Positions 1-64,000 of a stretch of 64,000 nucleotides of DNA are shown one piece after another; within the stretch, counting starts at the first letter, position 1; each line of letters opens with the position of its first letter. The stretch covers positions 62,001 through 126,000 of the forward strand of contig JAPPOQ010000009.1 in NCBI GenBank assembly GCA_028817895.1, given 5' to 3'. The notes beneath the pieces are model-generated. The model searched no databases. It was given only the letters and a program-made list of their open reading frames with translations, and was not told the DNA's origin. A program made the translations under genes and the position numbers. Source of the stretch: Ahrensia sp. Lineage in GTDB: Bacteria > Pseudomonadota > Alphaproteobacteria > Rhizobiales > Rhizobiaceae.

Positions 1-1
1 G

Positions 2-178
2 TCGTGGCCGTCCGTGGTGAACTCGTGGAGGATTCTGGAAGGCCCGATTTCCGTTGGCGGCATTCCCGCGTCTTTTCTGCTCAAAACCCTTATTCCGGCA
101 TTTTGCGTTTTGCTCGTGGTCCAGTCGGTATCGTGTCTGTTGGCAAGTGCGCTGCGCAGAAAGGGGAATGTGCGTTGA
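2..178 (+). CDS. TRAP transporter small permease (DctQ family), C-terminal part
   Basis: This is the tail of a reading frame entering from upstream of the window; the start is not visible. About 58 residues remain, with a hydrophobic helix rich in L, V and C followed by a basic C-terminus (LRRKGNVR), the usual ending of a DctQ-type four-helix small permease. Its TGA stop (176-178) overlaps the next gene's TTG start by the sequence TTGA, so the two are translationally coupled. The identity rests mainly on that coupling to a DctM gene. DctQ pairs with DctM in the inner membrane. The substrate is not deducible because the binding protein lies outside the window. Confidence 0.7.
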   Translation, partial: SWPSVVNSWRILEGPISVGGIPASFLLKTLIPAFCVLLVVQSVSCLLASALRRKGNVR

Positions 179-1725
179 GCCTTCCCCTCGACCTATTGAT
201 GTTCGCCGCCCTGATTTGCTGCATCCTCCTGGGCTTTCCTGTTTCCTTCAGCATTTCGGGGATTGCGATCATCTTTGCCTTTCTGGGCTGGATGACGGGT
301 GCAATGGACATCACCCTTTTGGGTGCCCTGGGACAGCGCGTTTTCGGTGTCATCACCAACAGCGTTTTGATCGCCATTCCCCTGTTTGTGTTCATGGGGG
401 TCGTTCTGGAGAAAAGCCGGATTGCCGAGGATTTGCTGGAGACGATGGGCCAGCTTTTTGGTCGCCTGCGCGGTGGCCTCGGCTTGTCCGTGGTTGTGGT
501 CGGCGCGCTCTTGGCGGCCTCGACGGGCATCGTCGGGGCGACGGTCATTGCCATGGGTCTGATCGCGCTGCCGACAATGTTGCGCAATGGCTACAACCCG
601 CGACTGGCCTCAGGCATCGTCTGCACGTCAGGCACACTGGGGCAGATCATTCCTCCTTCGACACTCCTGATCATTCTCTCCGACGTCATGTCCAATTCGT
701 TCCAGCAAGCGCAGTACGCTCAGGGAAAATTCAACATCGAAACCATTTCTGTGGGTCAGATTTTTGCCGGAGCCCTGCTGCCCGGTTTGATGCTGGTCTC
801 GATTTACATGGTCTACATTTTGTTGCGCGCCTGGTTCATGCCCTCCGATGCACCCGCAGCCAAAGAAATGATGGAAAGGCCATCGCGCCAGGCAGTCTTC
901 ACAGCCATCGTACCGCCTATTCTTTTGATCGTGGCAGTCCTTGGAGCAATTCTGGGCGGCGTCGCTACTCCCACGGAGGCTGCCTCGGTTGGTGCTGTCG
1001 GCGCGCTCTTGATGGCAGGACACCGTTCGGGTGGCCCCGTGAAACTCATCCTGCTGGGCGCTGCTGCGCTCTTTTATCTCGGCATCGCCGCGGGCATCGC
1101 CCCGGTTCGGTTTCAACGAAATGACCTGAATCTTGGCGACTTTGCATTGGGTGGCTCTTACGGAGTACTCGCGGCTATCGGTGTTGCTGCCATCGCGGTT
1201 GCCTTACTGCGCGCCTGGCGGACCGGCATCTTGTTACCGGCGATGACTCAAACGATGACCGTCACATCGATGATATTTGCCACCATCGTGACGGCCAGTA
1301 TTTTCTCTCTCGTCTTTATCGGCTTGGGTGGCGAAGAACGTGTTGGAGAATTTTTGAAGCTCATGCCGGGAGGCCCACAGGGCGCTTTGCTCTTCTGTAT
1401 GGCATTGATATTTGTGCTCGGTTTCTTTCTCGATTTTGTCGAGATCACAGTTATCCTTTTGCCGCTTGTCACGCCGCCGCTTATATTGATGGGGCATGAT
1501 CCCTACTGGCTTGCGATTCTGATCGCCATCAATTTGCAAACTTCGTTTCTGACACCACCCTTCGGTTTCTCCCTGTTCTACCTTCGAGGCGCTGCACCAA
1601 AGGAAATCACGACCGGTATGATCTATGCCGGTGTTGCACCCTTCATCGGCTTGCAGCTGCTGGGCATGTTTATCATCTGGGTCTATCCGGCAATTGCGAA
1701 CTGGTTGCCGGCGGTATTGTACTGA
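175..1725 (+). CDS. TRAP transporter large permease (DctM family)
   Basis: This is the large membrane subunit of a tripartite ATP-independent periplasmic transporter, which moves an organic acid or similar solute with sodium. About 516 residues contain a dozen or more hydrophobic helices and DctM hallmarks such as a GIVGATVIAMG stretch, a GTLGQIIPPS loop, and TPPFGFSLFYLRG near the C-terminus. It is longer than the usual 430 residues because a hydrophilic and hydrophobic insert follows the central TPTEAASVGA motif, as in the mannitol/chloroaromatic-type subgroup. I chose the TTG at 175, which follows an AAAGGGGAA ribosome site and overlaps the dctQ stop. The open frame upstream to position 4 is read in dctQ sequence and lacks DctM character. 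Substrate unknown. Confidence 0.88.
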   Translation: MSLPLDLLMFAALICCILLGFPVSFSISGIAIIFAFLGWMTGAMDITLLGALGQRVFGVITNSVLIAIPLFVFMGVVLEKSRIAEDLLETMGQLFGRLRGGLGLSVVVVGALLAASTGIVGATVIAMGLIALPTMLRNGYNPRLASGIVCTSGTLGQIIPPSTLLIILSDVMSNSFQQAQYAQGKFNIETISVGQIFAGALLPGLMLVSIYMVYILLRAWFMPSDAPAAKEMMERPSRQAVFTAIVPPILLIVAVLGAILGGVATPTEAASVGAVGALLMAGHRSGGPVKLILLGAAALFYLGIAAGIAPVRFQRNDLNLGDFALGGSYGVLAAIGVAAIAVALLRAWRTGILLPAMTQTMTVTSMIFATIVTASIFSLVFIGLGGEERVGEFLKLMPGGPQGALLFCMALIFVLGFFLDFVEITVILLPLVTPPLILMGHDPYWLAILIAINLQTSFLTPPFGFSLFYLRGAAPKEITTGMIYAGVAPFIGLQLLGMFIIWVYPAIANWLPAVLY

Positions 1726-1734
1726 TCGAAATCT

Positions 1735-1762
1735 GGATAGCCGGATATCATTCCGGCTATCC
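1735..1762. terminator. Hairpin after dctM, probable terminator
   Basis: A perfect 11-bp inverted repeat (GGATAGCCGGA / TCCGGCTATCC) with a 6-nt loop lies just after the dctM stop, between two convergent genes. No clear T-run follows, so it may act as a weak or bidirectional terminator, or as an mRNA 3' stabiliser. Confidence 0.6.
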
Positions 1763-1784
1763 ATGTCATCTGGTTGCTCAGCGT

Positions 1785-2057
1785 TTAAGCCGCTTTGCAA
1801 CGGACGTGATAGATCAATCCGCCCAAGGCAGCGCCGATGATCCAGGCGTAGCCAGCAAGGTTGCTCAGGAACGGTACCCAGACCGTGGCGACGGAGAACA
1901 CGGCTGCGATCGCAAACGCAATCAAAGCATTGTCATGCCAGCCATTGCCATAGTGATACTCGCCGCCTTCCATGTTGTAGAGGTCTGCAACGTTCAGATT
2001 TTCCTTGCGGACGATGTAGTAGTCTGATCCTCCCCCATAGTTGGATTCTGCATAAAT
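1785..2057 (-). pseudogene. C-terminal remnant of an NCS1 nucleobase/cation symporter
   Basis: Reading leftwards from about 2057, the frame gives about 90 residues containing SDYYIVRKENLNVADLY, then EYHYGNGW and two hydrophobic helices. This matches the C-terminal end of NCS1 permeases (cytosine, purine, allantoin and hydantoin transporters), where a D-Y-Y/F-x-V-R-K segment and a Y-x-Y-x-x-G element precede the last helices. The other ten or so helices are missing, and no membrane-like sequence lies upstream before a stop near 2112. The only in-frame ATG is at 1973. An ATG at 2053 with a good AAAGGAG site is out of frame and would stop after 19 codons. I read it as a decayed fragment. It could still be made as a small membrane protein. 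Confidence 0.6.
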
Positions 2058-2137
2058 TCCGCTCCTTTGGAAAGTGCCCCTCCTTGCGGGACGATTGGGT
2101 TGGCGTTCAATTCAGATGAGACTCGAATGGCGGTCAT

Positions 2138-3070
2138 TCAGTCGAACAAACTTGAGACTGATTCTTCAAGCGACGTCCGTCTTATGGCTTCTCCGATCAG
2201 AGCAGCGATGGATAGAACACGGATGTTTTTTGTCTGCTGAACTGATGCCGTAATTTCGATGGAGTCGGTGATCACCAATTCCGTGAGTTTGGAATTGGAA
2301 ATCCTGTTTACGGCCTCTCCGGAAAGGACACCGTGAGTGATGTAGGCTGCTACGCTCGTCGCACCTTGATCAAGCAGCGCTTCCGCTGCGTTGCAAAGAG
2401 TTCCGCCAGAATCGATGATGTCATCAACCAGGATGCAATCACGATCCGTCACCTCTCCGATCACGTTCATGACTTTTGATTCACCCGGTTTGTCCCGTCG
2501 CTTGTCGACGATAGCCAGAGGAGCAGTTACCCTGTTTGCCAAGGCGCGGGCGCGAACGACTCCACCAACGTCCGGTGACACCACCATTAGATTTTCAGTA
2601 TCGTACCGCGCTCCGACGTCTTTGCTCATTTCCGGGATAGCAAAGAGGTTGTCGGTGGGAATATCGAAGAAGCCTTGAATTTGGGTGGCATGCAGATCGA
2701 GAGTGAGAACCCGATCGGCACCAGCCTCGACGATCAGATTGGCGACCAGCTTGGCCGAAATTGGTGTGCGTGGTCCGGGCTTCCGATCCTGTCTCGCATA
2801 GCCGAAATAGGGCAGGACCGCTGTAATGCGCCGCGCAGATGCCCGGCGCGCTGCATCGATCAAGATGAGCAGCTCCATGAGATTGTCATTGGCCGGATAC
2901 GACGTTGACTGGATGATGAAAACGTCCTCGCCCCGAACATTTTCCTTCAACTCTACGAAGATCTCCTGGTCGGCAAATCGGCGAACATCGCAACGGCCCA
3001 ACCCGGTATTCAGATAGTTGGCGATGTCGAGGCTGAGAGCCTCATTGGAATTGCCGGCAAATAGCTTCAC
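2138..3070 (-). CDS. prs: Ribose-phosphate pyrophosphokinase (PRPP synthetase)
   Basis: The enzyme makes 5-phosphoribosyl-1-pyrophosphate from ribose-5-phosphate and ATP. About 310 residues start at KLFAGNSN. Visible motifs are [11 protein letters not shown], the catalytic-loop and metal region around [14 protein letters not shown], the flexible loop [10 protein letters not shown], and the PRPP-binding [12 protein letters not shown] chose the GTG at 3070, which gives the standard family length and is preceded by GGCAGGACAC. A longer start at TTG 3115 would overlap the stop of the upstream phosphoribosyltransferase and add 15 residues not typical of the family. It is the third gene of a minus-strand set with a phosphoribosyltransferase and a BtpA-like protein, so this is probably a dedicated second copy supplying PRPP to that transferase. 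Inference only: the housekeeping copy would lie elsewhere. Confidence 0.9.
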
Positions 3071-3111
3071 GTGTCCTGCCCCAATCTGAACTGGTTGTCG
3101 GAGCGCCCGTC

Positions 3112-3732
3112 TCAAACAGGAAAGGCCATTTCCGGTTTGTAGGTTGCGAAGCTATCGAGGGTCTGCGCATTGGCCTGCCTTTGCCACTCGCTGCCGGGTA
3201 CCACTGCCGTCACACAGTGATATTTCTCGCGATAGGCTTTGGTGTTTTCATTGTCTTCCATCACAATGGCCACCATTCCCGCGACCTGGCCTTCTTGCTG
3301 CTCAACCAGTTGGATGGCGCCGTGCATTGAACCACCCGTTTCGACCCATTGATCGACCAGCAAGACCCTGGTCTTGGGAGCGAAGGCCGGCTTGCGCATC
3401 TCCATGTCCTGAGTGCGGCCGGAATAGTTTTTGAAGGTTGCGCTGTCGGTTTCCACGCATAATTTACCGGCTTTGCGAATGGGGAGGAAGCCCTTTCCCA
3501 AACGGGTAGCAATCCCGGCACCGAGGACAAAGCCCATGGCATCGAGACCGGCGACGACGTCAATCGTATCGGGATCGAGTTCTGCGCAAAGGTCATCGAG
3601 AAGGTCGTGGAAGGCCTTTCCATTGATGTAGATGGATGTGGGATCGAGCCAGGCGAATTTATCGCCTTTCGTGTTGGGAGCCATGAGCGGGAGATACCAG
3701 CGATCATCTCTTGGGCCCTTGTTGTCGGTCAT
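3112..3732 (-). CDS. Adenine-phosphoribosyltransferase-like protein (type I PRTase)
   Basis: About 206 residues of the type I phosphoribosyltransferase fold. The PRPP-binding loop is [14 protein letters not shown], with the acidic pair replaced by D-x-x-x-E and followed by the T-G-G turn. An upstream [18 protein letters not shown] segment resembles the adenine PRTase motif. The base-recognising hood differs from canonical Apt, so the accepted base is uncertain. The gene overlaps the BtpA-like gene by 4 bp (ATGA) and is followed directly by prs, which would supply its co-substrate. A salvage reaction of base plus PRPP giving a nucleotide is expected. The base could be a purine, or an analogue handled by the divergent transporter/deaminase operon. 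Confidence 0.75.
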
Positions 3733-4478
3733 GCATCTTCTCCTTCTTTGGCACGTTGCATCAAACTGGCCAGCCGGGCCGGATCGATGTTGTAGAAATC
3801 GTCTTTGATGTTGATCCCCGTCGAAACCAGAACACCATCGACATAGGGCAGATACTCGCCGACATTTTCTGGTGTTATGCCCGACGCCAGGGCGAGTGGT
3901 TTTTTACCGCAGGCTTGGCGAAAGGTTTCGATCTTTCCGATGTCTGCTGAATGACCGGTCGCTATACCTGACGTGGTGACGACATCCATGAAACCACAGG
4001 CAATGGTCGCGCTCTTTGCGTAGTCTTTTGGGTCAACTTCGCGTTGTTTCTTGAAGGCGGTGCCACCGAAATACAGGCCGTTCCAGCCGTTACGTTGCTT
4101 GATGGTCTGGATCTCTTCGGCTTCCGGCTGGTCGCCAGCATCGCGCCGCTCGTCAATGCGAGCATCGTCCGCCCAATAGGCATCGATACGAACGCCATCA
4201 TTTTGAAGGTCGGCCAGAATGGGAAACGCCACTTTGCCTGTGACCGCGAGAAAATTGACGCCGATCCACAAGTCCGGAAATTGCTGCCGGACATGACGGA
4301 TGATCGGGACAAATTGCGGGTAAGCAAAGTCATGATTGATGAGAAAAATGCCTTTGCACCCGGCTTCCTGCGCCAGTTTCGCATTCTTCTCGGCTTGGGC
4401 GTTATCAAGCACATGAATGACCGGCAGGACGACCAGACCCTGGCTTGAAAACACAGACCGGAACTGTTGTCGATTCAC
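3729..4478 (-). CDS. BtpA/SgcQ-family TIM-barrel protein
   Basis: About 249 residues, predicted cytosolic, with a TIM-barrel pattern. An early strand reads LPVIHVLDNAQAEKNA, a middle strand has LWIGVNFL, and the C-terminal part PLALASGITPENVGEYLPYVDGVLVSTGI resembles phosphate-binding barrel ends in the BtpA family. Known members are BtpA (photosystem I biogenesis) and SgcQ (sugar cluster), whose chemistry is not established. I chose the GTG at 4478 because GGAAGGAAG lies 5 bp upstream. The ATG overlapping it is out of frame and immediately followed by a stop. It heads the set with a PRTase and prs, which suggests a role on a nucleobase, nucleoside or ribosyl compound. That is inference. Confidence 0.65.
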   Translation of the reverse strand: MNRQQFRSVFSSQGLVVLPVIHVLDNAQAEKNAKLAQEAGCKGIFLINHDFAYPQFVPIIRHVRQQFPDLWIGVNFLAVTGKVAFPILADLQNDGVRIDAYWADDARIDERRDAGDQPEAEEIQTIKQRNGWNGLYFGGTAFKKQREVDPKDYAKSATIACGFMDVVTTSGIATGHSADIGKIETFRQACGKKPLALASGITPENVGEYLPYVDGVLVSTGINIKDDFYNIDPARLASLMQRAKEGEDA

Positions 4479-4538
4479 ATGGCTTCCTTCCGTTTCGGGA
4501 AAGCTAAGCCATTCGCGTTGCATTTGAAAAATTTATAG

Positions 4539-4558
4539 TTCTAATGCTCCCATAAAGT
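4539..4558. promoter_or_regulatory. Probable LysR operator between divergent genes
   Basis: The 20-bp element TTCTAATG-CTCC-CATAAAGT is an imperfect palindrome. It matches 11 of 16 arm positions of a perfect palindrome found at 5489-5508, upstream of the ABC operon. It sits in the 97-bp gap between the BtpA-like gene and lysR, 18-37 bp before the LysR start, where an autoregulatory LysR-type site is expected. Confidence 0.5.
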
Positions 4559-4575
4559 TCACTGGAGGTGTGACC

Positions 4576-5484
4576 ATGGCAACAAACTTGCCAACCGATT
4601 TGCTGCGGAGCTTCATCACCGTCGCCGATCTCGGAGGCTATACGCGCGCTGGCGAGGTTCTCAACCGCAGCCAGCCTGCCATCAGCTTGCAAATGAGGCG
4701 GCTGGAGGAGCTGGTTGACGCGCAGCTTATTGCCCATGACGGAAGACAATTGAACCTGACGGAAGCAGGTGAGATATTGTCAGCCTATGCCCGTCAGATT
4801 CTGCATCTGAACGACGACGCAATCGCGCATTTCCGGCCAACCGATAGTTCCGGCACGATCAGAATCGGACTGCCCACCGATTACGCAGTCTCCTATCTCC
4901 AGGAGGTGGTTGCCAGATTTGCGCTGGAGCATCCCGAGGCGAAACTTGAGATTTGCTGCGATCTCTCAGCCAATTTGCTGAACGGCCTGCACGGCAACCA
5001 GATCAACCTGGCCGTCGCATTGGTCGCCGAAGACAAGAAGCAATATCTGGTTCACGCCTGGGAAGAGCGTCCGGTTTGGGTTGTCGGAAAAACCTCCCAT
5101 GCAGACAAGGAGGTGCCACTGCCTCTCGTGGGTCATTTCGAGAATTGCGAGTATCGAAAGCGCATGACCGCCGCGTTGAAGAACCAGGACAGGCAATGGC
5201 GTCACGCCTATACGAGCCCGGATATTTCCGGCGTTCAGGATGCGGTTGAAATGGGTTTGGGTTTGACGGCACTGACCAGAGCTACGCTGACCGGCAAGAT
5301 GCGTGTATTGAATAAGGCCGACGGTTTCCCCGAACTGGAGAAAATCAGAATTGGCTTGTTCTACAAATTGCCGAGAATGCCGGAGGCGGGGCGGGAACTC
5401 GCCAACCAGTTGATTGAAAATATCGACCGGGCAACGGATCGCCACTTTACGCGCTCGACCCATCCGCAGAAAGGGCGCACATAA
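4576..5484 (+). CDS. LysR-family transcriptional regulator
   Basis: About 302 residues. An N-terminal winged helix-turn-helix carries the LysR pattern (LLRSFITVADLGGYTRAGEVL, then SQPAISLQMRRLEE). An effector-binding domain of the periplasmic-binding type begins near residue 90 (GTIRIGLPTDYAV). The start is ATG 4576, with GGAGG at 4564-4568. A GTG at 4570 is too close to that site. The gene is divergent from the BtpA/PRTase/prs set and sits directly upstream of the ABC-transporter operon, so it probably controls both. Similar palindromes at 4539-4558 and 5489-5508 are candidate sites. The effector is unknown, probably the transported nucleobase-like solute or a product of it. Confidence 0.9.
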   Translation: MATNLPTDLLRSFITVADLGGYTRAGEVLNRSQPAISLQMRRLEELVDAQLIAHDGRQLNLTEAGEILSAYARQILHLNDDAIAHFRPTDSSGTIRIGLPTDYAVSYLQEVVARFALEHPEAKLEICCDLSANLLNGLHGNQINLAVALVAEDKKQYLVHAWEERPVWVVGKTSHADKEVPLPLVGHFENCEYRKRMTAALKNQDRQWRHAYTSPDISGVQDAVEMGLGLTALTRATLTGKMRVLNKADGFPELEKIRIGLFYKLPRMPEAGRELANQLIENIDRATDRHFTRSTHPQKGRT

Positions 5485-5488
5485 AAAA

Positions 5489-5525
5489 TTCTGATGGCTG
5501 CATCAGAAGGATAAATTTTTATAAT
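5489..5525 (+). promoter_or_regulatory. Palindromic operator and -10 box of the ABC-transporter operon
   Basis: A perfect inverted repeat TTCTGATG-GCTG-CATCAGAA occupies 5489-5508, and a consensus TATAAT -10 hexamer lies at 5520-5525. The -35 position falls inside the right part of the palindrome and has no TTGACA-like hexamer, so a bound regulator would touch the -35 region. The palindrome could also act as a hairpin after lysR, but its similarity to 4539-4558 favours an operator. Confidence 0.6.
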
Positions 5526-5660
5526 GCCGTCGACTGGCGATAGACTTTTGACGATTGTGGATTCTCGGGTGAACGCTTGGGCAAAAAAGCCGGCCCGTTG
5601 CGATCCCCATGACCGCGATGCACTGAGCAAGAACCAAAACGGGAGTGAAGGGAAGAGACA

Positions 5661-6794
5661 ATGACAAGTGGGAAAAAGAGTATCTTGAAGCCAACACGGC
5701 GCGAAGTTTTGAAAATTACCGGCGCTGCGGCGTTGAGCGCACCGTTTGTCAGCCGCGCTTGGGCACAGACAACAGAAATCAACATGCTGGCGTGGTACGG
5801 GCACGGCGAGCCTGACGTGGTGGGTGAGTTCGAGGCCGCCAACAATGTGAAGTTCAAACCAAAATACTATGCCGGTGGCGACAACATGCTGGCGCTGATC
5901 GCGCAATCGCCTCCCGGCACATACGACCTCATCCTGTCGGACGGAGAGTTTGTACAACAGCTCAACGCGGCCGGATATATCGAGGAAATGAATGCCGCCG
6001 ACTACCCGTTCGATGACATGTTGCATCCTGATTTCCAGAAATTCCCCGGTCACTGGAAGGACGACAAGCTCTATTCCATGATCCTGCGTGGCGGCCATCT
6101 GGGCGTTTCCTACAACAAGAACTCAGTGACGGCTGAAGAGGCGACCAGCTATGAATGTTTCTGGAAGCCGGAACTGAAGGGCAAAGTCGGCCACTTCGAC
6201 TGGCACTTGCCAAGCCTGGGCATGATGAGTCTGTACAATGGCAATGGTGCCAAACTGTTCGATATCGACGAAGCGGCCTGGGGCAAGGTCAAGGAAACGA
6301 CCCTGAGTCTGCGTCCGCAGGTCGGCGGTTTCTTCGACTACGGTGGGACATTCAACTCGCTGAAAAATGGTGAGATGCAGGCCATGTGCGGTATTGGCGA
6401 CTGGATCACCGGTGTCCTTGAAAGAGACGGCGCACCCGTCGCATCGGTGATCCCGAAAGAAGGTGGCATCCAGTTCACGGAGAGCTATTCCATCGGCAAG
6501 GGTTCCGACAAAGCCGACATGGTGAAAAAATTCATCCAGTACATGATGTCTCCGGACGGGCAGGTGAAGTCGGCACAAATGAAAGCCTATCCGGGCTTCT
6601 GTGTGACCAAGGCCGGACGGGCGAAGCTGCAGGAAGTTGACAAGAAGGAAGCGGAACGGTCCGGGCAGGTCGAGGGACATCCCAACGACCCGATTGCCCT
6701 GATCAACGAGGGGCGCATTCACTACCGCGATATTCCCAAGCAGCAGTCGCTCGAAGACTGGAACGACTTCTGGTCGGAATATAAAAACGCCTAG
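5661..6794 (+). CDS. ABC transporter substrate-binding protein, PotD/PotF-like (polyamine/opine family)
   Basis: About 377 residues with an apparent Tat signal peptide: twin arginine at 13-14 in RREVLK, then a hydrophobic stretch ending at AWAQ. The mature protein begins with TEINMLAWYGHGEPDVV and continues as a type-2 periplasmic binding protein of the spermidine/putrescine class (GTYDLILSDGEFVQQL, YSIGKGSDKADMVKKF). Polyamine-class binding proteins also carry amino acids, thiamine precursors and other cations. The downstream cytosine-deaminase and DUF1989 genes argue for a nitrogen-rich heterocycle rather than a polyamine. First gene of a seven-gene operon, with its promoter at 5489-5525. 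Tat export would be unusual for the family as a whole but occurs in alphaproteobacteria. Confidence 0.85.
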   Translation: MTSGKKSILKPTRREVLKITGAAALSAPFVSRAWAQTTEINMLAWYGHGEPDVVGEFEAANNVKFKPKYYAGGDNMLALIAQSPPGTYDLILSDGEFVQQLNAAGYIEEMNAADYPFDDMLHPDFQKFPGHWKDDKLYSMILRGGHLGVSYNKNSVTAEEATSYECFWKPELKGKVGHFDWHLPSLGMMSLYNGNGAKLFDIDEAAWGKVKETTLSLRPQVGGFFDYGGTFNSLKNGEMQAMCGIGDWITGVLERDGAPVASVIPKEGGIQFTESYSIGKGSDKADMVKKFIQYMMSPDGQVKSAQMKAYPGFCVTKAGRAKLQEVDKKEAERSGQVEGHPNDPIALINEGRIHYRDIPKQQSLEDWNDFWSEYKNA

Positions 6795-6879
6795 GCAAAT
6801 CAGACCCAATTGGGGAGGGCGGTGCTGTGGCACTGACCTCTCCATATTCTGATCTTCGGACACATGGCGGGGAGTGCAT

Positions 6880-7764
6880 TTGGCACAAGTCGGTCACATT
6901 GATGATGGTTCGCTGTCTCCACGCCGCCTGGACCCATATGCGCTAACCTGGCGTTTACCCATTATCGCGTGGCAGGTCCTGTTTTTTGTCGGACCGCTGC
7001 TGTTCATGGTCGCGATGTCGTTCTTTCTGGTGAAGAACTATGTGATGCAGGAGACGTTCGTCTTCGACAATTGGGCGAAGATGTTCAGCCGCAATTATTT
7101 CCGCGACAGCTATGTCTACACGCTTTTTCTCGCGACGCTCTCGACTTTCGTCGTTTCCGTATTGGCCTTTCCAGCCTCGTTCGCCCTTGCCTTCAAGGTT
7201 TCTGACTCGACATGGCGCTGGGCCCTGTTTCTGCTGATCATCCCGTTTTTCACCAGCTATCTGGTTCGGATTTTTTCCTGGTATGTCATTCTGGCGGAAT
7301 CGGGTGTCATCAATGCCATGCTGTCGATCATCGGCCTTGGTCCCTACACGATGCTGAACACCATGTTCGGTACCATCGTCGGTTACATGACGTTGACGCT
7401 GCCGCTGGTGGTCGTGTTGCAGACATTCTCACTGGCCAACATTGATCGCAATCTGGTGCAAGCCGCCCACAATCTGGGCTGTTCGCCGTGGCGCACCGTC
7501 TACACCGTCATTGTTCCGCTCGCAAAGACCGGCCTGATCGTGGCGGCTCTCTTTTGCTTCATTCTCTCATTCGGGGATTTTGTCAGCCCCTATTATCTCG
7601 GTGGATCGAAGCCTCCGACCCTGCCTATTCTGATCATCGACACCACAAAATCCGGGCAGCAATGGCCACGAGCTGCGGTGGTTGCCGTTGTCATGATGGC
7701 GACATTGATCACTATTGCATTTGCCGCCATCACGCTGGCCTATCGGAAACGGACGAGCCGATGA
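6880..7764 (+). CDS. ABC transporter permease, PotB-like
   Basis: About 294 residues with six predicted membrane helices and the permease EAA loop around NLVQAAHNLGCSPWRTVYTVIVPLA, which docks on the ATPase. The first helix (WQVLFFVGPLLFMVAMSFF) is typical of PotB/PotH. I prefer the TTG at 6880, set 5-6 bp after GGCGGGGAG. A GTG at 6874 lies inside that site. The stop overlaps the next permease by ATGA. It forms the membrane channel with the following permease, and the imported solute is unknown. Confidence 0.88.
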   Translation: MAQVGHIDDGSLSPRRLDPYALTWRLPIIAWQVLFFVGPLLFMVAMSFFLVKNYVMQETFVFDNWAKMFSRNYFRDSYVYTLFLATLSTFVVSVLAFPASFALAFKVSDSTWRWALFLLIIPFFTSYLVRIFSWYVILAESGVINAMLSIIGLGPYTMLNTMFGTIVGYMTLTLPLVVVLQTFSLANIDRNLVQAAHNLGCSPWRTVYTVIVPLAKTGLIVAALFCFILSFGDFVSPYYLGGSKPPTLPILIIDTTKSGQQWPRAAVVAVVMMATLITIAFAAITLAYRKRTSR

Positions 7765-8558
7765 GATCGTCGAGCCTGCTCACGGGAGTGCTCCGCGGAT
7801 ACACGGCATTGCTGTTTGTCTTTGTCTTCGCGCCGATCGCGTTCAGCGTGATCTTCTCCTTCAACTCGGCGCGGTTCCCGACGATCCCGCTGGAAAGCTT
7901 CACCCTGCATTGGTACGAAACGATCTGGGCTGATCCCGATGTGTGGCAGGCCTTGCGCAACAGCGTGGTGGTGTCGCTCTGCACCTCGGTTCTGGCGACT
8001 GCGCTGGGGTTCGCGACTGCCTACACCGATTATCGCTACAATTTCAGATTCAAGAGCGCTTATCTTGCACTGGTGCTTTTGCCGCCGACCATTCCACTGA
8101 TCATCATGGCACTGGCGATGCTGGCGTGGTTTTCGAAAATCGGTGCATCGGGTGAATTATGGTCGATCATCATCGCACATACAGTGCTCGCGGCTCCCTT
8201 TGCCATGGCTATCACCCGGCTGCGCCTGAACCAGATGGACAAGGATCTGGAGTCGGCGGCATGGAATCTGGGTGCCAGCGAATGGCGTGCCATGCGGGAG
8301 GTCATCATCCCGTTTTGCAAACCGGCGATCATTTCGGCAGCCTTCCTGACGGCAGCGGTTTCCTTCGACGAATTTGCGATTGCGTGGTTCGTGTCCGGTC
8401 TGAACAAAACCGTTCCCGTGCTCATTCTCGAAATCGTACAGGGCAATATCGACCCGCAAGTGAATGCCATCGGTACATTTGTCTTCCTGGTCTCGATCAC
8501 CCTGGTCATCGCGGCGCAGGTTTTCTTTTCAATTCGCCAAAGCAAGGTCAGCCTATGA
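7761..8558 (+). CDS. ABC transporter permease, PotC-like
   Basis: About 265 residues with six membrane helices. A PotC-like beginning (GYTALLFVFVFAPIAFSVIFSFN) and the EAA loop (DKDLESAAWNLGASEWRAMREVIIPF) are visible. The ATG at 7761 overlaps the stop of the previous permease, and its own stop overlaps the ATPase start (ATGA), so all three are translationally coupled. The open frame extends further upstream, but that part overlaps the other permease in another frame and is not coding. Confidence 0.88.
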   Translation: MRSSSLLTGVLRGYTALLFVFVFAPIAFSVIFSFNSARFPTIPLESFTLHWYETIWADPDVWQALRNSVVVSLCTSVLATALGFATAYTDYRYNFRFKSAYLALVLLPPTIPLIIMALAMLAWFSKIGASGELWSIIIAHTVLAAPFAMAITRLRLNQMDKDLESAAWNLGASEWRAMREVIIPFCKPAIISAAFLTAAVSFDEFAIAWFVSGLNKTVPVLILEIVQGNIDPQVNAIGTFVFLVSITLVIAAQVFFSIRQSKVSL

Positions 8559-9649
8559 GTACTCCCCTTGTTTCCATGGAAGGTGTCGACAAGCACTTTG
8601 GCACCTTCGTTGCAGTCAAGAACATCAATCTGACCATCGACGAGGGCGAATTCATTGCCATTATGGGCACGTCCGGTTGCGGCAAGACGACGACATTGCG
8701 CATGTTGGCCGGGCTGGAGCAGCCGACGGCAGGGACCATCCGCATCGCCGGCAAGCTGATGAATGATGTGCGGCCCCACCAGCGCGACACACCGATGGTC
8801 TGGCAATCACTGGCCCTGTTCCCGTTCCTCAACGCCCGCGAGAATGTCGAGTTCGGCCTGAAGATGCGCAATCAACCTGCGGATATTCGGCGCAAGAAGG
8901 CGATGGAATGGCTCGACCGTCTCGGTGTCGTAGAGTTCGCCGAGCGCAATATTGAAACCTTGTCCGGTGGACAAAAGCAGCGGGTGGCACTGGCCCGCTC
9001 ACTGGTGACCGAGCCGCAACTCCTGCTGCTGGATGAACCTCTATCGGCACTCGATGCGCATCTGGTCATCAGGATGCAATCGGTCCTGACAAAGCTGCAA
9101 CGCGAACTGGGTATCACTTTCGTCTATGTCACCCATTCCCAGTCCGAAGCCTTTGCGATGGCGGACCGGGTCATCATCATGTCGAACGGCGAAATTGCGC
9201 AGACAGGTCTCCCACGCGATATCTACCGCGAACCGGCCAACCGCTTCGTTGCCGAGTTCGTGGGACGCAACAACATCATTACTGGCGAGGTCGCCGGGGT
9301 GAGCGGCAAGAAGATCGAGATCAGTTCGCCGATCGGGCGTTTCAAGCTGAATGCGGATGCAACGGTTCCAGCCGTTGGGGATACCGTGACATTCGTCATC
9401 GCCGCAGATCTGGTCGAAGTCACGCGCGCAAAGCCGAAGGCGGACAATGTTGTGGACTGCAGCCTGATCTCCGAGGAATTCATCGGGTCGATGGTCACGC
9501 TGTTTCTGGAAACAGCAGACGGGACCGAATTCAAGGTGCAGCTTCAGGAAAGAGAACTGGCAACGCTGGACCATAACAGCGGCAGCCTCTTCTATTTGAG
9601 TTGGAAGGCTGAAAGCGCGCATTTGTTGCCAGCCGAGACAAACAAATGA
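8555..9649 (+). CDS. ABC transporter ATPase, PotA-like
   Basis: About 364 residues, cytoplasmic. The Walker A is GTSGCGKTT (near residue 42), the signature is LSGGQKQR, the Walker B is LLLLDEPLSALD, and the switch histidine follows in YVTHSQSEA. Beyond residue 240 a TOBE-type domain follows, as in PotA. It powers the import system formed with the two permeases and the Tat-exported binding protein. Start and stop overlap both neighbours by 4 bp, which suggests tight co-translation including the downstream hydrolase. Confidence 0.9.
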   Translation: MSTPLVSMEGVDKHFGTFVAVKNINLTIDEGEFIAIMGTSGCGKTTTLRMLAGLEQPTAGTIRIAGKLMNDVRPHQRDTPMVWQSLALFPFLNARENVEFGLKMRNQPADIRRKKAMEWLDRLGVVEFAERNIETLSGGQKQRVALARSLVTEPQLLLLDEPLSALDAHLVIRMQSVLTKLQRELGITFVYVTHSQSEAFAMADRVIIMSNGEIAQTGLPRDIYREPANRFVAEFVGRNNIITGEVAGVSGKKIEISSPIGRFKLNADATVPAVGDTVTFVIAADLVEVTRAKPKADNVVDCSLISEEFIGSMVTLFLETADGTEFKVQLQERELATLDHNSGSLFYLSWKAESAHLLPAETNK

Positions 9650-10527
9650 TTCTCAACCCGATCCCGTGGCCGAACGGTGCAACATGCGCCTGCGCGATCA
9701 CATTCGACATGGATGCAGACAGTCTCATCCACGTCGCCCGGCCGCAGGACAGCCATCAGCGGCTGTATCCGATTTCCATGGGCCGTTACGGACCGACGGT
9801 CGCGATTCCGCGCATTCTGGAAACCTATCAGCGGCTGGGTTTGAAGCAATCATTCTTCGTTCCCGGATGGTGCCTCGAAACCTATCCGGACGCCGTAGAG
9901 GCCATCCTGAAGGATGGTCATGAGATTGGCCATCATGGCTGGATTCATGAAGACCCGATTGTCACTCTTGGCAACCAGCGCGCGCCGTTTGAGAGAGCCC
10001 TTCGCGCCCATGAGAAAATTTGCGGCAAACAGCCCAGGGGCTACCGAGCCCCGGTCTACAATATCACGCCGGAGGTGATCGATCTGCTGATCGAATACGG
10101 GTTCGACTATGACAGCTCTCTCATGGCCGACGACATTCCCTACCGAATGCAGACGGATGCCGGTGAACTCTATGAAATGCCGGTCCATTGGGGAACCGAC
10201 GACTGGCCGCCCTTCGCGCATTATGACGAGATCGGCTACATGATGCCGGTTCGTGCGCCCAGCGCCGGCCTTGCCGGATTCTGGGAGGAGTTCGAAGCAC
10301 AATATGAAGCGGGGGGATTTTTCATGCTCATTGTGCATCCGTTTCTGACAGGCCGGTTGGCGCGCTGGCGTTTGGTCGAAAAGTGGCTGGAGGGTATCCT
10401 CGACAGCCACGATGTCTGGTTTGCTCCACTCGAGGACATTTGTGAGCACGTGAAGTCGGTTGAAGAGACCGGTGGGGCGCAAATCCGGACCGAACATCTT
10501 CCATATTTCGACGGCCCTCAAAAATAA
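9646..10527 (+). CDS. Polysaccharide-deacetylase-fold hydrolase (NodB/PuuE-like)
   Basis: About 293 residues of the carbohydrate-esterase-4 fold. The metal motif TFDMDAD occurs near residue 20, HHGWIHED near residue 105, and a GYRAPVYN segment around 130 is typical of the family. There is no signal peptide, so it acts in the cytosol and is unlikely to trim cell wall. The family includes the PuuE allantoinase, which opens a cyclic ureide. Given the cytosine deaminase and the DUF1989 gene next door, a cyclic amide or N-acyl nitrogen compound is a reasonable substrate, though this is inference. The gene overlaps the ATPase stop by ATGA, so it belongs to the transport operon. Confidence 0.75.
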   Translation: MILNPIPWPNGATCACAITFDMDADSLIHVARPQDSHQRLYPISMGRYGPTVAIPRILETYQRLGLKQSFFVPGWCLETYPDAVEAILKDGHEIGHHGWIHEDPIVTLGNQRAPFERALRAHEKICGKQPRGYRAPVYNITPEVIDLLIEYGFDYDSSLMADDIPYRMQTDAGELYEMPVHWGTDDWPPFAHYDEIGYMMPVRAPSAGLAGFWEEFEAQYEAGGFFMLIVHPFLTGRLARWRLVEKWLEGILDSHDVWFAPLEDICEHVKSVEETGGAQIRTEHLPYFDGPQK

Positions 10528-10545
10528 CAGGTTCGAAGAAGGCTC

Positions 10546-10995
10546 ATGCTAAACGAAACAGATCGAAGATTTCTCGATGTCGCCTATGAGGAAGCCAAGG
10601 CCGGGTTCGATGAGGGCGGCTGTCCGATCGGCAGCGTTCTTGCCAGAGGCGATGAACTTATCGCACAGGGCAGAAACCAGCGCGTACAGTGTGGCGATCC
10701 GATCGCGCATGGCGAAATGGACTGCCTGCGCAAAGCGGGTCGTCAAAAATCGTATCGCGGCATGACGCTCTACACGTCACTGTCTCCCTGCATGATGTGT
10801 TCCGGAACGATCGTGCAATTCGGAATCCAACGCGTCGTCGTCGGTGAGAATATTAATTTCGGCGGCAACGAGGAATTCCTGCGATCCCGCGGCATTGAAG
10901 TCATTGTCGTCAACGATACCGACTGCGTTGCGCTGATGAAGCGGTTCATCGAGGAGAAGCCTGAATTGTGGGCCGAAGATATCGCCGAGGAATAA
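10546..10995 (+). CDS. Cytosine deaminase, yeast (Fcy1) type
   Basis: About 149 residues. The zinc deaminase motifs are AHGEMDC (H55, catalytic E57) and SLSPCMMC (C82, C85). The C-terminal half (VVVGENINFGG, then FIEEKPELWAEDI) closely resembles the yeast cytosine deaminase Fcy1, not the unrelated amidohydrolase CodA. The expected reaction is cytosine to uracil plus ammonia. Related enzymes deaminate other aminopyrimidines or creatinine-like rings. Its place in an ABC-transporter operon, with an NCS1 permease remnant nearby, supports a nucleobase-like substrate. GAAGAAGG precedes the ATG. Confidence 0.82.
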   Translation: MLNETDRRFLDVAYEEAKAGFDEGGCPIGSVLARGDELIAQGRNQRVQCGDPIAHGEMDCLRKAGRQKSYRGMTLYTSLSPCMMCSGTIVQFGIQRVVVGENINFGGNEEFLRSRGIEVIVVNDTDCVALMKRFIEEKPELWAEDIAEE

Positions 10996-11011
10996 TCGAG
11001 GCCGGGAAGGC

Positions 11012-11701
11012 ATGATCGAACACATATATAACGCTGCTGTGCCGGACGGCTCCAATGCGACAGCCACCGAATCGATCTCAGCCGATGGCAGCGGTGAGCC
11101 CGGAAAGCGCTACGTCATACCTGCGCGGCAGGGGCGGGCGGTTCGTCTTGGAAAAGGCAACCTCCTTACGATCTTCAATCCGCATGGCAATCAGGTGTGT
11201 GACTTCTTCGCGGTCATCGAGAATGCACCCGGCGAGTTTCTATCGATGGAACATTGCAGAACCGCGCTCGGACGCATCTATGTGCGCGCAGGCGATATCC
11301 TCGTCACAAACCGCCGCCGCCCGCTGATCGAGATTGTCGAGGACACGTCTCCCGGCGTTCACGACATCCTCATCGCCTGCTGCGATCAGCCCAGATACCA
11401 ACAACTGGGCGCATCGGGGTATCACGACAATTGCGCCGACAATTTCAAAATGAGCCTTCTGGCCATCGGCGAGCACGCTGCTCATGTGCCAAGTCCGTTC
11501 AACATATGGATGAACATTCCGGTTGGCAGGTCGGGTGAATACGAATGGAGACCTCCCGTATCGAAAGCGGGCGACACCATCGTTTTGAAGGCGCACGAAG
11601 ATTGTATCGCAGTAATGTCGGCCTGCCCGCAGGACATGACACCAGTCAATGGCTCCGCTGCAGTTCCAACCGAACTCGAATTTCGAGTTGGAGTGATGTG
11701 A
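11012..11701 (+). CDS. DUF1989 / urea-carboxylase-associated family protein
   Basis: About 229 residues matching the family named for its pairs next to urea carboxylase. Features are a VIPARQGRAVRLGKG strand, FNPHGNQVCDFF, SMEHCRTALGRIYVRAGD, LVTNRRRP, the cysteine-rich IACCDQPRY, the invariant GYHDNCADN and a final SACPQDMTPVNG. The family probably binds a metal with its H, C and D residues, and its chemistry is not established. As last gene of the transporter-deaminase operon it is likely to handle a nitrogen-releasing step or a urea-like product. A 176-bp gap follows, in which I see no clear terminator or gene. Confidence 0.8.
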   Translation: MIEHIYNAAVPDGSNATATESISADGSGEPGKRYVIPARQGRAVRLGKGNLLTIFNPHGNQVCDFFAVIENAPGEFLSMEHCRTALGRIYVRAGDILVTNRRRPLIEIVEDTSPGVHDILIACCDQPRYQQLGASGYHDNCADNFKMSLLAIGEHAAHVPSPFNIWMNIPVGRSGEYEWRPPVSKAGDTIVLKAHEDCIAVMSACPQDMTPVNGSAAVPTELEFRVGVM

Positions 11702-11877
11702 TCAGCCGGAACCTCATCTCGGCTAGCGGTATCGAACAACCAGGATTGGGAAATAGGAGCTCAAATATTCAACGTCCAAAACCTGAAACAACCAGATCTG
11801 ATTTGTGGCCGCAGCGTGCAGCTCGGCGGTCCATATGTTTGATCGCCTTCATGTTGGGCAGATTGAGGAACTAAAAG

Positions 11878-13590
11878 ATGCCAGCCAAGAACGTTCTTTT
11901 TGTCATGTGCGATCAGCTCAGGTGGGACTATCTGAGTTGCTATGGCCATGAACGTTTGCACACACCCAATATTGACGCTCTAGCGGCACGAGGCGTTCGA
12001 TACGACCGCGCCTATGTTCAATCGCCTGTCTGCGGAGCGTCGCGCATGTCCACTTATACTGGACGTTACGTTCACGCGCATGGAGCCAGCTGGAATTTCG
12101 TTCCCATCAAGGCAGGCGAAATGACCATTGGCGATTATCTGCGGCCAATGGGTGTCCGGTCTGTTTTGATTGGCAAGACGCATATGCGTGCCGATTCCAT
12201 GGGCATGTCGCGGTTGGGCATTGATCCAACCAGCCAGATTGGGGTGCGGATATCCGAATGCGGTTTTGATCCATTCGAGCGGGATGACGGTATTCATCCC
12301 TATTCAGGCCACGAGCCAAACCCACCCTACAACGACTATGCGCGGGCCAACGGGTTGGATGCGAAAAATCCATGGGAAGAATACGCCAACGCGGCTGAAG
12401 GAGAAGAGGGCGATCTGTTGTCGGGTTGGTTCCTGAAATATGCGGATCGCCCGGCCCGCGTACCGGACCCCTTGTCGGAAACGCCCTATATCACCACCCG
12501 TGCGATGGATTTTATCGACGACGCGCTTGAGAAAAACCCGGACCAGCCCTGGGTTGCGCATGTCAGCTACATCAAGCCGCACTGGCCTTATATTGTGCCG
12601 GAGCCCTACGCCAGCATGTTCGGGCCTGAGGATGTACCGCCCGCCAACCGCAGCGAGGCAGAGCGTGAGAACGCACATCCGGTCTATGCAGAATTCATGA
12701 ACCGTCGGGTCAGCCGAAACTTTTGCCGCGATGAGGTGCGTGCAAAGGTCATCCCGGCTTACATGGGGTTGATCAAGCAGATTGATGATCAGATGGATAG
12801 GCTGTTCAAGCATCTGGAGGATCGTGGCATCGCCGATGAGACCATGATCGTTTTCACCTCGGATCATGGTGATTATCTGGGCGACCACTGGCTGGGTGAA
12901 AAAGATCTGTTTCACGAAGAGGCGCTTCGTGTTCCGCTGATCATCTATGACCCATCGGTCGACGCGGACCCAACGCGCGGCACGGTCAATGCCGATTTGG
13001 TTGAAGCGATTGATCTGGCTCCAACTTTTCTGGAGATGTATGGCGGTGCGCCCGTACCTCATGTAATGGATGGTCATTCGTTGATGGGCACGTTGACTGG
13101 CGCTCGCAAGGAAGATCCGCGCAAATATGTCATTGCGGAGTATGATTATTCCTTCATCGAGCCGCGCATTGCCCTGAACATGTCCGCGCGCGATTGTTGG
13201 TTGCGGATGATCTTTGACGGCCGTTTCAAATATATCCATGGCGAAAAGTTTCGCCCGATGCTGTATGATCTGCAGGAAGATCCGAACGAACAGACCGATA
13301 TTGGCGATCATCCGGCCTTTGCTGATGTGCGAGCTCAACTGCACGAGGCGCTGTTCGAATGGGCGCGCAAGCCGCGTCAACGCAATACAGTTGCAGACGG
13401 CGCAATCGAGGGTACCAACATCCAGGATCGCATTGGTGAGGCTGGTATCTTGATCGGTTATTGGGATGAAGCCGAGCTGGAAGATGCCATCAAGAATAAA
13501 TGGGAGCCGCGTCTGGCCAATGCCAATCCACTGGTCGCACCAACATTGAACAAACTGCTGCGACGCGAACAGAGGGAGGAAAAGCGGTGA
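11878..13590 (+). CDS. Sulfatase-family hydrolase, phosphonate-monoester-hydrolase/arylsulfatase-like
   Basis: About 570 residues of the alkaline-phosphatase/sulfatase superfamily. D12 with Q13 starts the metal site (MCDQLRWDYL). The nucleophile region is VCGASR, with C52 as the residue matured to formylglycine. It differs from the classical C-x-P-S-R by having alanine, as in some phosphonate monoester hydrolases and choline-sulfatase relatives. HVSYIKPHWPY, TSDHGDYLGDH and the C-terminal FKYIHGEKFRPMLYDLQEDPNE are also family features. No signal peptide is seen, so the substrate must be imported. It is followed, with overlap, by a cupin and a TRAP system, which suggests uptake and cleavage of an organosulfate or phosphate/phosphonate ester. 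Confidence 0.8.
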   Translation: MPAKNVLFVMCDQLRWDYLSCYGHERLHTPNIDALAARGVRYDRAYVQSPVCGASRMSTYTGRYVHAHGASWNFVPIKAGEMTIGDYLRPMGVRSVLIGKTHMRADSMGMSRLGIDPTSQIGVRISECGFDPFERDDGIHPYSGHEPNPPYNDYARANGLDAKNPWEEYANAAEGEEGDLLSGWFLKYADRPARVPDPLSETPYITTRAMDFIDDALEKNPDQPWVAHVSYIKPHWPYIVPEPYASMFGPEDVPPANRSEAERENAHPVYAEFMNRRVSRNFCRDEVRAKVIPAYMGLIKQIDDQMDRLFKHLEDRGIADETMIVFTSDHGDYLGDHWLGEKDLFHEEALRVPLIIYDPSVDADPTRGTVNADLVEAIDLAPTFLEMYGGAPVPHVMDGHSLMGTLTGARKEDPRKYVIAEYDYSFIEPRIALNMSARDCWLRMIFDGRFKYIHGEKFRPMLYDLQEDPNEQTDIGDHPAFADVRAQLHEALFEWARKPRQRNTVADGAIEGTNIQDRIGEAGILIGYWDEAELEDAIKNKWEPRLANANPLVAPTLNKLLRREQREEKR

Positions 13591-14048
13591 GTTTACAGCC
13601 CGGAATCCAGCGCCGCGGTGAAGGCATTGATGGTGTGCACTGGAACATCATGGGGCAGGTCTATACGCCCAAATCTGTCACCGAAGACTGTTTCAGCTGG
13701 CACGCTTTGCTTCCGCCCGAAACATTCGTGCCGCCCCATATCCACCCGACACAGGATGAATACATCCTCGTCCAATCGGGCGAGTTGGACCTGGTTTTGG
13801 GAGGGGAGGAAATACACGCAAATCAGGGCGACCTGATTTGCATGCCAAGAGCCATTCCGCACGGGATATTCAACAATACCGGCCACGATGTGAATTGTTT
13901 GTTCTGGGTCACACCGACGGGCAAGTTGGTCAATCTGTTCCGCAAGCTCCATAATTTGGCGCGGCCAGACGAAGTCGTCGCCTTATCGCCCGCCTATGAG
14001 GTGAATTTTCTGCCGCCAAAACGTGCGGCCGATGTCATGGATCTGTGA
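13587..14048 (+). CDS. Cupin-domain protein
   Basis: About 153 residues with a single cupin barrel. The first motif is VPPHIHPTQDEYILVQSGELDL (histidines and glutamate for a metal), and the second is GDLICMPRAIPHGIFN. The GTG start at 13587 overlaps the sulfatase stop (GTGA) and has a strong AGGGAGGA site. The family covers isomerases, dioxygenases and sensors, so the function is open. The overlap with the sulfatase suggests it acts on the released alcohol or sugar. Confidence 0.75.
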   Translation: MSLQPGIQRRGEGIDGVHWNIMGQVYTPKSVTEDCFSWHALLPPETFVPPHIHPTQDEYILVQSGELDLVLGGEEIHANQGDLICMPRAIPHGIFNNTGHDVNCLFWVTPTGKLVNLFRKLHNLARPDEVVALSPAYEVNFLPPKRAADVMDL

Positions 14049-14083
14049 TGGGTCCCCGATCAATGTTCAAGGGAGGAATCAAA

Positions 14084-15127
14084 ATGAAACCCAAACATAC
14101 CTTAGGTGCCTTGGCACTAGCCTTCTCCATGTCGATACCGGCCCCAGCACAAGCTGCTGAACGGGTTATTTTCAACTGCTTCTTTCCAGCCAAGCACTAT
14201 GTGTGCACGGTCATGCTGCCTGAGCTGAAAAAGCGCATTGAAACGGCCACCGAAGGCCGCGTTAAAGTGAACACGCCGCCAAAGTCCCTGGCCGCTCCGC
14301 CGGACCAGTATGACGGTGTTGTTGGCGGCGTGATGGACGGTGCGTTGCAGTTCAACGCCTTCATCGCCAATCAGGTGCCGGGGATTCAATTCTCCATGAT
14401 GCCATTTATCAACGGTGCGCGTGCGGAGGTAGCTGGCCCGGCTCTCTGGGACACGTATCAGAAGTTCTTTGCCGACAAGAATGAATATGGCGAGGCGGTG
14501 CTGATCTCGCTTTATGCCTCAAGCGGCAACGAAATCTATTCGATGAATGATACGCCGATCCAGACAATTGAGGATATCGGCAGTCGCAAGATGTGGGGTC
14601 TGCCCGGTGTGGTGGCGAATACGCTGAAAGCGACCGGTAGTTCTGTTGTCGCTGGCCCAGCGGTGCAAATGCTGGAAATCATTTCAAAGGGTGTTGTGGA
14701 CGGTCATGCCGGTGTTCCATGGGGTTCTATCGCTGCCTTTAAAATCGGCGACTACACCAAGTCGGCGACCGAACTGAAAAACAAACTGTTCCAGCCCACC
14801 TTTTCCTTCCTGATTTCGAAGTCCAAGTGGGACAAATTTTCCAAGGAAGATCAGGACGCCATCATGAAGGTGATGGGCGCCGACTTTGCGAAGTTCGCCG
14901 GCAAGGTCCAGGACGGCGCCAATGACAAAGCCCGCGCGGCGATGATCAAAGCCGGTGTCAAAGCAATTGACGGTTCCGACAAATTGGAAGCAGACCTGCG
15001 GAAGCTGGGTCAACCTATCACTGACGCTTGGGTCGCCAAGGCAAAAGCCATGGGTGTTGATGGTCAGGAAGTGATTGACTACTACCTCGCGCGCATCGCT
15101 GAAGGCGACGCAGCGATGAAAAACTAG
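14084..15127 (+). CDS. TRAP transporter solute-binding protein (DctP family)
   Basis: About 347 residues with a clear Sec signal peptide (MKPKHTLGALALAFS to AQAAE). The DctP pattern follows: ETATEGRVKVNTPPKSLAAPPDQYDGV near residue 60, KMWGLPGVVANTLKATG near 170 with the carboxylate-binding arginine region, and KGVVDGHAGVPW near 210. The start is ATG 14084 after GGGAGGA. The frame is open further upstream to the cupin stop but lacks a ribosome site there. It binds the solute in the periplasm for the following DctQM pair, probably the sulfated or phosphorylated compound cleaved by the upstream hydrolase. Confidence 0.88.
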   Translation: MKPKHTLGALALAFSMSIPAPAQAAERVIFNCFFPAKHYVCTVMLPELKKRIETATEGRVKVNTPPKSLAAPPDQYDGVVGGVMDGALQFNAFIANQVPGIQFSMMPFINGARAEVAGPALWDTYQKFFADKNEYGEAVLISLYASSGNEIYSMNDTPIQTIEDIGSRKMWGLPGVVANTLKATGSSVVAGPAVQMLEIISKGVVDGHAGVPWGSIAAFKIGDYTKSATELKNKLFQPTFSFLISKSKWDKFSKEDQDAIMKVMGADFAKFAGKVQDGANDKARAAMIKAGVKAIDGSDKLEADLRKLGQPITDAWVAKAKAMGVDGQEVIDYYLARIAEGDAAMKN

Positions 15128-15144
15128 AAAAGCAATAGCGCCCG

Positions 15145-15663
15145 ATGGAACGCGTTTTCAGAATCATGGAGCGGGTGCTGGCAATTTGTGCCGGAACCGC
15201 ACTGTTCGTCATGATGATTTTGACATTCGTGGATGTCGTCGGGCGCTACGGCTTTAACAAGTCGATTTTCGGCGCGTCTGAAATGATAGAGGTTTTGATG
15301 GTTGTCGTGATCTTTGCCGGAGTGGCGTTTGTCACGGCAAGCGATCAGCACATCAAGGTCGATATATTCGCGTCCCTGGCCGAAAAGTTTGCGCCAAACT
15401 TTCAGCGTTGGGCTGTCCACCTTTTTTCACTCACTATCTATGCAGGGTTAACCTATGAGCTGGGTCGCCACATGTTCGACAGTCTGTCCAGCGGGAAACG
15501 CACTGCAGTGTTGGATCTCCAGCAATGGGTTTTGCCCGGCGCTGCGGTCTTTTTTTCGGTGATCGGCGTTCTCCTTTTCGGCGCCGCGATCCTCGCGACT
15601 AGAGGTAGACTCGACAAGCTGACTCATATTGCCGCTCAAGATGGCCACGGCTCGGACCTATAA
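15145..15663 (+). CDS. TRAP transporter small permease (DctQ family)
   Basis: About 172 residues with four membrane helices and the DctQ signature FVDVVGRYGF near residue 30, then SEMIEVLMVVVIFAGVAFVTA and QHIKVDIF. It lies 17 bp after the binding-protein gene and 3 bp before dctM. It partners the large permease that follows. Confidence 0.88.
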   Translation: MERVFRIMERVLAICAGTALFVMMILTFVDVVGRYGFNKSIFGASEMIEVLMVVVIFAGVAFVTASDQHIKVDIFASLAEKFAPNFQRWAVHLFSLTIYAGLTYELGRHMFDSLSSGKRTAVLDLQQWVLPGAAVFFSVIGVLLFGAAILATRGRLDKLTHIAAQDGHGSDL

Positions 15664-15666
15664 CCC

Positions 15667-16968
15667 ATGGAACTCGCTCTCTTTGGGTTTGCAATTCTAC
15701 TGTTTCTGAGCTTTTGCGGTTTTCCCCTCGGTTTTACCACATTGCTCGTCGGCTTTGTGGGGTTCGCCTACACGCGTGAGTGGAATTGGGAAGGGGCCAT
15801 GACAATGGTCGGCCAGCAGGTGATGGAAACCGGTGCCAATTATGGTCTGTCGGTGATCCCGCTGTTTATTCTGATGGGCAGTTTCATTCATCGCTCCAAC
15901 ATTTCAGAGGATTTGTTTCGTGCCGCTTACGCGTTGATTGGCTATCGCAAGGGCGGATTGGCACAGGCCACAGTATTGGCCTGCGCGGGCTTCTCAGCCG
16001 TGTCAGGATCCTCGCTCGCCACGGCAGCGACGATGACCAAGGTGGCCATGCCGCATATGCGCAAATACGGCTACGCTGACAGTCTATCTTCAGGTGTGGT
16101 AGCTGCGGGCGGGACATTGGGGATCATGATACCGCCGTCCGTGCCGCTCATCATTTACGGGCTGGTAGCAGAGGAGGACATTGGCAAACTTTTCATCGCC
16201 GGGACAATTCCCGGCATAATGCTCGTATTCCTATTTTTGGGTGCGGTACGGTTTTCCATTTGGCGAAATCCGTCACTTGGCCGGCCCGGTGACAAGCTGA
16301 CTCGCCCCGAACGGTTTTCAGCTTACGCAAAAGTTTGGCCGGTCATCGCACTATTCATTTTGGTGCTTGGCGGCATCTATGTCGGTGCTTTCACACCAAC
16401 TGAAGCTTCGGGCATCGGCGCATTTGGAGCGGCGGCCTTTGCCTTTTTCAAGGGTCACCTGCGCAGTTGGAATGCTTTGCTTGATATTCTCATCGACAGC
16501 ACCAAGACCTCAGCTGTTCTGTTCTCGGTGATCTTCGGTGCGCTGGTTTTCGCGAACTTCATAAACCTGTCCGGCCTGCCTTACGATCTGTTGGATATGC
16601 TAGAAGACATGAATATGGGGCCGATTGGTGTCGTGCTGTTTGTATGCGCGATTTGCATTGTCCTTGGCATGATCTTCGAAGCTGTGGGCCTATTGCTTCT
16701 GATCGTTCCCGTGTTCCTGCCGACGCTTCAACTCATGGGCGTTGATTTGATCTGGTTCGGCATCATCATGGTGGTCGTTGTCGAGATGGGGCTGATTACG
16801 CCGCCGATCGGAATGAACGTTTTTACCGTACGGGCAGTCATGCCGGACATCCGGTTGGGAGACATCTTTAGGGGAGTGATCGCCTTCGTTTTCGCCGATG
16901 TGATCGCGTTGGGGTTGATCCTGCTATTCCCGGTAATTGCGATAGGATTGGTCGAAATCCTCAGATGA
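15667..16968 (+). CDS. TRAP transporter large permease (DctM family)
   Basis: About 433 residues, the standard length, with about 12 helices. DctM hallmarks include GFSAVSGSSLATAATM, the GTLGIMIPPSVPLIIYG loop, FTPTEASGIGA, and EMGLITPPIGMNVF close to the end. It is the last gene of the sulfatase-cupin-TRAP operon. Confidence 0.9.
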   Translation: MELALFGFAILLFLSFCGFPLGFTTLLVGFVGFAYTREWNWEGAMTMVGQQVMETGANYGLSVIPLFILMGSFIHRSNISEDLFRAAYALIGYRKGGLAQATVLACAGFSAVSGSSLATAATMTKVAMPHMRKYGYADSLSSGVVAAGGTLGIMIPPSVPLIIYGLVAEEDIGKLFIAGTIPGIMLVFLFLGAVRFSIWRNPSLGRPGDKLTRPERFSAYAKVWPVIALFILVLGGIYVGAFTPTEASGIGAFGAAAFAFFKGHLRSWNALLDILIDSTKTSAVLFSVIFGALVFANFINLSGLPYDLLDMLEDMNMGPIGVVLFVCAICIVLGMIFEAVGLLLLIVPVFLPTLQLMGVDLIWFGIIMVVVVEMGLITPPIGMNVFTVRAVMPDIRLGDIFRGVIAFVFADVIALGLILLFPVIAIGLVEILR

Positions 16969-17253
16969 TATCCTGGTCAGAAAATGAGACATCGGTGCCC
17001 CGGTTCTCACGTCGGATGTAATACTCCACCCCGTCGTCAAACTGAGTCCTAAGTGATATTGGTCTGACCGCGCTGCTAAAGTCGCGAAACGCTCCGGTTA
17101 TCGTTACCCGCGTGCATCCGGCCGATCCGGATCGCGTAGTAACGACTATCGTCAGCTATCGATCGTCCGGATCAAACCCCGTCTGAGACGTTCGCTCGTG
17201 ATTGGTGCTTGTCACGCGTGGCGCCACGCGGTTATTGCGGTGCGCTATCAGGC
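16969..17253. other. Intergenic boundary with palindromes
   Basis: No gene recognised. This 285-bp stretch separates the TRAP operon from the truncated end of sdaA, where base composition becomes visibly richer in G and C. It holds a perfect 16-bp palindrome, CGCGTGGCGCCACGCG, at 17215-17230, and the symmetric CGTCTGAGACG at 17180-17190. I see no transposase remnant, but this looks like a joint between two differently composed segments. Confidence 0.5.
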
Positions 17254-18558
17254 TCAGCCAGCATCTATTTGCGTGAAATTTTCAACATTCCGGCAGGTTG
17301 ACCGCGATGCCGCCGATACCGCCTTGATGGCTCCGAGAGCGTTGCGTTCGATGCAGGGCACCTGCACCAGACCGGCCGCCGGGTCGCAGGTCATGCCCAG
17401 ATGGTGCTCAAGTGCGATCTCGGCAGCGTTTTCGACTTGTGCGTTACTGCCGCCAAGCGCGGCGCACAGGCCAGCCGCTGCCATCGCGCTCGCCGATCCG
17501 ACCTCGCCCTGACAGCCGACTTCGGCGCCTGAAATCGACGCGTTATGCTTGATCAGGCCACCAATGGCCGCAGCGGTCAGCAGCAGAGTGTGCAGCCCGT
17601 CATGGGTCGCATCGACGCAATGGTCGCGATAGTAGCGTATGACCGCCGGGACCACCCCCGCGGCGCCGTTGGTCGGCGAAGTCACCACCCGGCCGCCGCC
17701 TGCATTCTCCTCGTTGACCGCCATCGCGTAGACGCTCAGCCAGTCGTTCGCGACATGCGGCTGGCTCCGGTTCTGTCCGCGCTCGGCCAGAAGCTGTTCA
17801 TGGATCGCCTTGGCGCGGCGTTTGACCTGCAGCCCACCCGGCAGCTCACCCTCGAGTCGCAGCCCGCGCGAGATGCAGTCGTCCATCGCCTCCCACACCC
17901 GGTCGAGACGCGCGTCGAGCCCCTCGCCGGAATGGGCGGTCTCGTTGGCACGTTTCATCTGGGCGATGGTCTTGCCCGACTGCGCCCCCATCTCCAGCAT
18001 GTCGCGGGCGGTACCGAAGGGAAAGGGATAAGCCAGCCGCTCCTTCTCGTCGCGCAGGTCATCGGCGCTCTCTCTGCGGTCGGCGGCGAGCTCTACGGCG
18101 GTCATCACAAAGCCGCCTCCGACCGAGTAGTAGGTCTCCTCGTGGCAGAGTCCGCCCTCGCCATCGAAGGCGCTGAGCTCCATACCGTTCGGATGCGCGG
18201 GCAGGGCCGGGCCGTAGTCGAAGACAAGGTCGATTTCCGGATCGAAGGCGAGCGCAGCCAGGCCCGGCGGCGAAACCCGGCGGTCTCGCCGCACCTCCGC
18301 CTCCAGCCGCTCGGCCTGGTCCGGGTCCAACGCATCCGGCGTCAGCCCGGTCAGCCCCAGGATCACCGCCCGGTCGGTCGCGTGCCCCTTGCCGGTGAAG
18401 GCGAGGCTGCCGTGAAGCGTGGCGCCAAGCCGCACCGGCAGTTTGTTCAGGCCGCGCAGGTCGTCGAGAAACCGCGCCGCTGCGGTCATCGGCCCCATGG
18501 TGTGCGACGACGAGGGACCGATGCCGATCTTGAAAATATCGAACACCGACAGGAACAT
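17254..18558 (-). pseudogene. sdaA: L-serine ammonia-lyase with internal deletion and frameshift near the C-terminus
   Basis: The first 415 or so residues are a good single-chain iron-sulfur serine dehydratase. It starts MFLSVFDIFKIGIGPSSSH, and SGAEVGCQGEVGSASAM and MTCDPAAGLVQVPCIERNA supply three cluster cysteines. After NALGAIKA the frame diverges and ends in an unrelated tail (SRSTCRNVENFTQ). In the next frame the same DNA reads GGIGGIAVNLPEC and then TGA (stop at 17282), which is the normal family ending with its conserved last cysteine. About 40 residues that should separate the two are absent. A short AAGGCGGT could have served as deletion microhomology. Activity is doubtful. It lies 4 bp after glyA, in the soxBDAG-glyA operon. 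A long assembly error is less likely but possible. Confidence 0.8.
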
Positions 18559-18562
18559 ACGG

Positions 18563-19834
18563 CTATCCGTGCTCGTAGATCGGATGCTCGGCGCAGAGCG
18601 CATGCACCTCCTTGCGCACCGCGGCCTCGATCTCGGCATCGCCGTCGGGGGTGGCCGACAGCGCTTCGATGACACGAAGGATCAACTTGCCCACCTTTCG
18701 GAAATCATCAGCGTCGAAGCCTCGCGTGGTCCCAGCGGAACTGCCGAGGCGGACGCCCGAAGTTACGAAGGGCTTTTCCGGGTCGAAGGGGATCGAGTTC
18801 TTGTTGCAGGTCAGCCCGGCGCGCTCCATCGCGTCCTCGGCGGCGCGACCGGTCACGCCCATGGGTCGCAGGTCGACCAGCACCATGTGGCTGTCAGTGC
18901 CACCCGAGACGACCCCAAGCCCGCCTTCGATCAGCACATCGGCTAGCGCCCGCGCGTTCTCGATCACCGCGGCGGCATAGTCACGGAAGCCGGGCTCCAG
19001 CGCTTCGCCGAAGGCAACCGCTTTGGCGGCGATCAGGTGCATCAGCGGGCCACCCTGGTTACCCGGGAAGACGGCCGAGTTGAACTTCTTCGCCGACGCC
19101 TCGTCATTGGTCAGGATGATCCCGCCGCGCGGACCGCGAAGGGTCTTGTGTGTGGTCGAGGTAACGACGTGTGCGTGCGGCACCGGATCGGGATAATGGC
19201 CAGCCGCGATCAGGCCGGCATAGTGCGCCATGTCCACCATGAGATAGGCGCCAACTTCGTCTGCAATCTTCCGGAACTCGGCGAAGTCGATGGCGCGCGG
19301 ATAGGCCGACGCACCCGCCACAATCAGTCTTGGTTTGGACTCGTGTGCAACTTTGCGCACATTGTCCATGTCGATAAGGTGGTTATCCTTGCGGACCTCG
19401 TAGCTGACCACGTCGAACCACTTGCCGGACATCGTCACCGGCGAGCCGTGGGTCAGGTGACCGCCATGCGCCAGCGACAGCCCCATAATGCGGTCGCCTG
19501 GCTGAAGCAGCGCCAGAAAAACCGCCTGGTTGGCCTGCGCGCCGGAATGGGGTTGCACGTTGGCGAAGCCCGCGCCGAACAGTTTCTTGACTCGCTCGAT
19601 GGCGATCTCCTCGATCGTGTCGGCGTGTTCGCAGCCGCCATAATAGCGCCGGCCGGGATACCCCTCGGCGTATTTGTTGGTCAACACAGAGCCCTGCGCA
19701 CGCAGCACGTCACGCGAGACGATGTTCTCCGAGGCGATCAACTCGATCTGGTCCTGCTGGCGGCCAAGCTCGAGTTCTATGGCCCTGGCGACGGCCTTGT
19801 CGGCGATGGCGGCGAAACCGGTGTGAATGTCCAT
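18563..19834 (-). CDS. glyA: Serine hydroxymethyltransferase
   Basis: About 423 residues. It is PLP-dependent and interconverts glycine plus methylene-THF with serine plus THF. Motifs are [11 protein letters not shown] near residue 30, [20 protein letters not shown], and the PLP-lysine segment [17 protein letters not shown] chose ATG 19834 ([13 protein letters not shown]), preceded by GGAG. The frame is open further upstream but with no family similarity. It lies in the sarcosine oxidase operon, which delivers both its substrates (glycine and methylene-THF), so it should run towards serine here. It is probably a catabolic copy distinct from the housekeeping one. Confidence 0.93.
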
Positions 19835-19905
19835 TCTGTTGCTCCTGGTGAAATAAGTGATCACTCGCCCCCGGCGCGGTGCGATTTCGATTTCGTCAGC
19901 GATCG

Positions 19906-20463
19906 TTAGTAGCCGGCGGCGAGCTCGCAGTTGGCGATGTTCAAAAGCCCCCATACATGCGCCAGAAACGAGCGCCACACCTGCATGCGGAAACTGTCCC
20001 TGGCATCGCGGTAGATAACGACCTGCGCACTGTCGAAGACGGTGCGCTTGCCATTACCAACCGCGAGCCGATCAAGGTTGATCGGGCAGCCGACGCTCAG
20101 CAGTTCGACCGCCTTGTCACCCTCGATCACGATAGTGATTTCCCGGTCACTGATGTCAGTCAGGCTGTGCGGGGCTTTCAAGTAGATCGCCGCAAACGCG
20201 GCTTCGATATCCGCACGATCGTCCTCGGAGGCAAGAATCTCCCACTCATCGGGCCCGTGGCACAGGGCGCTGCGCGTGCCCGAAGCCGCCCGCGTGCCGA
20301 TCGTCGTGGGCAAAGACAGCCCGAGCGCCTTCGACGCGGCAGCCAAATTGCCGGAGTTGATCCGCAGGCTGAACCGTGTCGCTTCGGGCAGAATCGCCAG
20401 AAGGACCGGGCCAGCCGAGGTTACATTGGCCAGGGCGGCCTGAATGCCGGGCTGCGTATTCAT
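19906..20463 (-). CDS. soxG: Sarcosine oxidase, gamma subunit
   Basis: About 185 residues. The gamma subunit of heterotetrameric sarcosine oxidase is a GcvT-like fold that packs on the alpha subunit. [11 protein letters not shown] near residue 70 and the late [11 protein letters not shown] and [16 protein letters not shown] segments are characteristic. It lies 15 bp after soxA and before glyA. Confidence 0.85.
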
Positions 20464-20478
20464 GTCGGTTCCTCCTGC

Positions 20479-23475
20479 TTACAGTTTCAGACGGGCGTTT
20501 TCGGGGTCGTAGAACACGGTGCCTGTGACTTCGACTTCAACATCCTTGCCGGGCATCGGTACGTAGAGGCTGTCGCCCATTCTGTCGCGCCCGCCCTGCA
20601 CCACGGCCAAAGCCACGGACCGACCGAGCGTCTCACTCCAGTAGGACGAAGTGACGTGACCGAGCATCTTCATCGGCTTGGGCTGCTTGGGATCGGCGAC
20701 TATCTGCGCGCCCTCGTCCAGCACAGTTTTGGAATCGCGGGTCAGAAGTCCGACCAGCTGCTTGCGCCCCGGCGCCGCAATATCGGGTCGGGAAAGCGAG
20801 CGCATGCCGACGAAGTCGGTCTTCTTCTTGCCCACTGCCCAGCTCATCCCGGCGTCGTCCGGCGTCACCGTGCCGTCGGTGTCCTGCCCGACGATGATGA
20901 AGCCCTTCTCGGCCCTGAGCACGTGCATTGTTTCCGTGCCATAGGGGCAAACGTCGTATTGCTGTCCGGCCTCCCACAGGTTTTCCCAGAGCGCGCGGCC
21001 GTAGCGGGCCGGCACGTTCACCTCAAAGCCGAGCTCGCCGGTGAAGCTGATCCGGAAAAGCCGCGCCGGGAACCCGGCGACCGTGCATTGCGACACCGAC
21101 ATGTGCGGGAACGCCTCGTCGGACATGTCCTGCCCTTCGACAAACGGCTCCAGCAGGTTGCGGGCGTTCGGGCCGTTGAGCGCGATCGTCGCCCACTGTT
21201 CGGTGGTAGAGGTCAGCCACACCTTCAGATCCGGCCACTCGGTCTGCAGGTAGTCCTCCATCATGTTAAGCACGCGGGCCGCGCCGCCTGTGGTCGTGGT
21301 AACATGGAATTTGTCGTCGGACAGACGCCCGATCACGCCATCGTCGAGGATATACCCGTCCTCGCCCAGCAGCAGGCCATAGCGGCAGCGGCTGACACCC
21401 AGCTTTGTCCAGGGGTTGGTGTACATCCGGTTCATGAACTCGACCGCGTCGGGTCCCGAGACCTCGATCTTGCCGAGCGTCGAGGCGTCAAAAATCCCCA
21501 GCGACTCGCGCGTGGCCCTGCATTCCCGCGCGACGGCCGCGTGCAAGTCCTCGCCCGGTTTCGGGAAATACCAAGCTCGGCGCCAAAGGGCCACCGGCTC
21601 GAACGCGGCGCCGTTTTCCTCGGCCCAGTCGTCGATCGGCGTCTTGCGCGTCACCTCGAAATGGCTACCCTTGTGGTAGCCCGCGAAGGCACCGAAAGTC
21701 GTCGGCGTGTAGGGCGGACGAAACGTCGTCAGCCCGACCTCGGTCTGCGGCTTGCCGAGCGCGTCCGCGGCGATGTTGAGCCCGTTCATGTTCGACATCT
21801 TGCCCTGATCGGTTGCCATGCCGTTCGTCGTGTAGCGCTTGACATGCTCGATCGAGTGCATGCCTTCGCTCACCGCAAGCCGGATGTCCTTGGCGGTCAC
21901 GTCGTTCTGGAAATCGATAAAAGCCTTCGCCTTGCCGGGGCTGCGATCGGTCGGCAGTTCCCTGAGCGAGATTCCCGTACCCTCGCGATCGTTCTCGACC
22001 GGGTAGGCCTCCGCGATGGTTGTGAATCCGGCAGCGGTTGCCGCCGCAACGCCAGCCTCACCGCCATCGGTAAGCGCCTTGCCGATCCCCCAGAGCCCCC
22101 GGCCGGCGCCGGCGATGTGGCATGCCTCGGCCTTCTGGTCCGGCAGGTAGGCCTTGGTGTCGTCTTCCCAGCGCAGCGTTCCCTTGGTGTGCGAAAAGAG
22201 GTGCAGGGACGGCGTCCAGCCGCCGCTCATCAGCAGCGCATCGCAGTTGACGGTCTCGGCCCGGCCGGCCTTGCTGCCGCGCAGCGGGTTGATGCGGATG
22301 GACTTGATGCGCAACCGCCCGGAGGTTCCGGTCACGGTGTGGCTTGTCAGCACGCGGATGCCGCGCTTCGTTGCCTCGTCGGACAATTCGGACTGAACCT
22401 TGTCGCGCAGATCGACGATCGCCTGCACTTCGGCGCCGGCATCGGCGAGGTCAAAGGCCGCATACCAGGCGCTGTCATGCGACGTGACGACGACGGGCCG
22501 ACGGCCGACCAGCACACCGTAACGGTTGAGATAGGTCTGGGCGGACCCGGCCAGCATCACGCCGGGGCGGTCGTTTTCGTGAAACACCAGCGGTTTTTCC
22601 AGCGCGCCCTGTGTCAGGATGACCTGGTTAGCCCGGATGCGCCACAAGCGTTCACGCGGAGCACCCTCGGGAAGCGTTGTCAGGTGGTCGGTCAACTTCT
22701 GGCAAAGACCCACCATGTTCTGGTGGTAATAACCGATGGCGGTGGTGCGCGTCATCAGAGTGACGTTCTCCATCCCGCGCAATTCGTCGAGCCGCGCCTC
22801 AAGCCAGTTCCAGGCGCTGCAGCCGTCGATATTCACGCCCGGCTCGGAAAGAACCGAGCCGCCCATTTCCGCGCCTTCGTCGGCCAGCAAGACCTTGGCA
22901 CCGCTCTTGCCGGCCGCCAGCGCGGCGGCGATTCCGGCCGGACCGGCACCGACGATCAGGATGTCGCAATGCAGATAGCGCGAGGCATAGTGGTCGGGAT
23001 CCTCGACCGTGGGCGAGACGCCCAGACCGGCAGCACGGCGGATGAACGGCTCATACACCTTATCCCAGAAGCTGCGCGGCCACATGAAGGTCTTGTAGTA
23101 AAATCCGGCGGAGAACAGCATGTAAAGCCGGTCGTTGATTGCACCGATATCGTATTTCAGCGACGGATAGCTGTTTTGGCTTTCCGTCTTCAGCCCCGGA
23201 TAGATTTCCTGAACTGTGGCGCGGGTGTTGGGCTCGAACCGACCTTCGCTGCGGGTGGTGCCGATCAGCGCGTTGGGTTCTTCCGATCCGGCGGCGATGG
23301 CGCCGCGCGGACGGTGGTACTTGAACGACCGGCCCATCAGATGCTTACCGTTGGCCAGCAGGGCCGAGGCGACGGTGTCGCCTTCGCGGCCCTCGACGGT
23401 CTCGCCGTCAAAGGTGAAACTTACAGGCTGGTGGTGCTTGATACGGCCGTGGCTTTCTACACGATATGCGCTCAT
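20479..23475 (-). CDS. soxA: Sarcosine oxidase, alpha subunit
   Basis: About 998 residues. An N-terminal 2Fe-2S-like domain comes first (VSFTFDGETVEGREGDTVASALLANG), then an NAD-binding Rossmann fold (LIVGAGPAGIAAALAAGKSG near residue 180). A GcvT-like aminomethyltransferase domain fills the last 400 residues (TLGKIEVSGPDAVEFMNRMYTN) and passes the methyl carbon to THF as methylene-THF. The start overlaps the soxD stop (ATGA). A very long open frame on the opposite strand is a composition effect, not a gene. Overall reaction with SoxB: sarcosine to glycine plus one-carbon unit and hydrogen peroxide. Confidence 0.94.
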   Translation of the reverse strand: MSAYRVESHGRIKHHQPVSFTFDGETVEGREGDTVASALLANGKHLMGRSFKYHRPRGAIAAGSEEPNALIGTTRSEGRFEPNTRATVQEIYPGLKTESQNSYPSLKYDIGAINDRLYMLFSAGFYYKTFMWPRSFWDKVYEPFIRRAAGLGVSPTVEDPDHYASRYLHCDILIVGAGPAGIAAALAAGKSGAKVLLADEGAEMGGSVLSEPGVNIDGCSAWNWLEARLDELRGMENVTLMTRTTAIGYYHQNMVGLCQKLTDHLTTLPEGAPRERLWRIRANQVILTQGALEKPLVFHENDRPGVMLAGSAQTYLNRYGVLVGRRPVVVTSHDSAWYAAFDLADAGAEVQAIVDLRDKVQSELSDEATKRGIRVLTSHTVTGTSGRLRIKSIRINPLRGSKAGRAETVNCDALLMSGGWTPSLHLFSHTKGTLRWEDDTKAYLPDQKAEACHIAGAGRGLWGIGKALTDGGEAGVAAATAAGFTTIAEAYPVENDREGTGISLRELPTDRSPGKAKAFIDFQNDVTAKDIRLAVSEGMHSIEHVKRYTTNGMATDQGKMSNMNGLNIAADALGKPQTEVGLTTFRPPYTPTTFGAFAGYHKGSHFEVTRKTPIDDWAEENGAAFEPVALWRRAWYFPKPGEDLHAAVARECRATRESLGIFDASTLGKIEVSGPDAVEFMNRMYTNPWTKLGVSRCRYGLLLGEDGYILDDGVIGRLSDDKFHVTTTTGGAARVLNMMEDYLQTEWPDLKVWLTSTTEQWATIALNGPNARNLLEPFVEGQDMSDEAFPHMSVSQCTVAGFPARLFRISFTGELGFEVNVPARYGRALWENLWEAGQQYDVCPYGTETMHVLRAEKGFIIVGQDTDGTVTPDDAGMSWAVGKKKTDFVGMRSLSRPDIAAPGRKQLVGLLTRDSKTVLDEGAQIVADPKQPKPMKMLGHVTSSYWSETLGRSVALAVVQGGRDRMGDSLYVPMPGKDVEVEVTGTVFYDPENARLKL

Positions 23476-23774
23476 TTCTGGCCCTCCAGCAATTTAGCGA
23501 GATCGGGACGGGCTTCACCCGCTTTGTACGTGGTCAGGAACTTGTCGCTGACCGTATCGCGCACCGCATTGAAGAAACGCGCGCAGCCGTTGATGTGGCG
23601 CCAGCGTTCGTAATGCGGACCCTTGGCGTTGGTCCTGATGAACAGGAAGTCGCGCCATTCCTCATCGCTGAGCTGTTGCGGGTCGGCAGGTCGGTCGATA
23701 TGTGCCTCGCCGGCATATGCGAACTCCGGCTCGGGCAAGGTTTCGTCGCAATATGGGCAATGGATCAGAAGCAT
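23472..23774 (-). CDS. soxD: Sarcosine oxidase, delta subunit
   Basis: About 100 residues. It begins MLLIHCPYCDETLPEPEFAY, the zinc-binding cysteine start typical of the delta subunit, followed by conserved YERWRHINGCARFFNAVRDTVS. It lies 12 bp after soxB and overlaps soxA by 4 bp, which is the standard soxBDAG order. Confidence 0.92.
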   Translation of the reverse strand: MLLIHCPYCDETLPEPEFAYAGEAHIDRPADPQQLSDEEWRDFLFIRTNAKGPHYERWRHINGCARFFNAVRDTVSDKFLTTYKAGEARPDLAKLLEGQK

Positions 23775-23786
23775 GGAAGTAACCCC

Positions 23787-25040
23787 TTAATGCGCGACAG
23801 CCGCGGCGGCGGCCTCGTCGATCAGGCGGCCGGTCCGGAACCGTTCCAGGGTGAACGGCGCGTTGAGTTTGTGCGGTTCGTCCTTGGCCACCGTCCAGGC
23901 CAATACATGGGCGGCGCCGGGTGTGGCCTTGAAGCCGCCTGTGCCCCAGCCGCAATTGACATAGAGTCCCTTGGCGGGTGTCTTGCCCAGAATGGCTGAG
24001 CGGTCGGGCGTCACGTCGACGATCCCGCCCCATTTGCGTAGCATCCGCATTCGGTTGAAAATCGGGAACACCTCACAGATCGCGGCAACGGTATGCTCGA
24101 TCAGAGGCAGGCCGCCGCGCTGCGAATAGCTGGTGTACTGGTCGGTGCCCGAGCCAATCACCAACTCGCCCTTGTCGGACTGGCTGATATAGGCGTGGAC
24201 GGTGTTCGACATTACGACACAAGGAAATATTGGCTTGACCGGCTCGCTAACCAGCGCCTGCAGCGGATAACTTTCCAGCGGCATTCGGATCCCTGCGCTG
24301 TCCATCAGGACCGAGGTGTGGCCAGCGGCCGAGACCGCGACCTTCTTGGCCTTGATGAAACCTCGGGCAGTTTCCACCCCTTCGACAACGCCATCCGGGC
24401 CGCGCCGGATCGCCGTCACCGGACAGTTCTGGATGATGTCGACGCCCCGCATCGCGGCCTGCCGGGCGTAGCCCCAGGCTACCGCGTCATGGCGCGCGGT
24501 GCCGGCGCGTTTCTGCAGCGCCGCTCCCATGACCGGATAGCGCGCATCGGGCGAAATGTTCAGCGGTGGGCAGTATTCCTTTGCCTCTTCCTTGGTCAGC
24601 CACTGGTTGTCGACACCGTTAAGGCGGTTGGCATGGATGTGGCGCTTAAAGCTTTGGACGTCATGAACGTTGTGGGCCAACATCATAACACCGCGGTTGG
24701 AATACATGATATTGTAGTTCAGCTCCCGGCTGAGGTTCTGCCACAGATCAAGCGCATGATCGAAGAGCCCGGCGCTTTCGTCATAGAGGTAGTTCGAACG
24801 GATGATCGTGGTATTTCGTCCGGTATTGCCGCCGCCCAGCCAGCCCTTCTCGATCACCGCGACATTGGTGATGCCGTGCTCCTTGGCGAGGTAGTAGGCG
24901 GCACCCAAACCGTGACCGCCAGCTCCGACGATGATCACGTCGTATTCGGATTTCGGCTCGGAATCCGGCCATTGCTTGTCCCAGTTCTTGTGACCGCCCA
25001 GTGCGTTTTTGAGCAGCGAAAAGGCGGAAAAATGGGTCAT
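23787..25040 (-). CDS. soxB: Sarcosine oxidase, beta subunit
   Basis: About 417 residues, the FAD/FMN-bearing catalytic subunit. The dinucleotide fold is [22 protein letters not shown] near residue 35, with [16 protein letters not shown] shortly after, as in the family. [16 protein letters not shown] and [16 protein letters not shown] lie near the end. I chose ATG 25040 ([10 protein letters not shown]). The open frame 28 codons further upstream runs into the promoter repeats. First gene of soxBDAG-glyA-sdaA and divergent from the GlxA-type regulator. Confidence 0.94.
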
Positions 25041-25108
25041 TTTGCGGAACCTCGGAGATGAAGAAAGCCGTCGCTGGCCAACTGCCGGATTACGCTCGAA
25101 ACTCCTTG

Positions 25109-25142
25109 TATCTTTGCGCCACAATCATATTATATTTGCGCC
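25109..25142. promoter_or_regulatory. Direct repeats upstream of soxB and the GlxA-type regulator
   Basis: TATCTTTGCGCC (25109-25120) and TATATTTGCGCC (25131-25142) match at 11 of 12 positions and start exactly 22 bp apart, two helical turns. AraC-family proteins bind such direct repeats. They fall in the 126-bp divergent promoter region, 25 bp before the regulator's start. Confidence 0.6.
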
Positions 25143-25166
25143 GCGCTCGCATCGGAGGCCGTTGAA

Positions 25167-26150
25167 ATGAAGCACGGACCCGTCCTGAAAGTCGGATTCA
25201 TCCTGGCGCGGCGTTTCACACTGTCGGCCTTCGCGAATTTTGTCGATGTCCTGCGTCTGGCGGCAGATGAAGGAGACCGGTCGCGCCCGATGCGCTGCTC
25301 ATGGCGAATTCTATCCGCGACGATGGACCCGGTAGTTTCAAGCTGTGGAATACCGGTGCAGCCCGATCAACATCTGGGCGATCCGCACGAGTTCGATTAC
25401 GTAGTCGTGGTTGGCGGGCTGGTCCCCGCGATCCAGGACCTCAACCCTGACTACATCGTCTATCTGAAGAGTGCGGCGCGAGCCAACGTTCCGATTGTGG
25501 GGGTCTGCACCGGTGCGTTCATCCTGCACAGGGCCGGTCTGATGGACGGCTACCGCTGTTGCATAAGCTGGTTCCACCACGACGATTTCCTGGAACAGTT
25601 CGAAGGGCTCATCCCTGTTTCCGACCAAATATTCATCGTCGACCGCGATCGCCTGACCTGTTCAGGAGGGGCAAGCTCTGCTCATCTGGCGGCATATCTG
25701 GTGGACCGACATGTTGGGCAGGCAGCGGCGCGGAAAAGCCTGAACATCATGATCATCGACGAGGCGCAGATGCCGGAAACCCCTCAGCCGGGGCTGCCGT
25801 TCGAATTCGCGACCTCAGACAAGCTGATCCGAAAGGCGCTGCATCTGATGAGGCAGAACGTAGCGACACCGCTTACCGTTGGCCAGCTCTCAAAACACCT
25901 GAGGACCAGCCGCCGCACACTGGAACGCCACTTCAGCGGGGCGCTGCAACAGTCCCCCGCTGAAGCCGGCCTTTCGGTCCGGTTGAACGTCGCACGACAC
26001 TTACTCGAAAGCACGGATCATTCCGTGACCCGCATCGCCGCCGCGACCGGGTTCTGCGATGCGTCGCACTTCAGCAAGGTGTTCCGTACCCGCGAAGGCG
26101 AAACCCCACTTTCCTACCGCCAGCGCATCGAACGCCTAAGCCCGGCCTGA
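25167..26150 (+). CDS. GlxA-family AraC-type regulator, probably of sarcosine catabolism
   Basis: About 327 residues. The N-terminal DJ-1/PfpI-like domain carries the cysteine elbow GVCTGAFIL near residue 115. The C-terminal double helix-turn-helix of AraC type includes LRTSRRTLERHF and the second helix region ATGFCDASHFSKVFR. GbdR and SouR in Pseudomonas belong to this group and control glycine betaine and sarcosine genes. Its position divergent from soxB argues for the same job. The direct repeats at 25109-25142 are its probable site. The ligand is probably sarcosine or dimethylglycine (inference). Confidence 0.85.
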   Translation: MKHGPVLKVGFILARRFTLSAFANFVDVLRLAADEGDRSRPMRCSWRILSATMDPVVSSCGIPVQPDQHLGDPHEFDYVVVVGGLVPAIQDLNPDYIVYLKSAARANVPIVGVCTGAFILHRAGLMDGYRCCISWFHHDDFLEQFEGLIPVSDQIFIVDRDRLTCSGGASSAHLAAYLVDRHVGQAAARKSLNIMIIDEAQMPETPQPGLPFEFATSDKLIRKALHLMRQNVATPLTVGQLSKHLRTSRRTLERHFSGALQQSPAEAGLSVRLNVARHLLESTDHSVTRIAAATGFCDASHFSKVFRTREGETPLSYRQRIERLSPA

Positions 26151-26505
26151 AATTGCGCCGGCCGAACGGACAGGGCGGCCCCCAATGTGGAACCGCCCAG
26201 GTATTCAAGATCGATACGGAAGATCAGGCCGTCTCTAGCCGCCCCTGAATGCCCATGGTCATCAGGCGGACAAGAACATATAGCACGGTCAAAACCGCGC
26301 AGCCTGTCAGCCGCCCGACGAACTATCCTGCATCTTCGACCCCGTCAGCGCTTATGGAACACGAAAGCACAATTTGCGGGAGTTAAGATAATGGCGAGTT
26401 GTCAGTGCTGGTGCGGGACGCGGGGCTTCGATAGCTCCCACGTGTCAGGGGTTCGAATCGAGCCAAAGTGCTCAACCTCGGCAATGCGGCCAATGGCTTC
26501 TTTAG
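26151..26505. other. Intergenic region, no gene recognised
   Basis: About 355 bp between the GlxA-type regulator and the hairpin after creatinase. No open frame with family character was found. A GGTTCGAATC string at 26449-26458 resembles a tRNA T-loop, but its flanks do not pair as a T-stem. Confidence 0.5.
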
Positions 26506-26538
26506 CAGTTTGGTCAGCGGGATGCGCTGACCAAACTG
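26506..26538. terminator. Strong hairpin after creatinase
   Basis: A perfect 14-bp inverted repeat (CAGTTTGGTCAGCG / CGCTGACCAAACTG) with a 5-nt loop ends 9 bp beyond the creatinase stop. No T-run follows on either strand, so it is a probable terminator or 3' protecting hairpin of the minus-strand transcript. Confidence 0.65.
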
Positions 26539-26547
26539 ACTTCTCAT

Positions 26548-27777
26548 TCAGCCAACCACGTTTTGCTCCGGGCCGTAGGGAAAGCCGGTAATGTTTTCGT
26601 TGCCATCTTCGGTGATGATCAAAATATCGTGCTCGCGATAGCCGCCAGCTCCGGGCTGCCCGTCAGGGATGGTCAACATCGGTTCCATGGAGATCACCAT
26701 TCCTGGCTCCAGCACCGTGTCGATGTCTTCACGCAACTCAAGACCAGCTTCGCGACCGTAGTAATGGCTTAAGACACCGAAGGAATGACCGTATCCAAAG
26801 GTGCGGTATTGCAACAAATCGCGTTCGGCAAAGAAGCCGTTGATCGCGTGTGTCACATCGGCACATGAGACACCGGGCTTCAGTAGGCTCATCCCATATT
26901 CGTGGGCTGCTACGTTTGCTTCCCAGATGGCGAGGCTTGCCTCATCAACAGTCTCAACAAAGAGCGTCCGCTCCAATGCGGTGTAGTAGCCCGAAATCAT
27001 CGGAAAGGTGTTGAGGCTGAGAATGTCTCCGCGTTCCAATATTCGACCGGTGACCGGGTTGTGCGCACCATCGGTATTGATGCCAGATTGGAACCAAACC
27101 CACGTGTCGCGATATTCCGCATCCGGGAAACGACGGGCAATTTCCAGTTCCATGGCTTCACGGCCAGCCATGGCCACGTCAATCTCGCGTGCACCTACCT
27201 TGATCGCATCACGTATCGCACACCCGCCCACATCAGCGGTTGCAGCACCGGCACGGATTAGGTCGAGCTCTGCTGGAGACTTGTGAAACCGCTGTTTCAT
27301 CGCCGCGGGAGCAATGTCTTTGGTGTTTGATGGCTTTAGAAACTCATCCAGCAGGGCCTTTTGAGCAATCGAAATATGATCGCCTTCAAAGCCGATGACC
27401 TTGTCCTGGCCTGCAACCGAACGGATAGCCCGCCAGTAATTGTTTCGCTGCCAATCGGTGTAAGTGATGTTGTCGCCATAGCAACGCCGCCAAGGTTGTG
27501 CCGCATCAATCCCTGCGCTGAATGTTACGGTGTCCGTTGCCGTGACCACTTGTGCGTAGGGCCGCCCAAATGCGCAGTAGAGAAAACCAGAATAATAGGC
27601 GACGTTGTGCATCGAGGTCAGCACGACCGCATCGACGCCCATCTCGGTCATGATCGTTCTAAGTCCTGCAAGCCGCGCCTCGTACTCGGCATCAGCGAAG
27701 GGCAATATCTTCCCACCTTGGTGGAAGCGGTAAAAATCGGGGCGTGCAACCCCATTCAAATTGGATGTTCCGTCCAT
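26548..27777 (-). CDS. Creatinase (creatine amidinohydrolase)
   Basis: About 409 residues of the pita-bread (M24-like) fold. It hydrolyses creatine to sarcosine and urea. Long segments match creatinases closely: YYSGFLYCAFGRPYA near residue 70, TWVWFQSGINTDGAHNPVT containing the catalytic histidine near 230, FPMISGYYTALERTLF, LLQYRTFGYGHSFG and SHYYGREAGLELREDIDTV. The metal-binding residues of true aminopeptidases are not conserved, as expected. The ATG at 27777 has AGGAG 8 bp upstream. It supplies sarcosine to the soxBDAG operon about 1.5 kb away. It is more similar to creatinase than to the related DMSP lyase DddP. Confidence 0.92.
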   Translation of the reverse strand: MDGTSNLNGVARPDFYRFHQGGKILPFADAEYEARLAGLRTIMTEMGVDAVVLTSMHNVAYYSGFLYCAFGRPYAQVVTATDTVTFSAGIDAAQPWRRCYGDNITYTDWQRNNYWRAIRSVAGQDKVIGFEGDHISIAQKALLDEFLKPSNTKDIAPAAMKQRFHKSPAELDLIRAGAATADVGGCAIRDAIKVGAREIDVAMAGREAMELEIARRFPDAEYRDTWVWFQSGINTDGAHNPVTGRILERGDILSLNTFPMISGYYTALERTLFVETVDEASLAIWEANVAAHEYGMSLLKPGVSCADVTHAINGFFAERDLLQYRTFGYGHSFGVLSHYYGREAGLELREDIDTVLEPGMVISMEPMLTIPDGQPGAGGYREHDILIITEDGNENITGFPYGPEQNVVG

Positions 27778-28048
27778 CGGTTCACTCCTGTTCAGGCCAC
27801 TTTGGTGCCGTGAGGAGTGCTCCCAATATCCGGTCACAACTTCCGTCACCGCTACCAAGCGGCAAAGCAAGTTCCCGGCGTTCAGGATATTTGATTGGGG
27901 ATTTTTTACTGATCACAGTGAGTGGCGACGCCATCGCCTGTCCCTGAGCGCATTTTAGTCTGAGTGGAAGTTTCAAATCAATAGATTTTGGCAAAGCAGT
28001 CGTTCAACACACCCAAATCCACGGCAGCTTTGTCCCGCAGAGCGGAAG

Positions 28049-28154
28049 TTGAGATAAGGCCCAGTTACCGTCACGCCGATCCGGCAAAGGTTCGGAACGA
28101 GCCCCTTTTGGCGGTGCTATCTCAAATGGCTTGATCAATTAGCGATAGCCATTT
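28049..28154. repeat. Nested inverted repeats of unknown origin
   Basis: TTGAGATA (28049-28056) pairs with TATCTCAA (28118-28125). Immediately after, AAATGGCT (28124-28131) pairs with AGCCATTT (28147-28154) across 15 nt. The first pair could be the ends of a small mobile-element remnant, or both could be RNA stems. No transposase or target duplication is visible. Confidence 0.35.
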
Positions 28155-28334
28155 CGCGTCGCGTTCATCGACCAGAATCAACGAGGCCCACTGCACGCTT
28201 TGACGTTTTGTTTGACGCCAGTGTTTAGTGTCAGCATACCCACTTCGTACCGGACTCTTGCTCAGGCTCGTTGCGAGATGACGACGTGTCGGGTTTTAAT
28301 ATAAACACCCAGCCCAGGGACATTGCTGTTGATT

Positions 28335-28349
28335 GGATATCCGATATCC
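28335..28349. promoter_or_regulatory. Palindrome upstream of the P450 gene
   Basis: GGATATC-C-GATATCC is a perfect 7-bp inverted repeat with one central base, 45-59 bp before the P450 start. The size and symmetry suit a dimeric repressor operator. No regulator gene is adjacent on this side. Confidence 0.4.
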
Positions 28350-28393
28350 TAAAATTGTCGAGAGTGTGGACGCTTCCAAAGGGAGGGCTGGTT

Positions 28394-29584
28394 TTGACGA
28401 CATCCACTCAATCTGCAGCGCCTTACTGTGACATCGATTTCTACAGCGACACCTATGTTCTCGATCCGGTTTTAGCCTATCGCAAGATGCTGGACTGTGG
28501 TCCCGTGGTGTGGCTTCCCGAAAACGGTCTGCACGCGATCTGCGGTTATTCCGCTCTCACCGAGTCCTTGCGAAACCATCAGTGCTTTCGGTCAGGAAAG
28601 GGCGTGTCCATAAACGAAGACGTGAACAAGCTTCTGATCGGAAGCACGCTCAATTCCGACCCACCCCAGCATGATGCAACGCGGGCGATCACTTTCACTC
28701 CTCTGACGCCGAAGGCCCTCGAGGCCGTTCGGGACCGTATCGAGAAGCAGGCGAACCTGATCGCCGACAAGATGGTCGCGCAGGGCGAATTCGATGCTGC
28801 AACGGAGCTTGCGCCTCATCTCCCGCTCACGATCGTGCGCGATCTGGTGGGGCTGGGCGAGCATGGCAAGAACAACATGATCAGTTGGGCTGCCGCGACA
28901 TTCGAACTGATGGGCGATCCGGGAGAGCGGCGTGGCTTGGCCTTGGACAATCTCAGGGAACTACGCCGCTTTCTGGAAAACCCTGACACTCTTGAAGCTC
29001 TAAGCCCGGATGGATGGGCAAACCGCGCAACACGGATCGGGATCGAACGCGGTATGACGCCGGACCGCGCCGTTGAGTTGATGCGTGACTATATCGCGCC
29101 AAGTTTGGACACGACCATTTCCGCAATCGGCTACGCGATGATGCTCTTCGCAAAGTTTCCGAAGCAATGGCAGAAGCTGCGGGCTGATCGGTCGCTGGTT
29201 CGAAATGCCGTCGAGGAGGTTGTGCGCCTCAACACACCCATCAAGGCGTTTTCGCGCTATGTTGCAGAAGATGCCGAAGTTGAGGGAGTTGGCCTAAAAC
29301 AAGACACACGAGTCCTCATGGTCTTCGGCGCGGCCAACCGGGATGCTTCGCGTTTTCCGGATCCGCATAATTTTGACATTGAGCGCAATGTCCGCGGCCA
29401 TGTCGGGTTTGGGCACGGTGTTCACGCCTGCCTCGGCATGCATCTCGCGCGACTTGAAATGATCTGCCTGTTTAACGCGCTTGCCGACAGAATCGAGCGC
29501 ATTGATCTGGCCGGACCTATCGTGCCCGCGATCAACAGCAGCATTCATTCGCTGGCCAGCGTGCCCGTCAGGGCCGTGACATAG
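28394..29584 (+). CDS. Cytochrome P450
   Basis: About 396 residues, soluble bacterial type. The heme loop is FGHGVHACLGMHLARLE near residue 345 with the proximal cysteine. The K-helix ExxR motif is EEVVRL near 275, and the I-helix has APSLDTT near 235, with proline and serine in place of the usual A-G before the acid-threonine pair. I chose the TTG at 28394 because GGGAGG lies 7-12 bp upstream and the resulting length is standard. An upstream GTG-type extension of 41 codons is unlike P450s. It is followed after 19 bp by an SDR, so they probably act in sequence: hydroxylation, then alcohol oxidation. No ferredoxin or ferredoxin reductase is adjacent. Substrate unknown. Confidence 0.9.
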   Translation: MTTSTQSAAPYCDIDFYSDTYVLDPVLAYRKMLDCGPVVWLPENGLHAICGYSALTESLRNHQCFRSGKGVSINEDVNKLLIGSTLNSDPPQHDATRAITFTPLTPKALEAVRDRIEKQANLIADKMVAQGEFDAATELAPHLPLTIVRDLVGLGEHGKNNMISWAAATFELMGDPGERRGLALDNLRELRRFLENPDTLEALSPDGWANRATRIGIERGMTPDRAVELMRDYIAPSLDTTISAIGYAMMLFAKFPKQWQKLRADRSLVRNAVEEVVRLNTPIKAFSRYVAEDAEVEGVGLKQDTRVLMVFGAANRDASRFPDPHNFDIERNVRGHVGFGHGVHACLGMHLARLEMICLFNALADRIERIDLAGPIVPAINSSIHSLASVPVRAVT

Positions 29585-29603
29585 AGTAGATCGGGATTGA
29601 GGA

Positions 29604-30398
29604 ATGGCGCAGAAGACCTATGCGATAACCGGAGTGTCCAACGGCATCGGCAGGGAACTTGCCGGTCTGTTGAAGGAGGCCGGACACAGGGTCGTGGGTC
29701 TGGATATTGCCGAACCCGCCGGCCCTGTCGACCAGTTCATCGCGCTGGATTTGAGCGATGCGGGTTCTGTCAAACGGGCCGCGGCGGAAGTGCCCGACGG
29801 GTTGGATGGTCTGTGCAACAGCGCCGGGTTGCCGCCCCGGCCAGGCCTCGAGACAAAAATTCTCGCTGTCAATTTTCTCGGTACGCGAAGCCTGACGAAC
29901 CTGCTTCTGCCAAAACTCGGTGAAGGCGCTTCAGTGGTAAACCTCGCGTCCCGTGCCGGTCACGGCTGGCGCGACGCAATCGAGCAGATCAGACGCCTTG
30001 CCGCTCTGGATTTGGGTGGCAACATCGAGGGCTTTGTCGCGCAGGAGAAGATCGCGCCAGTGCGGGCCTACGACTTGTCGAAGGAGGCCGTCATTTTGTG
30101 GACGATGGCCAGTTCGGAAAACTATCTGAACCGCAGGCGGCGTATCAATTCGATCAGCCCCGGTGCGGTCGAGACAGGCATTCTGCAGGACTTCGAAACG
30201 GCGTTCGGAGAACGTATGACAAAGAATGTGGAACGGGCGGGGCGCGCGGCGTCGCCAAAGGAAATCGCCCATCTCGCTGCCTTCCTGCTTTCCCCTGAGA
30301 GCAATTGGGTCAAAGGCACCGATATCACCATTGATGGCGGAATGTCCGCTTTTCAAGCTTCGGACGTGTTATCTCTGTCCGACATTCTCTTGGGGTGA
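29604..30398 (+). CDS. Short-chain dehydrogenase/reductase
   Basis: About 264 residues. The nucleotide site is TGVSNGIG at the N-terminus. The NNAG strand appears as CNSAG near residue 73, and the catalytic pair is in YDLSK near 155. ISPGAVETGIL and TIDGGMSAF are late family features. It resembles the coniferyl-alcohol/3-alpha-hydroxysteroid dehydrogenase branch, which has a longer insert before the catalytic tyrosine. Co-transcribed with the P450 and probably oxidises its product. Confidence 0.82.
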   Translation: MAQKTYAITGVSNGIGRELAGLLKEAGHRVVGLDIAEPAGPVDQFIALDLSDAGSVKRAAAEVPDGLDGLCNSAGLPPRPGLETKILAVNFLGTRSLTNLLLPKLGEGASVVNLASRAGHGWRDAIEQIRRLAALDLGGNIEGFVAQEKIAPVRAYDLSKEAVILWTMASSENYLNRRRRINSISPGAVETGILQDFETAFGERMTKNVERAGRAASPKEIAHLAAFLLSPESNWVKGTDITIDGGMSAFQASDVLSLSDILLG

Positions 30399-30698
30399 CT
30401 AATGAGGGGCCAGTGCACGCTTCAGTTGTGCTTTACCCCAGTTATTGTGATCATGCCGATTGGAGGTTGTCTGATTTATCACCTTCCTGATCAAAACTTG
30501 GGCGCTGAGAAGTTTCTTCAGAAATGTTGAGAACCGAAATCTGTCCAGACCGCGACACTTTCTTGACGGCAGTAGGGCCCGCCGCCCGGAAGTTCGGATG
30601 AGGATCAGGTATCGACTCCACGTGTGCGTGATAGCGTCCTGCTGCGGCTGAAGATCGAAGGGCTCACCACGCCGAGGGTTCTTTCTGCGTCGCGGCGG
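30399..30698. other. Intergenic region between SDR and LysR genes
   Basis: A 300-bp gap between convergent genes. No gene or clear terminator was found. The right part is GC-rich and open in short frames but carries no recognised family. Confidence 0.45.
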
Positions 30699-31595
30699 CT
30701 AAAACGCATCGGCATTTCCAACGTCGCCAACCGCAAAATCGATCAATGCACGCACCTTTCGAGGCAGCGTGCGACCTTCAAGGTAGACGGCAGCGATGTC
30801 ACCGCGTTCCCCTTTTTGGCCTTCAAACAACCGGACCAGGTCGCCGGTGACGAGCGCACTGCGCAAAGCGAAACTTGGAACATAGGCGATGCCAAGACCG
30901 TGGCGCGCCAGATCGACTGCGGCACTTGCTGAATTGACGTGAAAGCGGCCTTCGATCTGAACCGCGACCTCAGTGCCATTGTGGCCGAAGGTCCAACGCT
31001 TGGGGTTCCTGCGGTTGGTATCGACGATGCAGCTATGCTCTGAAAGGTCGCTTGGAGTTGCGGGGCGACCGGCCCGCGCGAGGTAGGACGGGCTGGCGAC
31101 AGGCAGGCTCCGGAACGTGCCCAGTCGTCGAACCTTGAGAGAGGCTATGTCAAAGCGACCAATCCGAAAGGCAAGGTCGATCCCCTCTGCGGCAAGGTCG
31201 CTGAAGGCATCGTTCAGCCTGAGGTCGATGGTGATTCCCGGGTGAATTTCGACGAACCGCGCCAACATTCCCGCAATGTAGACCTCGCCGAATGTGATCG
31301 GGGCAGAAATCCTCACAACGCCGGACAAACCCTTCGAGGAATCCGAGATATCTGCCAACAACTCGTCGAGATCGTCCAGCAGGGCCGGGGCACGGGACAG
31401 AAGATCGGTTCCGGCCGGGGTCAGGCCGACCTTGCGGGTGGTGCGCTGAAATAGGCGGACGCCAAGCCGGGCTTCCAATTCGGCGACATATTTCGACGTA
31501 AGCCGGTTTGAAATGCCCATCTGGTCCGCTGCCGCGGTGAAGGATCCGGTCTGGGCGGTGGCGACGAAGGCGCGGATCTGGTTGATGCGGTCCAT
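30699..31595 (-). CDS. LysR-family transcriptional regulator
   Basis: About 298 residues of the AaeR/DmlR-like subgroup. The N-terminal domain is MDRINQIRAFVATAQTGSFTAAADQMG with ISNRLTSKYVAELEARLGVRLFQRTTRKV. The effector domain begins at SGVVRISAPITFGEVYIA. I chose ATG 31595; the 16-codon extension upstream is atypical. It is divergent from the redox/quinone-detoxification set starting at 31714. In many proteobacteria such LysR genes regulate neighbouring DoxX, glutathionyl-hydroquinone reductase and dioxygenase genes. Quinones or aromatic stress are plausible signals. Confidence 0.88.
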   Translation of the reverse strand: MDRINQIRAFVATAQTGSFTAAADQMGISNRLTSKYVAELEARLGVRLFQRTTRKVGLTPAGTDLLSRAPALLDDLDELLADISDSSKGLSGVVRISAPITFGEVYIAGMLARFVEIHPGITIDLRLNDAFSDLAAEGIDLAFRIGRFDIASLKVRRLGTFRSLPVASPSYLARAGRPATPSDLSEHSCIVDTNRRNPKRWTFGHNGTEVAVQIEGRFHVNSASAAVDLARHGLGIAYVPSFALRSALVTGDLVRLFEGQKGERGDIAAVYLEGRTLPRKVRALIDFAVGDVGNADAF

Positions 31596-31713
31596 GGCTT
31601 TACTTAGAACAATTTGACGATAGTCATTCTCTAAAGTCTCCATTTTGTTGACGATCTACAAGCCTTAAGTTCTTGACAGATCGAAACAGCCCGTCGCCAG
31701 TGAAGGCAAACAA

Positions 31714-32088
31714 ATGGCGAAGACCATGAAGATCGCTATCATCGGGAACGGCAATGTCGGCTCCGGCCTCGCCAAATCCCTGTCGCCAACATCGTACGAC
31801 GTAACCGCTTATGGCCGCGACGCAGACCTGCGCGCCGTTGTGGGTGATGCCGACTACGCGGCCCTCGTCCTTCGTGTGACGAGCGCCGTCTCGATTCCGC
31901 TCATCGCGATCCTGCTCGGGTCGGTCTGGGACCGTTCCGGCTTCGGCTGGACCTTTTCAAACGAATGCGGCGGCTGGGAGTTCCCGCTGTTCTGGGCCAT
32001 TGTGCAGGGTGTGATCCTGCTTCTGGGCGCCGGTGCCCATGCGCTGCGCCCGCCGGTGATCGAGCGCACGCTCGGCAGGTTTGCCTGA
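31714..32088 (+). pseudogene. Fusion remnant: start of an F420/NADP-type oxidoreductase joined to the end of a DoxX protein
   Basis: The 124-residue frame has two unrelated halves. Residues 1-50 read MKIAIIGNGNVGSGLAKSL and so on, the Rossmann start of the NADPH-dependent F420-reductase-like family. From about residue 55 the sequence is the C-terminal third of a DoxX/YqjF membrane protein (SIPLIAILLGSVWDRSGFGWTFS, GGWEFPLFWAI). The missing parts would amount to well over 200 codons, so a deletion joined two neighbouring genes in frame. The product could be translated but should be non-functional. It leads the dioxygenase and glutathionyl-hydroquinone-reductase genes, with which DoxX is usually associated. 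Confidence 0.7.
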
Positions 32089-32149
32089 ACGTTCCAAACG
32101 GCCGGGCCGCGCCGCGGCGTCCCGGCTCATGTCCCTCGGGAGACGTAGC

Positions 32150-32971
32150 ATGAAAACCCATAGCCTTCAGGACCTTCGCGACCGCTTCGCCCCATCCGAC
32201 CGGATGCCGGTCGTGTTTCTGGGCCACGGCAGTCCGATGAACGTAATCGAGGACAATCCCTACAGCCGCGCGTGGTTCGATCTTGGCGCGAGTCTGCCGC
32301 GCCCCAAAGCCATTCTCGTGGTTTCCGCCCATTGGATGACGCAGGGAACCACGCTGGTCAATGTCTCCGAGATGCCGCGCACGATCCATGACTTTTACGG
32401 CTTTCCGCAGGCCTTGTTCGAACAGCAGTACCCCGCACCCGGCGAGCCGGATCTGGCCCGTGATGTCGTCACCATGCTGAAAAGCCACAGGGCGCAGGAA
32501 GACGACCACTGGGGTCTCGATCACGGTGCCTGGGCTGTCCTGAAATACCTCTACCCGGATGCCGACCTGCCGGTCTTTCAGGTGTCGATCGACATGGGGC
32601 GCGGGCTGGCGCACCAGCTCGAGATCGGCCGGACCCTGTCGGAGCTACGCGATCGCGGCATCCTGATCCTCGGGTCGGGAAACGTCGTCCATAACCTGCG
32701 GGCTATGCGGCGCGGTGGAGAGCCGCTCGACTTTGCGCTGGAATTCGACACGCTCTTCGCAGACCGGCTCGCCGACCGGGACTTCGCGAAGCTGTCGGAT
32801 GCCCAGGGACTCGGCGCCTTGCTAACGGCCGCGCATCCGACCGTCGACCATTACCTGCCCGCGTTGACCGTAGCCGGTGCGTCGGATGCACGCGACAATC
32901 TGACTTTCATGACCGATGCCATCGACCTCGGATCGGTGTCGATGCGGTCTTTCATCTTTCACGCGAACTGA
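32150..32971 (+). CDS. YgiD/DODA-type extradiol ring-opening dioxygenase
   Basis: About 273 residues of the class III extradiol dioxygenase superfamily (LigB-like). Metal-site candidates are the histidines in FLGHGSPMN, VVSAHWMT and GLDHGAWAVL, and a late GSGNVVHNLR. E. coli YgiD and plant DOPA 4,5-dioxygenase belong here. The start is ATG 32150 with GGGAG 7 bp upstream. It lies between the DoxX remnant and a glutathionyl-hydroquinone reductase, which suggests handling of catechols or quinones. Confidence 0.85.
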   Translation: MKTHSLQDLRDRFAPSDRMPVVFLGHGSPMNVIEDNPYSRAWFDLGASLPRPKAILVVSAHWMTQGTTLVNVSEMPRTIHDFYGFPQALFEQQYPAPGEPDLARDVVTMLKSHRAQEDDHWGLDHGAWAVLKYLYPDADLPVFQVSIDMGRGLAHQLEIGRTLSELRDRGILILGSGNVVHNLRAMRRGGEPLDFALEFDTLFADRLADRDFAKLSDAQGLGALLTAAHPTVDHYLPALTVAGASDARDNLTFMTDAIDLGSVSMRSFIFHAN

Positions 32972-32984
32972 GGACACAGGGCAC

Positions 32985-33944
32985 ATGCTTGTCGACGGCA
33001 AATGGATGGAAAACTGGCAGCCGGTGCAAAAGGCCGACGAGAAAGGCCGGTTTGTGCGCCAGACCTCCAGCTTTCGCAACTGGATCACGCCTGACGGCAC
33101 GCCCGGTCCGACCGGCGAGGGCGGGTTCAAGGCGGAATCGGGCCGCTACCGGCTATATGTTGCACTGATCTGCCCCTGGGCCTCACGCGCGCTGATTGCG
33201 CGCAAGCTGAAAGGTCTGGAGGAGATGATCGAGGTGACGGTGGTGAACCCGACCCTGACCGACCAGGGCTGGAGCTTCGGCGGCTTGCCCGGTGCGGACG
33301 AGGACCCGCTTTTCGGCGCACGCTACATGCACGAGATCTACGCCCGCGCCGACCCGCAGTTTACCGGACGCGCCACCGTGCCGGTGCTCTGGGACATGAC
33401 GCGGAACGTGATGGTCAACAATGAAAGCGCCGACATCCTGCGTATGTTCGATACCGCCTTCGAACATCTCGTGCCCTCCGATCTGCGGCTCTATCCCGCG
33501 CATCTCGCAGCCGAGATCGACGCCCTGAACCCGCGTCTCTACGACCTGCTCAACAACGGCGTCTACAAGGCAGGCTTTGCGTCTTCTCAATCCGCTTATG
33601 AAGAGGCGCTGAAGGGCGTGTTCGACATGCTCGACGAGCTTGAGGAGCAGTTGACGAGCGACTACCTCTTTGGGGATGATCTGACGGAGACGGACATCCG
33701 CGCCTTCGTGACCCTGATCCGGTTCGACGCCGCCTATCATGGTCTGTTCAAGACCAGTCGGCGACAGATCAAGGACTACCCTCGTCTGTCGTGCTACCTC
33801 GCGCGGACGCTCGACCTGCCTGGTGTGCGAGAGACAGTGGACGTCGACCACATTCTGCAGGGCTACTATTCGATCAAGGTGCTCAATCCCACCGGGATCG
33901 TGCCGAAAGCGCCGGATCACATCGCAGAGTTGCTACGTCTCTAA
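32985..33944 (+). CDS. yqjG: Glutathionyl-hydroquinone reductase (YqjG/ECM4-type)
   Basis: About 319 residues of the Xi-class glutathione transferases, which reduce glutathionyl-hydroquinones using glutathione. The catalytic cysteine is C63 in the CPWAS motif. Other family features are an early WQPVQKADEKGRFVRQTSSFRNWI, GFASSQSAYEEA, and LFGDDLTETDIRAFVTLIRFD. It starts at ATG 32985, 13 bp after the dioxygenase stop. A strong terminator follows. It probably detoxifies quinones produced in aromatic metabolism. Confidence 0.92.
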   Translation: MLVDGKWMENWQPVQKADEKGRFVRQTSSFRNWITPDGTPGPTGEGGFKAESGRYRLYVALICPWASRALIARKLKGLEEMIEVTVVNPTLTDQGWSFGGLPGADEDPLFGARYMHEIYARADPQFTGRATVPVLWDMTRNVMVNNESADILRMFDTAFEHLVPSDLRLYPAHLAAEIDALNPRLYDLLNNGVYKAGFASSQSAYEEALKGVFDMLDELEEQLTSDYLFGDDLTETDIRAFVTLIRFDAAYHGLFKTSRRQIKDYPRLSCYLARTLDLPGVRETVDVDHILQGYYSIKVLNPTGIVPKAPDHIAELLRL

Positions 33945-33958
33945 GGGGTCAATATACT

Positions 33959-33996
33959 AAAGCGGCGGGCGAGGATATCTCGTACCCGCCGCTTTT
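33959..33996. terminator. Rho-independent terminator
   Basis: AAAGCGGCGGG (33959-33969) pairs perfectly with CCCGCCGCTTT (33985-33995) across a 15-nt loop and is followed by further Ts. On the opposite strand A-rich sequence also becomes a T-run, so it can serve both the yqjG transcript and the convergent TRAP operon. Confidence 0.85.
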
Positions 33997-34018
33997 CATT
34001 TTGGTGCCTGGTTTGCGT

Positions 34019-35311
34019 CTATCCGACGGTGCTGCCTAGCCAAAGAGTGATGGCGGGGATGGCCACCAGCAAGGCAAGGCGAACCACATCAACTGCGATA
34101 AAGGGTATGAGCCCCCTGAATATCCGAACCACCGGAACATCGGGCAAGACGGCTTTGAGAACGAACACGTTCATGCCGACAGGTGGTGTGACCAGAGCGA
34201 TCTCTGTGACAACGATCACGATGATACCGAACCAGATCAGGTCGAACCCCTGACCGACAACGATTGGAGCAAAGAGCGGCACGAAGATCAGGATGATCGC
34301 CATCGAATCCATCACACACCCAAGCACCATGAAGACGAGCAGGATGACGAAAATCAAAGCGTAACCCTCAAGCCCGGTGGATTGAACGAGGGTGAGAACA
34401 CCGGCTGCCAAACCCGACAACGTCAGCAGTTTCGACAGCATGAGCGCGCCAAAAAGAACCGTGTATAGAGAGACGGAAGTATACGCCGTGTCGATGATGA
34501 CGGTCCGAAGTACTCTCCACGTCAGGCGGCCATGAAAGGTCGCGATCAGGATTGCAAGTCCAGCGCCCATGCCGGCCGCTTCGGTCGGTGTGAAGAGCTT
34601 AGCATAGAGGCCACCGATGATGAGGCCAAACAGCAGAACAAAAGGCCAGATGCCGGACAGTGCCTTCAGCCTCTCCGGCCAGGGGGTCATTTCACCTTGC
34701 GGAGCGTGGCTCGGATCGCGTGCTGCAACGAAGCGGATAGCAAGCATGTAGAGTGCAAGCCCGAGCAGACCGGGAATCACACCGGCGATGAACAGATCTC
34801 CGATATTGGTCTGAGTCAGGATCCCGTAGATCACCATGATAATCGAAGGGGGGATCAGGATGCCCAGTGTGCCGCCAGCCGCGATGGTGCCAGAAGCAAG
34901 CTCATCTGAGTATTTGTACTTCTTCATGCTCGGGTAAGCCACTTTGGCCATGGTGGCCGCGGTGGCATAGCTGGAGCCACAGACCGCTGAGAAACCGGAA
35001 CAGGCGATAATGGTCGATTGAGCCAGTCCGCCACGCACATGGCCGACATAGGCGTAGGCCGCGCGGAACAGATCATGGGCGATTCCCGTCTTGGAGATCA
35101 CGTTCCCCATAAGGATAAACATCGGCACGACGGCCAAGTCGTAGGATAGAACCGCATCGGAAATCGTCAGTGGCAGGAGTTGCAGTGCGATGCTCCAGTT
35201 GATGGCAAAACCAATTCCAGCCACTGATATGGCGAGAAGGGAAAAGGCCAGGGGAACCCGCAGAAAAGCCAGTATGATGGCAGCGGCCATCGCAATGGAG
35301 CCGACGATCAT
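34019..35311 (-). CDS. TRAP transporter large permease (DctM family)
   Basis: About 430 residues, the standard length. ACSGFSAVCGSSYATAATMAK, GTLGILIPPSIIMVIYG, FTPTEAAGMGAG and EIALVTPPVGMNVFVLKA are classical DctM segments. Its start overlaps the DctQ stop (ATGA). Last gene of the minus-strand operon M20 hydrolase-DctP-DctQ-DctM. Confidence 0.9.
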   Translation of the reverse strand: MIVGSIAMAAAIILAFLRVPLAFSLLAISVAGIGFAINWSIALQLLPLTISDAVLSYDLAVVPMFILMGNVISKTGIAHDLFRAAYAYVGHVRGGLAQSTIIACSGFSAVCGSSYATAATMAKVAYPSMKKYKYSDELASGTIAAGGTLGILIPPSIIMVIYGILTQTNIGDLFIAGVIPGLLGLALYMLAIRFVAARDPSHAPQGEMTPWPERLKALSGIWPFVLLFGLIIGGLYAKLFTPTEAAGMGAGLAILIATFHGRLTWRVLRTVIIDTAYTSVSLYTVLFGALMLSKLLTLSGLAAGVLTLVQSTGLEGYALIFVILLVFMVLGCVMDSMAIILIFVPLFAPIVVGQGFDLIWFGIIVIVVTEIALVTPPVGMNVFVLKAVLPDVPVVRIFRGLIPFIAVDVVRLALLVAIPAITLWLGSTVG

Positions 35312-35808
35312 AGCGCTTCCTCATCGTGGGTGTCTTCTGGATCGACCATCGGGCCGGTAAAGGCGATGGCCAGGGCGGCCAAGGCGGACAATGCACAGCT
35401 TGCCGCCATGAAGAAATAAAGCGGACCGCGAGGCACCCGCAAAGCCTGACTGACTTCAGAAATCTTGGAGGCGTTTAATCCTTGCTTGACGAAAAGCCAC
35501 GCAGTGGTGACCAAAACCAATGTGACAAGTATGCTCGTGAGAACCCGCCACCACTTCATCCAGGGCTTGCTTACAAAATCGTCAAGCAGGTCGATGGTCA
35601 GATGCGCTGCAGCAGCGGTGACCAGGGGCAAACCGGCGAAGACGACCAGAGCCATCAAATGTTCGGTAATGTCATTCGCGCCGTAGATTGGCTTTCCGAC
35701 AATGCGACGCCCAATGACGTCGGCAAAAGTCAAAGCGACCATGGAAAGAAGAAACAGCGCCATGACCGTTTCAACCCCTCGGCGAATTTTCCAAGCAAGG
35801 GATAGCAT
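35308..35808 (-). CDS. TRAP transporter small permease (DctQ family)
   Basis: About 166 residues from ATG 35808 (MLSLAWKIRRGVETVM). Four helices and the signature FADVIGRRIVGKPIYGANDITEHLMALVVFAG are visible. A longer start 13 codons upstream would read into the hairpin region and is less likely. Translation is coupled to dctM. Confidence 0.87.
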   Translation of the reverse strand: MLSLAWKIRRGVETVMALFLLSMVALTFADVIGRRIVGKPIYGANDITEHLMALVVFAGLPLVTAAAAHLTIDLLDDFVSKPWMKWWRVLTSILVTLVLVTTAWLFVKQGLNASKISEVSQALRVPRGPLYFFMAASCALSALAALAIAFTGPMVDPEDTHDEEAL

Positions 35809-35831
35809 GATCCTGTCTCCTCCCTGAATAA

Positions 35832-35857
35832 GCGGAGGCCGAAACACCGGCCTCCGC
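35832..35857 (-). terminator. Intercistronic hairpin between dctP and dctQ
   Basis: GCGGAGGCCG (35832-35841) and CGGCCTCCGC (35848-35857) form a perfect 10-bp stem with a 6-nt loop in the 67-bp gap. Such hairpins commonly stabilise or partly terminate after the binding-protein gene, so the binding protein is made in excess over the permeases. Confidence 0.6.
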
Positions 35858-35875
35858 CTGCAGCTTGTGACCAGC

Positions 35876-36913
35876 TTATTTTCCCGCTAGCGACTTGTAC
35901 GTGTCGTTGTAAAAGTTCAGCATTGCCTGCGGGTCCTCGACACCGGCACTTTTGGCAGCGGTTACCCAATCGGCAACCATGGTGTCGTAGATCGAATCAA
36001 CCGTTGAGATCAGTTCAGGCGAAGCATCGACGATTTCATGGCCGGCCGCACCAAGCTTATCGGTGGCGGCAGGGTTTTGAAGATCGAAGTTCTTGCCCCA
36101 AGCGGCAGAAAGCTTTTCTCCGATGATCCCTTCGATGGCGGCTTTGTCTTGGTCGGACAGACCATCCCACTTGGCTCCGTTCATGATGACGAAGAAGGTC
36201 GCGTCATAGAAACCGTTGGGGAAGATGGTGTGGTGCTTAAGGCTGTTTTCCAAACGGAAGTTGACGACAGACTCCATGGTGTGGAGCGATCCGTCGATTA
36301 CGCCGCTTTCCAGCATCTCGTAGGCCTTGGTCGCGGGTGCCGCTACAGGAACTGCGCCGAGCGAGGTCAGTAGTTTTTCCTGGATCGGCCCGCCCATGCG
36401 GAATTTGACGTTGGCAACATCCTCGGGCGAGGTCACAGTCTTTGAACCGTGGTGAAGCTGGCCACCGCCAAACATGCCGACGGCCAGCATCTTCACGCCG
36501 TCAAAGGCAGTGTTGTCGGCCAGATATTTTTCGTAGGTCTGCCACAGTGCCCGACTTTGAGCCTCGGCATTTGTGCCAGCGTTCGGGAATTCGGCGAACC
36601 ACATCGAAACAAATCGCTCAGGCTCATACGTAAAGTTGCCCCAGGTGATGTCGGCCACGCCGTTGCGGGCGAGTTCCCAGTGTTGCGGTGGACTGGCCAG
36701 CGGTGCCGGCAAGATGGTGACGGTCACGCGACCCTCTGTCACCTCGGCAACTTTTTCTGTGAAAGGGACAAGAAAATCGGTGTGCACGAAATGAGTCGGC
36801 GGCACCCATGACGACATGGTCAGGGTTTCGGCGCTTGCGCCTTGAATAGTGCTGGCGATCAATGCCGCTGCAGCAATGGCGCCTTTGATTTTCTCACTCG
36901 AGAAATGGAACAT
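35876..36913 (-). CDS. TRAP transporter solute-binding protein (DctP family)
   Basis: About 345 residues with a Sec signal peptide (hydrophobic IAAAALIAS, cleavage after GASA). The mature protein starts TLTMSSWVPPTHFVH. TEGRVTVTILPAPLASPPQHWEL, VKFRMGGPIQEKLLTSLGAVPV with the ligand arginine, and ESGVIDGSLHTME follow the DctP pattern. GGGAGGA precedes the ATG. The upstream gene in the same operon encodes an M20 amidohydrolase, so an N-acylated amino acid or hippurate-like solute is plausible. Confidence 0.88.
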   Translation of the reverse strand: MFHFSSEKIKGAIAAAALIASTIQGASAETLTMSSWVPPTHFVHTDFLVPFTEKVAEVTEGRVTVTILPAPLASPPQHWELARNGVADITWGNFTYEPERFVSMWFAEFPNAGTNAEAQSRALWQTYEKYLADNTAFDGVKMLAVGMFGGGQLHHGSKTVTSPEDVANVKFRMGGPIQEKLLTSLGAVPVAAPATKAYEMLESGVIDGSLHTMESVVNFRLENSLKHHTIFPNGFYDATFFVIMNGAKWDGLSDQDKAAIEGIIGEKLSAAWGKNFDLQNPAATDKLGAAGHEIVDASPELISTVDSIYDTMVADWVTAAKSAGVEDPQAMLNFYNDTYKSLAGK

Positions 36914-36943
36914 GATGTCCTCCCTTGAAGGTTCTTCGGTTGA

Positions 36944-38134
36944 TTAAGTGAACGTGTTAGAATTGAGCCGGTGGCTCGTACGAACCCTTGCCAGATCGGC
37001 AAAGATGGCTGCTCCGACCGGAATGATATCCTTGTCAAAGACGAATTCAGGGTGGTGGGGGGCATGGCCGCTCTGCCCAATAAAAAAGTATGCCCCAGGC
37101 ACAATGGCCGAAAGTTCTGAAAAGTCCTCAGAAGCCATCAGATTGCGTGCGTTTTCAGTTACGCGTTCGACACCAACAACACGTATTGCGGACGAAACGG
37201 CTGCTGCGACGCAGGCAGGACTATTTAAGGTGACCGGGGCAACTTTTGTCACTTCGATTTCGATGGAAACTCCAAAGACGAGCTCCGTGGCCCGCACTGC
37301 ATCCTCAAGAAGGTTAGCCAGTCGATTGCGTATATCCACGGAAGTTGTTCGCATTGTTCCTTCGAGGCGAACAGTTTCCGGCAGAATATTGCGAGCTGCG
37401 CCGCCGTGCAGAAGGCCGAAGGAAATAACTCCGGCAGCGCGGGAGTCGACCAGACGTGTAATTGCCTGCTGAACCGATGTAATCAGATGGGCAGCAGCAA
37501 CGATTGCATCTTCGCCCGTGTGGGGCATCGACCCGTGTGCTCCATTGGCACTTATGGTGATGTTGATGTCATCAGCCGAGGACAAGGCTGCTGTTGCCGG
37601 GATACCCACCTGTCCAGCAGGCAAATCCGGTGAATTATGGAGCGCATAGATTTCATCACATGGAAAACGCTCAAACAATCCATCCGCAAGCATTGCACGC
37701 GCACCAGTCAAGAGCTCTTCGGCTGGCTGGAATATGAAGCGAACCGTTCCGTCGAAATCACTATGTTTGGCAAGATATGCAGCCGCTGTCAGAGCCGTTG
37801 TCATGTGTCCGTCATGCCCGCAACCGTGAAAGCGGTCCGGGATCTGTGACGCATAGCCTAGCCCGGTTTTCTCCGGCATTGGGAGGGCATCGAGTTCTGC
37901 TCGAAATGCAATGCAGCGCCCTGGCATTTCCTGGGAAGCGCTTTCGCCAAGAAGCGTCCCCACGACGCCGGTTCCTCCGATGCCTGTTTCGACATGGTAT
38001 CCGAATTCCTCCAGCCGCTCGGCCACAAAAGCCGCGGTTCTCGATACCTCAAAGCCGGTTTCGGGATGGCGGTGCAGGGTTTGCAGCCAATCTTGCGATG
38101 TTTTGCGTTGCGTTTTGTACCAATTGGCAAACAT
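36944..38134 (-). CDS. M20 family amidohydrolase (hippurate/N-acyl-amino-acid hydrolase-like)
   Basis: About 396 residues. HRHPETGF near residue 20, the metal-site GCGHDGHMT near 105, and the dimerisation-domain SANGAHGSMPHTGEDAIVAAAHLI near 190 identify the M20D group, which includes hippurate hydrolase and IAA-amino-acid hydrolases. Catalytic acidic residues are in QPAEELLTGARAM. I chose ATG 38134. A TTG 20 codons upstream is possible, but the extra residues are basic and atypical, and the ribosome site before the ATG is weak. First gene of the TRAP operon, divergent from a MarR regulator. It probably cleaves the imported amide to a carboxylic acid plus an amino acid. Confidence 0.85.
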   Translation of the reverse strand: MFANWYKTQRKTSQDWLQTLHRHPETGFEVSRTAAFVAERLEEFGYHVETGIGGTGVVGTLLGESASQEMPGRCIAFRAELDALPMPEKTGLGYASQIPDRFHGCGHDGHMTTALTAAAYLAKHSDFDGTVRFIFQPAEELLTGARAMLADGLFERFPCDEIYALHNSPDLPAGQVGIPATAALSSADDINITISANGAHGSMPHTGEDAIVAAAHLITSVQQAITRLVDSRAAGVISFGLLHGGAARNILPETVRLEGTMRTTSVDIRNRLANLLEDAVRATELVFGVSIEIEVTKVAPVTLNSPACVAAAVSSAIRVVGVERVTENARNLMASEDFSELSAIVPGAYFFIGQSGHAPHHPEFVFDKDIIPVGAAIFADLARVRTSHRLNSNTFT

Positions 38135-38187
38135 CGGAGCGATCCCATTTTTATCTTTGCGTGAGAATATTGCACGATAAAACTTGT

Positions 38188-38229
38188 TTGACAAGATAGT
38201 TTCTTGCTGAGATTATTTCGTATGGAAAT
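38188..38229 (+). promoter_or_regulatory. Promoter of the marR gene with an overlapping inverted repeat
   Basis: TTGACA (38188-38193) and GATTAT (38211-38216) are separated by 17 bp, a near-consensus sigma-70 pair. ATTTC-GTATG-GAAAT (38215-38229) is an inverted repeat overlapping the -10 and start region, the expected position for MarR autorepression. Confidence 0.5.
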
Positions 38230-38277
38230 CAGCTAAAACGTGATACCTTTTCAGCACCAGGAACAGGGAAGCTGAGC

Positions 38278-38766
38278 TTGCAGACCGAAAAGACATTCAA
38301 AAACGAACGCCTGACTTACCGGTTGAACATTGTCGCTCAGGAAGCGATCCAGGCCAATGACGATATCTTTTTTGGTGAAACGGGATGTCGTATCCGCGAT
38401 TTGCGCGTGCTGCGTTTGATCGATGACCAGCCGGGCACCACCTTCGCAGAAATTGCTCAAACCACAGGCTTTGATAGGAGCCTAACCTCCAGAATCATTC
38501 AAAATCTGATTGGCAGTGGTCTGATCGAACGTCAAAACTCCAGTGAAGATGCGCGAGTGTTCCTGCTCTCCACAACACCAAAGGGAAAAGAGATCCGAAA
38601 AGTGGCACGCCGATTGTCAGATCGGTTGGAAGTGATACTCACAGATCCGCTATCAGCGCAGGAGTTGCGAACATTGAACGAAATCCTGGAGCGCCTTGGT
38701 GCTTGGGTGACCTCAGAAGATTATCGAAATGCGCTGACCTATGAGATAAAAGAAGATGCAATGTAA
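38278..38766 (+). CDS. MarR-family transcriptional regulator
   Basis: About 162 residues. The winged helix shows RIRDLRVLRLIDDQPGTTFAEIAQTTGFDRSLTSRIIQNLIGSGLIERQNSSEDARVFLLSTTPKGKE, the typical recognition helix and beta wing with the D-x-R motif. The TTG start at 38278 follows AGGGAAG. It is divergent from the M20-TRAP operon and probably represses it until an aromatic or acyl ligand binds. Its downstream neighbour is separated by its own promoter and a glycine riboswitch, so it is not part of the bhc operon. Confidence 0.88.
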   Translation: MQTEKTFKNERLTYRLNIVAQEAIQANDDIFFGETGCRIRDLRVLRLIDDQPGTTFAEIAQTTGFDRSLTSRIIQNLIGSGLIERQNSSEDARVFLLSTTPKGKEIRKVARRLSDRLEVILTDPLSAQELRTLNEILERLGAWVTSEDYRNALTYEIKEDAM

Positions 38767-38773
38767 AATAGTC

Positions 38774-38802
38774 TTGACATGAAACTAGTTTACGCTTAGG
38801 AG
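38774..38802 (+). promoter_or_regulatory. Promoter of the riboswitch-bhc operon
   Basis: A perfect TTGACA lies at 38774-38779. The -10 at 17-bp spacing is TAGGAG (38797-38802), which is weak. Transcription from here would begin just before the riboswitch aptamer at 38821. Confidence 0.4.
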
Positions 38803-38820
38803 CTTTTCAGCCTACCAAGC

Positions 38821-38896
38821 TGTCACAGGAGAGGCCGACATATTCGGCGCCGAAGGAGCAACCCCCCGGAACCTCTCAGGCAAAAGGACTGTGACA
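38821..38896 (+). ncRNA. Glycine riboswitch (single aptamer)
   Basis: The RNA has the glycine aptamer core. P1 is TGTCACA (38821-38827) with TGTGACA (38890-38896). Between them are the GGAGAGG segment, a hairpin GCCGACATATTCGGC, the invariant GCCGAAGGAGCAAC, then CCGGAA, and CTCTCAGGCAAAAGGAC. Only one copy is present; the following sequence does not repeat the core. Glycine riboswitches usually turn genes on, typically gcv genes, when glycine is high. Here the RNA leads a FAD dehydrogenase and the beta-hydroxyaspartate enzymes. Confidence 0.95.
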
Positions 38897-38937
38897 AGCG
38901 CGGCGATCTGAAGCGCGCTGCGGAACTGTATCCGCAT

Positions 38938-38996
38938 CCCGCGACAGAGGGGATTGGACCTGTCATCCGGCGGGACGAAACCTGGGTCGCGGGAGG
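38938..38996 (+). promoter_or_regulatory. Ribosome-site-sequestering stem of the glycine riboswitch
   Basis: CCCGCGAC (38938-38945) is a perfect complement of GTCGCGGG (38986-38993). The latter covers the first half of the ribosome-binding site GGGAGG (38991-38996), five bases before ATG 39002. An additional hairpin TGCGGA/TCCGCA lies at 38919-38936. This suggests translational control, with the stem as the off-state. The link to glycine binding is inferred. Confidence 0.55.
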
Positions 38997-39001
38997 TTTC
39001 C

Positions 39002-40285
39002 ATGACCAGAATTGCCGTTATTGGCGCCGGGATCACCGGCGTAACCACTGCCTCGAGCCTGCAAGACAGGGGCTATGACGTCACCTTGTTCGATCGCAAC
39101 CGCTATGCCGCGATGCAGACGTCGTTCGCCAATGGCGGGCAACTGTCCGCATCGAATGCTGAAACCTGGAACCGGTGGTCCACCGTTTTCAAGGGGATGA
39201 AATGGATGATGACGCGCGGCGCGCCGCTTCTCGTCAATCCCAAGCCAAGCTGGCACAAGTACAGCTGGATGGCCGAGTTCGTGGGGTCGATCCCGCAATA
39301 CCGGGCGAACACAGTCGAGACGACCCGCATGGCAATTGCTGCGCGGGGTCTGCTGCGCGAAAAGGCGGAGCGGCACGGTTTCGATTTCGACTGTGAAGAT
39401 CGCGGCATTTTGCACATCTATACCGACAAGGCAGAGTTTGATCACGCAACCCAGGTGAACAAGCTGCTCGCTGAGGGTGGTTTGGAGCGCCGCGCAGTGG
39501 CGCCCGAGGAAGTCCGCGAGATCGAGCCTGCACTTAGCGGCGATTTCTACGGCGGCTACTATGCCGAAAGCGATTTTACCGGCGACATTCACCGCTATAC
39601 GACGGGCCTTGCCAAATCCATCGAGAAGGGTGGAGCGGTTCTGCGGTTCGGCACCGATGTAGATGCGCTGAAGGTTGAAAGGAATGCGGTGCGTCTGACC
39701 TGGAGCCGGAACAACGAGAGCCAGGTCGAGACCTTCGATGCTATCATCGTTTGCGCCGGTGTCGAAAGCCGGGACATCGCGGCGCAGCTTGGCGACCGGG
39801 TGAACGTCTACCCAGTCAAAGGCTATTCAATCACCGTTCGCCTTGATGACGAGGAAAGCCAGCAGTCTGCGCCCTGGATCAGCTTGCTTGATGATGAGGC
39901 CAAGGTCGTGACCAGCCGTCTGGGCAAAGACCGATTCCGAATTGCCGGTACAGCGGAGTTCAACGGGTACAATCTTGACATCCGGGATGACCGGGTACGC
40001 CCGCTGGTGAAGTGGTGCGAACGGTTCTTCCCCGGTGTCAGTACCGAACACGCCATCCCGTGGGCAGGTCTGCGCCCCATGATGCCGAACATGATGCCAA
40101 AAGTCGGGCAGGGCAAGCGAGACCGCGTGTTCTACAATACCGGGCACGGGCATCTTGGCTGGACCCTGTCTGCCGTTACCGCCGAAATGGTGGCCGATAA
40201 GGTCGCGGGGTCGCGGACTGTCAACAGTGCAGGCGCTGTGATCTCAGGCGACACCGCGCCTTTGCAAGAGCAAGGAGCGCTATGA
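39002..40285 (+). CDS. DadA-like FAD-dependent amino acid dehydrogenase, candidate glycine dehydrogenase
   Basis: About 427 residues. An N-terminal FAD fold (IAVIGAGITGVTTASSLQDRGYDVTLFDRN) is followed by the DadA-type ANGGQLSASNAETW segment near residue 43. The D-amino-acid-oxidase-like C-terminal GLRPMMPNMMPKVG and NTGHGHLGWTLSA bind FAD. DadA proteins are membrane-associated, quinone-linked D-amino acid dehydrogenases. Because the gene is headed by a glycine riboswitch and is translationally coupled to bhcB, I infer that it deaminates glycine to glyoxylate. Oxidation of a D-amino acid remains possible. It occupies the operon place where an aminotransferase (bhcA) would stand in described clusters. 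Confidence 0.85.
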   Translation: MTRIAVIGAGITGVTTASSLQDRGYDVTLFDRNRYAAMQTSFANGGQLSASNAETWNRWSTVFKGMKWMMTRGAPLLVNPKPSWHKYSWMAEFVGSIPQYRANTVETTRMAIAARGLLREKAERHGFDFDCEDRGILHIYTDKAEFDHATQVNKLLAEGGLERRAVAPEEVREIEPALSGDFYGGYYAESDFTGDIHRYTTGLAKSIEKGGAVLRFGTDVDALKVERNAVRLTWSRNNESQVETFDAIIVCAGVESRDIAAQLGDRVNVYPVKGYSITVRLDDEESQQSAPWISLLDDEAKVVTSRLGKDRFRIAGTAEFNGYNLDIRDDRVRPLVKWCERFFPGVSTEHAIPWAGLRPMMPNMMPKVGQGKRDRVFYNTGHGHLGWTLSAVTAEMVADKVAGSRTVNSAGAVISGDTAPLQEQGAL

Positions 40286-41256
40286 TGTATGCGCCCACAT
40301 ACGACGACATGCTCGCTGCACATGTCAGGATCGCCCCGCACATTCGGCGCACACCCGTGCGGACATCGGACTATCTGAGCGAGTTGGCGGGTTGCCAGCT
40401 GTTCTTCAAATGCGAAAATTTTCAAGAGCCGGGGGCCTTTAAGGTGCGCGGCGCTACGAACGCGGTCTTTGGCCTGGATGATGCTCAGGCCGCCATGGGC
40501 GTGGCGACTCATTCGAGCGGCAACCATGCGTCGTGCCTGTCCTACGCAGCCATGTTGCGAGGCATTCCCTGCAACGTGGTCATGCCGCGTACCGCGCCGC
40601 AAGCCAAGAAAGACACGGTGCGCCGCTACGGTGGGGTGATAACCGAATGCGACCCGTCGACTTCCTCGCGGGAAGCAACCTTTGCCGAGGTGCAGGCGCG
40701 CACGGGCGGCGATTTTGTGCACCCTTACAATGATCCGCGGGTGATCGCGGGGCAGGGGACCTGTTCGAAGGAATTCATCGAGCAGACAGACGGGCTCGAC
40801 ATGGTTGTCGCGCCCATCGGTGGTGGCGGAATGATCTCCGGCACCTGTCTGACGCTATCGGCGCTGGCCCCGGAGACCAAGGTGATTGCCGCCGAGCCGG
40901 AACAGGCCGACGACGCCTATCGCAGCTTCAAGGCTGGCCACATCATTGCCGATGACGCGCCCAAAACGATCGCCGATGGCCTGCTGGTGCCGCTCAAAGA
41001 CCTGACCTGGCACTTCGTGTCGAACCATGTGTCCGAGATTTACACGGCCTCGGAACAGGAAATTATCGACGCGATGAAACTGATCTGGAAGCACCTGCGC
41101 GTCGTGATGGAACCCTCGAGCGCTGTGCCACTCGCCACCATCCTCAAGAACCCCGACGCCTTCAAAGGCAACCGCGTCGGCGTAATCATCACCGGCGGCA
41201 ACGTCGATCTGGACAAACTGCCCTGGTTGCAGGGCCAAATCGGAGAATTGCCATGA
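40282..41256 (+). CDS. bhcB: Beta-hydroxyaspartate dehydratase (threonine-dehydratase-like)
   Basis: About 324 residues of fold-type II PLP enzymes. The PLP lysine is K54 in PGAFKVRGA. SSGNHASC and the phosphate cup GGGGMISG are present. It resembles serine racemase/EutB-type dehydratases. Established role of the family in the beta-hydroxyaspartate cycle: dehydration of (2R,3S)-beta-hydroxyaspartate to iminosuccinate. The assignment rests on the bhcC and bhcD neighbours. Its start overlaps the dehydrogenase stop (ATGA), and its stop overlaps bhcC by 4 bp. Confidence 0.85.
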   Translation: MMYAPTYDDMLAAHVRIAPHIRRTPVRTSDYLSELAGCQLFFKCENFQEPGAFKVRGATNAVFGLDDAQAAMGVATHSSGNHASCLSYAAMLRGIPCNVVMPRTAPQAKKDTVRRYGGVITECDPSTSSREATFAEVQARTGGDFVHPYNDPRVIAGQGTCSKEFIEQTDGLDMVVAPIGGGGMISGTCLTLSALAPETKVIAAEPEQADDAYRSFKAGHIIADDAPKTIADGLLVPLKDLTWHFVSNHVSEIYTASEQEIIDAMKLIWKHLRVVMEPSSAVPLATILKNPDAFKGNRVGVIITGGNVDLDKLPWLQGQIGELP

Positions 41257-42419
41257 AAGACCGTATTGATTTGAACGCCTATGAGGTTGGTTTCGACATT
41301 CCCGCCAAACCGGGCATGGATGCGAAAGATATTCAAACACCTGCTCTGGTGCTGGACCTCGACGCTTTGGAGCGCAACATCAAGAAGATGGGCGATTATG
41401 CCAAGGCGCATGGTATGCGGCACCGTGCCCATGGCAAGATGCACAAATCCGTCGACGTTCTGAAACTGCAAATGGAGCTGGGCGGAGCTATCGGTGTATG
41501 TTGCCAGAAGGTGTCTGAGGCCGAGGTATTTGCCCGCGCGGGCATCAAGGAGATTCTTGTCTCCAACCAGGTGCGGAACCCGGGCAAGATTGAGCGCCTG
41601 GTGCAGCTGCCCAAGCTGAGTGGTGGTGAAGTGATTGTCTGTGTCGACGATGTCGCAAACGTGTCGGACCTGTCGGCGGCTGCCATCGAGGCGGGCACGA
41701 CCTTGGGTGTCTTCGTGGAAGTTGACTGCGGTGCCGGACGCTGCGGTGTGACCACCACCCCGGCGGTGGTCGAGATCGCCAAGGCCGTCACCACAGCGGA
41801 AAACCTGACCTATCGCGGCATTCAGGCCTACCAGGGCGCAATGCAGCACATGGACAGCTTCGACGATCGCAAGGCCAAGATCGACGCTGCCATCGCGCAA
41901 GTCCAGGATGCCGTGGACGCGCTGAAGGCCGAAGGCATCGAAACCGGCCTGGTTTCGGGCGGTGGCACGGGGTCCTACTACTTCGAGTCGAACTCCGGCA
42001 TCTACAACGAACTGCAGTGTGGCTCCTACGCATTCATGGACGCGGACTATGGCCGCATTCTGGACAAGGACGGAAAGCGCATCGACGCGGGCGAATGGGA
42101 AAACGCCTTCTTCATCCTGACCTCTGTCATGAGCCACGCCAAAGCCGACAAGGCAATCTGCGATGCAGGTCTCAAGGCGCAATCGGTCGACAGCGGTCTG
42201 CCGTTCATCTACGGGCGCGACGATGTGGAATACATCAAGTGTTCGGACGAGCACGGCGTCATTTCTGACCCGAACGGCGTGTTGAAGGTCAATGAAAAAC
42301 TCAAGCTCGTACCCGGGCACTGTGATCCGACGGCCAATGTGCACGACTGGTACGTCGGCGTGCGGAACGGCAAGGTGGAAAGTGTTTGGCCGGTATCCGC
42401 CCGCGGGCGCGCTTACTGA
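41253..42419 (+). CDS. bhcC: Beta-hydroxyaspartate aldolase (D-threonine-aldolase-like)
   Basis: About 388 residues with an alanine-racemase-type barrel. IQTPALVLDLDALERNI begins the barrel, and the PLP lysine is probably K62 in HGKMHKS. VFVEVDCGAGRCGV, SGGGTGSYYFES and the C-terminal metal site PGHCDPTANVHDWYVGVR (H, C, D) fit the metal-dependent D-threonine aldolase family. In the beta-hydroxyaspartate cycle this enzyme condenses glycine and glyoxylate to (2R,3S)-beta-hydroxyaspartate. Overlapping start with bhcB indicates coupled translation. Confidence 0.88.
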   Translation: MKDRIDLNAYEVGFDIPAKPGMDAKDIQTPALVLDLDALERNIKKMGDYAKAHGMRHRAHGKMHKSVDVLKLQMELGGAIGVCCQKVSEAEVFARAGIKEILVSNQVRNPGKIERLVQLPKLSGGEVIVCVDDVANVSDLSAAAIEAGTTLGVFVEVDCGAGRCGVTTTPAVVEIAKAVTTAENLTYRGIQAYQGAMQHMDSFDDRKAKIDAAIAQVQDAVDALKAEGIETGLVSGGGTGSYYFESNSGIYNELQCGSYAFMDADYGRILDKDGKRIDAGEWENAFFILTSVMSHAKADKAICDAGLKAQSVDSGLPFIYGRDDVEYIKCSDEHGVISDPNGVLKVNEKLKLVPGHCDPTANVHDWYVGVRNGKVESVWPVSARGRAY

Positions 42420-42421
42420 AT

Positions 42422-42510
42422 CTGCCGGAAGCGGCAGGCAGGGCCGGCCACCTCCCCGCCGGCCCCCGCCCGTGTGCAAACTGGCCCTCTTGGCGACAGT
42501 GCACGGGCGG
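42422..42510 (+). promoter_or_regulatory. Cluster of three hairpins between bhcC and bhcD
   Basis: Three stems follow one another: CTGCCG/CGGCAG (42422-42437), GGGCCGG/CCGGCCC (42441-42465) and CCGCCCGTG/CACGGGCGG (42466-42510). No T-run follows. They may protect the upstream mRNA end or adjust bhcD expression relative to bhcC. Confidence 0.5.
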
Positions 42511-42533
42511 ATCAAGACTTACTGGAGACAGAA

Positions 42534-43499
42534 ATGCTGATCATACCTGAACGGAACATTGCCGACCTTATGACGCGTGAGGCGGCATTTGATGCCGTCG
42601 AAAAGATATTTGCCGCAATGGCCTCAGGCGATGCCTACAATTTCCCTGTGGTGCGCGAGGCCATTGGTCATGAAGACGCACTTTACGGCTTCAAGGGTGG
42701 CTTCGACCGCGCGGGCCTGACTTTGGGTCTGAAAGCAGGTGGGTACTGGCCAAACAATCTGGATAAGCGCGGGCTGATCAACCACCAATCGACGGTGTTC
42801 CTGTTCGATCCCGACACCGGCAAGCCGTCTGCCATGGTGGGTGGCAACCTGCTGACCGCGTTACGCACAGCGGCAGCGTCATCCATATCAATCAAGCATT
42901 TGGCACGGGCTGATGCGAAGATAATCGGCATGATAGGTGCAGGACATCAGGCCACCTTTCAGCTTTGCGCTGCGTTGGAACAACGTAATTTCGAAAAGGT
43001 CATTGGCTGGAACTACCACCCCGAGATGCTACCCAAGATCGAAAAGGTAGCTTTGGAAGCTGGTATTCCATTCGAAGCTGTAGCCCTGCCTGGCATGCGC
43101 GACGCAGATGTGATTGTCTCGATCACCTCGGCCTTTGCACCTTCTCTCATGGACGACCATGTCAGCCCTGGCACCCACCTCGCCTGTATGGGTACCGACA
43201 CCAAAGGCAAGCAGGAGGTTGAGGCATCGCTGTTAGCCCACTCCTTGGTTTTCACAGATGAAATTGGCCAGTCAATCAGCATCGGTGAAGCACAGCATGC
43301 GGTTGCAAAGGGCTTGATCAGCGAAAGCGACATTGCCCAGCTTGGTGCCGTAATCAACGGTACCCATCCAGGTCGCACCTCGGACGATCAGATCACACTC
43401 TTCGACGGCACTGGTGTCGGCCTTCAGGACCTAGCTGTCGCCGCCGCGGTGGTCGATCTCGCGGTTGCGCGCGGTATTGCTGCCGAGGTCGATTTCTGA
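42534..43499 (+). CDS. bhcD: Iminosuccinate reductase (ornithine-cyclodeaminase family)
   Basis: About 321 residues of the mu-crystallin/ornithine cyclodeaminase family. GGFDRAGLTLGLKAGGYWPNN precedes the Rossmann dinucleotide site IIGMIGAGHQATFQL near residue 135. LACMGTDTKGKQEV and TLFDGTGVGLQDLAVAA are family features. The cycle enzyme reduces iminosuccinate to aspartate with NADH. GGAG lies 6 bp before ATG 42534. It is separated from bhcC by 114 bp of hairpins but is clearly in the same transcription direction and pathway. Confidence 0.87.
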   Translation: MLIIPERNIADLMTREAAFDAVEKIFAAMASGDAYNFPVVREAIGHEDALYGFKGGFDRAGLTLGLKAGGYWPNNLDKRGLINHQSTVFLFDPDTGKPSAMVGGNLLTALRTAAASSISIKHLARADAKIIGMIGAGHQATFQLCAALEQRNFEKVIGWNYHPEMLPKIEKVALEAGIPFEAVALPGMRDADVIVSITSAFAPSLMDDHVSPGTHLACMGTDTKGKQEVEASLLAHSLVFTDEIGQSISIGEAQHAVAKGLISESDIAQLGAVINGTHPGRTSDDQITLFDGTGVGLQDLAVAAAVVDLAVARGIAAEVDF

Positions 43500-43547
43500 C
43501 CTGTAGCCATCTACGCAAATGATTGATCCTACCTCAAGCAAACGTGA

Positions 43548-44750
43548 CTAAACCCGCTCAAGGATGAGTGCCGCCCCCTGACCAACACCAACACACATGG
43601 TGCAGAGGGCATATCGCCCGCCCGTACGCTGCAAATGCCGAGTGGCGGTAAGCACAAGACGGGCACCGGACATGCCCAGCGGATGGCCAAGGGCGATGGC
43701 GCCACCGTTCGGATTAACATGCTCCGCATCGTCAGGAAGTCCAAGTTCCCGCAAGGTTGCCAACGCCTGCGAAGCAAAAGCTTCGTTCAATTCGATAACA
43801 TCCATTTGTTCGATGGAAAGACCGGTTCGCTCGAGCACCTTGCGCGTGGCAGGAACTGGGCCGATCCCCATGACCCGGGGTGGGACACCCGCTGCAGCCA
43901 TTCCAACAATTCGCACGACGGGTTGCAGACCATTGCGCGATGCCGAAGCCTCGTTTGCCAAAAGGAGGGTGGCTGCACCATCGTTCACGCCTGACGCATT
44001 GCCCGCTGTCACGGTCAGCTCCGGACCATTCACGCCTTTGAGCCCTGCCAGTTTTTCAACGCTCGTTCCCGGGCGCGGATGTTCGTCCCTGTCAACCACC
44101 AGCGGATCACCTCTGCGCTGCGGAATTGTCACCGGAACAATCTCATCGGTAAAGATCCCTGCGTTCTGGGCTGTTTCCCATCGTGCCTGTGATCTTGCGG
44201 CGAAGGAATCCTGGTCGTCCCGACTGATATTGTAATCTGCCGCAACATTGTCTGCAGTCTGTGGCATGGAATCCGTCCCATGTTGAGCCTGCATCTTCGG
44301 GTTCGGAAAACGCCATCCTATGGTGGTGTCAAAGACGGTATTGGCCCGCGAAAAGGCGCTGGTTGCCTTTGGCATAACGAAGGGCGCGCGGCTCATGCTT
44401 TCTACGCCGCCGGAAATCACCATATCCTGATCACCTGAACGTATGGCGCGCGCGCCCAGCCCAACTGCGTCGAGACCACTGGCGCACAGCCGGTTCACCG
44501 TTGTCCCTGGAACTTCAACAGGCAAACCAGCAAGAAGTGCTGCCATACGCGCAACATTGCGGTTGTCTTCTCCAGCCTGATTGGCGGAGCCGTAGACAAC
44601 ATCATCGACTTGTCCCCAGTCCACATCAGGGTTTCGGACAACCAATTCCGCAAGAGGCAGGGCAGCAAGATCATCCGCACGAACCAAAGATAGGGCGCCG
44701 CCATAGCGGCCGATCGGTGTTCTGATGCCGTCGCAAACAAACGCGTCCAT
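43548..44750 (-). CDS. pcaF: Acetyl-CoA acyltransferase, 3-oxoadipyl-CoA thiolase-like
   Basis: About 400 residues. The nucleophile is in [14 protein letters not shown] near residue 90, the histidine in NEAFASQ, then HPLGMSGAR, and the second cysteine in [13 protein letters not shown] near the C-terminus. GDEEP-type sequences are replaced by [18 protein letters not shown], as in PcaF/PaaJ thiolases. It cleaves 3-oxoadipyl-CoA to succinyl-CoA plus acetyl-CoA, the last step of box and phenylacetate pathways. I chose ATG 44750, one base after the stop of the isomerase gene. Confidence 0.87.
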
Positions 44751-44751
44751 G

Positions 44752-45540
44752 TTAACGTTCTCCGGAAAAATTGGGCGCCCGTTTGTCCAGAAACGCCGCA
44801 ACGCCTTCTGCATAGTCGGGGTGTTCACCGCAAAGCTTCATGAGCTCGGCCTCAAAATCGAGATGAGCATCTAGCGTGTTCGTGGCTGCGGCCGAAATGG
44901 CATCCTTGGTCCGGGCATATCCAAAAGTAGGCCCGGCCGAGAGCCGCTCTGCCAAATCGCGCCCAGTTGTCAGAAGTTCGTCATCCGGGACAACCTTCCA
45001 GATTAGGCCCCAATCGGCCGCCTTATTCGCGGAAAGCGGTTCTGCTGTTAGCGCCAGCCCCATGGCGCGAGCGCGCCCAAGCAAACGCGTCAGTTGCCAG
45101 CTCCCACCGGTATCAGGGATGAGGCCAACTTTAGAAAACGACTGGATAAATCTGGCGCTCTCCGCGGCGATAACCATGTCACAGGCAAGAGCTACGCTGG
45201 AGCCTGCGCCTGCAGCAACCCCGTTCACGGCACAAATTACCGGCATCTCCAAAGAACGAATCTGCCTCACTAAGGGTGCCCAATAGGTCCTCACGGTGGC
45301 CCCCAGATCTGGAGGGCCATCCATCGTTCGTGGGTCGCGATCTCCAAGATCTTGCCCGGCGCAAAATCCCCGTCCTGCCCCGGTCAGAAGCACAGCGCGT
45401 TTCGCATCGGATGCTGCACTTTCCAGCGCACCTCTCAATTCGAGATGCATGTCCGCCGTAAAACTGTTGAGCCTCTCCGGCCGGCTTAATGTGATTTCTA
45501 CCCAATTCCCATGGTCGGTCACCAGTATCGAATTTTCCAT
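44752..45540 (-). CDS. paaG: Enoyl-CoA hydratase/isomerase, PaaG-like
   Basis: About 262 residues, crotonase fold. [14 protein letters not shown] and [16 protein letters not shown] form the oxyanion holes. [43 protein letters not shown] matches PaaG closely. In this cluster it probably shifts the double bond of 3,4-dehydroadipyl-CoA to the 2,3 position or hydrates it, linking BoxD to the thiolase. I chose ATG 45540 because GGAAGAG precedes it; an ATG four codons earlier has no such site. Divergent from the aldehyde dehydrogenase. Confidence 0.85.
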
Positions 45541-45557
45541 GGACTCTTCCATTTGAT

Positions 45558-45569
45558 TTGTATACTTAT
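45558..45569. promoter_or_regulatory. Copy of the aromatic-regulon motif between paaG and the aldehyde dehydrogenase gene
   Basis: TTGTATACTTAT matches the motif AAGTATRCTTAT at 10 of 12 positions. It lies 18 bp from the paaG start and 85 bp before the aldehyde dehydrogenase start, in the divergent promoter region. Confidence 0.5.
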
Positions 45570-45653
45570 CAATTGCACATTGTGTCGCTGAATTCAAGCG
45601 GCGACCGCCTCGTGGGCCATGATCGGTTGCACCGCGAAACACGGAGAAATCGG

Positions 45654-47201
45654 ATGGTTCAGAAAGTAGAGAGTTTTGTGCTCGGTAAGTGGATCGGTCC
45701 CGGCGAGGGTGCCAGGTCGATTGCGCACGCAATCACTGGTGACGTGATTGCAGAGGCGGGGAATGACGGTCTCGACTACACGGGAATGATTGATTACGCG
45801 ATATCAAAGGGTGGTCTCGCTCTACGCTCCATGAGTTTCCATCAGCGTGCAGACATGCTGAAGAAACTCGCACTCCATCTCAATGAGCAAAAAGAAAAGC
45901 TTTATGAGATATCTTTTGCAACCGGCGCGACGGCCATGGATCACATGGTGGACGTGGATGGTGGCATTGGTACGCTTTTTGTTTATGCGTCCAAGGGCAA
46001 GAAGGAATTGCCGGACACCGACGTAATAATCGACGGTGAACGCGAGCAATTCGGAAAGACGGGCGTATTTCTTGGTCAGCACGTCTACACGTCAAAGCCT
46101 GGCGTAGCCGTGCATATAAATGCGTTCAACTTTCCGGTTTGGGGCATGCTCGAAAAAATTGCGCCAAGCTTGTTGGCCGGGATACCATCCATCGTCAAAC
46201 CCGCAACTGTAAGCTGTTATGTGACAGAGACGTGCGTGCGACTGATGAATGAAAGCGGTGTCCTGCCGGAAGGCGCCGTTCAGCTCGTCACAGGCGGCTT
46301 GGGGAACACATTGGACTTGCTGACCTGCCAGGATATTGTCACGTTCACTGGCTCTGCCGAGACAGCAAGGCACCTGCGCAATTCAGGAAGCCTTATGCTG
46401 AATGGCGTTCCGTTCTCGTCGGAACAGGACAGTCTCAATGCGTCCATACTTGGACCGGATGCTGTACCTGGGACGCCGGAATTCGACCTGTTCGTCAAAG
46501 AGGTAACACGGGAGATGACCGTTAAATCAGGTCAGAAATGCACCGCAATCCGGCGGATTTTGACCCCGCAAGATCAGGTCGCCTCGGTTATCGAAGCCTT
46601 GTCAGCACGGCTTGAAAAAACCAGCGTCGGCGATCCGCGTGTCGAGGGTGTTCGCATGGGGGCCTTGGTCAGCCAGGAGCAACGCAAGGATGTGCTCGCG
46701 AAGGCGGAGCTGATCTCGTGCGAAGCGGAGAAGGTTTTCGGTGGCCAAGACGGTTTCTCACCGATAGGTGCAGATATCGAAAAGGGGGCCTTTGTTGCTC
46801 CGACGCTGTATTGTTGTGCTGACCCCGATAATGCAACGGCGGTTCATGAAACCGAAGCTTTCGGCCCCGTATCAACGGTCATGGGATATCGCGATCTGAA
46901 CCACGCTATTGCTCTGGCAAACCGGGGCCAGGGAAGTTTGGTAGCTTCGGTAATCACACATAGCCCCGATGTGGCGCGCGCCGTGATTGTTGGCTCTGGG
47001 CCCTTCCATGGGCGGCTCTACTTCAACGATAGGGACTCGATGTCGGAAAGCACCGGCCATGGTGCGCCTATGCCCCATATGGTACATGGTGGACCTGGGC
47101 GGGCCGGAGGTGGTGAAGAACTGGGTGGGATTCGTGGCGTGAAGCACTTCATGCAGCGTACGGCTGTGCAAGGCGGGCCTGCGGTGCTTAATACACTCTG
47201 A
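45654..47201 (+). CDS. boxD: 3,4-dehydroadipyl-CoA semialdehyde dehydrogenase, BoxD-like
   Basis: About 515 residues, the aldehyde dehydrogenase domain alone. AFNFPVWGMLEKIAPSLLAGIPSIVKPA near residue 160, VTFTGSAETARHLR, the catalytic cysteine in KSGQKCTAIRR near 300, and ETEAFGPVSTVMGY are visible. The closest architectures are the N-terminal half of PaaZ and the stand-alone BoxD of the aerobic benzoyl-CoA pathway. With no hydratase domain present and boxABC in the same island, BoxD is the better reading. It oxidises 3,4-dehydroadipyl-CoA semialdehyde to the acid. ATG 45654 follows ACGGAGAA. Confidence 0.85.
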   Translation: MVQKVESFVLGKWIGPGEGARSIAHAITGDVIAEAGNDGLDYTGMIDYAISKGGLALRSMSFHQRADMLKKLALHLNEQKEKLYEISFATGATAMDHMVDVDGGIGTLFVYASKGKKELPDTDVIIDGEREQFGKTGVFLGQHVYTSKPGVAVHINAFNFPVWGMLEKIAPSLLAGIPSIVKPATVSCYVTETCVRLMNESGVLPEGAVQLVTGGLGNTLDLLTCQDIVTFTGSAETARHLRNSGSLMLNGVPFSSEQDSLNASILGPDAVPGTPEFDLFVKEVTREMTVKSGQKCTAIRRILTPQDQVASVIEALSARLEKTSVGDPRVEGVRMGALVSQEQRKDVLAKAELISCEAEKVFGGQDGFSPIGADIEKGAFVAPTLYCCADPDNATAVHETEAFGPVSTVMGYRDLNHAIALANRGQGSLVASVITHSPDVARAVIVGSGPFHGRLYFNDRDSMSESTGHGAPMPHMVHGGPGRAGGGEELGGIRGVKHFMQRTAVQGGPAVLNTL

Positions 47202-47267
47202 CAGCAGAACTGGCTGTCATGAAGGCGGTTCACTGGTTCGCACGAAAATAGCCATGTTCAGCGGATG

Positions 47268-47741
47268 TCAGACCGTCTCCGGTGTCGGCAGTATTAGAGG
47301 AGCCCGACTCTGGTCATTATGCAGGCGGGCGATTTTGTCGGCCAGGGCTGTAAATTGTTTCTTCTCTTTGTCAGACAGACCCTCAAGGATTCTGGCTTGA
47401 GAGGCGACAACGAGGGGATGCATACGCCTGACCATTGCCTTGCCTGAGGGCGTCAGGCTAAGGCGCTTTGCTCTACCGTCGGTTTCGCTGATATTGCGTT
47501 CAACCAAACCTTTGTTGGCCAAACGTTTGACTACCCCGCCAATCGTGGGCCGATCAAGCGCGATCATTCCCGCGAGCGTGGCCTGGTCGATGCCTGGGTG
47601 TTCATCAAGAATCGTAAGTGCCGCGAATTGAGGTGATGTGAGATCGATCCCCTCAGCTTTCACACTTTCGGCGAAAATCGACACTGATATTTGTTGTAAG
47701 CGCCGGATCAGATGCCCCGGCATGGTGTAGATTTCGTTCAT
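47268..47741 (-). CDS. MarR-family transcriptional regulator
   Basis: About 157 residues. Winged helix: LTSPQFAALTILDEHPGIDQATLAGMIALDRPTIGGVVKRLANKGLVER, with the wing NISETDGRAKRLSLTPSG. I chose ATG 47741, though an earlier ATG at 47783 is open and would overlap the motif at 47774-47785. It is related to MarR repressors of benzoate and hydroxycinnamate genes (BadR, CouR type). It is flanked by copies of the shared 12-bp motif on its own promoter side and is the best candidate to bind it. The ligand is probably an aryl-CoA or aromatic acid. Confidence 0.87.
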   Translation of the reverse strand: MNEIYTMPGHLIRRLQQISVSIFAESVKAEGIDLTSPQFAALTILDEHPGIDQATLAGMIALDRPTIGGVVKRLANKGLVERNISETDGRAKRLSLTPSGKAMVRRMHPLVVASQARILEGLSDKEKKQFTALADKIARLHNDQSRAPLILPTPETV

Positions 47742-47773
47742 ATCTCCTACATAGGCGGTGTCAAATTTATAGC

Positions 47774-47785
47774 AAGTGTACATAT
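47774..47785. promoter_or_regulatory. Copy of the aromatic-regulon motif upstream of marR
   Basis: AAGTGTACATAT matches AAGTATRCTTAT at 10 of 12 positions and lies 33-44 bp before the chosen marR start, suggesting autoregulation. Confidence 0.5.
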
Positions 47786-47885
47786 CATCGCATCTCTTGC
47801 GAGATGTAGCAAATGAAAGCGTGGTCAATTTGGGTTCAAAAAAAAGGTGACAAACAGGAATGGTTATGCCACACACCTATTTGCT

Positions 47886-47912
47886 AAGTATGCTTATAAA
47901 AAGTATGCTAAT
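47886..47912. promoter_or_regulatory. Tandem motif copies upstream of the TRAP-hydroxycinnamate operon
   Basis: AAGTATGCTTAT (47886-47897) and AAGTATGCTAAT (47901-47912) are near-identical copies starting 15 bp apart, 75 bp before the binding-protein start. The first is itself palindromic (AAGTATGCTT is close to self-complementary). Confidence 0.65.
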
Positions 47913-47986
47913 CAAAACGCGCTTGATATGAGGCGCAATTCGGGGATCGGAAGATCATCCAAAATAGGTTGAAGGGAGGTAATCCA

Positions 47987-49033
47987 ATGACCAATCGAAA
48001 CAGAATGTTTAGTCTGCTGAGTGGGGTTGTCTTAGCCGCGATGGCAACCTCGGGCGCATTGGCCCAGGAAGTGACTTTGAAACTGCACCAGTTCCTGCCC
48101 GCGCAGGCGAATGTGCCGAAGCTGGTGTTGGATGTATGGGCCGACAAGGTTGAAGCCGCATCGGATGGCCGGATTAAAATCGACCGGTTCCCTTCCATGC
48201 AGTTGGGTGGCAAGCCACCGGAACTGATGGACCAGGCAATTGACGGCGTTGCTGATGTTGTTTGGACGGTTGTCGGCTATACGCCCGGTCGTTTTCCGAC
48301 TACGGAAGTCTTCGAACTGCCATTCATGGTTGACGATGCGCGCGCCGCATCCTGTGCATACTGGAAGATGTTCGACGAGCACATGAAAGATGGCGAGTTC
48401 AAGGATGTGAAAATCCTTGGTACCTGGGTGCACGGTCCGGGCATGTTCCACACTGCTGACCCGGTTGAAACTCCTGCCGATCTGGAAGGCATGAAGATCC
48501 GGGGCGGGTCGCGTTTGGTGAACAAGCTATTGGAAATCACAGGCGCCACTCCTGTCGGCATGCCGGTTCCGGCGGTTCCCGAAGGCCTGTCCAAAGGCGT
48601 GATTGACGGCACCACGATTCCTTGGGAAGTGACCGCCGCGTTGAAAGTGCCAGAACTGGTGGAAAACCACACCGAGTTCGTAGGCAACGCGCTGTATACA
48701 CTGACTTTTGTGTTGGCGATGAATAAGGTCAAATATGACAGCCTGCCCGATGACCTGAAGGCGGTTGTTGATGCTAATTCCGGCCTTGAGTTCTCCATTT
48801 TTGCAGGCGGCACTCAAGCTGACGCAGATGGCCCCGCGCGTCAGCTTGCCGTCGACAATGGAAACAACATCATCACCGTATCTGATACCGCTGCGTGGCA
48901 AGAAGCCGTTCAGCCGATCTATGCGGAATGGGTCTCCGACCTGAAGGGCAAAGGCATCGATGGACAGGCACGCATCGACCAGGCCCGGGCGCTGATGGGC
49001 GGTGAATGCAAAGGCGCGAGCGCCAAGTATTAA
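47987..49033 (+). CDS. TRAP transporter solute-binding protein (DctP family), probable aromatic acid
   Basis: About 348 residues with a Sec signal peptide (RMFSLLSGVVLAAMATSGALAQ). Mature features are VTLKLHQFLPAQANVPKLVLDVWADKVE, SDGRIKIDRFPSMQLGG, the ligand-arginine region LEGMKIRGGSRLVNKLLEITGATP, and KGVIDGTTIPWEV. Such binding proteins near hydroxycinnamate and benzoate genes often take aromatic carboxylates (CouP/TarP-like), which fits here. ATG 47987 follows GGGAGGT. First gene of a long operon reaching to 55833. Confidence 0.88.
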   Translation: MTNRNRMFSLLSGVVLAAMATSGALAQEVTLKLHQFLPAQANVPKLVLDVWADKVEAASDGRIKIDRFPSMQLGGKPPELMDQAIDGVADVVWTVVGYTPGRFPTTEVFELPFMVDDARAASCAYWKMFDEHMKDGEFKDVKILGTWVHGPGMFHTADPVETPADLEGMKIRGGSRLVNKLLEITGATPVGMPVPAVPEGLSKGVIDGTTIPWEVTAALKVPELVENHTEFVGNALYTLTFVLAMNKVKYDSLPDDLKAVVDANSGLEFSIFAGGTQADADGPARQLAVDNGNNIITVSDTAAWQEAVQPIYAEWVSDLKGKGIDGQARIDQARALMGGECKGASAKY

Positions 49034-49043
49034 GCATCTGAGG

Positions 49044-49071
49044 GCCGCCGCTCCGGATAAAGAGTGGCGGC
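49044..49071 (+). terminator. Intercistronic hairpin after the binding-protein gene
   Basis: GCCGCCGCT (49044-49052) pairs with AGTGGCGGC (49063-49071), nine pairs including one G-U, across a 10-nt loop in the 59-bp gap. It probably stabilises the dctP mRNA or attenuates dctQM. Confidence 0.55.
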
Positions 49072-49092
49072 TCTTCGATCTGCGAGGGCATC

Positions 49093-49677
49093 ATGTATTC
49101 GTTCGTTGACCGATTAGCGCGCTTGTTCGCGCAGTTGGGAGGGCTGGTTCTTGCGGCCCTGATCATCCTGACTTGCCTCTCCATTGCGGGAAGGTCTCTG
49201 AATGGCGTGCTGCATGCAGATTGGATACAAACAGTCCTCCCGGGTGTCGCAACCGCGCTTCTCGACTTGGGGATAGGTCCAATAAACGGCGACTTTGAAC
49301 TCGTTGAAGCCGGCATGGCCTTCTCGATCTTCGCATTTCTTCCGCTTTGCCAACTGAACGGGGCGCATGCTGCGGTCAATGTCTTCACATCGGCACTTCC
49401 AATGCGGGCCAACCGTCTTTTGCGAACGGTTATTGAAGTCGTTTTTGCCGGGGTGCTGATCCTAATTGCCTGGCAGCTTTTCGAAGGCATGCAGAGCAAG
49501 CGGAGCACCGCGCAAACGACCTTCCTTCTCGAATTTCCTGTATGGTGGGGCTATGCAGTGAGCCTGGTGGCGGCTGTCGTGGCTGCATTGGTCTCGGTCT
49601 ATGTCGCTGGCATGCGGGTGGTTGAGACCTTATCCGGACGTCGGGTTCTGCCCCCTGAATTGGAGGCGGACCATTGA
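49093..49677 (+). CDS. TRAP transporter small permease (DctQ family)
   Basis: About 194 residues with four hydrophobic helices. LAALIILTCLSIAGRSLNGVL near residue 17 is the DctQ start, NGDFELVEAGMAFSIFAFLPLCQLNGAHAAVNVF the core. It overlaps the large permease by 4 bp. Confidence 0.86.
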   Translation: MYSFVDRLARLFAQLGGLVLAALIILTCLSIAGRSLNGVLHADWIQTVLPGVATALLDLGIGPINGDFELVEAGMAFSIFAFLPLCQLNGAHAAVNVFTSALPMRANRLLRTVIEVVFAGVLILIAWQLFEGMQSKRSTAQTTFLLEFPVWWGYAVSLVAAVVAALVSVYVAGMRVVETLSGRRVLPPELEADH

Positions 49678-51170
49678 GTGATATCATGATCGGGCTGCTC
49701 TCATTTCCAGCCCTTCTCATTCTAATCTTTCTGCGGGTTCCGATCGGGCTGGCCATGTTTATGGCGGGGCTTGTGGGGCTTGTGATCGTTACCGGAAATA
49801 CGACTGTTCCCTTCGCACGGTTGAAGTCAGAAACCTACGGAACTTTCTCCAACTATTCCTTATCTATCGTACCCATGTTCCTGCTGATGGGCCATTTTGC
49901 CACGCTGGGCGGCATGAGTCAGGCACTGTTCAAAGCTGCCGAGGGTTGGCTGGGTCACCGCAAGGGTGGGGTCGCCATGGCGGCGGTCGGCGCCTGCGCC
50001 GGCTTTGGTTCGATTTGTGGATCGTCACTGGCCACTGCCGCAACTATGAGCCGCGTGGCGCTGCCCGAATTGCGTGCCTATGGCTATGCCGGTGGCTTTT
50101 CGACTGCGACCCTCGCAGCAGGGGGGACGTTGGGCATCCTGATCCCGCCCTCCGTGGTCCTTGTCATCTATGCGATCCTGACCGAGCAGAACATTGCCAA
50201 GCTGTTTCTTGCGGCGTTCATTCCCGGCATTCTTGCTGCTGTCGGATACATGATCACGATCTCGATCTATGTCCGCCTGAATGCCGGCTCTGCAGGGACG
50301 CGACCGCGCGTGCCGTACCTTGAACGTTTCAAGGCACTTTTTGATGTCTGGCCAGTTCTATTGGTATTCTTTCTGGTGGTTGGTGGCATCTACCTTGGCT
50401 GGTTCACACCGACCGAGGGTGCTGCCGTTGGCGCCTTTGGGACCGCTCTAATTGCATGGGCTGGCGGCGGGCTGACAAGGTCGTCGCTGAGCGAGAGTTT
50501 TTACGTAACCGCTCGTGCCTCCGCGATGATTTTTTTCATTGTTTTGGGAGCAGCATTTTATAACGGCTTCCTTGCACTCACTCAGCTTCCGCAGGAAACC
50601 GCCAAGTGGGTTTCCGAGAGTGGGCTTAGCCCATGGATGATCCTAATCGTCATTTTGGTTTTCTATCTACTGCTCGGTTGTCTAATGGACAGCCTTAGCA
50701 TGATCCTTCTGACGATTCCGATCTTTTGGCCGATCATTCAAGAGTTGGATTTTGGCCTAGTCTCCATGGTCGAGTTGCAATCCATGAAGCTGGAAGCGCT
50801 GATCGCGAGCGGAGCTGAGTTACCCAGGACCGCGCTCCAGGAAGCCCAGTCGCTCTTGGCCAGTGGACAAGAACTCACCCGTGAAATCACCCGTGAACTG
50901 GGATTGCGCGGTGTGACCAAGGGGGCACTTAACCGGATTAATCTCGAATACACGGCAATCTGGTTCGGCATTTTGGTTCTGATCGTTGTGGAAGTCGGCC
51001 TAATAACCCCACCTGTTGGGATGAACCTCTTCGTGATCAACGCGATGGATCGTGAGACGCCCATGGTCGAGACCTACAAGGCGGTGCTCTATTTCGTTGC
51101 CTCTGATCTCATTCGCGTCGCAATCCTGCTGGCCTTCCCCATTATCACACTCGCGTTGCTACCCTTGTAG
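49674..51170 (+). CDS. TRAP transporter large permease (DctM family) with hydrophilic insertion
   Basis: About 498 residues, roughly 65 more than usual. DctM hallmarks are present: ACAGFGSICGSSLATAATMSR, GTLGILIPPSVVLVIYA, FTPTEGAAVGAFG and EVGLITPPVGMNLFVINA. The extra length is a single charged, helix-prone block at about residues 358-427 (MVELQSMKLEALIASGAEL and following, with repeated QEAQSLLASGQEL-like turns) between two late membrane helices. Its role is unknown, perhaps partner or binding-protein contact. Part of the aromatic uptake operon. Confidence 0.88.
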   Translation: MSDIMIGLLSFPALLILIFLRVPIGLAMFMAGLVGLVIVTGNTTVPFARLKSETYGTFSNYSLSIVPMFLLMGHFATLGGMSQALFKAAEGWLGHRKGGVAMAAVGACAGFGSICGSSLATAATMSRVALPELRAYGYAGGFSTATLAAGGTLGILIPPSVVLVIYAILTEQNIAKLFLAAFIPGILAAVGYMITISIYVRLNAGSAGTRPRVPYLERFKALFDVWPVLLVFFLVVGGIYLGWFTPTEGAAVGAFGTALIAWAGGGLTRSSLSESFYVTARASAMIFFIVLGAAFYNGFLALTQLPQETAKWVSESGLSPWMILIVILVFYLLLGCLMDSLSMILLTIPIFWPIIQELDFGLVSMVELQSMKLEALIASGAELPRTALQEAQSLLASGQELTREITRELGLRGVTKGALNRINLEYTAIWFGILVLIVVEVGLITPPVGMNLFVINAMDRETPMVETYKAVLYFVASDLIRVAILLAFPIITLALLPL

Positions 51171-51195
51171 TTGCTCAAATTGTAAGGAGTAGCAA

Positions 51196-51960
51196 ATGGA
51201 CATTGAAGGACACGGAGCAGTTGTCACCGGCGGAGCTAGTGGGTTGGGTGAAGCTACCGCTCGACATCTTGCTTCGCTTGGTGCGGATGTCACGATTCTC
51301 GACTTCAAAGGCGACAAAGCGGCGCAAGTCGCAGCAGAAATCAATGGTTATTCGCAACAATGCGATGTCAGTGAGGAAGAATCTGTCGCTGCGGGCATCA
51401 CCTCTGCGATGGCTCGGTTTGGACAGGCACCACGCATTGTTGTGAATTGTGCCGGTATAGGCGTCGCAGCCCGAATCGTCGGCCGAGAAGGAAAGGTCTC
51501 AACACCGATCTTTCGTAAGCTGATCGAAGTAAATCTATTCGGCACCTACAACGTGATGACCTATGCAGCCCAGGGCATGATGGACCTGCCACCCTTGGAT
51601 ACGGGCGAACGTGGCGTGATCATAAACACGTCCTCAGCGGCTTACGAGGATGGGCAGTTGGGGCAAGCGGCCTATTCCGCTTCCAAGGGCGGTGTGGCCT
51701 CGATGTGTCTTCCCGCTGCGCGCGAATTCGCCAAGATGGGCGTTCGCGTAATGACGATTGCACCAGGCTTGTTCCACACGCCCATGATGGAAGACCTGCC
51801 CGAAGAGACGGTGGCCGGTATTGTCTCGAACATTCCGTTTCCGAATCGTCTTGGTGCACCTGAGGAATTTGCGCGGCTTTCAGCTGATATTGTCCAGAAC
51901 CCCTATTTGAACGGAACGATCATTCGCTGTGATGGCGCCGTGCGGTTGCCACCGAGATGA
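51196..51960 (+). CDS. SDR-type 3-hydroxyacyl-CoA dehydrogenase (hydroxycinnamate side-chain oxidation)
   Basis: About 254 residues. The nucleotide site is TGGASGLGEATARHLASLGADV, followed by NCAGIG near residue 77 and the catalytic S in NTSSAAYEDGQLGQAAYSASKGG with Y-x-x-x-K. This pattern (GQxAYSASKGGV and the long loop after NVMTYAAQGMM) is typical of type II 3-hydroxyacyl-CoA dehydrogenases. With the hydratase, CoA ligase and amidohydrolase next door it matches the dehydrogenase of the Cou-type p-hydroxycinnamate route: oxidation of 3-hydroxy-3-aryl-propionyl-CoA to the beta-keto thioester. The start follows TAAGGAG. Confidence 0.83.
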   Translation: MDIEGHGAVVTGGASGLGEATARHLASLGADVTILDFKGDKAAQVAAEINGYSQQCDVSEEESVAAGITSAMARFGQAPRIVVNCAGIGVAARIVGREGKVSTPIFRKLIEVNLFGTYNVMTYAAQGMMDLPPLDTGERGVIINTSSAAYEDGQLGQAAYSASKGGVASMCLPAAREFAKMGVRVMTIAPGLFHTPMMEDLPEETVAGIVSNIPFPNRLGAPEEFARLSADIVQNPYLNGTIIRCDGAVRLPPR

Positions 51961-51964
51961 AAAG

Positions 51965-52726
51965 ATGGCGTTGATTGAAAAGAGCGTGGATGGCGCCATT
52001 GCTACCATCAGGATGAACCGGCCGGACAAGCGAAACGCGATGTCCGATCCTTTCATTGCCGAACTGGAAACAGCGTTCGCTACACTCCCGGATTCTGTGC
52101 GTGTTGTAATCCTGACCGGGGCAGATGGGCATTTCTGCTCCGGGCTCGATCTGGCAGAGCATGTCGAACGCAGTGCAGAGGAAGGCATTTATCATTCTCG
52201 CAACTGGCATCGCATTCTGGACATGATCCAGTTCGGTGGACGCCCTGTGGTTGCCGCGATGATGGGCGCTGTGATTGGTGGTGGCCTGGAGATTGCTTCC
52301 GCTTGCCATGTCCGTATCGCTGAACCAACGGCCATCTTTCAGTTGCCGGAAGGACGCCGTGGGATCTTTGTCGGGGGCGGTGCAACCGTTCGGGTCGGGC
52401 GTATTCTTGGTCCTGATCGGATGACCGAGATGATGCTGACGGGGCGCAAATACGATGCAGTGGAAGGCACACGTCTGGGACTTGCCCATTACAGTGTGGG
52501 CGACGGCGAGGCGATCGCGCTAGCGCTCGAGCTTGCTGGCAAGATCGCTCGCAACGCGCCCCTGTCAAACTACTTCATGGTCCAGGCCCTTGCGCGCATC
52601 GGCGACATGTCGCGGGCCGACGGGCTCTTTACCGAAAGTCTCGCAGCGGCGCTGAGTCAAACAACACCCGACGCTGATGAGGGTTTGCGCGCATTTCTTG
52701 AAAAACGTCCACCGAGATTTCGCTGA
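51965..52726 (+). CDS. Enoyl-CoA hydratase (arylpropenoyl-CoA hydratase)
   Basis: About 253 residues, crotonase fold. RPDKRNAMSDPFIAELE, the oxyanion-hole GADGHFCSGLDLAEHVE, and GAVIGGGLEIASACHVRIAEPTA with the acid in FQLPEGRRGIFVGGG are visible. It is expected to hydrate cinnamoyl- or hydroxycinnamoyl-CoA. Whether it also cleaves retro-aldol to an aldehyde, as Ech does, cannot be seen. The adjacent dehydrogenase and hydrolase favour simple hydration and beta-oxidation. It lies 4 bp after the SDR. Confidence 0.83.
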   Translation: MALIEKSVDGAIATIRMNRPDKRNAMSDPFIAELETAFATLPDSVRVVILTGADGHFCSGLDLAEHVERSAEEGIYHSRNWHRILDMIQFGGRPVVAAMMGAVIGGGLEIASACHVRIAEPTAIFQLPEGRRGIFVGGGATVRVGRILGPDRMTEMMLTGRKYDAVEGTRLGLAHYSVGDGEAIALALELAGKIARNAPLSNYFMVQALARIGDMSRADGLFTESLAAALSQTTPDADEGLRAFLEKRPPRFR

Positions 52727-53199
52727 TGCCTGGCGCCGACGAATCCCTCAGACACCTGACAGGCTACCAGCTGCGGCGGACCACAAGTGCTGCGATGCCC
52801 GGTGTGAACAAGGTGCTTGAGAAATTCGGTCTGCGTCGCAGCACATATTCATCGCTGGTCGTGATCGTTACAAATCCCGGCCTCAATCAGGTCCAACTGG
52901 CGGGTGCGCTTGCTATTGAACGGCCCAACCTGGTGCAGATTGTGGACCAGCTCGAACAGGCAGGACTGGTGCGACGGGAGAAATCGAAGGATGACCGTCG
53001 CGCTTACTCTCTGCTGCCAACATCCAAAGGGTGTGAGATTCAAAAGCGCGCGACCAAAGCCTTGAAGCGTTTTGACGATCTTCTCAAGCAAGGATTGTCC
53101 GAACCGGAAATTGAATTCCTACACCAGAGACTCAAAGTCATTGAAGAAAATGCGGAGAAGATGGAGGTGCAGGGGTTCTGCGATGTACCGTCAACATGA
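52726..53199 (+). CDS. MarR-family regulator, CouR-like
   Basis: About 157 residues. TSAAMPGVNKVLEKFGLRRSTYSSLVVIVTNPGLNQVQLAGALAIERPNLVQIVDQLEQAGLVRREKSKDDRRAYSLLPTSKG is the MarR winged helix with the D-x-R wing. It sits inside the hydroxycinnamate operon between the hydratase and CoA ligase genes. CouR of Rhodopseudomonas and Rhodococcus, which senses p-coumaroyl-CoA, is a MarR protein in the same context. Start and stop codons overlap both neighbours (TGATG upstream, 17 bp downstream). Confidence 0.85.
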   Translation: MPGADESLRHLTGYQLRRTTSAAMPGVNKVLEKFGLRRSTYSSLVVIVTNPGLNQVQLAGALAIERPNLVQIVDQLEQAGLVRREKSKDDRRAYSLLPTSKGCEIQKRATKALKRFDDLLKQGLSEPEIEFLHQRLKVIEENAEKMEVQGFCDVPST

Positions 53200-54961
53200 A
53201 ACGACCTGTCATCACTTGCCTGATGGTACTCTGCGGCTGACCTGCCAGACAGAGTTGGGCACGTACGCCGAGCGAACGACCGATTGGCTGGAGATCTGGG
53301 CCGCCAAAACACCCGACGCCGTTTTTCTCGCCGAGCGGTCAGGAGCAGGCTGGCGTGAGGTTAGCTATGCCGAAGCCCGGCACATGACCCGTGCGATTGC
53401 GGCCGGATTGTTGGATGCGGGTCTCTCACAGGGTGATCCCATCCTTGTGCTGTCGGGCAATTCTGTGGATCACGGATTGTTGGCATTGGCAGCGCAATAT
53501 GTTGGCCTGCCTATTGTGCCGCTGGCCGAACAATATGCGCTGATCCCCGATGCACATGGTCAAATCGATTTTGTGGCGAAGCTGGTGAAGCCCGGTCTTG
53601 TGTTTGCCGAAGACGGCGAAGCGCTCGGCCCTGTTCTGGATCGCGAGGTGTTTTCAAAAACCCGGAAGCTGGTCAGCCGTGGCGGACCGCCGGGTGTGCT
53701 GCGAATGGATGAACTCGCCCGCACCACAGGAGAGATTGAAAACCAGATGGGCAAAGTCGGTCCGGAAACCGTGGTCAAACTGCTCATGACGTCCGGGTCA
53801 ACCTCGTCGCCGAAGGCTGTTCCGACAACCCACCGGATGATGTGCTCCAATCAGGCACAGATCGCGCATGCGCTTCCCTTTCTCGCAGAACGTCCCCCGG
53901 TGATCGTTGACTGGTTGCCTTGGAGCCATGTTTTCGGTGGGTCACACAATTTCAACATGATGCTGGCCAATGGGGGCGCGCTCTACATAGATGGCGGCAA
54001 GCCGACACCACATTTGGTCGGAAAAACCCTGGAGAACCTCAGGCTCAAAACCGGAACAATGGCATTCAACGTGCCAATGGGTTTCGCAATGATCCGCGAC
54101 GAGCTGACCCGGGACGCATGGTTGCGCAACCGGTACTTTGAAGATCTCGATATGCTGTTTTATGCGGGCGCAAGCCTGCCGCAGGACGTCTGGTCTGATC
54201 TCGAAGACATGGCACGGGAGGTGCGCGGTGACATACCGTTGTTCACATCCAGCTGGGGATTAACAGAAACAGCTCCAGCTGTGCTCTTGCAACATCAACC
54301 CACGGACCGATCCGGTGTGATTGGAGTGCCGCTGCCGGGATGTGAGATCAAGCTAATCCCCGATGCGGATATGCGTTGCGAGGTACGGGTCAAGGGCCCC
54401 AACGTCTTCGAGCGATATCTAGATAACCCAGAACAGACAGACAAGGCATTCGACGAGGATGGGTTCTTCATCACCGGGGATGCAATGTTGTTCGTCGATC
54501 CTGGTGATCCAAATCAGGGATTGAAGTTCGACGGGCGCATTTCGGAAGAGTTCAAACTGCTGACGGGAACATGGGTTCGTGTGGCAGCACTTCGTCTTGG
54601 GGTGCTGCGAGCTTTGGAAGGCCTTGCTGCCGACGTCGTGATAACCGGCGCGGACCGCAACGATATCGGGGTTATGATCATCCCAACTGCGGATTTGCGC
54701 GCCACAGTAGATGTCAGCGAAAACGAAGGGCTAATGCGGGTGCCGTCGAAAGAGGCGGAACTGAGAGCTGCGTTAGCCTCCATTGGAGGGTCCAGTTCCA
54801 CCCGCATCGCTCGGGCTGTCATTCTTGCTGATCCACCGTCGATCGCCATTGGAGAAATCACGGCGAAAGGCAATCTCAACAGCAAGAAAATTCTCCATAG
54901 TCGCGCAGCACTGCTTGAGCGACTTTACGACGACAGTGACGAGGAGGTCATCCGCACATGA
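53183..54961 (+). CDS. Feruloyl/hydroxycinnamoyl-CoA synthetase-like AMP-forming ligase
   Basis: About 592 residues of the ANL superfamily. The P-loop is LLMTSGSTSSPKAVPTTH near residue 210, YAGASLPQDVW and TSSWGLTETAPAVLLQH follow, and the hinge is at FKTGTW-like FKLLTGTWV near 460, with the late catalytic lysine region TAKGNLNSKKIL. The unusual short DPGDPNQGLKFDGRISEEFKL linker is characteristic of feruloyl-CoA synthases. It activates a phenylpropenoic acid (cinnamate, coumarate or ferulate) with ATP and CoA. ATG 53183 lies within the end of the marR gene. Confidence 0.85.
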   Translation: MYRQHETTCHHLPDGTLRLTCQTELGTYAERTTDWLEIWAAKTPDAVFLAERSGAGWREVSYAEARHMTRAIAAGLLDAGLSQGDPILVLSGNSVDHGLLALAAQYVGLPIVPLAEQYALIPDAHGQIDFVAKLVKPGLVFAEDGEALGPVLDREVFSKTRKLVSRGGPPGVLRMDELARTTGEIENQMGKVGPETVVKLLMTSGSTSSPKAVPTTHRMMCSNQAQIAHALPFLAERPPVIVDWLPWSHVFGGSHNFNMMLANGGALYIDGGKPTPHLVGKTLENLRLKTGTMAFNVPMGFAMIRDELTRDAWLRNRYFEDLDMLFYAGASLPQDVWSDLEDMAREVRGDIPLFTSSWGLTETAPAVLLQHQPTDRSGVIGVPLPGCEIKLIPDADMRCEVRVKGPNVFERYLDNPEQTDKAFDEDGFFITGDAMLFVDPGDPNQGLKFDGRISEEFKLLTGTWVRVAALRLGVLRALEGLAADVVITGADRNDIGVMIIPTADLRATVDVSENEGLMRVPSKEAELRAALASIGGSSSTRIARAVILADPPSIAIGEITAKGNLNSKKILHSRAALLERLYDDSDEEVIRT

Positions 54962-55833
54962 TTGATCTGGAAAAGGTCCGCGCCATCGATATTCATACCC
55001 ATGCCGAGGAGCCATGTGGTTGTCATCCCGATGACGGGTACGACGATCTGCAGTCGACGATGGCGAAGTATTTCCGCGCGCCGTGGTCACATCCGCCGAC
55101 CGTGCCGGAAACCGCGCAGCACTACCGTGAGCAGAATATTGCTGCAGTGATCTTTCCCGTCGATGCCGAGCGCGAGACCGGGTACCGCCGATACAAGAAT
55201 GAAGAAGTTGCGGAACTGGCTGCCGAAAACTCTGATGTTCTGATCCCTTTCGCTTCCATCGATCCCTGGAAGGGAAAAACGGGTGTTCGAGAGGCAAAAC
55301 GTCTGATCAGAGATTTTGGGATCAAGGGGTTCAAGTTCCATCCCACCATGCAAGGGTTCTGGCCCAATGACCGGATGGCCTATCCGCTCTACGAAGCCAT
55401 TGCCGAAGAATCCGGAATTGCGCTTTTTCATACGGGGCAAACCGGCGTGGGATCGGGTATGCCGGGGGGCAACGGGATGCGGCTGAAATACTCAAATCCG
55501 ATGGTGATTGACGATGTCGCTGTGGATTTCCCTGACATGAAAATCATCTTGGCCCATCCAAGTTTTCCTTGGCAGGAGGAGGCGTTGGCCGTGGCCCAGC
55601 ACAAGCCGAACGTCTATATCGACCTCAGCGGCTGGTCGCCAAAGTATTTTCCTGAAATTCTGGTCAAGTACTGCAACTCGATCTTGAAGAAGAAGGTGTT
55701 GTTCGGCTCGGATTGGCCAATGATCTCACCTGAGCGTTGGTTGGCAGACTTTGAGAAAATCGCAATTAAGGATGAGCTGCGGCCGGACATCACAAAAAAC
55801 AATGCCGCGCGTCTGTTGGGTTTGATTGAATAA
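54958..55833 (+). CDS. Amidohydrolase-2 family protein, candidate aryl-beta-ketoacyl-CoA hydrolase (CouO-like)
   Basis: About 291 residues of the amidohydrolase TIM barrel. The metal motif is AIDIHTHAE (H13, H15). FKFHPTMQGFWPND, LFHTGQTG, ILAHPSFPW and FGSDWPM supply further histidines and the aspartate. In the p-hydroxycinnamate pathway of Rhodococcus jostii an amidohydrolase of this kind splits the beta-keto thioester to a benzoate plus acetyl-CoA. The same partners are present here. The gene overlaps the ligase stop (ATGA). The function is inferred from family and context. Confidence 0.75.
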   Translation: MIDLEKVRAIDIHTHAEEPCGCHPDDGYDDLQSTMAKYFRAPWSHPPTVPETAQHYREQNIAAVIFPVDAERETGYRRYKNEEVAELAAENSDVLIPFASIDPWKGKTGVREAKRLIRDFGIKGFKFHPTMQGFWPNDRMAYPLYEAIAEESGIALFHTGQTGVGSGMPGGNGMRLKYSNPMVIDDVAVDFPDMKIILAHPSFPWQEEALAVAQHKPNVYIDLSGWSPKYFPEILVKYCNSILKKKVLFGSDWPMISPERWLADFEKIAIKDELRPDITKNNAARLLGLIE

Positions 55834-56005
55834 TCCCAGTGCCGTTGTCACAACCCGGATCCGATCGCACAGGCATTCGCCGGATTACTCTCATAGCGGG
55901 CTGGATGGCCTTCGGGTCATTGTGAGAGGGAGGTGTTCTGAATCCTGCGCATTATCGCGCAGGTCGAAAGGCGTCATGATCAAATCGAAGCAAAAAAAGT
56001 TTGCA

Positions 56006-56032
56006 AAGCATACTAATAGATAGTACACTTAT
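56006..56032. promoter_or_regulatory. Tandem motif copies upstream of the benzoate-activation operon
   Basis: AAGCATACTAAT (56006-56017) and TAGTACACTTAT (56021-56032) each match AAGTATRCTTAT at 10 of 12 positions. They start 15 bp apart, the same spacing as at 47886-47912, and end 32 bp before the first gene. Confidence 0.6.
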
Positions 56033-56063
56033 TAAAGTTGGTTTTGAGCGGGGAGAGCTCGGC

Positions 56064-56531
56064 ATGTCGATCCAAGAATTTGAAAGCCTTATGGGGGAAG
56101 TCGCAAAAAGCCTTGAAGGACGCCCGGTTGACGATACGATGGCGGAGCACCTGAACGCCACCTATCCGGCTGGAGGAGACGTCTTTGAACGCTTGACTGC
56201 ATTGTGCGCGAAGGGGGAGGTCGAGGGATGGCTGATGTCGCGCGAACATGGCGGAATCAAGTTTGGCCGCGCGATAAAACCGGGCACTGAAGCTGGAGGT
56301 TTCAGCGTTGATGTGGTGCGGATGAAGGATGTCAAAGGACCGCACCATATCCACACCAACGGCGAAATCGGGGCAATCATGCCGGTCTCGGGCGCTCCGA
56401 AATTCGATGGATTTGAACCTGGATGGTATGTTTACCCGCCGGGCTCCGACCACCACCCAACGGTCACGGATGGAGATGCCTATGTTCTCTACCTCCTTCC
56501 GGATGGGGCAATCGAATTTACTGGCAACTAG
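56064..56531 (+). CDS. DUF4863 / 4-hydroxylaminobenzoate-lyase-family cupin protein
   Basis: About 155 residues. SIQEFESLMGEVAKSLEGRPVDDTMAEHLNATYP is the helical start. The barrel part contains GPHHIHTNGEIGAIMPV (two histidines and a glutamate, likely metal ligands) and YPPGSDHHPTV. The family includes PnbB, which acts on 4-hydroxylaminobenzoate, and members also appear beside benzoyl-CoA (box) genes with no known role. ATG 56064 follows GGGGAGAG. First gene of the operon with benzoate-CoA ligase. Confidence 0.72.
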   Translation: MSIQEFESLMGEVAKSLEGRPVDDTMAEHLNATYPAGGDVFERLTALCAKGEVEGWLMSREHGGIKFGRAIKPGTEAGGFSVDVVRMKDVKGPHHIHTNGEIGAIMPVSGAPKFDGFEPGWYVYPPGSDHHPTVTDGDAYVLYLLPDGAIEFTGN

Positions 56532-56567
56532 GATTGTCGATCAGTCATCAAGGGAGAAAGTCTTGTC

Positions 56568-58103
56568 ATGACCGGAAATGCTGCAAACTGGTTTGTGGAT
56601 CGCCATATCGATGAAGGCCGCAACGAGAAAGTCGCCTTCCGCGAGGTATGGGAAGGTGGACGTGATATCACCTACGGAGAACTGGCTGACGGGTCCGCTC
56701 GTGTAGCGGGCGCCTTGGAAAATGCCGGAATCCGTCGTGAGGAACGAGCTGCCATGTTCGTACTCGATCAGATCGAATTCCCACTCATCTTCTGGGGTGC
56801 ACTCAAGGCTGGAATCCAGCCAATCGCTCTTAACACGCTTTTGGCGACGGATGTCTACAAGACGATTCTAGACGACAGTCGAGCCAGCATCGCCTTCGTT
56901 TCAGCTGAGTTACTCGATGTTGTGATGCCTGCTGCACGCTCCTGTGAACATCTGCGCAAGGTGGTTGTCATTGGTGGAGATACGCCGGAAGGAGCGAGCT
57001 CCTGGGGCGATTTCATGGATGGCGCTGAGCCCAAGGAAACAATCGCATGTTCTTGCGATGAAATCGCCTTTTGGCTCTACTCTTCGGGTTCGACGGGGAC
57101 ACCAAAGGGTGTGCGTCATGTGCACGAATCTCTGCAAGTTACTTGCAACACATTTGGGAGTCAGGTTCTGAACATTCAGGATTCTGACACGACGTTCTCT
57201 GCGGCCAAGCTCTTTTTCGCATATGGCCTTGGCAATGGGATGTCATTTCCCCTGTCGGTCGGCGCAACCAGCCTGCTCTACAATGGGCGTCCGACACCTG
57301 ACACTGTCAGCAACATCCTATCCAAATATCAACCGACGATCTACTATGGTGTACCCACGCTCTACGCAGCCATGGTTCATAAATGGGAAGCTGAGGGCGC
57401 ACACCCTGAGGCGCCGTTGCGTATATGCACTTCGGCAGGTGAAGCATTGCCCGCAGAAATCGGGCGCAAGTGGAAAGATATATGGGGTGTCGACATCATC
57501 GATGGAGTTGGCTCCACCGAGATGCTGCATATCTTTCTATCCAATCGGCCTGGTGACGTTCAATATGGCACTTCAGGAACTGCCGTGCCCGGATATCAGG
57601 TGCGCCTTGTGGACGAAGAGGGTGCAGACGTTCCCGCAGGGGGCGTAGGCGAGCTGCTCGTGCGCGGCGGGTCTTCGGCCGCTGATTACTGGAACCAACG
57701 GCAAAAATCGCGAACCACCTTTGAAGGCGAGTGGACAAGGACGGGTGACAAATACGAACTGACGGAGGCCGGACGCTATATTTACTGTGGCCGGACCGAT
57801 GACATGTTCAAGGTCTCGGGCATTTGGGTCAGCCCCTTTGAAATTGAGCAGGCGCTGATCGAATACCCGGCGGTGCTTGAAGCTGCAGTTGTGGCGCACC
57901 GCGACGATGACGACCTCGAAAAACCCAAAGCCTTTATTGTTCTGAAGGACGGACAGGGACCAGAGGCTCTTGATGGATTGAAAGAGTTCATCAAAGACAA
58001 GATCGGCAAGTGGAAATATCCACGTTGGGTTGAAGTGGTTGAAGATTTGCCCAAGACAGCGACAGGCAAGATCCAACGCTTCAAGTTAAGAGAAACTGTA
58101 TGA
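56568..58103 (+). CDS. bclA: Benzoate-CoA ligase
   Basis: About 511 residues of the ANL superfamily, benzoate-CoA ligase group. VDRHIDEGRNEKVAFREVW is near the start. The P-loop is FWLYSSGSTGTPKGVRHVHESL near residue 170. KLFFAYGLGNGMSFPLSVGATSLL follows, then SAGEALPAEIGRKW, DGVGSTEMLHIFLSNRPGDVQYGTSG, the hinge region DDMFKVSGIWVSPFEIEQAL, and the C-terminal lysine in KTATGKIQRFKLR. It activates benzoate with ATP and CoA to benzoyl-CoA, the substrate of BoxAB. The stop overlaps the hydrolase start (ATGA). Confidence 0.92.
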   Translation: MTGNAANWFVDRHIDEGRNEKVAFREVWEGGRDITYGELADGSARVAGALENAGIRREERAAMFVLDQIEFPLIFWGALKAGIQPIALNTLLATDVYKTILDDSRASIAFVSAELLDVVMPAARSCEHLRKVVVIGGDTPEGASSWGDFMDGAEPKETIACSCDEIAFWLYSSGSTGTPKGVRHVHESLQVTCNTFGSQVLNIQDSDTTFSAAKLFFAYGLGNGMSFPLSVGATSLLYNGRPTPDTVSNILSKYQPTIYYGVPTLYAAMVHKWEAEGAHPEAPLRICTSAGEALPAEIGRKWKDIWGVDIIDGVGSTEMLHIFLSNRPGDVQYGTSGTAVPGYQVRLVDEEGADVPAGGVGELLVRGGSSAADYWNQRQKSRTTFEGEWTRTGDKYELTEAGRYIYCGRTDDMFKVSGIWVSPFEIEQALIEYPAVLEAAVVAHRDDDDLEKPKAFIVLKDGQGPEALDGLKEFIKDKIGKWKYPRWVEVVEDLPKTATGKIQRFKLRETV

Positions 58104-58918
58104 CAGCGGAATGGGCTGCATCGGGGCATCTTTCAGCCGGTGGTAAAACACTGGAATATGCGTGCTGGGGACCTGCGCCGTCCGATGCTTCGACGCTCGT
58201 GCTCTTGCATGAAGGTTTGGGGTGTACTGCCCTTTGGCGTGACTTCCCGACCAAGCTGGCGGAGGCAACAGGCCACGGCGTCTTTGCCTATTCCCGGGCT
58301 GGTTATGGCCATTCTGACGCGGCCGACCTGCCGCGCCCGCTGGACTATATGACGCGTGAAGCTGTCGACGTTCTGCCTCAGGTGCTGGACGCAATTGGTT
58401 TCGAGCGGGGCATTCTGGTTGGGCATAGTGATGGTGCCACTATTGCGGCCATTTACGCAGGCAGTGTTCCAGACATGCGTGTTCGGGGCATCGTGACGAT
58501 GGCCCCTCACTTCTTTACCGAAGAGATGGGCCTGGCTGAGATCGCCTCAGCAAAAAAGGCATTCGCTTCCGGCGATATGCGGGCGCGAATGTCCAAGTAC
58601 CATGCTGATCCTGAGAACACATTTCGTGGTTGGAATGACAGCTGGCTCCACCCTGACTTCAAATCGTGGAACGTTTCGGAAGTCATCGACTATATTCGCG
58701 TTCCTGTCCTAGCGATACAGGGCGAGGACGATCAGTACGGAACTCTGGCGCAGATCGAAGAATTGAAAGACCGGTGCTATGCGCCGGTTGATGAGTTGGT
58801 ATTGAGTAATTGCCGTCATGCACCATTCCTGGATCAGCAGGAGAAGGTTCTGGCGGAACTCGCAGACTATTGCGTCCGATTGGAGCGCATTGAAGCTGCG
58901 ACACCCGAAATGGCTTGA
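58100..58918 (+). CDS. Alpha/beta hydrolase of the box cluster
   Basis: About 272 residues. Oxyanion strand LVLLHEGLGCTALW, nucleophile elbow VGHSDGATIA near residue 113, acid in GEDDQYGT and histidine in CRHAPFLDQ near 240 complete a triad. Similar hydrolases occur in other box clusters, where a role in hydrolysing a stray lactone or CoA thioester has been suggested but not settled. Overlapping start with bclA and stop with the next gene show one operon. Confidence 0.82.
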   Translation: MTAEWAASGHLSAGGKTLEYACWGPAPSDASTLVLLHEGLGCTALWRDFPTKLAEATGHGVFAYSRAGYGHSDAADLPRPLDYMTREAVDVLPQVLDAIGFERGILVGHSDGATIAAIYAGSVPDMRVRGIVTMAPHFFTEEMGLAEIASAKKAFASGDMRARMSKYHADPENTFRGWNDSWLHPDFKSWNVSEVIDYIRVPVLAIQGEDDQYGTLAQIEELKDRCYAPVDELVLSNCRHAPFLDQQEKVLAELADYCVRLERIEAATPEMA

Positions 58919-59355
58919 TGGCAAAGAAACCCGAGCCTCCCGCACACGCTTATGTCCCGGGAGTCTCGAAGCGACATCCCGAAGGTTGCTTCGACCACAT
59001 TCGCAACTCTGTTCACGCAGGTATGACGCCTGAAGCGCTTGTCGGAAGCGAAGCGTTTCAATGCGGTCTCCACTACCTTGAAACCGGATATTTTTGGGAG
59101 GCTCATGAAGTGTTGGAGCCGGTCTGGTTAGCGCTGCCCGCAGGAAGTGCTGAACGGTTCTTGGTTCAGGCACTCATACAATTTGCGAATGCAAAATTGA
59201 AACTCGAGATGCAGCGACCGCGGGCCGCGAAACGAATATGCGCCATTGTGGGCGACCTGCTTTCCCGCATTGATGGCAAAAGTGTTTTGGGCCTGGAGAT
59301 TTCCGAAATTCTTGACCGGGTGGACTCTTTTAAGCGCGAAATTCATGATGATTAG
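58918..59355 (+). CDS. DUF309 family protein
   Basis: About 145 residues. The helical motif FQCGLHYLETGYFWEAHEVLEPVWLALPAGSAERFLVQALIQFANAKLKL is the DUF309 hallmark (G-x-x-x-x-AHE-x-x-E-x-x-W, then Q-x-x-I-Q-x-A-x-A-x-x-K). The start ATG 58918 overlaps the hydrolase stop (TGATG); a TTG at 58915 is also possible. The family has no known function. Its place as last gene of the benzoate-activation operon is noteworthy. Confidence 0.75.
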   Translation: MAKKPEPPAHAYVPGVSKRHPEGCFDHIRNSVHAGMTPEALVGSEAFQCGLHYLETGYFWEAHEVLEPVWLALPAGSAERFLVQALIQFANAKLKLEMQRPRAAKRICAIVGDLLSRIDGKSVLGLEISEILDRVDSFKREIHDD

Positions 59356-59451
59356 TGTGCACTATAATGCATATAAGGGTCCACACTATTTCTAAATTCC
59401 CATAAAATATTGAATCTTATAATTATTTTTTCGGCTATATCCTGCATTAAT

Positions 59452-59463
59452 TAGTTTACTTAT
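59452..59463. promoter_or_regulatory. Copy of the aromatic-regulon motif in the AT-rich promoter of boxC
   Basis: TAGTTTACTTAT matches AAGTATRCTTAT at 10 of 12 positions, 51 bp before boxC. The whole 158-bp gap (59356-59513) is strikingly AT-rich. TAGTGTGCACTAT at 59353-59365 is a second, weaker look-alike. Confidence 0.45.
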
Positions 59464-59513
59464 TATTTTTGCCACCATATGCTGTGCCCAGCTGATTTAG
59501 GGAGGATCCCGAC

Positions 59514-61169
59514 ATGACCAAGATAATCGACTTTCAAACAAACCCGTCCAAATACCGTCACTGGCGAGTGGAGTATGATGGTCCAGTCGCCAACCTCTTC
59601 ATGGATGTTGATGAAAATGGCGGGCTATTCGAAGGGTATGAGTTGAAGCTCAACTCTTACGATCTTGGGGTCGACATTGAACTCAATGACATCGTTCAGC
59701 GGATGCGTTTTGAACACCCTGAAGTGAAAGTCGTGGTCATGCAGTCCGGCAAGGACAAGGTGTTCTGCGCAGGGGCGAATATCCGAATGCTCGGCGGGGC
59801 AGCCCACAGTCACAAGGTGAACTTCTGCAAGTTCACCAACGAAACCCGCAACGCGTTCGAAGCGGCTGAAGCCGAAAGCGGACAGAACTACATTGCGGCA
59901 GTGAAGGGCGCTTGTGCGGGCGGCGGTTATGAACTCGCGCTCGCATGCAATCACATCATGCTGACCGACGACAGCACATCCGCGGTCGGCTTGCCAGAAG
60001 TGCCTTTGCTGGCGGTGCTTCCAGGAACCGGCGGCCTGACGCGTGTTACGGATAAGCGAAAAGTACGTCGCGATCTCGCTGATATCTTCTGCTCGATCGA
60101 AGAGGGGGTGAAGGGAAAGCGGGCCAAAGATTGGCGATTGGTTGATGAAGTCATCCCAAATTCTAAGTTTGATGAAACGGTCCAGGAGCGCGCCAAAGAA
60201 CTCGCTGCGACTTCATCAAAGGCAGATGGCGCTACAGGCATCGCCTTTGGAAAGCTGAGCCGGAAAATTCAGGACAATGCGGTCACATATGATCTGGTGG
60301 AAGTCGAAATTGATCGAGCTGGTCGCCGTGCAATCATCACTCTGAAAGGGCCGGAAGAAGACGCCCCGGCGGATATGGAAGCGTTCCACGCCCAGGGCGA
60401 TCAAGCTTATTTGCTTAAACTCTGCCGCGAGCTTGAAGATGCTATCCTTCATCTGAGATTAAACGAGATGGAGGCGGGCCTGTGGATTTTCAAAACCGCC
60501 GGCGATCCCGAGAAGTTTCTCGCCCACGAAGCGGTAGTTGCAGAAAGTGAGCACTGGCTGGCCAACGAAGTGCGTCAGTACTGGAAACGCACCCTTAAGC
60601 GCATTGACGTGACATCCCGCTCGCTGTCCGCCTTTGTTGAGAACGGATCCTGTTTTGCAGGTGTCCTCGCCGAGATCCTATTTGCTGTAGACCGGACATA
60701 CATGATGGAAGGAGAATTCGAGGGCGACAACCGTCCGGTAGCCACGATCACTCTCTCGAAGGCCAGCTTCGGTCCCTATCCAATGGGCAACGGTCTGACG
60801 CGACTTGAAACGAGGTTCCTGGGCGAGCCAGAAAAAGTGGACTCAGCCATGAATCATGTTGGCGAGGCACTGGAAGCAGAAGAAGCAAATGACCTCGGGC
60901 TTGTTACCATGATCCTTGATGACATCGATTGGGAAGACGAGGTGCGAATCTTCATGGAAGAGCGCGCGTCTTTCTCACCCGATGCAATGACCGGAATGGA
61001 AGCCAACCTTCGCTTCGCCGGACCCGAAACAATGGAAACCCGAATTTTTGGCCGCCTTACGGCCTGGCAGAACTGGATTTTCAATCGCCCCAATGCGGTC
61101 GGCAAGGACGGTGCATTGCAGCGTTACGGAACCGGCGTGCGTGGTGACTACAACATGGAACGCGTTTGA
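59514..61169 (+). CDS. boxC: Benzoyl-CoA-dihydrodiol lyase (2,3-epoxybenzoyl-CoA dihydrolase)
   Basis: About 551 residues. The length and the crotonase-like N-terminal half (VVMQSGKDKVFCAGANIRMLGG, then VKGACAGGGYELALACNHIML and SAVGLPEVPLLAVLPGTGGLTRVTDKRKVR) are those of BoxC. The second half includes NGSCFAGVLAEILFAVDRTYMMEG and ends RPNAVGKDGALQRYGTGVRGDYNMERV. It opens the ring of 2,3-epoxybenzoyl-CoA with loss of formate to give 3,4-dehydroadipyl-CoA semialdehyde. GGGAGGA precedes the ATG. First of the boxC-boxB-boxA transcript. Confidence 0.95.
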   Translation: MTKIIDFQTNPSKYRHWRVEYDGPVANLFMDVDENGGLFEGYELKLNSYDLGVDIELNDIVQRMRFEHPEVKVVVMQSGKDKVFCAGANIRMLGGAAHSHKVNFCKFTNETRNAFEAAEAESGQNYIAAVKGACAGGGYELALACNHIMLTDDSTSAVGLPEVPLLAVLPGTGGLTRVTDKRKVRRDLADIFCSIEEGVKGKRAKDWRLVDEVIPNSKFDETVQERAKELAATSSKADGATGIAFGKLSRKIQDNAVTYDLVEVEIDRAGRRAIITLKGPEEDAPADMEAFHAQGDQAYLLKLCRELEDAILHLRLNEMEAGLWIFKTAGDPEKFLAHEAVVAESEHWLANEVRQYWKRTLKRIDVTSRSLSAFVENGSCFAGVLAEILFAVDRTYMMEGEFEGDNRPVATITLSKASFGPYPMGNGLTRLETRFLGEPEKVDSAMNHVGEALEAEEANDLGLVTMILDDIDWEDEVRIFMEERASFSPDAMTGMEANLRFAGPETMETRIFGRLTAWQNWIFNRPNAVGKDGALQRYGTGVRGDYNMERV

Positions 61170-61238
61170 TCCACGAAACTCGAAAGACAGCGATCCGAGC
61201 GGCATTCCTCGCTTGGGCAGGATGACTAGGAGAAAGAA

Positions 61239-62690
61239 ATGCTTGATCTCATCAACGTCAATTATGACACCCTGATTCCAAACAATGTCGGACTGAGCGA
61301 GGACCGGAAAGTTCTGAAGGCGCTTGAAAAATGGCACCCGGGCTACATTGATTGGTGGAACCATCTGATCCCGCAGAATTTCCAGGAATCCATGGTCTAC
61401 TTGCGCACGGCCGTGTCGGTCGACCCGAAAGGATGGGCCAAATTCGACTACGTCAAGATGCCGGAATATCGCTGGGGCGTACTGCTGGCTCCTCAAGTGG
61501 ATGGTCGTACTATCCCAATGGGCGAACATAAGGGCGAGCCTGCATGGCAGGAGGTTCCGGGTGAGTACCGCAATATGCTCAAACGCCTGATTGTTATTCA
61601 GGGTGATACCGAACCTGGTTCCGTTGAACAGCAGAAGTTTCTCGGTCTCACTGCACCGTCGCTCTATGACATGCGCAACCTTTTTCAGGTGAACGTTGAA
61701 GAGGGCCGCCACCTCTGGGCGATGGTTTATCTGCTGCAGAAATATTTTGGCAAGGATGGCCGCGAAGAAGCGGATGATTTGCTTCGTCGTTCGTCCGGAT
61801 CTGAAGAGGCTCCGCGCATGCTCGGTGCGTTTAATGAGGAAACGCCAGATTGGCTGTCGTTCTTCATGTTCACGTACTTTACAGATCGCGACGGCAAGAT
61901 GCAGCTTGAATCGTTGGCACAGTCAGGGTTCGACCCATTGAGCCGCACTTGCCGTTTTATGTTGACTGAAGAAGCACACCACATGTTTGTGGGCGAAACG
62001 GGCGTTGGCCGGGTTGTGCAGGCGACTTGTGAGGCCATGAACCGCGCAGGTATCACCGATCCTTTTGACGTCAACCGGGTGCGTGATCAAGGTGTCATTG
62101 ATCTGCCGACAATCCAGAAAAAGCTCAATCTTCACTACTCACTGAGCCTTGACCTCTTCGGGCAGGAAGTATCCACCAATGCGGCCAATGCCTTCAACGC
62201 GGGCATTAAGGGACGTTACATGGAGCAGCGGATCGACGATGATCACGAGTTGAGCAACGACACCTATGTTGTACGTAATGTGGTCGATGGCAAAATTGTT
62301 GCCGAAGAAGTGCCTGCTCTGACTGCGATCAACATGCGTCTGCGCGATGACTACATTCGCGATGCATCCGGCGGCATTGGTCGTTGGAACAAGATCATTG
62401 AGAAGGCTGGAGTCGACTTCAAACTGGTGCTGCCTCACGAAGCGTTCCACCGCCAGATTGGTGTATTTTCGGCGATCAAGGCCAATCCGGATGGTGACAT
62501 CCTTTCGAATGCAGACTGGGAGGCTAACGCCGGCAAGTGGCTTCCCACTAAGGAAGATGGTGAGTACATCCAGTCGCTTATGGTGCCTTGTTACGAACCA
62601 GGTAAATACGCCCGTTGGATCGCACCACCTAAAGTCGGAATCGACAACAAGCCGGGCGATTTCGAGTACGTCAAACTTCATATGGCATGA
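61239..62690 (+). CDS. boxB: Benzoyl-CoA 2,3-epoxidase, oxygenase component
   Basis: About 483 residues of a ferritin-like di-iron oxygenase. Iron-ligand motifs are VEEGRH (residues 153-158) and TEEAHH (243-248). VYLRTAVSVDPKGWAKFDYVKMPEYRWGVLL and the C-terminal EPGKYARWIAPPKVGI are BoxB features. It epoxidises benzoyl-CoA at positions 2,3, using electrons from BoxA. ATG 61239 follows AGGAGAA. Confidence 0.95.
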   Translation: MLDLINVNYDTLIPNNVGLSEDRKVLKALEKWHPGYIDWWNHLIPQNFQESMVYLRTAVSVDPKGWAKFDYVKMPEYRWGVLLAPQVDGRTIPMGEHKGEPAWQEVPGEYRNMLKRLIVIQGDTEPGSVEQQKFLGLTAPSLYDMRNLFQVNVEEGRHLWAMVYLLQKYFGKDGREEADDLLRRSSGSEEAPRMLGAFNEETPDWLSFFMFTYFTDRDGKMQLESLAQSGFDPLSRTCRFMLTEEAHHMFVGETGVGRVVQATCEAMNRAGITDPFDVNRVRDQGVIDLPTIQKKLNLHYSLSLDLFGQEVSTNAANAFNAGIKGRYMEQRIDDDHELSNDTYVVRNVVDGKIVAEEVPALTAINMRLRDDYIRDASGGIGRWNKIIEKAGVDFKLVLPHEAFHRQIGVFSAIKANPDGDILSNADWEANAGKWLPTKEDGEYIQSLMVPCYEPGKYARWIAPPKVGIDNKPGDFEYVKLHMA

Positions 62691-62699
62691 TCTGAAAAT

Positions 62700-62723
62700 G
62701 GGAAGGCCCCCAGCGGCCTTCCC
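62700..62723 (+). terminator. Hairpin between boxB and the small ferredoxin-like gene
   Basis: GGGAAGGCC (62700-62708) and GGCCTTCCC (62715-62723) form a perfect 9-bp stem with a 6-nt loop. No T-run follows, so a partial terminator or mRNA stabiliser that raises boxB over boxA is likely. Confidence 0.6.
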
Positions 62724-62747
62724 GCGCTAATGTTTGGGAGGCAAACG

Positions 62748-62912
62748 ATGATTATTGAGCGCACAGTCATAGTGCCAAATTCACCAATCCCGGTCGCGAA
62801 ACTCCGTAAACGCTGCATGGATTGCGAAAACTGCACAGGGATTTGCTCAGACGTGATCCAGATGGGGCTTTTGCCGGAGATCCTCGACGGCCAAAAGGAG
62901 GTACGGTTGTGA
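62748..62912 (+). CDS. 54-residue protein with a ferredoxin-type cysteine motif
   Basis: A small gene in the boxB-boxA gap. ATG 62748 has GGGAGG 6 bp upstream, and its TGA overlaps the boxA GTG start (GTGA). The cysteines C23, C26, C29 and C33 form C-x2-C-x2-C-x3-C, the spacing of a 4Fe-4S ferredoxin half-site, flanked by a basic stretch before (KLRKR) and a hydrophobic stretch after (VIQMGLLPEIL). I do not recognise a named family. It may bind a cluster or zinc and assist BoxA or BoxB, for example as an electron-transfer adaptor or assembly factor. Translation coupling to boxA supports a real gene. Confidence 0.7.
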   Translation: MIIERTVIVPNSPIPVAKLRKRCMDCENCTGICSDVIQMGLLPEILDGQKEVRL

Positions 62913-64000
62913 GCGAACCCCTCAAGCAACATCTGATCGATCCCGAAATCTGCATACGCTGCTACACTTGCGAAATGACCTGTCCGGTTGGCGCAATTGA
63001 GCATGATGACAACAACGTCGTCGTCAAAGCTGAATCTTGCAACTTCTGCATGGATTGTATCCCGGTCTGCCCGACCGGCTCCATTGATGAATGGCGCGTT
63101 GTTGAAGCGCCCTATTCGCTCGAAGAACAATACAGTTGGATGGAGCTGCCGGAGCAAGGCGAGATCGGTCAGGCTGAGGTTGCGGAAGCCGGCGAGAAAG
63201 ACGGAGAAGATCCGATTGCAGCCTTGCTGGCAGAGGCACATGCAGGGGCGGGCGGCAAGGCCACGGCCCCGGCGACAGCCTCCAAGCCGTCGGTGAACCT
63301 CTACAATCTCGGAAACCCGGTAGAGGCCGTCGTGCAAGGAAACTATCGGCTGACTTCGAAGGGTTCGGACGCAGATGTGCGCCACATCATCCTGGACTTT
63401 CAAGGAAAACCATTTCCTTTCCTCGAAGGGCAGTCGTTAGGCATCATTGCGCCCGGCACCGATGCCGACGGCAAGGCACATCTGCCACGTCTCTACTCGG
63501 TATCCAGCCCACGCGACGGGGAACGCCCCGGATATCACAATGTTTCTTTGACCGTGAAGCGTGAAGAAGGAGGGGTTTGCTCCAACTACGTTTGTGATTT
63601 GGAAAAGGGTGACAAGGTCAATGTGACGGGACCTTTCGGGGCGACCTTCCTGTTGCCATCTGACCCCGATGCACGCCTGTTGATGATCTGCACTGGGACC
63701 GGTTCGGCGCCGATGCGTTCGTTTACAATGGCTCGTCAGCGCACTGTCGGAAAGAAGAACGGCGGCATGGTCATGTTCTTTGGCGCGAGAACACCAGACA
63801 GTCTGCCTTTCTTTGGTCCCCTCAACAAGATCCCTTCTTCGCTTCTGCAGAAACATCTCGTATTCAGCCGGATGCCCGGCCAAGACAAGGAATATGTACA
63901 GGACCGCATGCGTGTCGAAGAAGACATTGTCGCGGAAATGCTAGGGAACCCTAAAACGCATATCTACATTTGCGGCCTGAAAGAGATGGAGGAAGGCGTC
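62909..64000 (+). CDS. boxA: Benzoyl-CoA 2,3-epoxidase, reductase component (partial, runs off the end)
   Basis: The 364 codons visible start at GTG 62909 after AAAAGGAGG. Two 4Fe-4S ferredoxin motifs lie at residues 15-25 (C-x2-C-x2-C-x3-C-P) and 45-55. A flexible alanine- and glutamate-rich linker spans about 90-125. A ferredoxin-NADP-reductase module then follows with RLYSVSSP (FAD), GTGSAPMRSF (NADPH) and a final YICGLKEMEEGV. BoxA passes electrons from NADPH to the BoxB di-iron centre. Typically about 410-420 residues, so some 50 residues are beyond the window. Confidence 0.94.
   Translation, partial: MSEPLKQHLIDPEICIRCYTCEMTCPVGAIEHDDNNVVVKAESCNFCMDCIPVCPTGSIDEWRVVEAPYSLEEQYSWMELPEQGEIGQAEVAEAGEKDGEDPIAALLAEAHAGAGGKATAPATASKPSVNLYNLGNPVEAVVQGNYRLTSKGSDADVRHIILDFQGKPFPFLEGQSLGIIAPGTDADGKAHLPRLYSVSSPRDGERPGYHNVSLTVKREEGGVCSNYVCDLEKGDKVNVTGPFGATFLLPSDPDARLLMICTGTGSAPMRSFTMARQRTVGKKNGGMVMFFGARTPDSLPFFGPLNKIPSSLLQKHLVFSRMPGQDKEYVQDRMRVEEDIVAEMLGNPKTHIYICGLKEMEEGV

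Follow-up and report, generated by a model that had tools for sequence, protein, structure and literature searches.

Several described systems resemble parts of the locus reported here. The beta-hydroxyaspartate cycle of Paracoccus denitrificans is encoded by bhcABCD and controlled by the IclR-type regulator BhcR. The glycine riboswitch of gcvT operons (RF00504, type-1 singleton) combines an aptamer, a ghost stem and downstream glycine breakdown. A glycine sensor on a glyoxylate-using gene is found in the malate synthase riboswitch of SAR11 (Pelagibacter), which differs from the present case in its tandem aptamers and in the enzyme controlled (PMC2211319).

The window analysed is a stretch of 64,000 nucleotides from Ahrensia sp., in which a glycine aptamer is followed by a dadA-like gene, bhcB, bhcC and bhcD. 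This arrangement, which a sequence-only reading had proposed, was confirmed, and all four proteins score over their NCBIfam cut-offs. The features are as follows.

38816..38901, + strand: glycine riboswitch aptamer (RF00504; one full-length covariance-model match, 1-94, 69.3 bits, gathering score 32, E 2.3e-12); P1 covaries
38907..38948, + strand: ghost-aptamer stem (38907-38915 pairs with 38940-38948)
38938..38993, + strand: anti-Shine-Dalgarno helix (38938-38945 pairs with 38986-38993), mutually exclusive with the ghost stem
38959..38974, + strand: conserved hairpin between the ghost-stem and anti-Shine-Dalgarno arms (change on both sides in 4 of 6 pairs)
38991..38996, + strand: Shine-Dalgarno sequence of the dadA-like gene, read directly; similar in close relatives
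39002..40285, + strand: dadA-like FAD enzyme, proposed glycine dehydrogenase/oxidase (NF009074, PRK12409; 703.7 bits, cut-off 494)
40282..41256, + strand: bhcB, beta-hydroxyaspartate dehydratase (NCBIfam equivalog NF045641; 577.8 bits, cut-off 550)
41253..42419, + strand: bhcC, beta-hydroxyaspartate aldolase (equivalog NF045642; 732.8 bits, cut-off 690)
42534..43499, + strand: bhcD, iminosuccinate reductase (equivalog NF045643; 578.5 bits, cut-off 500)

The dadA-like/bhcB and bhcB/bhcC junctions are 4-base overlaps on the strand of the aptamer. For bhcD, the start lies at about 42534, the ATG where the profile begins; starting at the listed GTG (42474) would put 20 further residues outside the profile. 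The nearest solved chains are 6qkb for BhcC (named D-3-hydroxyaspartate aldolase, E 1.3e-209) and 6rqa for BhcD (named iminosuccinate reductase, E 1.7e-135). BhcB, BhcC and BhcD are like those of the beta-hydroxyaspartate cycle by cut-off, BhcC also by tree, and the same three reactions would be expected of them. However, the operon has no bhcA, is led by a flavoenzyme, and carries a glycine riboswitch and a MarR regulator instead of BhcR; its input would be glycine rather than glyoxylate, and its course linear rather than cyclic. Unlike the gcvT riboswitch, that of the window precedes a flavoenzyme and bhc genes, with translational control predicted through strand exchange at the ghost stem.

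The description of the aptamer as single holds insofar as RF00504 gives one match, but it needs a correction, since a conserved ghost-aptamer stem follows on the 3' side, and the whole looks like a type-1 singleton. Our own aptamer model, of which the window itself is a part, scores the aptamer at 85.7 bits. In 26 leaders, P1 shows change on both sides in seven of its eight pairs with 81.3% of cells paired, and the ghost stem has 98.9% of cells paired, its outer four pairs being invariant. The anti-Shine-Dalgarno helix has 92.6% of cells paired but weak covariation: only one of its eight pairs changes on both sides, and as many as three consecutive pairs are mismatched (L027).

The sequence-only reading had left the direction of the switch uncommitted. 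Since the ghost and anti-Shine-Dalgarno helices share one strand, and forcing P1 together with the ghost stem opens the Shine-Dalgarno sequence, the comparison of leaders favours a glycine-ON translational switch. Under this constraint mean openness rises from 0.26 to 0.75 over the 26 leaders; the change is upward in all of them, though too small to show at two decimals in L015, L022 and L024, and the ghost stem forced alone gives a gain above 0.1 in only 17. The window leader becomes just half open (0.47) in the forced state. Its unconstrained fold hides the ribosome site together with P1, as would suit an OFF switch limiting the operon at high glycine, and glycine OFF switches do exist, for example before transporters (PMC6944388). 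We regard such a switch as quite unlikely here, in view of the forced folds and of operon genes that consume glycine; moreover, according to PMC6944388, type-1 singletons stand mostly before genes for the breakdown of glycine, and this setting is associated with ON switches.

The NCBIfam name of NF009074 is D-amino acid dehydrogenase, which counts against a glycine substrate for the dadA-like protein. Its nearest solved relatives, by sequence and by fold, are glycine oxidases such as ThiO, at about 20% identity over the fold. It stays under the cut-offs of both the ThiO profile TIGR02352 (135.8 bits, cut-off 250.8) and the DadA profile of PRK00711 type (322.5 bits, cut-off 383); from DadA, a member of the same superfamily, it differs also by the glycine riboswitch upstream. 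Of 80 relatives searched with a model built in part from 17 of the same loci, 76 have the aptamer in front of dadA, and in the family survey it precedes at least 30 of 33 PRK12409 genes. Among 151 genomes of the window's family, PRK12409 is present in 16 of the 21 without gcvP and in 15 of the 130 with it (Fisher p 2.3e-9, 12 genera, descent not corrected for). The genome of the window (99.85% complete) has no match to gcvP or gcvH, and holds two riboswitch-dadA loci, the second (L142) being a dadA-like gene behind a tandem riboswitch. Judged by these distributions, the dadA-like gene belongs to the glycine-riboswitch genes independently of bhcBCD, and riboswitch plus dadA form a wider unit. 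Because of the aptamer association, the gcvP exclusion and the glycine-oxidase folds, the genomic evidence argues that the enzyme oxidises glycine. The proposals that an FAD enzyme rather than BhcA starts the route, and that the route is linear and fed by glycine, are supported, and the missing gcvP and gcvH, L142 and the gcvP/PRK12409 exclusion add to this support.

Seven of the 80 loci share the order dadA-bhcB-bhcC-bhcD; in one of them (L031) the dadA frame is broken. Since the aptamer stands upstream in 76 loci and the gene order in seven, the arrangement is not due to chance. In the BhcC tree, the operon copies group in a single clade (100/100) that lies within the cycle copies; both types occur together in four relatives. 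Consequently, the idea that the dehydrogenase had replaced bhcA in a bhc cluster found no support: most likely bhcBCD was inserted into a riboswitch-dadA unit, with a cycle cluster as the source.

Two other readings bear on these genes. The first takes the NCBIfam name of the flavoenzyme at its word, with BhcC, which is related to D-threonine aldolases, acting as an aldolase of that type and the riboswitch reporting by-product glycine. Such a D-amino-acid operon is very improbable, since all three Bhc proteins pass beta-hydroxyaspartate-specific cut-offs, BhcC nests among cycle copies, and both the riboswitch and the gcvP evidence favour glycine. The second reading, a remnant cycle that assimilates glyoxylate with another aminotransferase in place of BhcA, is the least probable of all. 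No bhcA lies beside the operon, as had been noted before, and the best match in the whole genome reaches 274 of 650 bits, so that the locus is not filed as a beta-hydroxyaspartate cycle. That match, a class V protein (G000:C43:94435-95577), could be the aminotransferase in question, and similar matches of 256-281 bits occur in all nine operon genomes searched. However, its score falls well short of the BhcA cut-off, its gene lies on a different contig, matches of this kind are also found in genomes without a BhcC match (e.g., G082 and G039), and a glycine sensor is unexpected over a glyoxylate-fed operon. In addition, no IclR-type bhcR was found beside the operon, where the adjacent regulator is of the MarR family. 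Lack of bhcA does not hold throughout: six of the nine searched genomes with the operon or its remnant have a bhcA over cut-off elsewhere.

The neighbourhood, which the sequence-only reading had not covered, is probably of hippurate type.

34019..35311, - strand: TRAP transporter large permease, dctM (TIGR00786 312.7 bits, cut-off 268)
35876..36913, - strand: TRAP solute-binding protein, dctP (NF037995 60.8 bits, cut-off 50; PF03480)
36944..38134, - strand: M20 amidohydrolase, proposed hippurate (aroylglycine) hydrolase (TIGR01891 314 bits, cut-off 154)
43548..44813, - strand: 3-oxoadipyl-CoA thiolase, pcaF type (TIGR02430 696 bits, cut-off 597)
44752..45552, - strand: PaaG-type isomerase (TIGR02280 369 bits, cut-off 345)
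45654..47201, + strand: 3,4-dehydroadipyl-CoA semialdehyde dehydrogenase, boxD type (NF008868 607 bits, cut-off 444; also passes TIGR02278, PaaZ, 709 of 563 bits)
56568..58103, + strand: benzoate-CoA ligase (TIGR02262 724 bits, cut-off 375)
59514..61169, + strand: boxC (TIGR03222 969 bits, cut-off 712)
61239..62690, + strand: boxB (TIGR03225 904 bits, cut-off 499)
62975..64000, + strand: boxA, truncated where the window ends (TIGR03224 440 bits for the portion inside, cut-off 459)

The nearest solved chain of dctP is 4p56 (E 2.4e-60), which we take to be a mandelate-bound protein. For the M20 protein they are YxeP, IAA-amino acid hydrolase, M20 peptidase and N-acylglutamine aminoacylase, with no hippuricase among them; the family is broad, and hippurate is a putative substrate. 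The relatives' loci extend 6 kb to each side. In the clade of this locus (27 loci, L008-L033 and L082), MarR is found in 24, M20 in 21 and downstream catB-benA in 18; benABCD/catB lie near the operon in most of the relatives with long enough flanks, and a dctM-type permease also adjoins it in relatives. L030, L032 and L033 keep MarR, TRAP and riboswitch-dadA, with no M20 found beside these. With benzoate degradation linked both in the window (box genes) and in these relatives, the operon probably belongs to a hippurate locus.

The regulator and its candidate operators are as follows.

38278..38766, + strand: MarR-family regulator, start codon unsure (PF12802, PF01047)
38151..38169, no strand: MarR-operator-like palindrome, 3 mismatches to TAGTCT-N7-AGACTA
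38197..38215, no strand: MarR-operator-like palindrome, 2 mismatches
38769..38787, no strand: MarR-operator-like palindrome, 1 mismatch, upstream of the riboswitch and overlapping a -35-like TTGACA

The HTH_IclR Pfam match of the regulator (33 bits) is weaker than that to MarR_2 (52 bits). The first palindrome may be due to chance, as 7 of the 10 matches in the window with up to three mismatches lie elsewhere, while many relatives have a site with 1-3 mismatches at the equivalent of 38197..38215. The third, new relative to the earlier reading, has counterparts in 20 of the 23 relatives examined, no more than 120 nt past MarR, against 12 matches in all the remainder of those loci; its -35-like box was read by eye and was not listed by the promoter scan. 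MarR may have operators on the amidohydrolase side as well as at the -35 box of the dadA-bhc promoter.

The window also holds soxA and soxB (sarcosine oxidase) at 20479-25040, beside a GbdR-like regulator. Together with the breadth of the M20 family, they suit an alternative in which free glycine or sarcosine/betaine breakdown feeds the operon, TRAP and M20 handle a different N-acyl amino acid, and the only signal is an excess of glycine. We hold this to be unlikely: 13.7 kb separate the end of the sox genes from the operon, whose conserved neighbours are M20-TRAP-MarR and ben/catB, and MarR-type sites occur on both the amidohydrolase and dadA sides.

We therefore prefer, with moderate confidence, to read the operon as the glycine arm of a locus for hippurate (benzoylglycine or a related aroylglycine), turning glycine into aspartate under an ON riboswitch. 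The TRAP transporter would import the conjugate, and the M20 amidohydrolase would split it into glycine and an aromatic acid that passes to benzoate genes (box in the window's genome, benABCD/catB in most relatives with flanks of sufficient length). The MarR repressor, released from its putative operators, would open transcription. Without glycine, strand 38938-38948 would pair with the ribosome site (OFF); with glycine bound, aptamer and ghost stem would form, using up this strand and freeing the site (ON). The flavoenzyme would convert glycine to glyoxylate, BhcC would join this to a second glycine, BhcB would dehydrate the product to iminosuccinate and BhcD would reduce it to aspartate, with a net yield of aspartate and ammonia from two glycines, without BhcA and without loss of CO2. 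If true, this would be a further route of glycine breakdown that conserves carbon and a means to use the glycine half of hippurate, a common waste product; the riboswitch would read a product freed from a conjugate, and beta-hydroxyaspartate chemistry would be widened from glyoxylate to the breakdown of amino acids and conjugates.

A broader scenario has, in our view, an even chance of being right. PRK12409 would be a widespread proteobacterial flavin glycine dehydrogenase under riboswitch control, replacing glycine cleavage in lineages that lost gcvP. In the Roseobacter clade it would have joined with bhcBCD into a complete carbon-conserving path from two glycines to aspartate, tied into hippurate catabolism through MarR and a glycine-ON riboswitch acting as an AND gate, and the package would then have been transferred horizontally into the window's order. 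This would explain glycine handling in some genomes without gcvP, and re-assign an enzyme family now named for D-amino acids. Within the hippurate-type clade, gcvP is present in all 19 tested genomes; therefore the operon is no replacement for glycine cleavage there. Malate synthase G is present in the window's genome, so glyoxylate has another exit, which counts against the operon route. In keeping with glycine as the substrate of the dadA-like enzyme, a genome of the same genus (G082) is the reverse of the window's: it has no PRK12409 over cut-off, and carries gcvP and a riboswitch before a gcvT-like gene.

The operon, in which a glycine riboswitch is followed by the dadA-like gene, bhcB, bhcC and bhcD, is real and conserved, and it is apparently mobile. 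The features of the window discussed here are as follows.

20479-23475: soxA, sarcosine oxidase gene
23787-25040: soxB, sarcosine oxidase gene
At 25167: gene for a GbdR-like regulator, adjoining soxA and soxB (region 20479-26150)
Directly upstream of the MarR-family gene and the riboswitch, minus strand: M20 amidohydrolase and TRAP transporter genes
38278-38766, plus strand: MarR-family gene
38816-38901, plus strand: full-length glycine aptamer (69.3 bits)
39002-40285, plus strand: DadA-like flavoenzyme gene, over the cut-off of the NCBIfam family PRK12409
Next, plus strand: bhcB and bhcC, with 4-base overlaps, over the BhcB and BhcC NCBIfam cut-offs
Next, plus strand: bhcD, over the BhcD NCBIfam cut-off
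Further downstream: boxD-type dehydrogenase, PaaG-type isomerase, 3-oxoadipyl-CoA thiolase, benzoate-CoA ligase, boxC, boxB and the start of boxA

The closest solved chains of BhcC and BhcD are both named as beta-hydroxyaspartate enzymes.

Then, does the riboswitch accompany the bhc genes or the flavoenzyme? Among the best 80 of 270 relatives of the DadA-like protein in species genomes, which belong to Rhodobacterales, Rhizobiales, Granulosicoccaceae, Pseudomonadaceae and a few others, the aptamer was identified upstream of 76, so that a chance aptamer is ruled out. The model used, R1, was built from the window, a second locus of the same genome (L142) and 17 of the 80 loci, which match by construction. 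R1 has no match in L051, L066, L067 and L070, of which L051 has a borderline match (32.8 bits) to the Rfam glycine riboswitch RF00504. As for the contrast loci, R1 found no aptamer at an E-value of 1e-5 in ten loci of 11-14 kb, that is, two bhcABCD clusters (L140 and L141) and eight loci (L132-L139) that encode BhcC-like proteins; a short motif search also matched L134 at 1518, which R1 did not confirm. L132 (genome G139) and L133-L137 carry BhcC-like aldolases outside bhc clusters (578-693 bits), with no aptamer match. In the window's family, 31 of the 151 genomes have a PRK12409 protein over the cut-off, and for at least 30 of the 33 genes concerned an aptamer lies no more than 500 bases upstream. 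Twenty riboswitch loci of the family, mostly the best-scoring ones, were examined, and 8 precede dadA-like genes and 12 gcvT-like genes, the latter called by a weak match to the SoxA GcvT domain. The flavoenzyme gene is a glycine-riboswitch gene in its own right. The sequence-only reading had the dehydrogenase taking the place of bhcA in a bhc cluster; such a mere stand-in is contradicted by this distribution and by the trees described below.

The same reading noted the lack of bhcA, and this holds for the whole genome (3.54 Mb, 46 contigs, 99.85% complete), where the top match to BhcA, a class V aminotransferase, reaches 274 bits against a cut-off of 650, which rules out a true bhcA elsewhere; this aminotransferase could possibly be a partial BhcA. 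Searches for gcvP and gcvH gave no match at E ≤ 0.001 in this genome, and the identical searches each found a match in 10 of the 14 control genomes. Malate synthase G was found, which is a possible exit for glyoxylate. The sarcosine oxidase genes of the window are another glycine source in this genome without a gcvP or gcvH match. The genome has three glycine aptamers, namely that of the operon and two in tandem on contig 41, directly 5' of a second PRK12409 gene (tandem and gene at L142, 4169-5714) whose product shares 63-65% identity with the DadA-like protein of the operon; consequently, every glycine riboswitch found in the genome precedes a dadA-like gene. No bhc genes are present at L142, and the next gene lies at 5749-6543.

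Across the family, gcvP is missing in 21 of the 151 genomes (the status of G142 being deduced), and PRK12409 is present in 16 of these 21 versus 15 of the 130 gcvP-bearing genomes, with an odds ratio of 24.5 over 12 genera and a Fisher p of 2.3e-9, which is a guide only since related genomes are not independent. G111, without PRK12409 over the cut-off, was counted as gcvP-bearing on a 17.5-bit match, and a stricter count gives 16 of 22 versus 15 of 129. Five gcvP-less genomes are without PRK12409: among G005, G044 and G001, two are smaller than 2.1 Mb and one has a completeness of 85%, while G074 and G133 are unexplained exceptions. In G082, another genome of the window's own genus, gcvP is present, a gcvT-like gene has a riboswitch in front of it, and no protein exceeds the PRK12409 cut-off. 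Among the 80 dadA genomes, 36 were searched for gcvP and 28 have it, which counts against replacement of gcvP as a general rule; it is present in 19 of 19 searched genomes of the hippurate-type clade and absent from 8 of 17 with a stand-alone dadA. In Foldseek, the first three rows for the predicted structure of the DadA-like protein (pLDDT 81.5) are glycine oxidases, and enzymes of glycine, sarcosine or dimethylglycine make up 24 of the top 30; phmmer gave two sequences below 1e-10, both glycine oxidases. The riboswitch association, the exclusion of gcvP and the glycine-oxidase folds together suggest that the DadA-like enzyme oxidises glycine.

The leader was aligned for 26 of 28 candidates (the window and L008-L034, without L021 and L031), in which the aptamer P1 and a hairpin covary. 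Two further helices could be recognized: a ghost stem (38907-38915/38940-38948, UCUGAAGCG/CGCGACAGA), kept in 98.9% of cells, and a helix covering the SD of the dadA-like gene (38938-38945/38986-38993, CCCGCGAC/GUCGCGGG), kept in 92.6%. They share the strand CGCGAC and are therefore mutually exclusive. When P1 and the ghost stem were forced, the mean SD openness rose from 0.26 to 0.75, with an increase in all 26 leaders, even if the free and forced values of L015, L022 and L024 are equal to two decimals. The ghost stem alone gave 0.60 (a gain above 0.1 in 17 of 26) and P1 alone 0.35. In the free window leader the SD is hidden together with P1, and its forced state is half open (0.47). A transcription terminator as expression platform was rejected, as a simple scan of 38100-39100 found no terminator-like site. 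The modelled folds favour translation that would be switched on by glycine.

In previous work, 93% of type-1 singletons stood before glycine cleavage genes, a context that was tied to ON switches (PMC6944388). The precedent invoked in the sequence-only reading, SAR11 malate synthase, is indeed described as being under glycine-riboswitch control (PMC2211319). The beta-hydroxyaspartate cycle of Paracoccus is regulated by BhcR and glyoxylate, and the main text of that paper contains neither 'riboswitch' nor 'glycine' (PMC11323563). In the open-licence literature searched, 'glycine riboswitch' was not found together with 'D-amino acid dehydrogenase' or with 'hippurate' in any paper, nor together with 'beta-hydroxyaspartate cycle' in any paper listed, and the titles listed include no account of a riboswitch with bhc genes or hydroxyaspartate. 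The glycine dehydrogenase papers listed are without 'glycine riboswitch', the searches for hippurate loci gave none with 'hippurate', and glycine riboswitch with amino acid oxidase led only to a Fusarium gene. Searches for riboswitch, dadA and glycine gave none on this topic by title among those listed; the dadA context may already be recorded somewhere, for instance in the published gene lists of glycine riboswitches (PMC3766115, PMC2211319). Within the literature searched, these are known parts in an undescribed wiring.

What, then, could supply the glycine? Among the 27 loci of the clade (L008-L033 and L082), 24 contain MarR, 21 contain M20 and 18 have catB-benA downstream, and several of the remaining ones stop at a contig edge; in L015, catB, benA, benB, benC and benD are named by NCBIfam. 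In 6 of 7 bhc-bearing relatives, bhcBCD lies between dadA and catB. What would link the M20 amidohydrolase, the sensing and use of glycine and two unrelated routes for benzoate (ben/cat or box) is benzoylglycine, i.e., hippurate, and we consider it rather probable that the operon is the glycine arm of a hippurate locus. Sarcosine or free glycine might feed it instead, which we regard as unlikely, yet less so than otherwise because the 6-kb flanks of the relatives are too short to show linkage to sox genes. For the hippurate locus, a candidate regulatory site was also found: the palindrome TAGTCT-N7-AGACTA, with one mismatch, overlies a -35-like TTGACA 5' of the riboswitch, and similar palindromes with 2 and 3 mismatches lie between M20 and MarR; seven further 3-mismatch matches occur elsewhere in the window. 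Of the 23 relatives examined, 20 have such a site after MarR, and MarR presumably binds it. A second TRAP-type set (dctP-like and dctM, 47987-51170), between boxD and the box cluster, is possibly for aromatic acid uptake; its dctP-like protein is 31% identical to the first. On a Leisingera caerulea plasmid (L163, 11380-23260), MarR, M20 (67.6% identical) and TRAP genes lie beside FAD monooxygenases, with a benzoate transporter gene about 6 kb further on and no dadA annotated in the 25 kb examined, where the gene table is incomplete. In that species, the conjugate could be another aroylglycine.

The nine operon-type BhcC proteins form one clade (100/100) nested among copies from bhcABCD clusters, in a tree of 35 rows that leaves out the duplicate operon copies L123, L125-L130 and L099 and takes L124 as an operon copy, though its stretch does not show dadA. 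In the BhcB and BhcD trees the operon copies are not one clade and are mixed with some cluster copies (at least 3 forced changes for BhcD), which makes later exchange with cycle copies likely; it is the BhcC tree that points to one origin. BhcA over the cut-off occurs elsewhere in 6 of the 9 genomes with the operon or a remnant. Four of these (G151, G152, G154 and G156) have two BhcC over the cut-off, the first next to bhcA and the second in the operon; in G153, BhcA and a single BhcC lie on broken contigs, so that its placement is ambiguous. In G155, G158 and G159, as in the window's genome, the operon copy is the only BhcC and no BhcA exceeds the cut-off. In the remaining genome (G157, Thetidibacter, L020), a bhcB remnant follows dadA at 6729-7760 and the sole BhcC is beside bhcA; bhcBCD has apparently been lost from this operon. 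The DadA-like protein of the window shares 94% identity with its Primorskyibacter counterpart and nests in a Roseobacter-clade group, and since the host belongs to Rhizobiaceae, the package likely arrived horizontally. A DNA search of plasmids returned 215 records, all of which cover less than 80% of the query, and the matches listed concern bhcBCD only. In Mesobacterium pallidum (G159, L031, 5659-7235), the aptamer and bhcBCD are present and the dadA frame is interrupted, possibly as a pseudogene or by a sequencing error.
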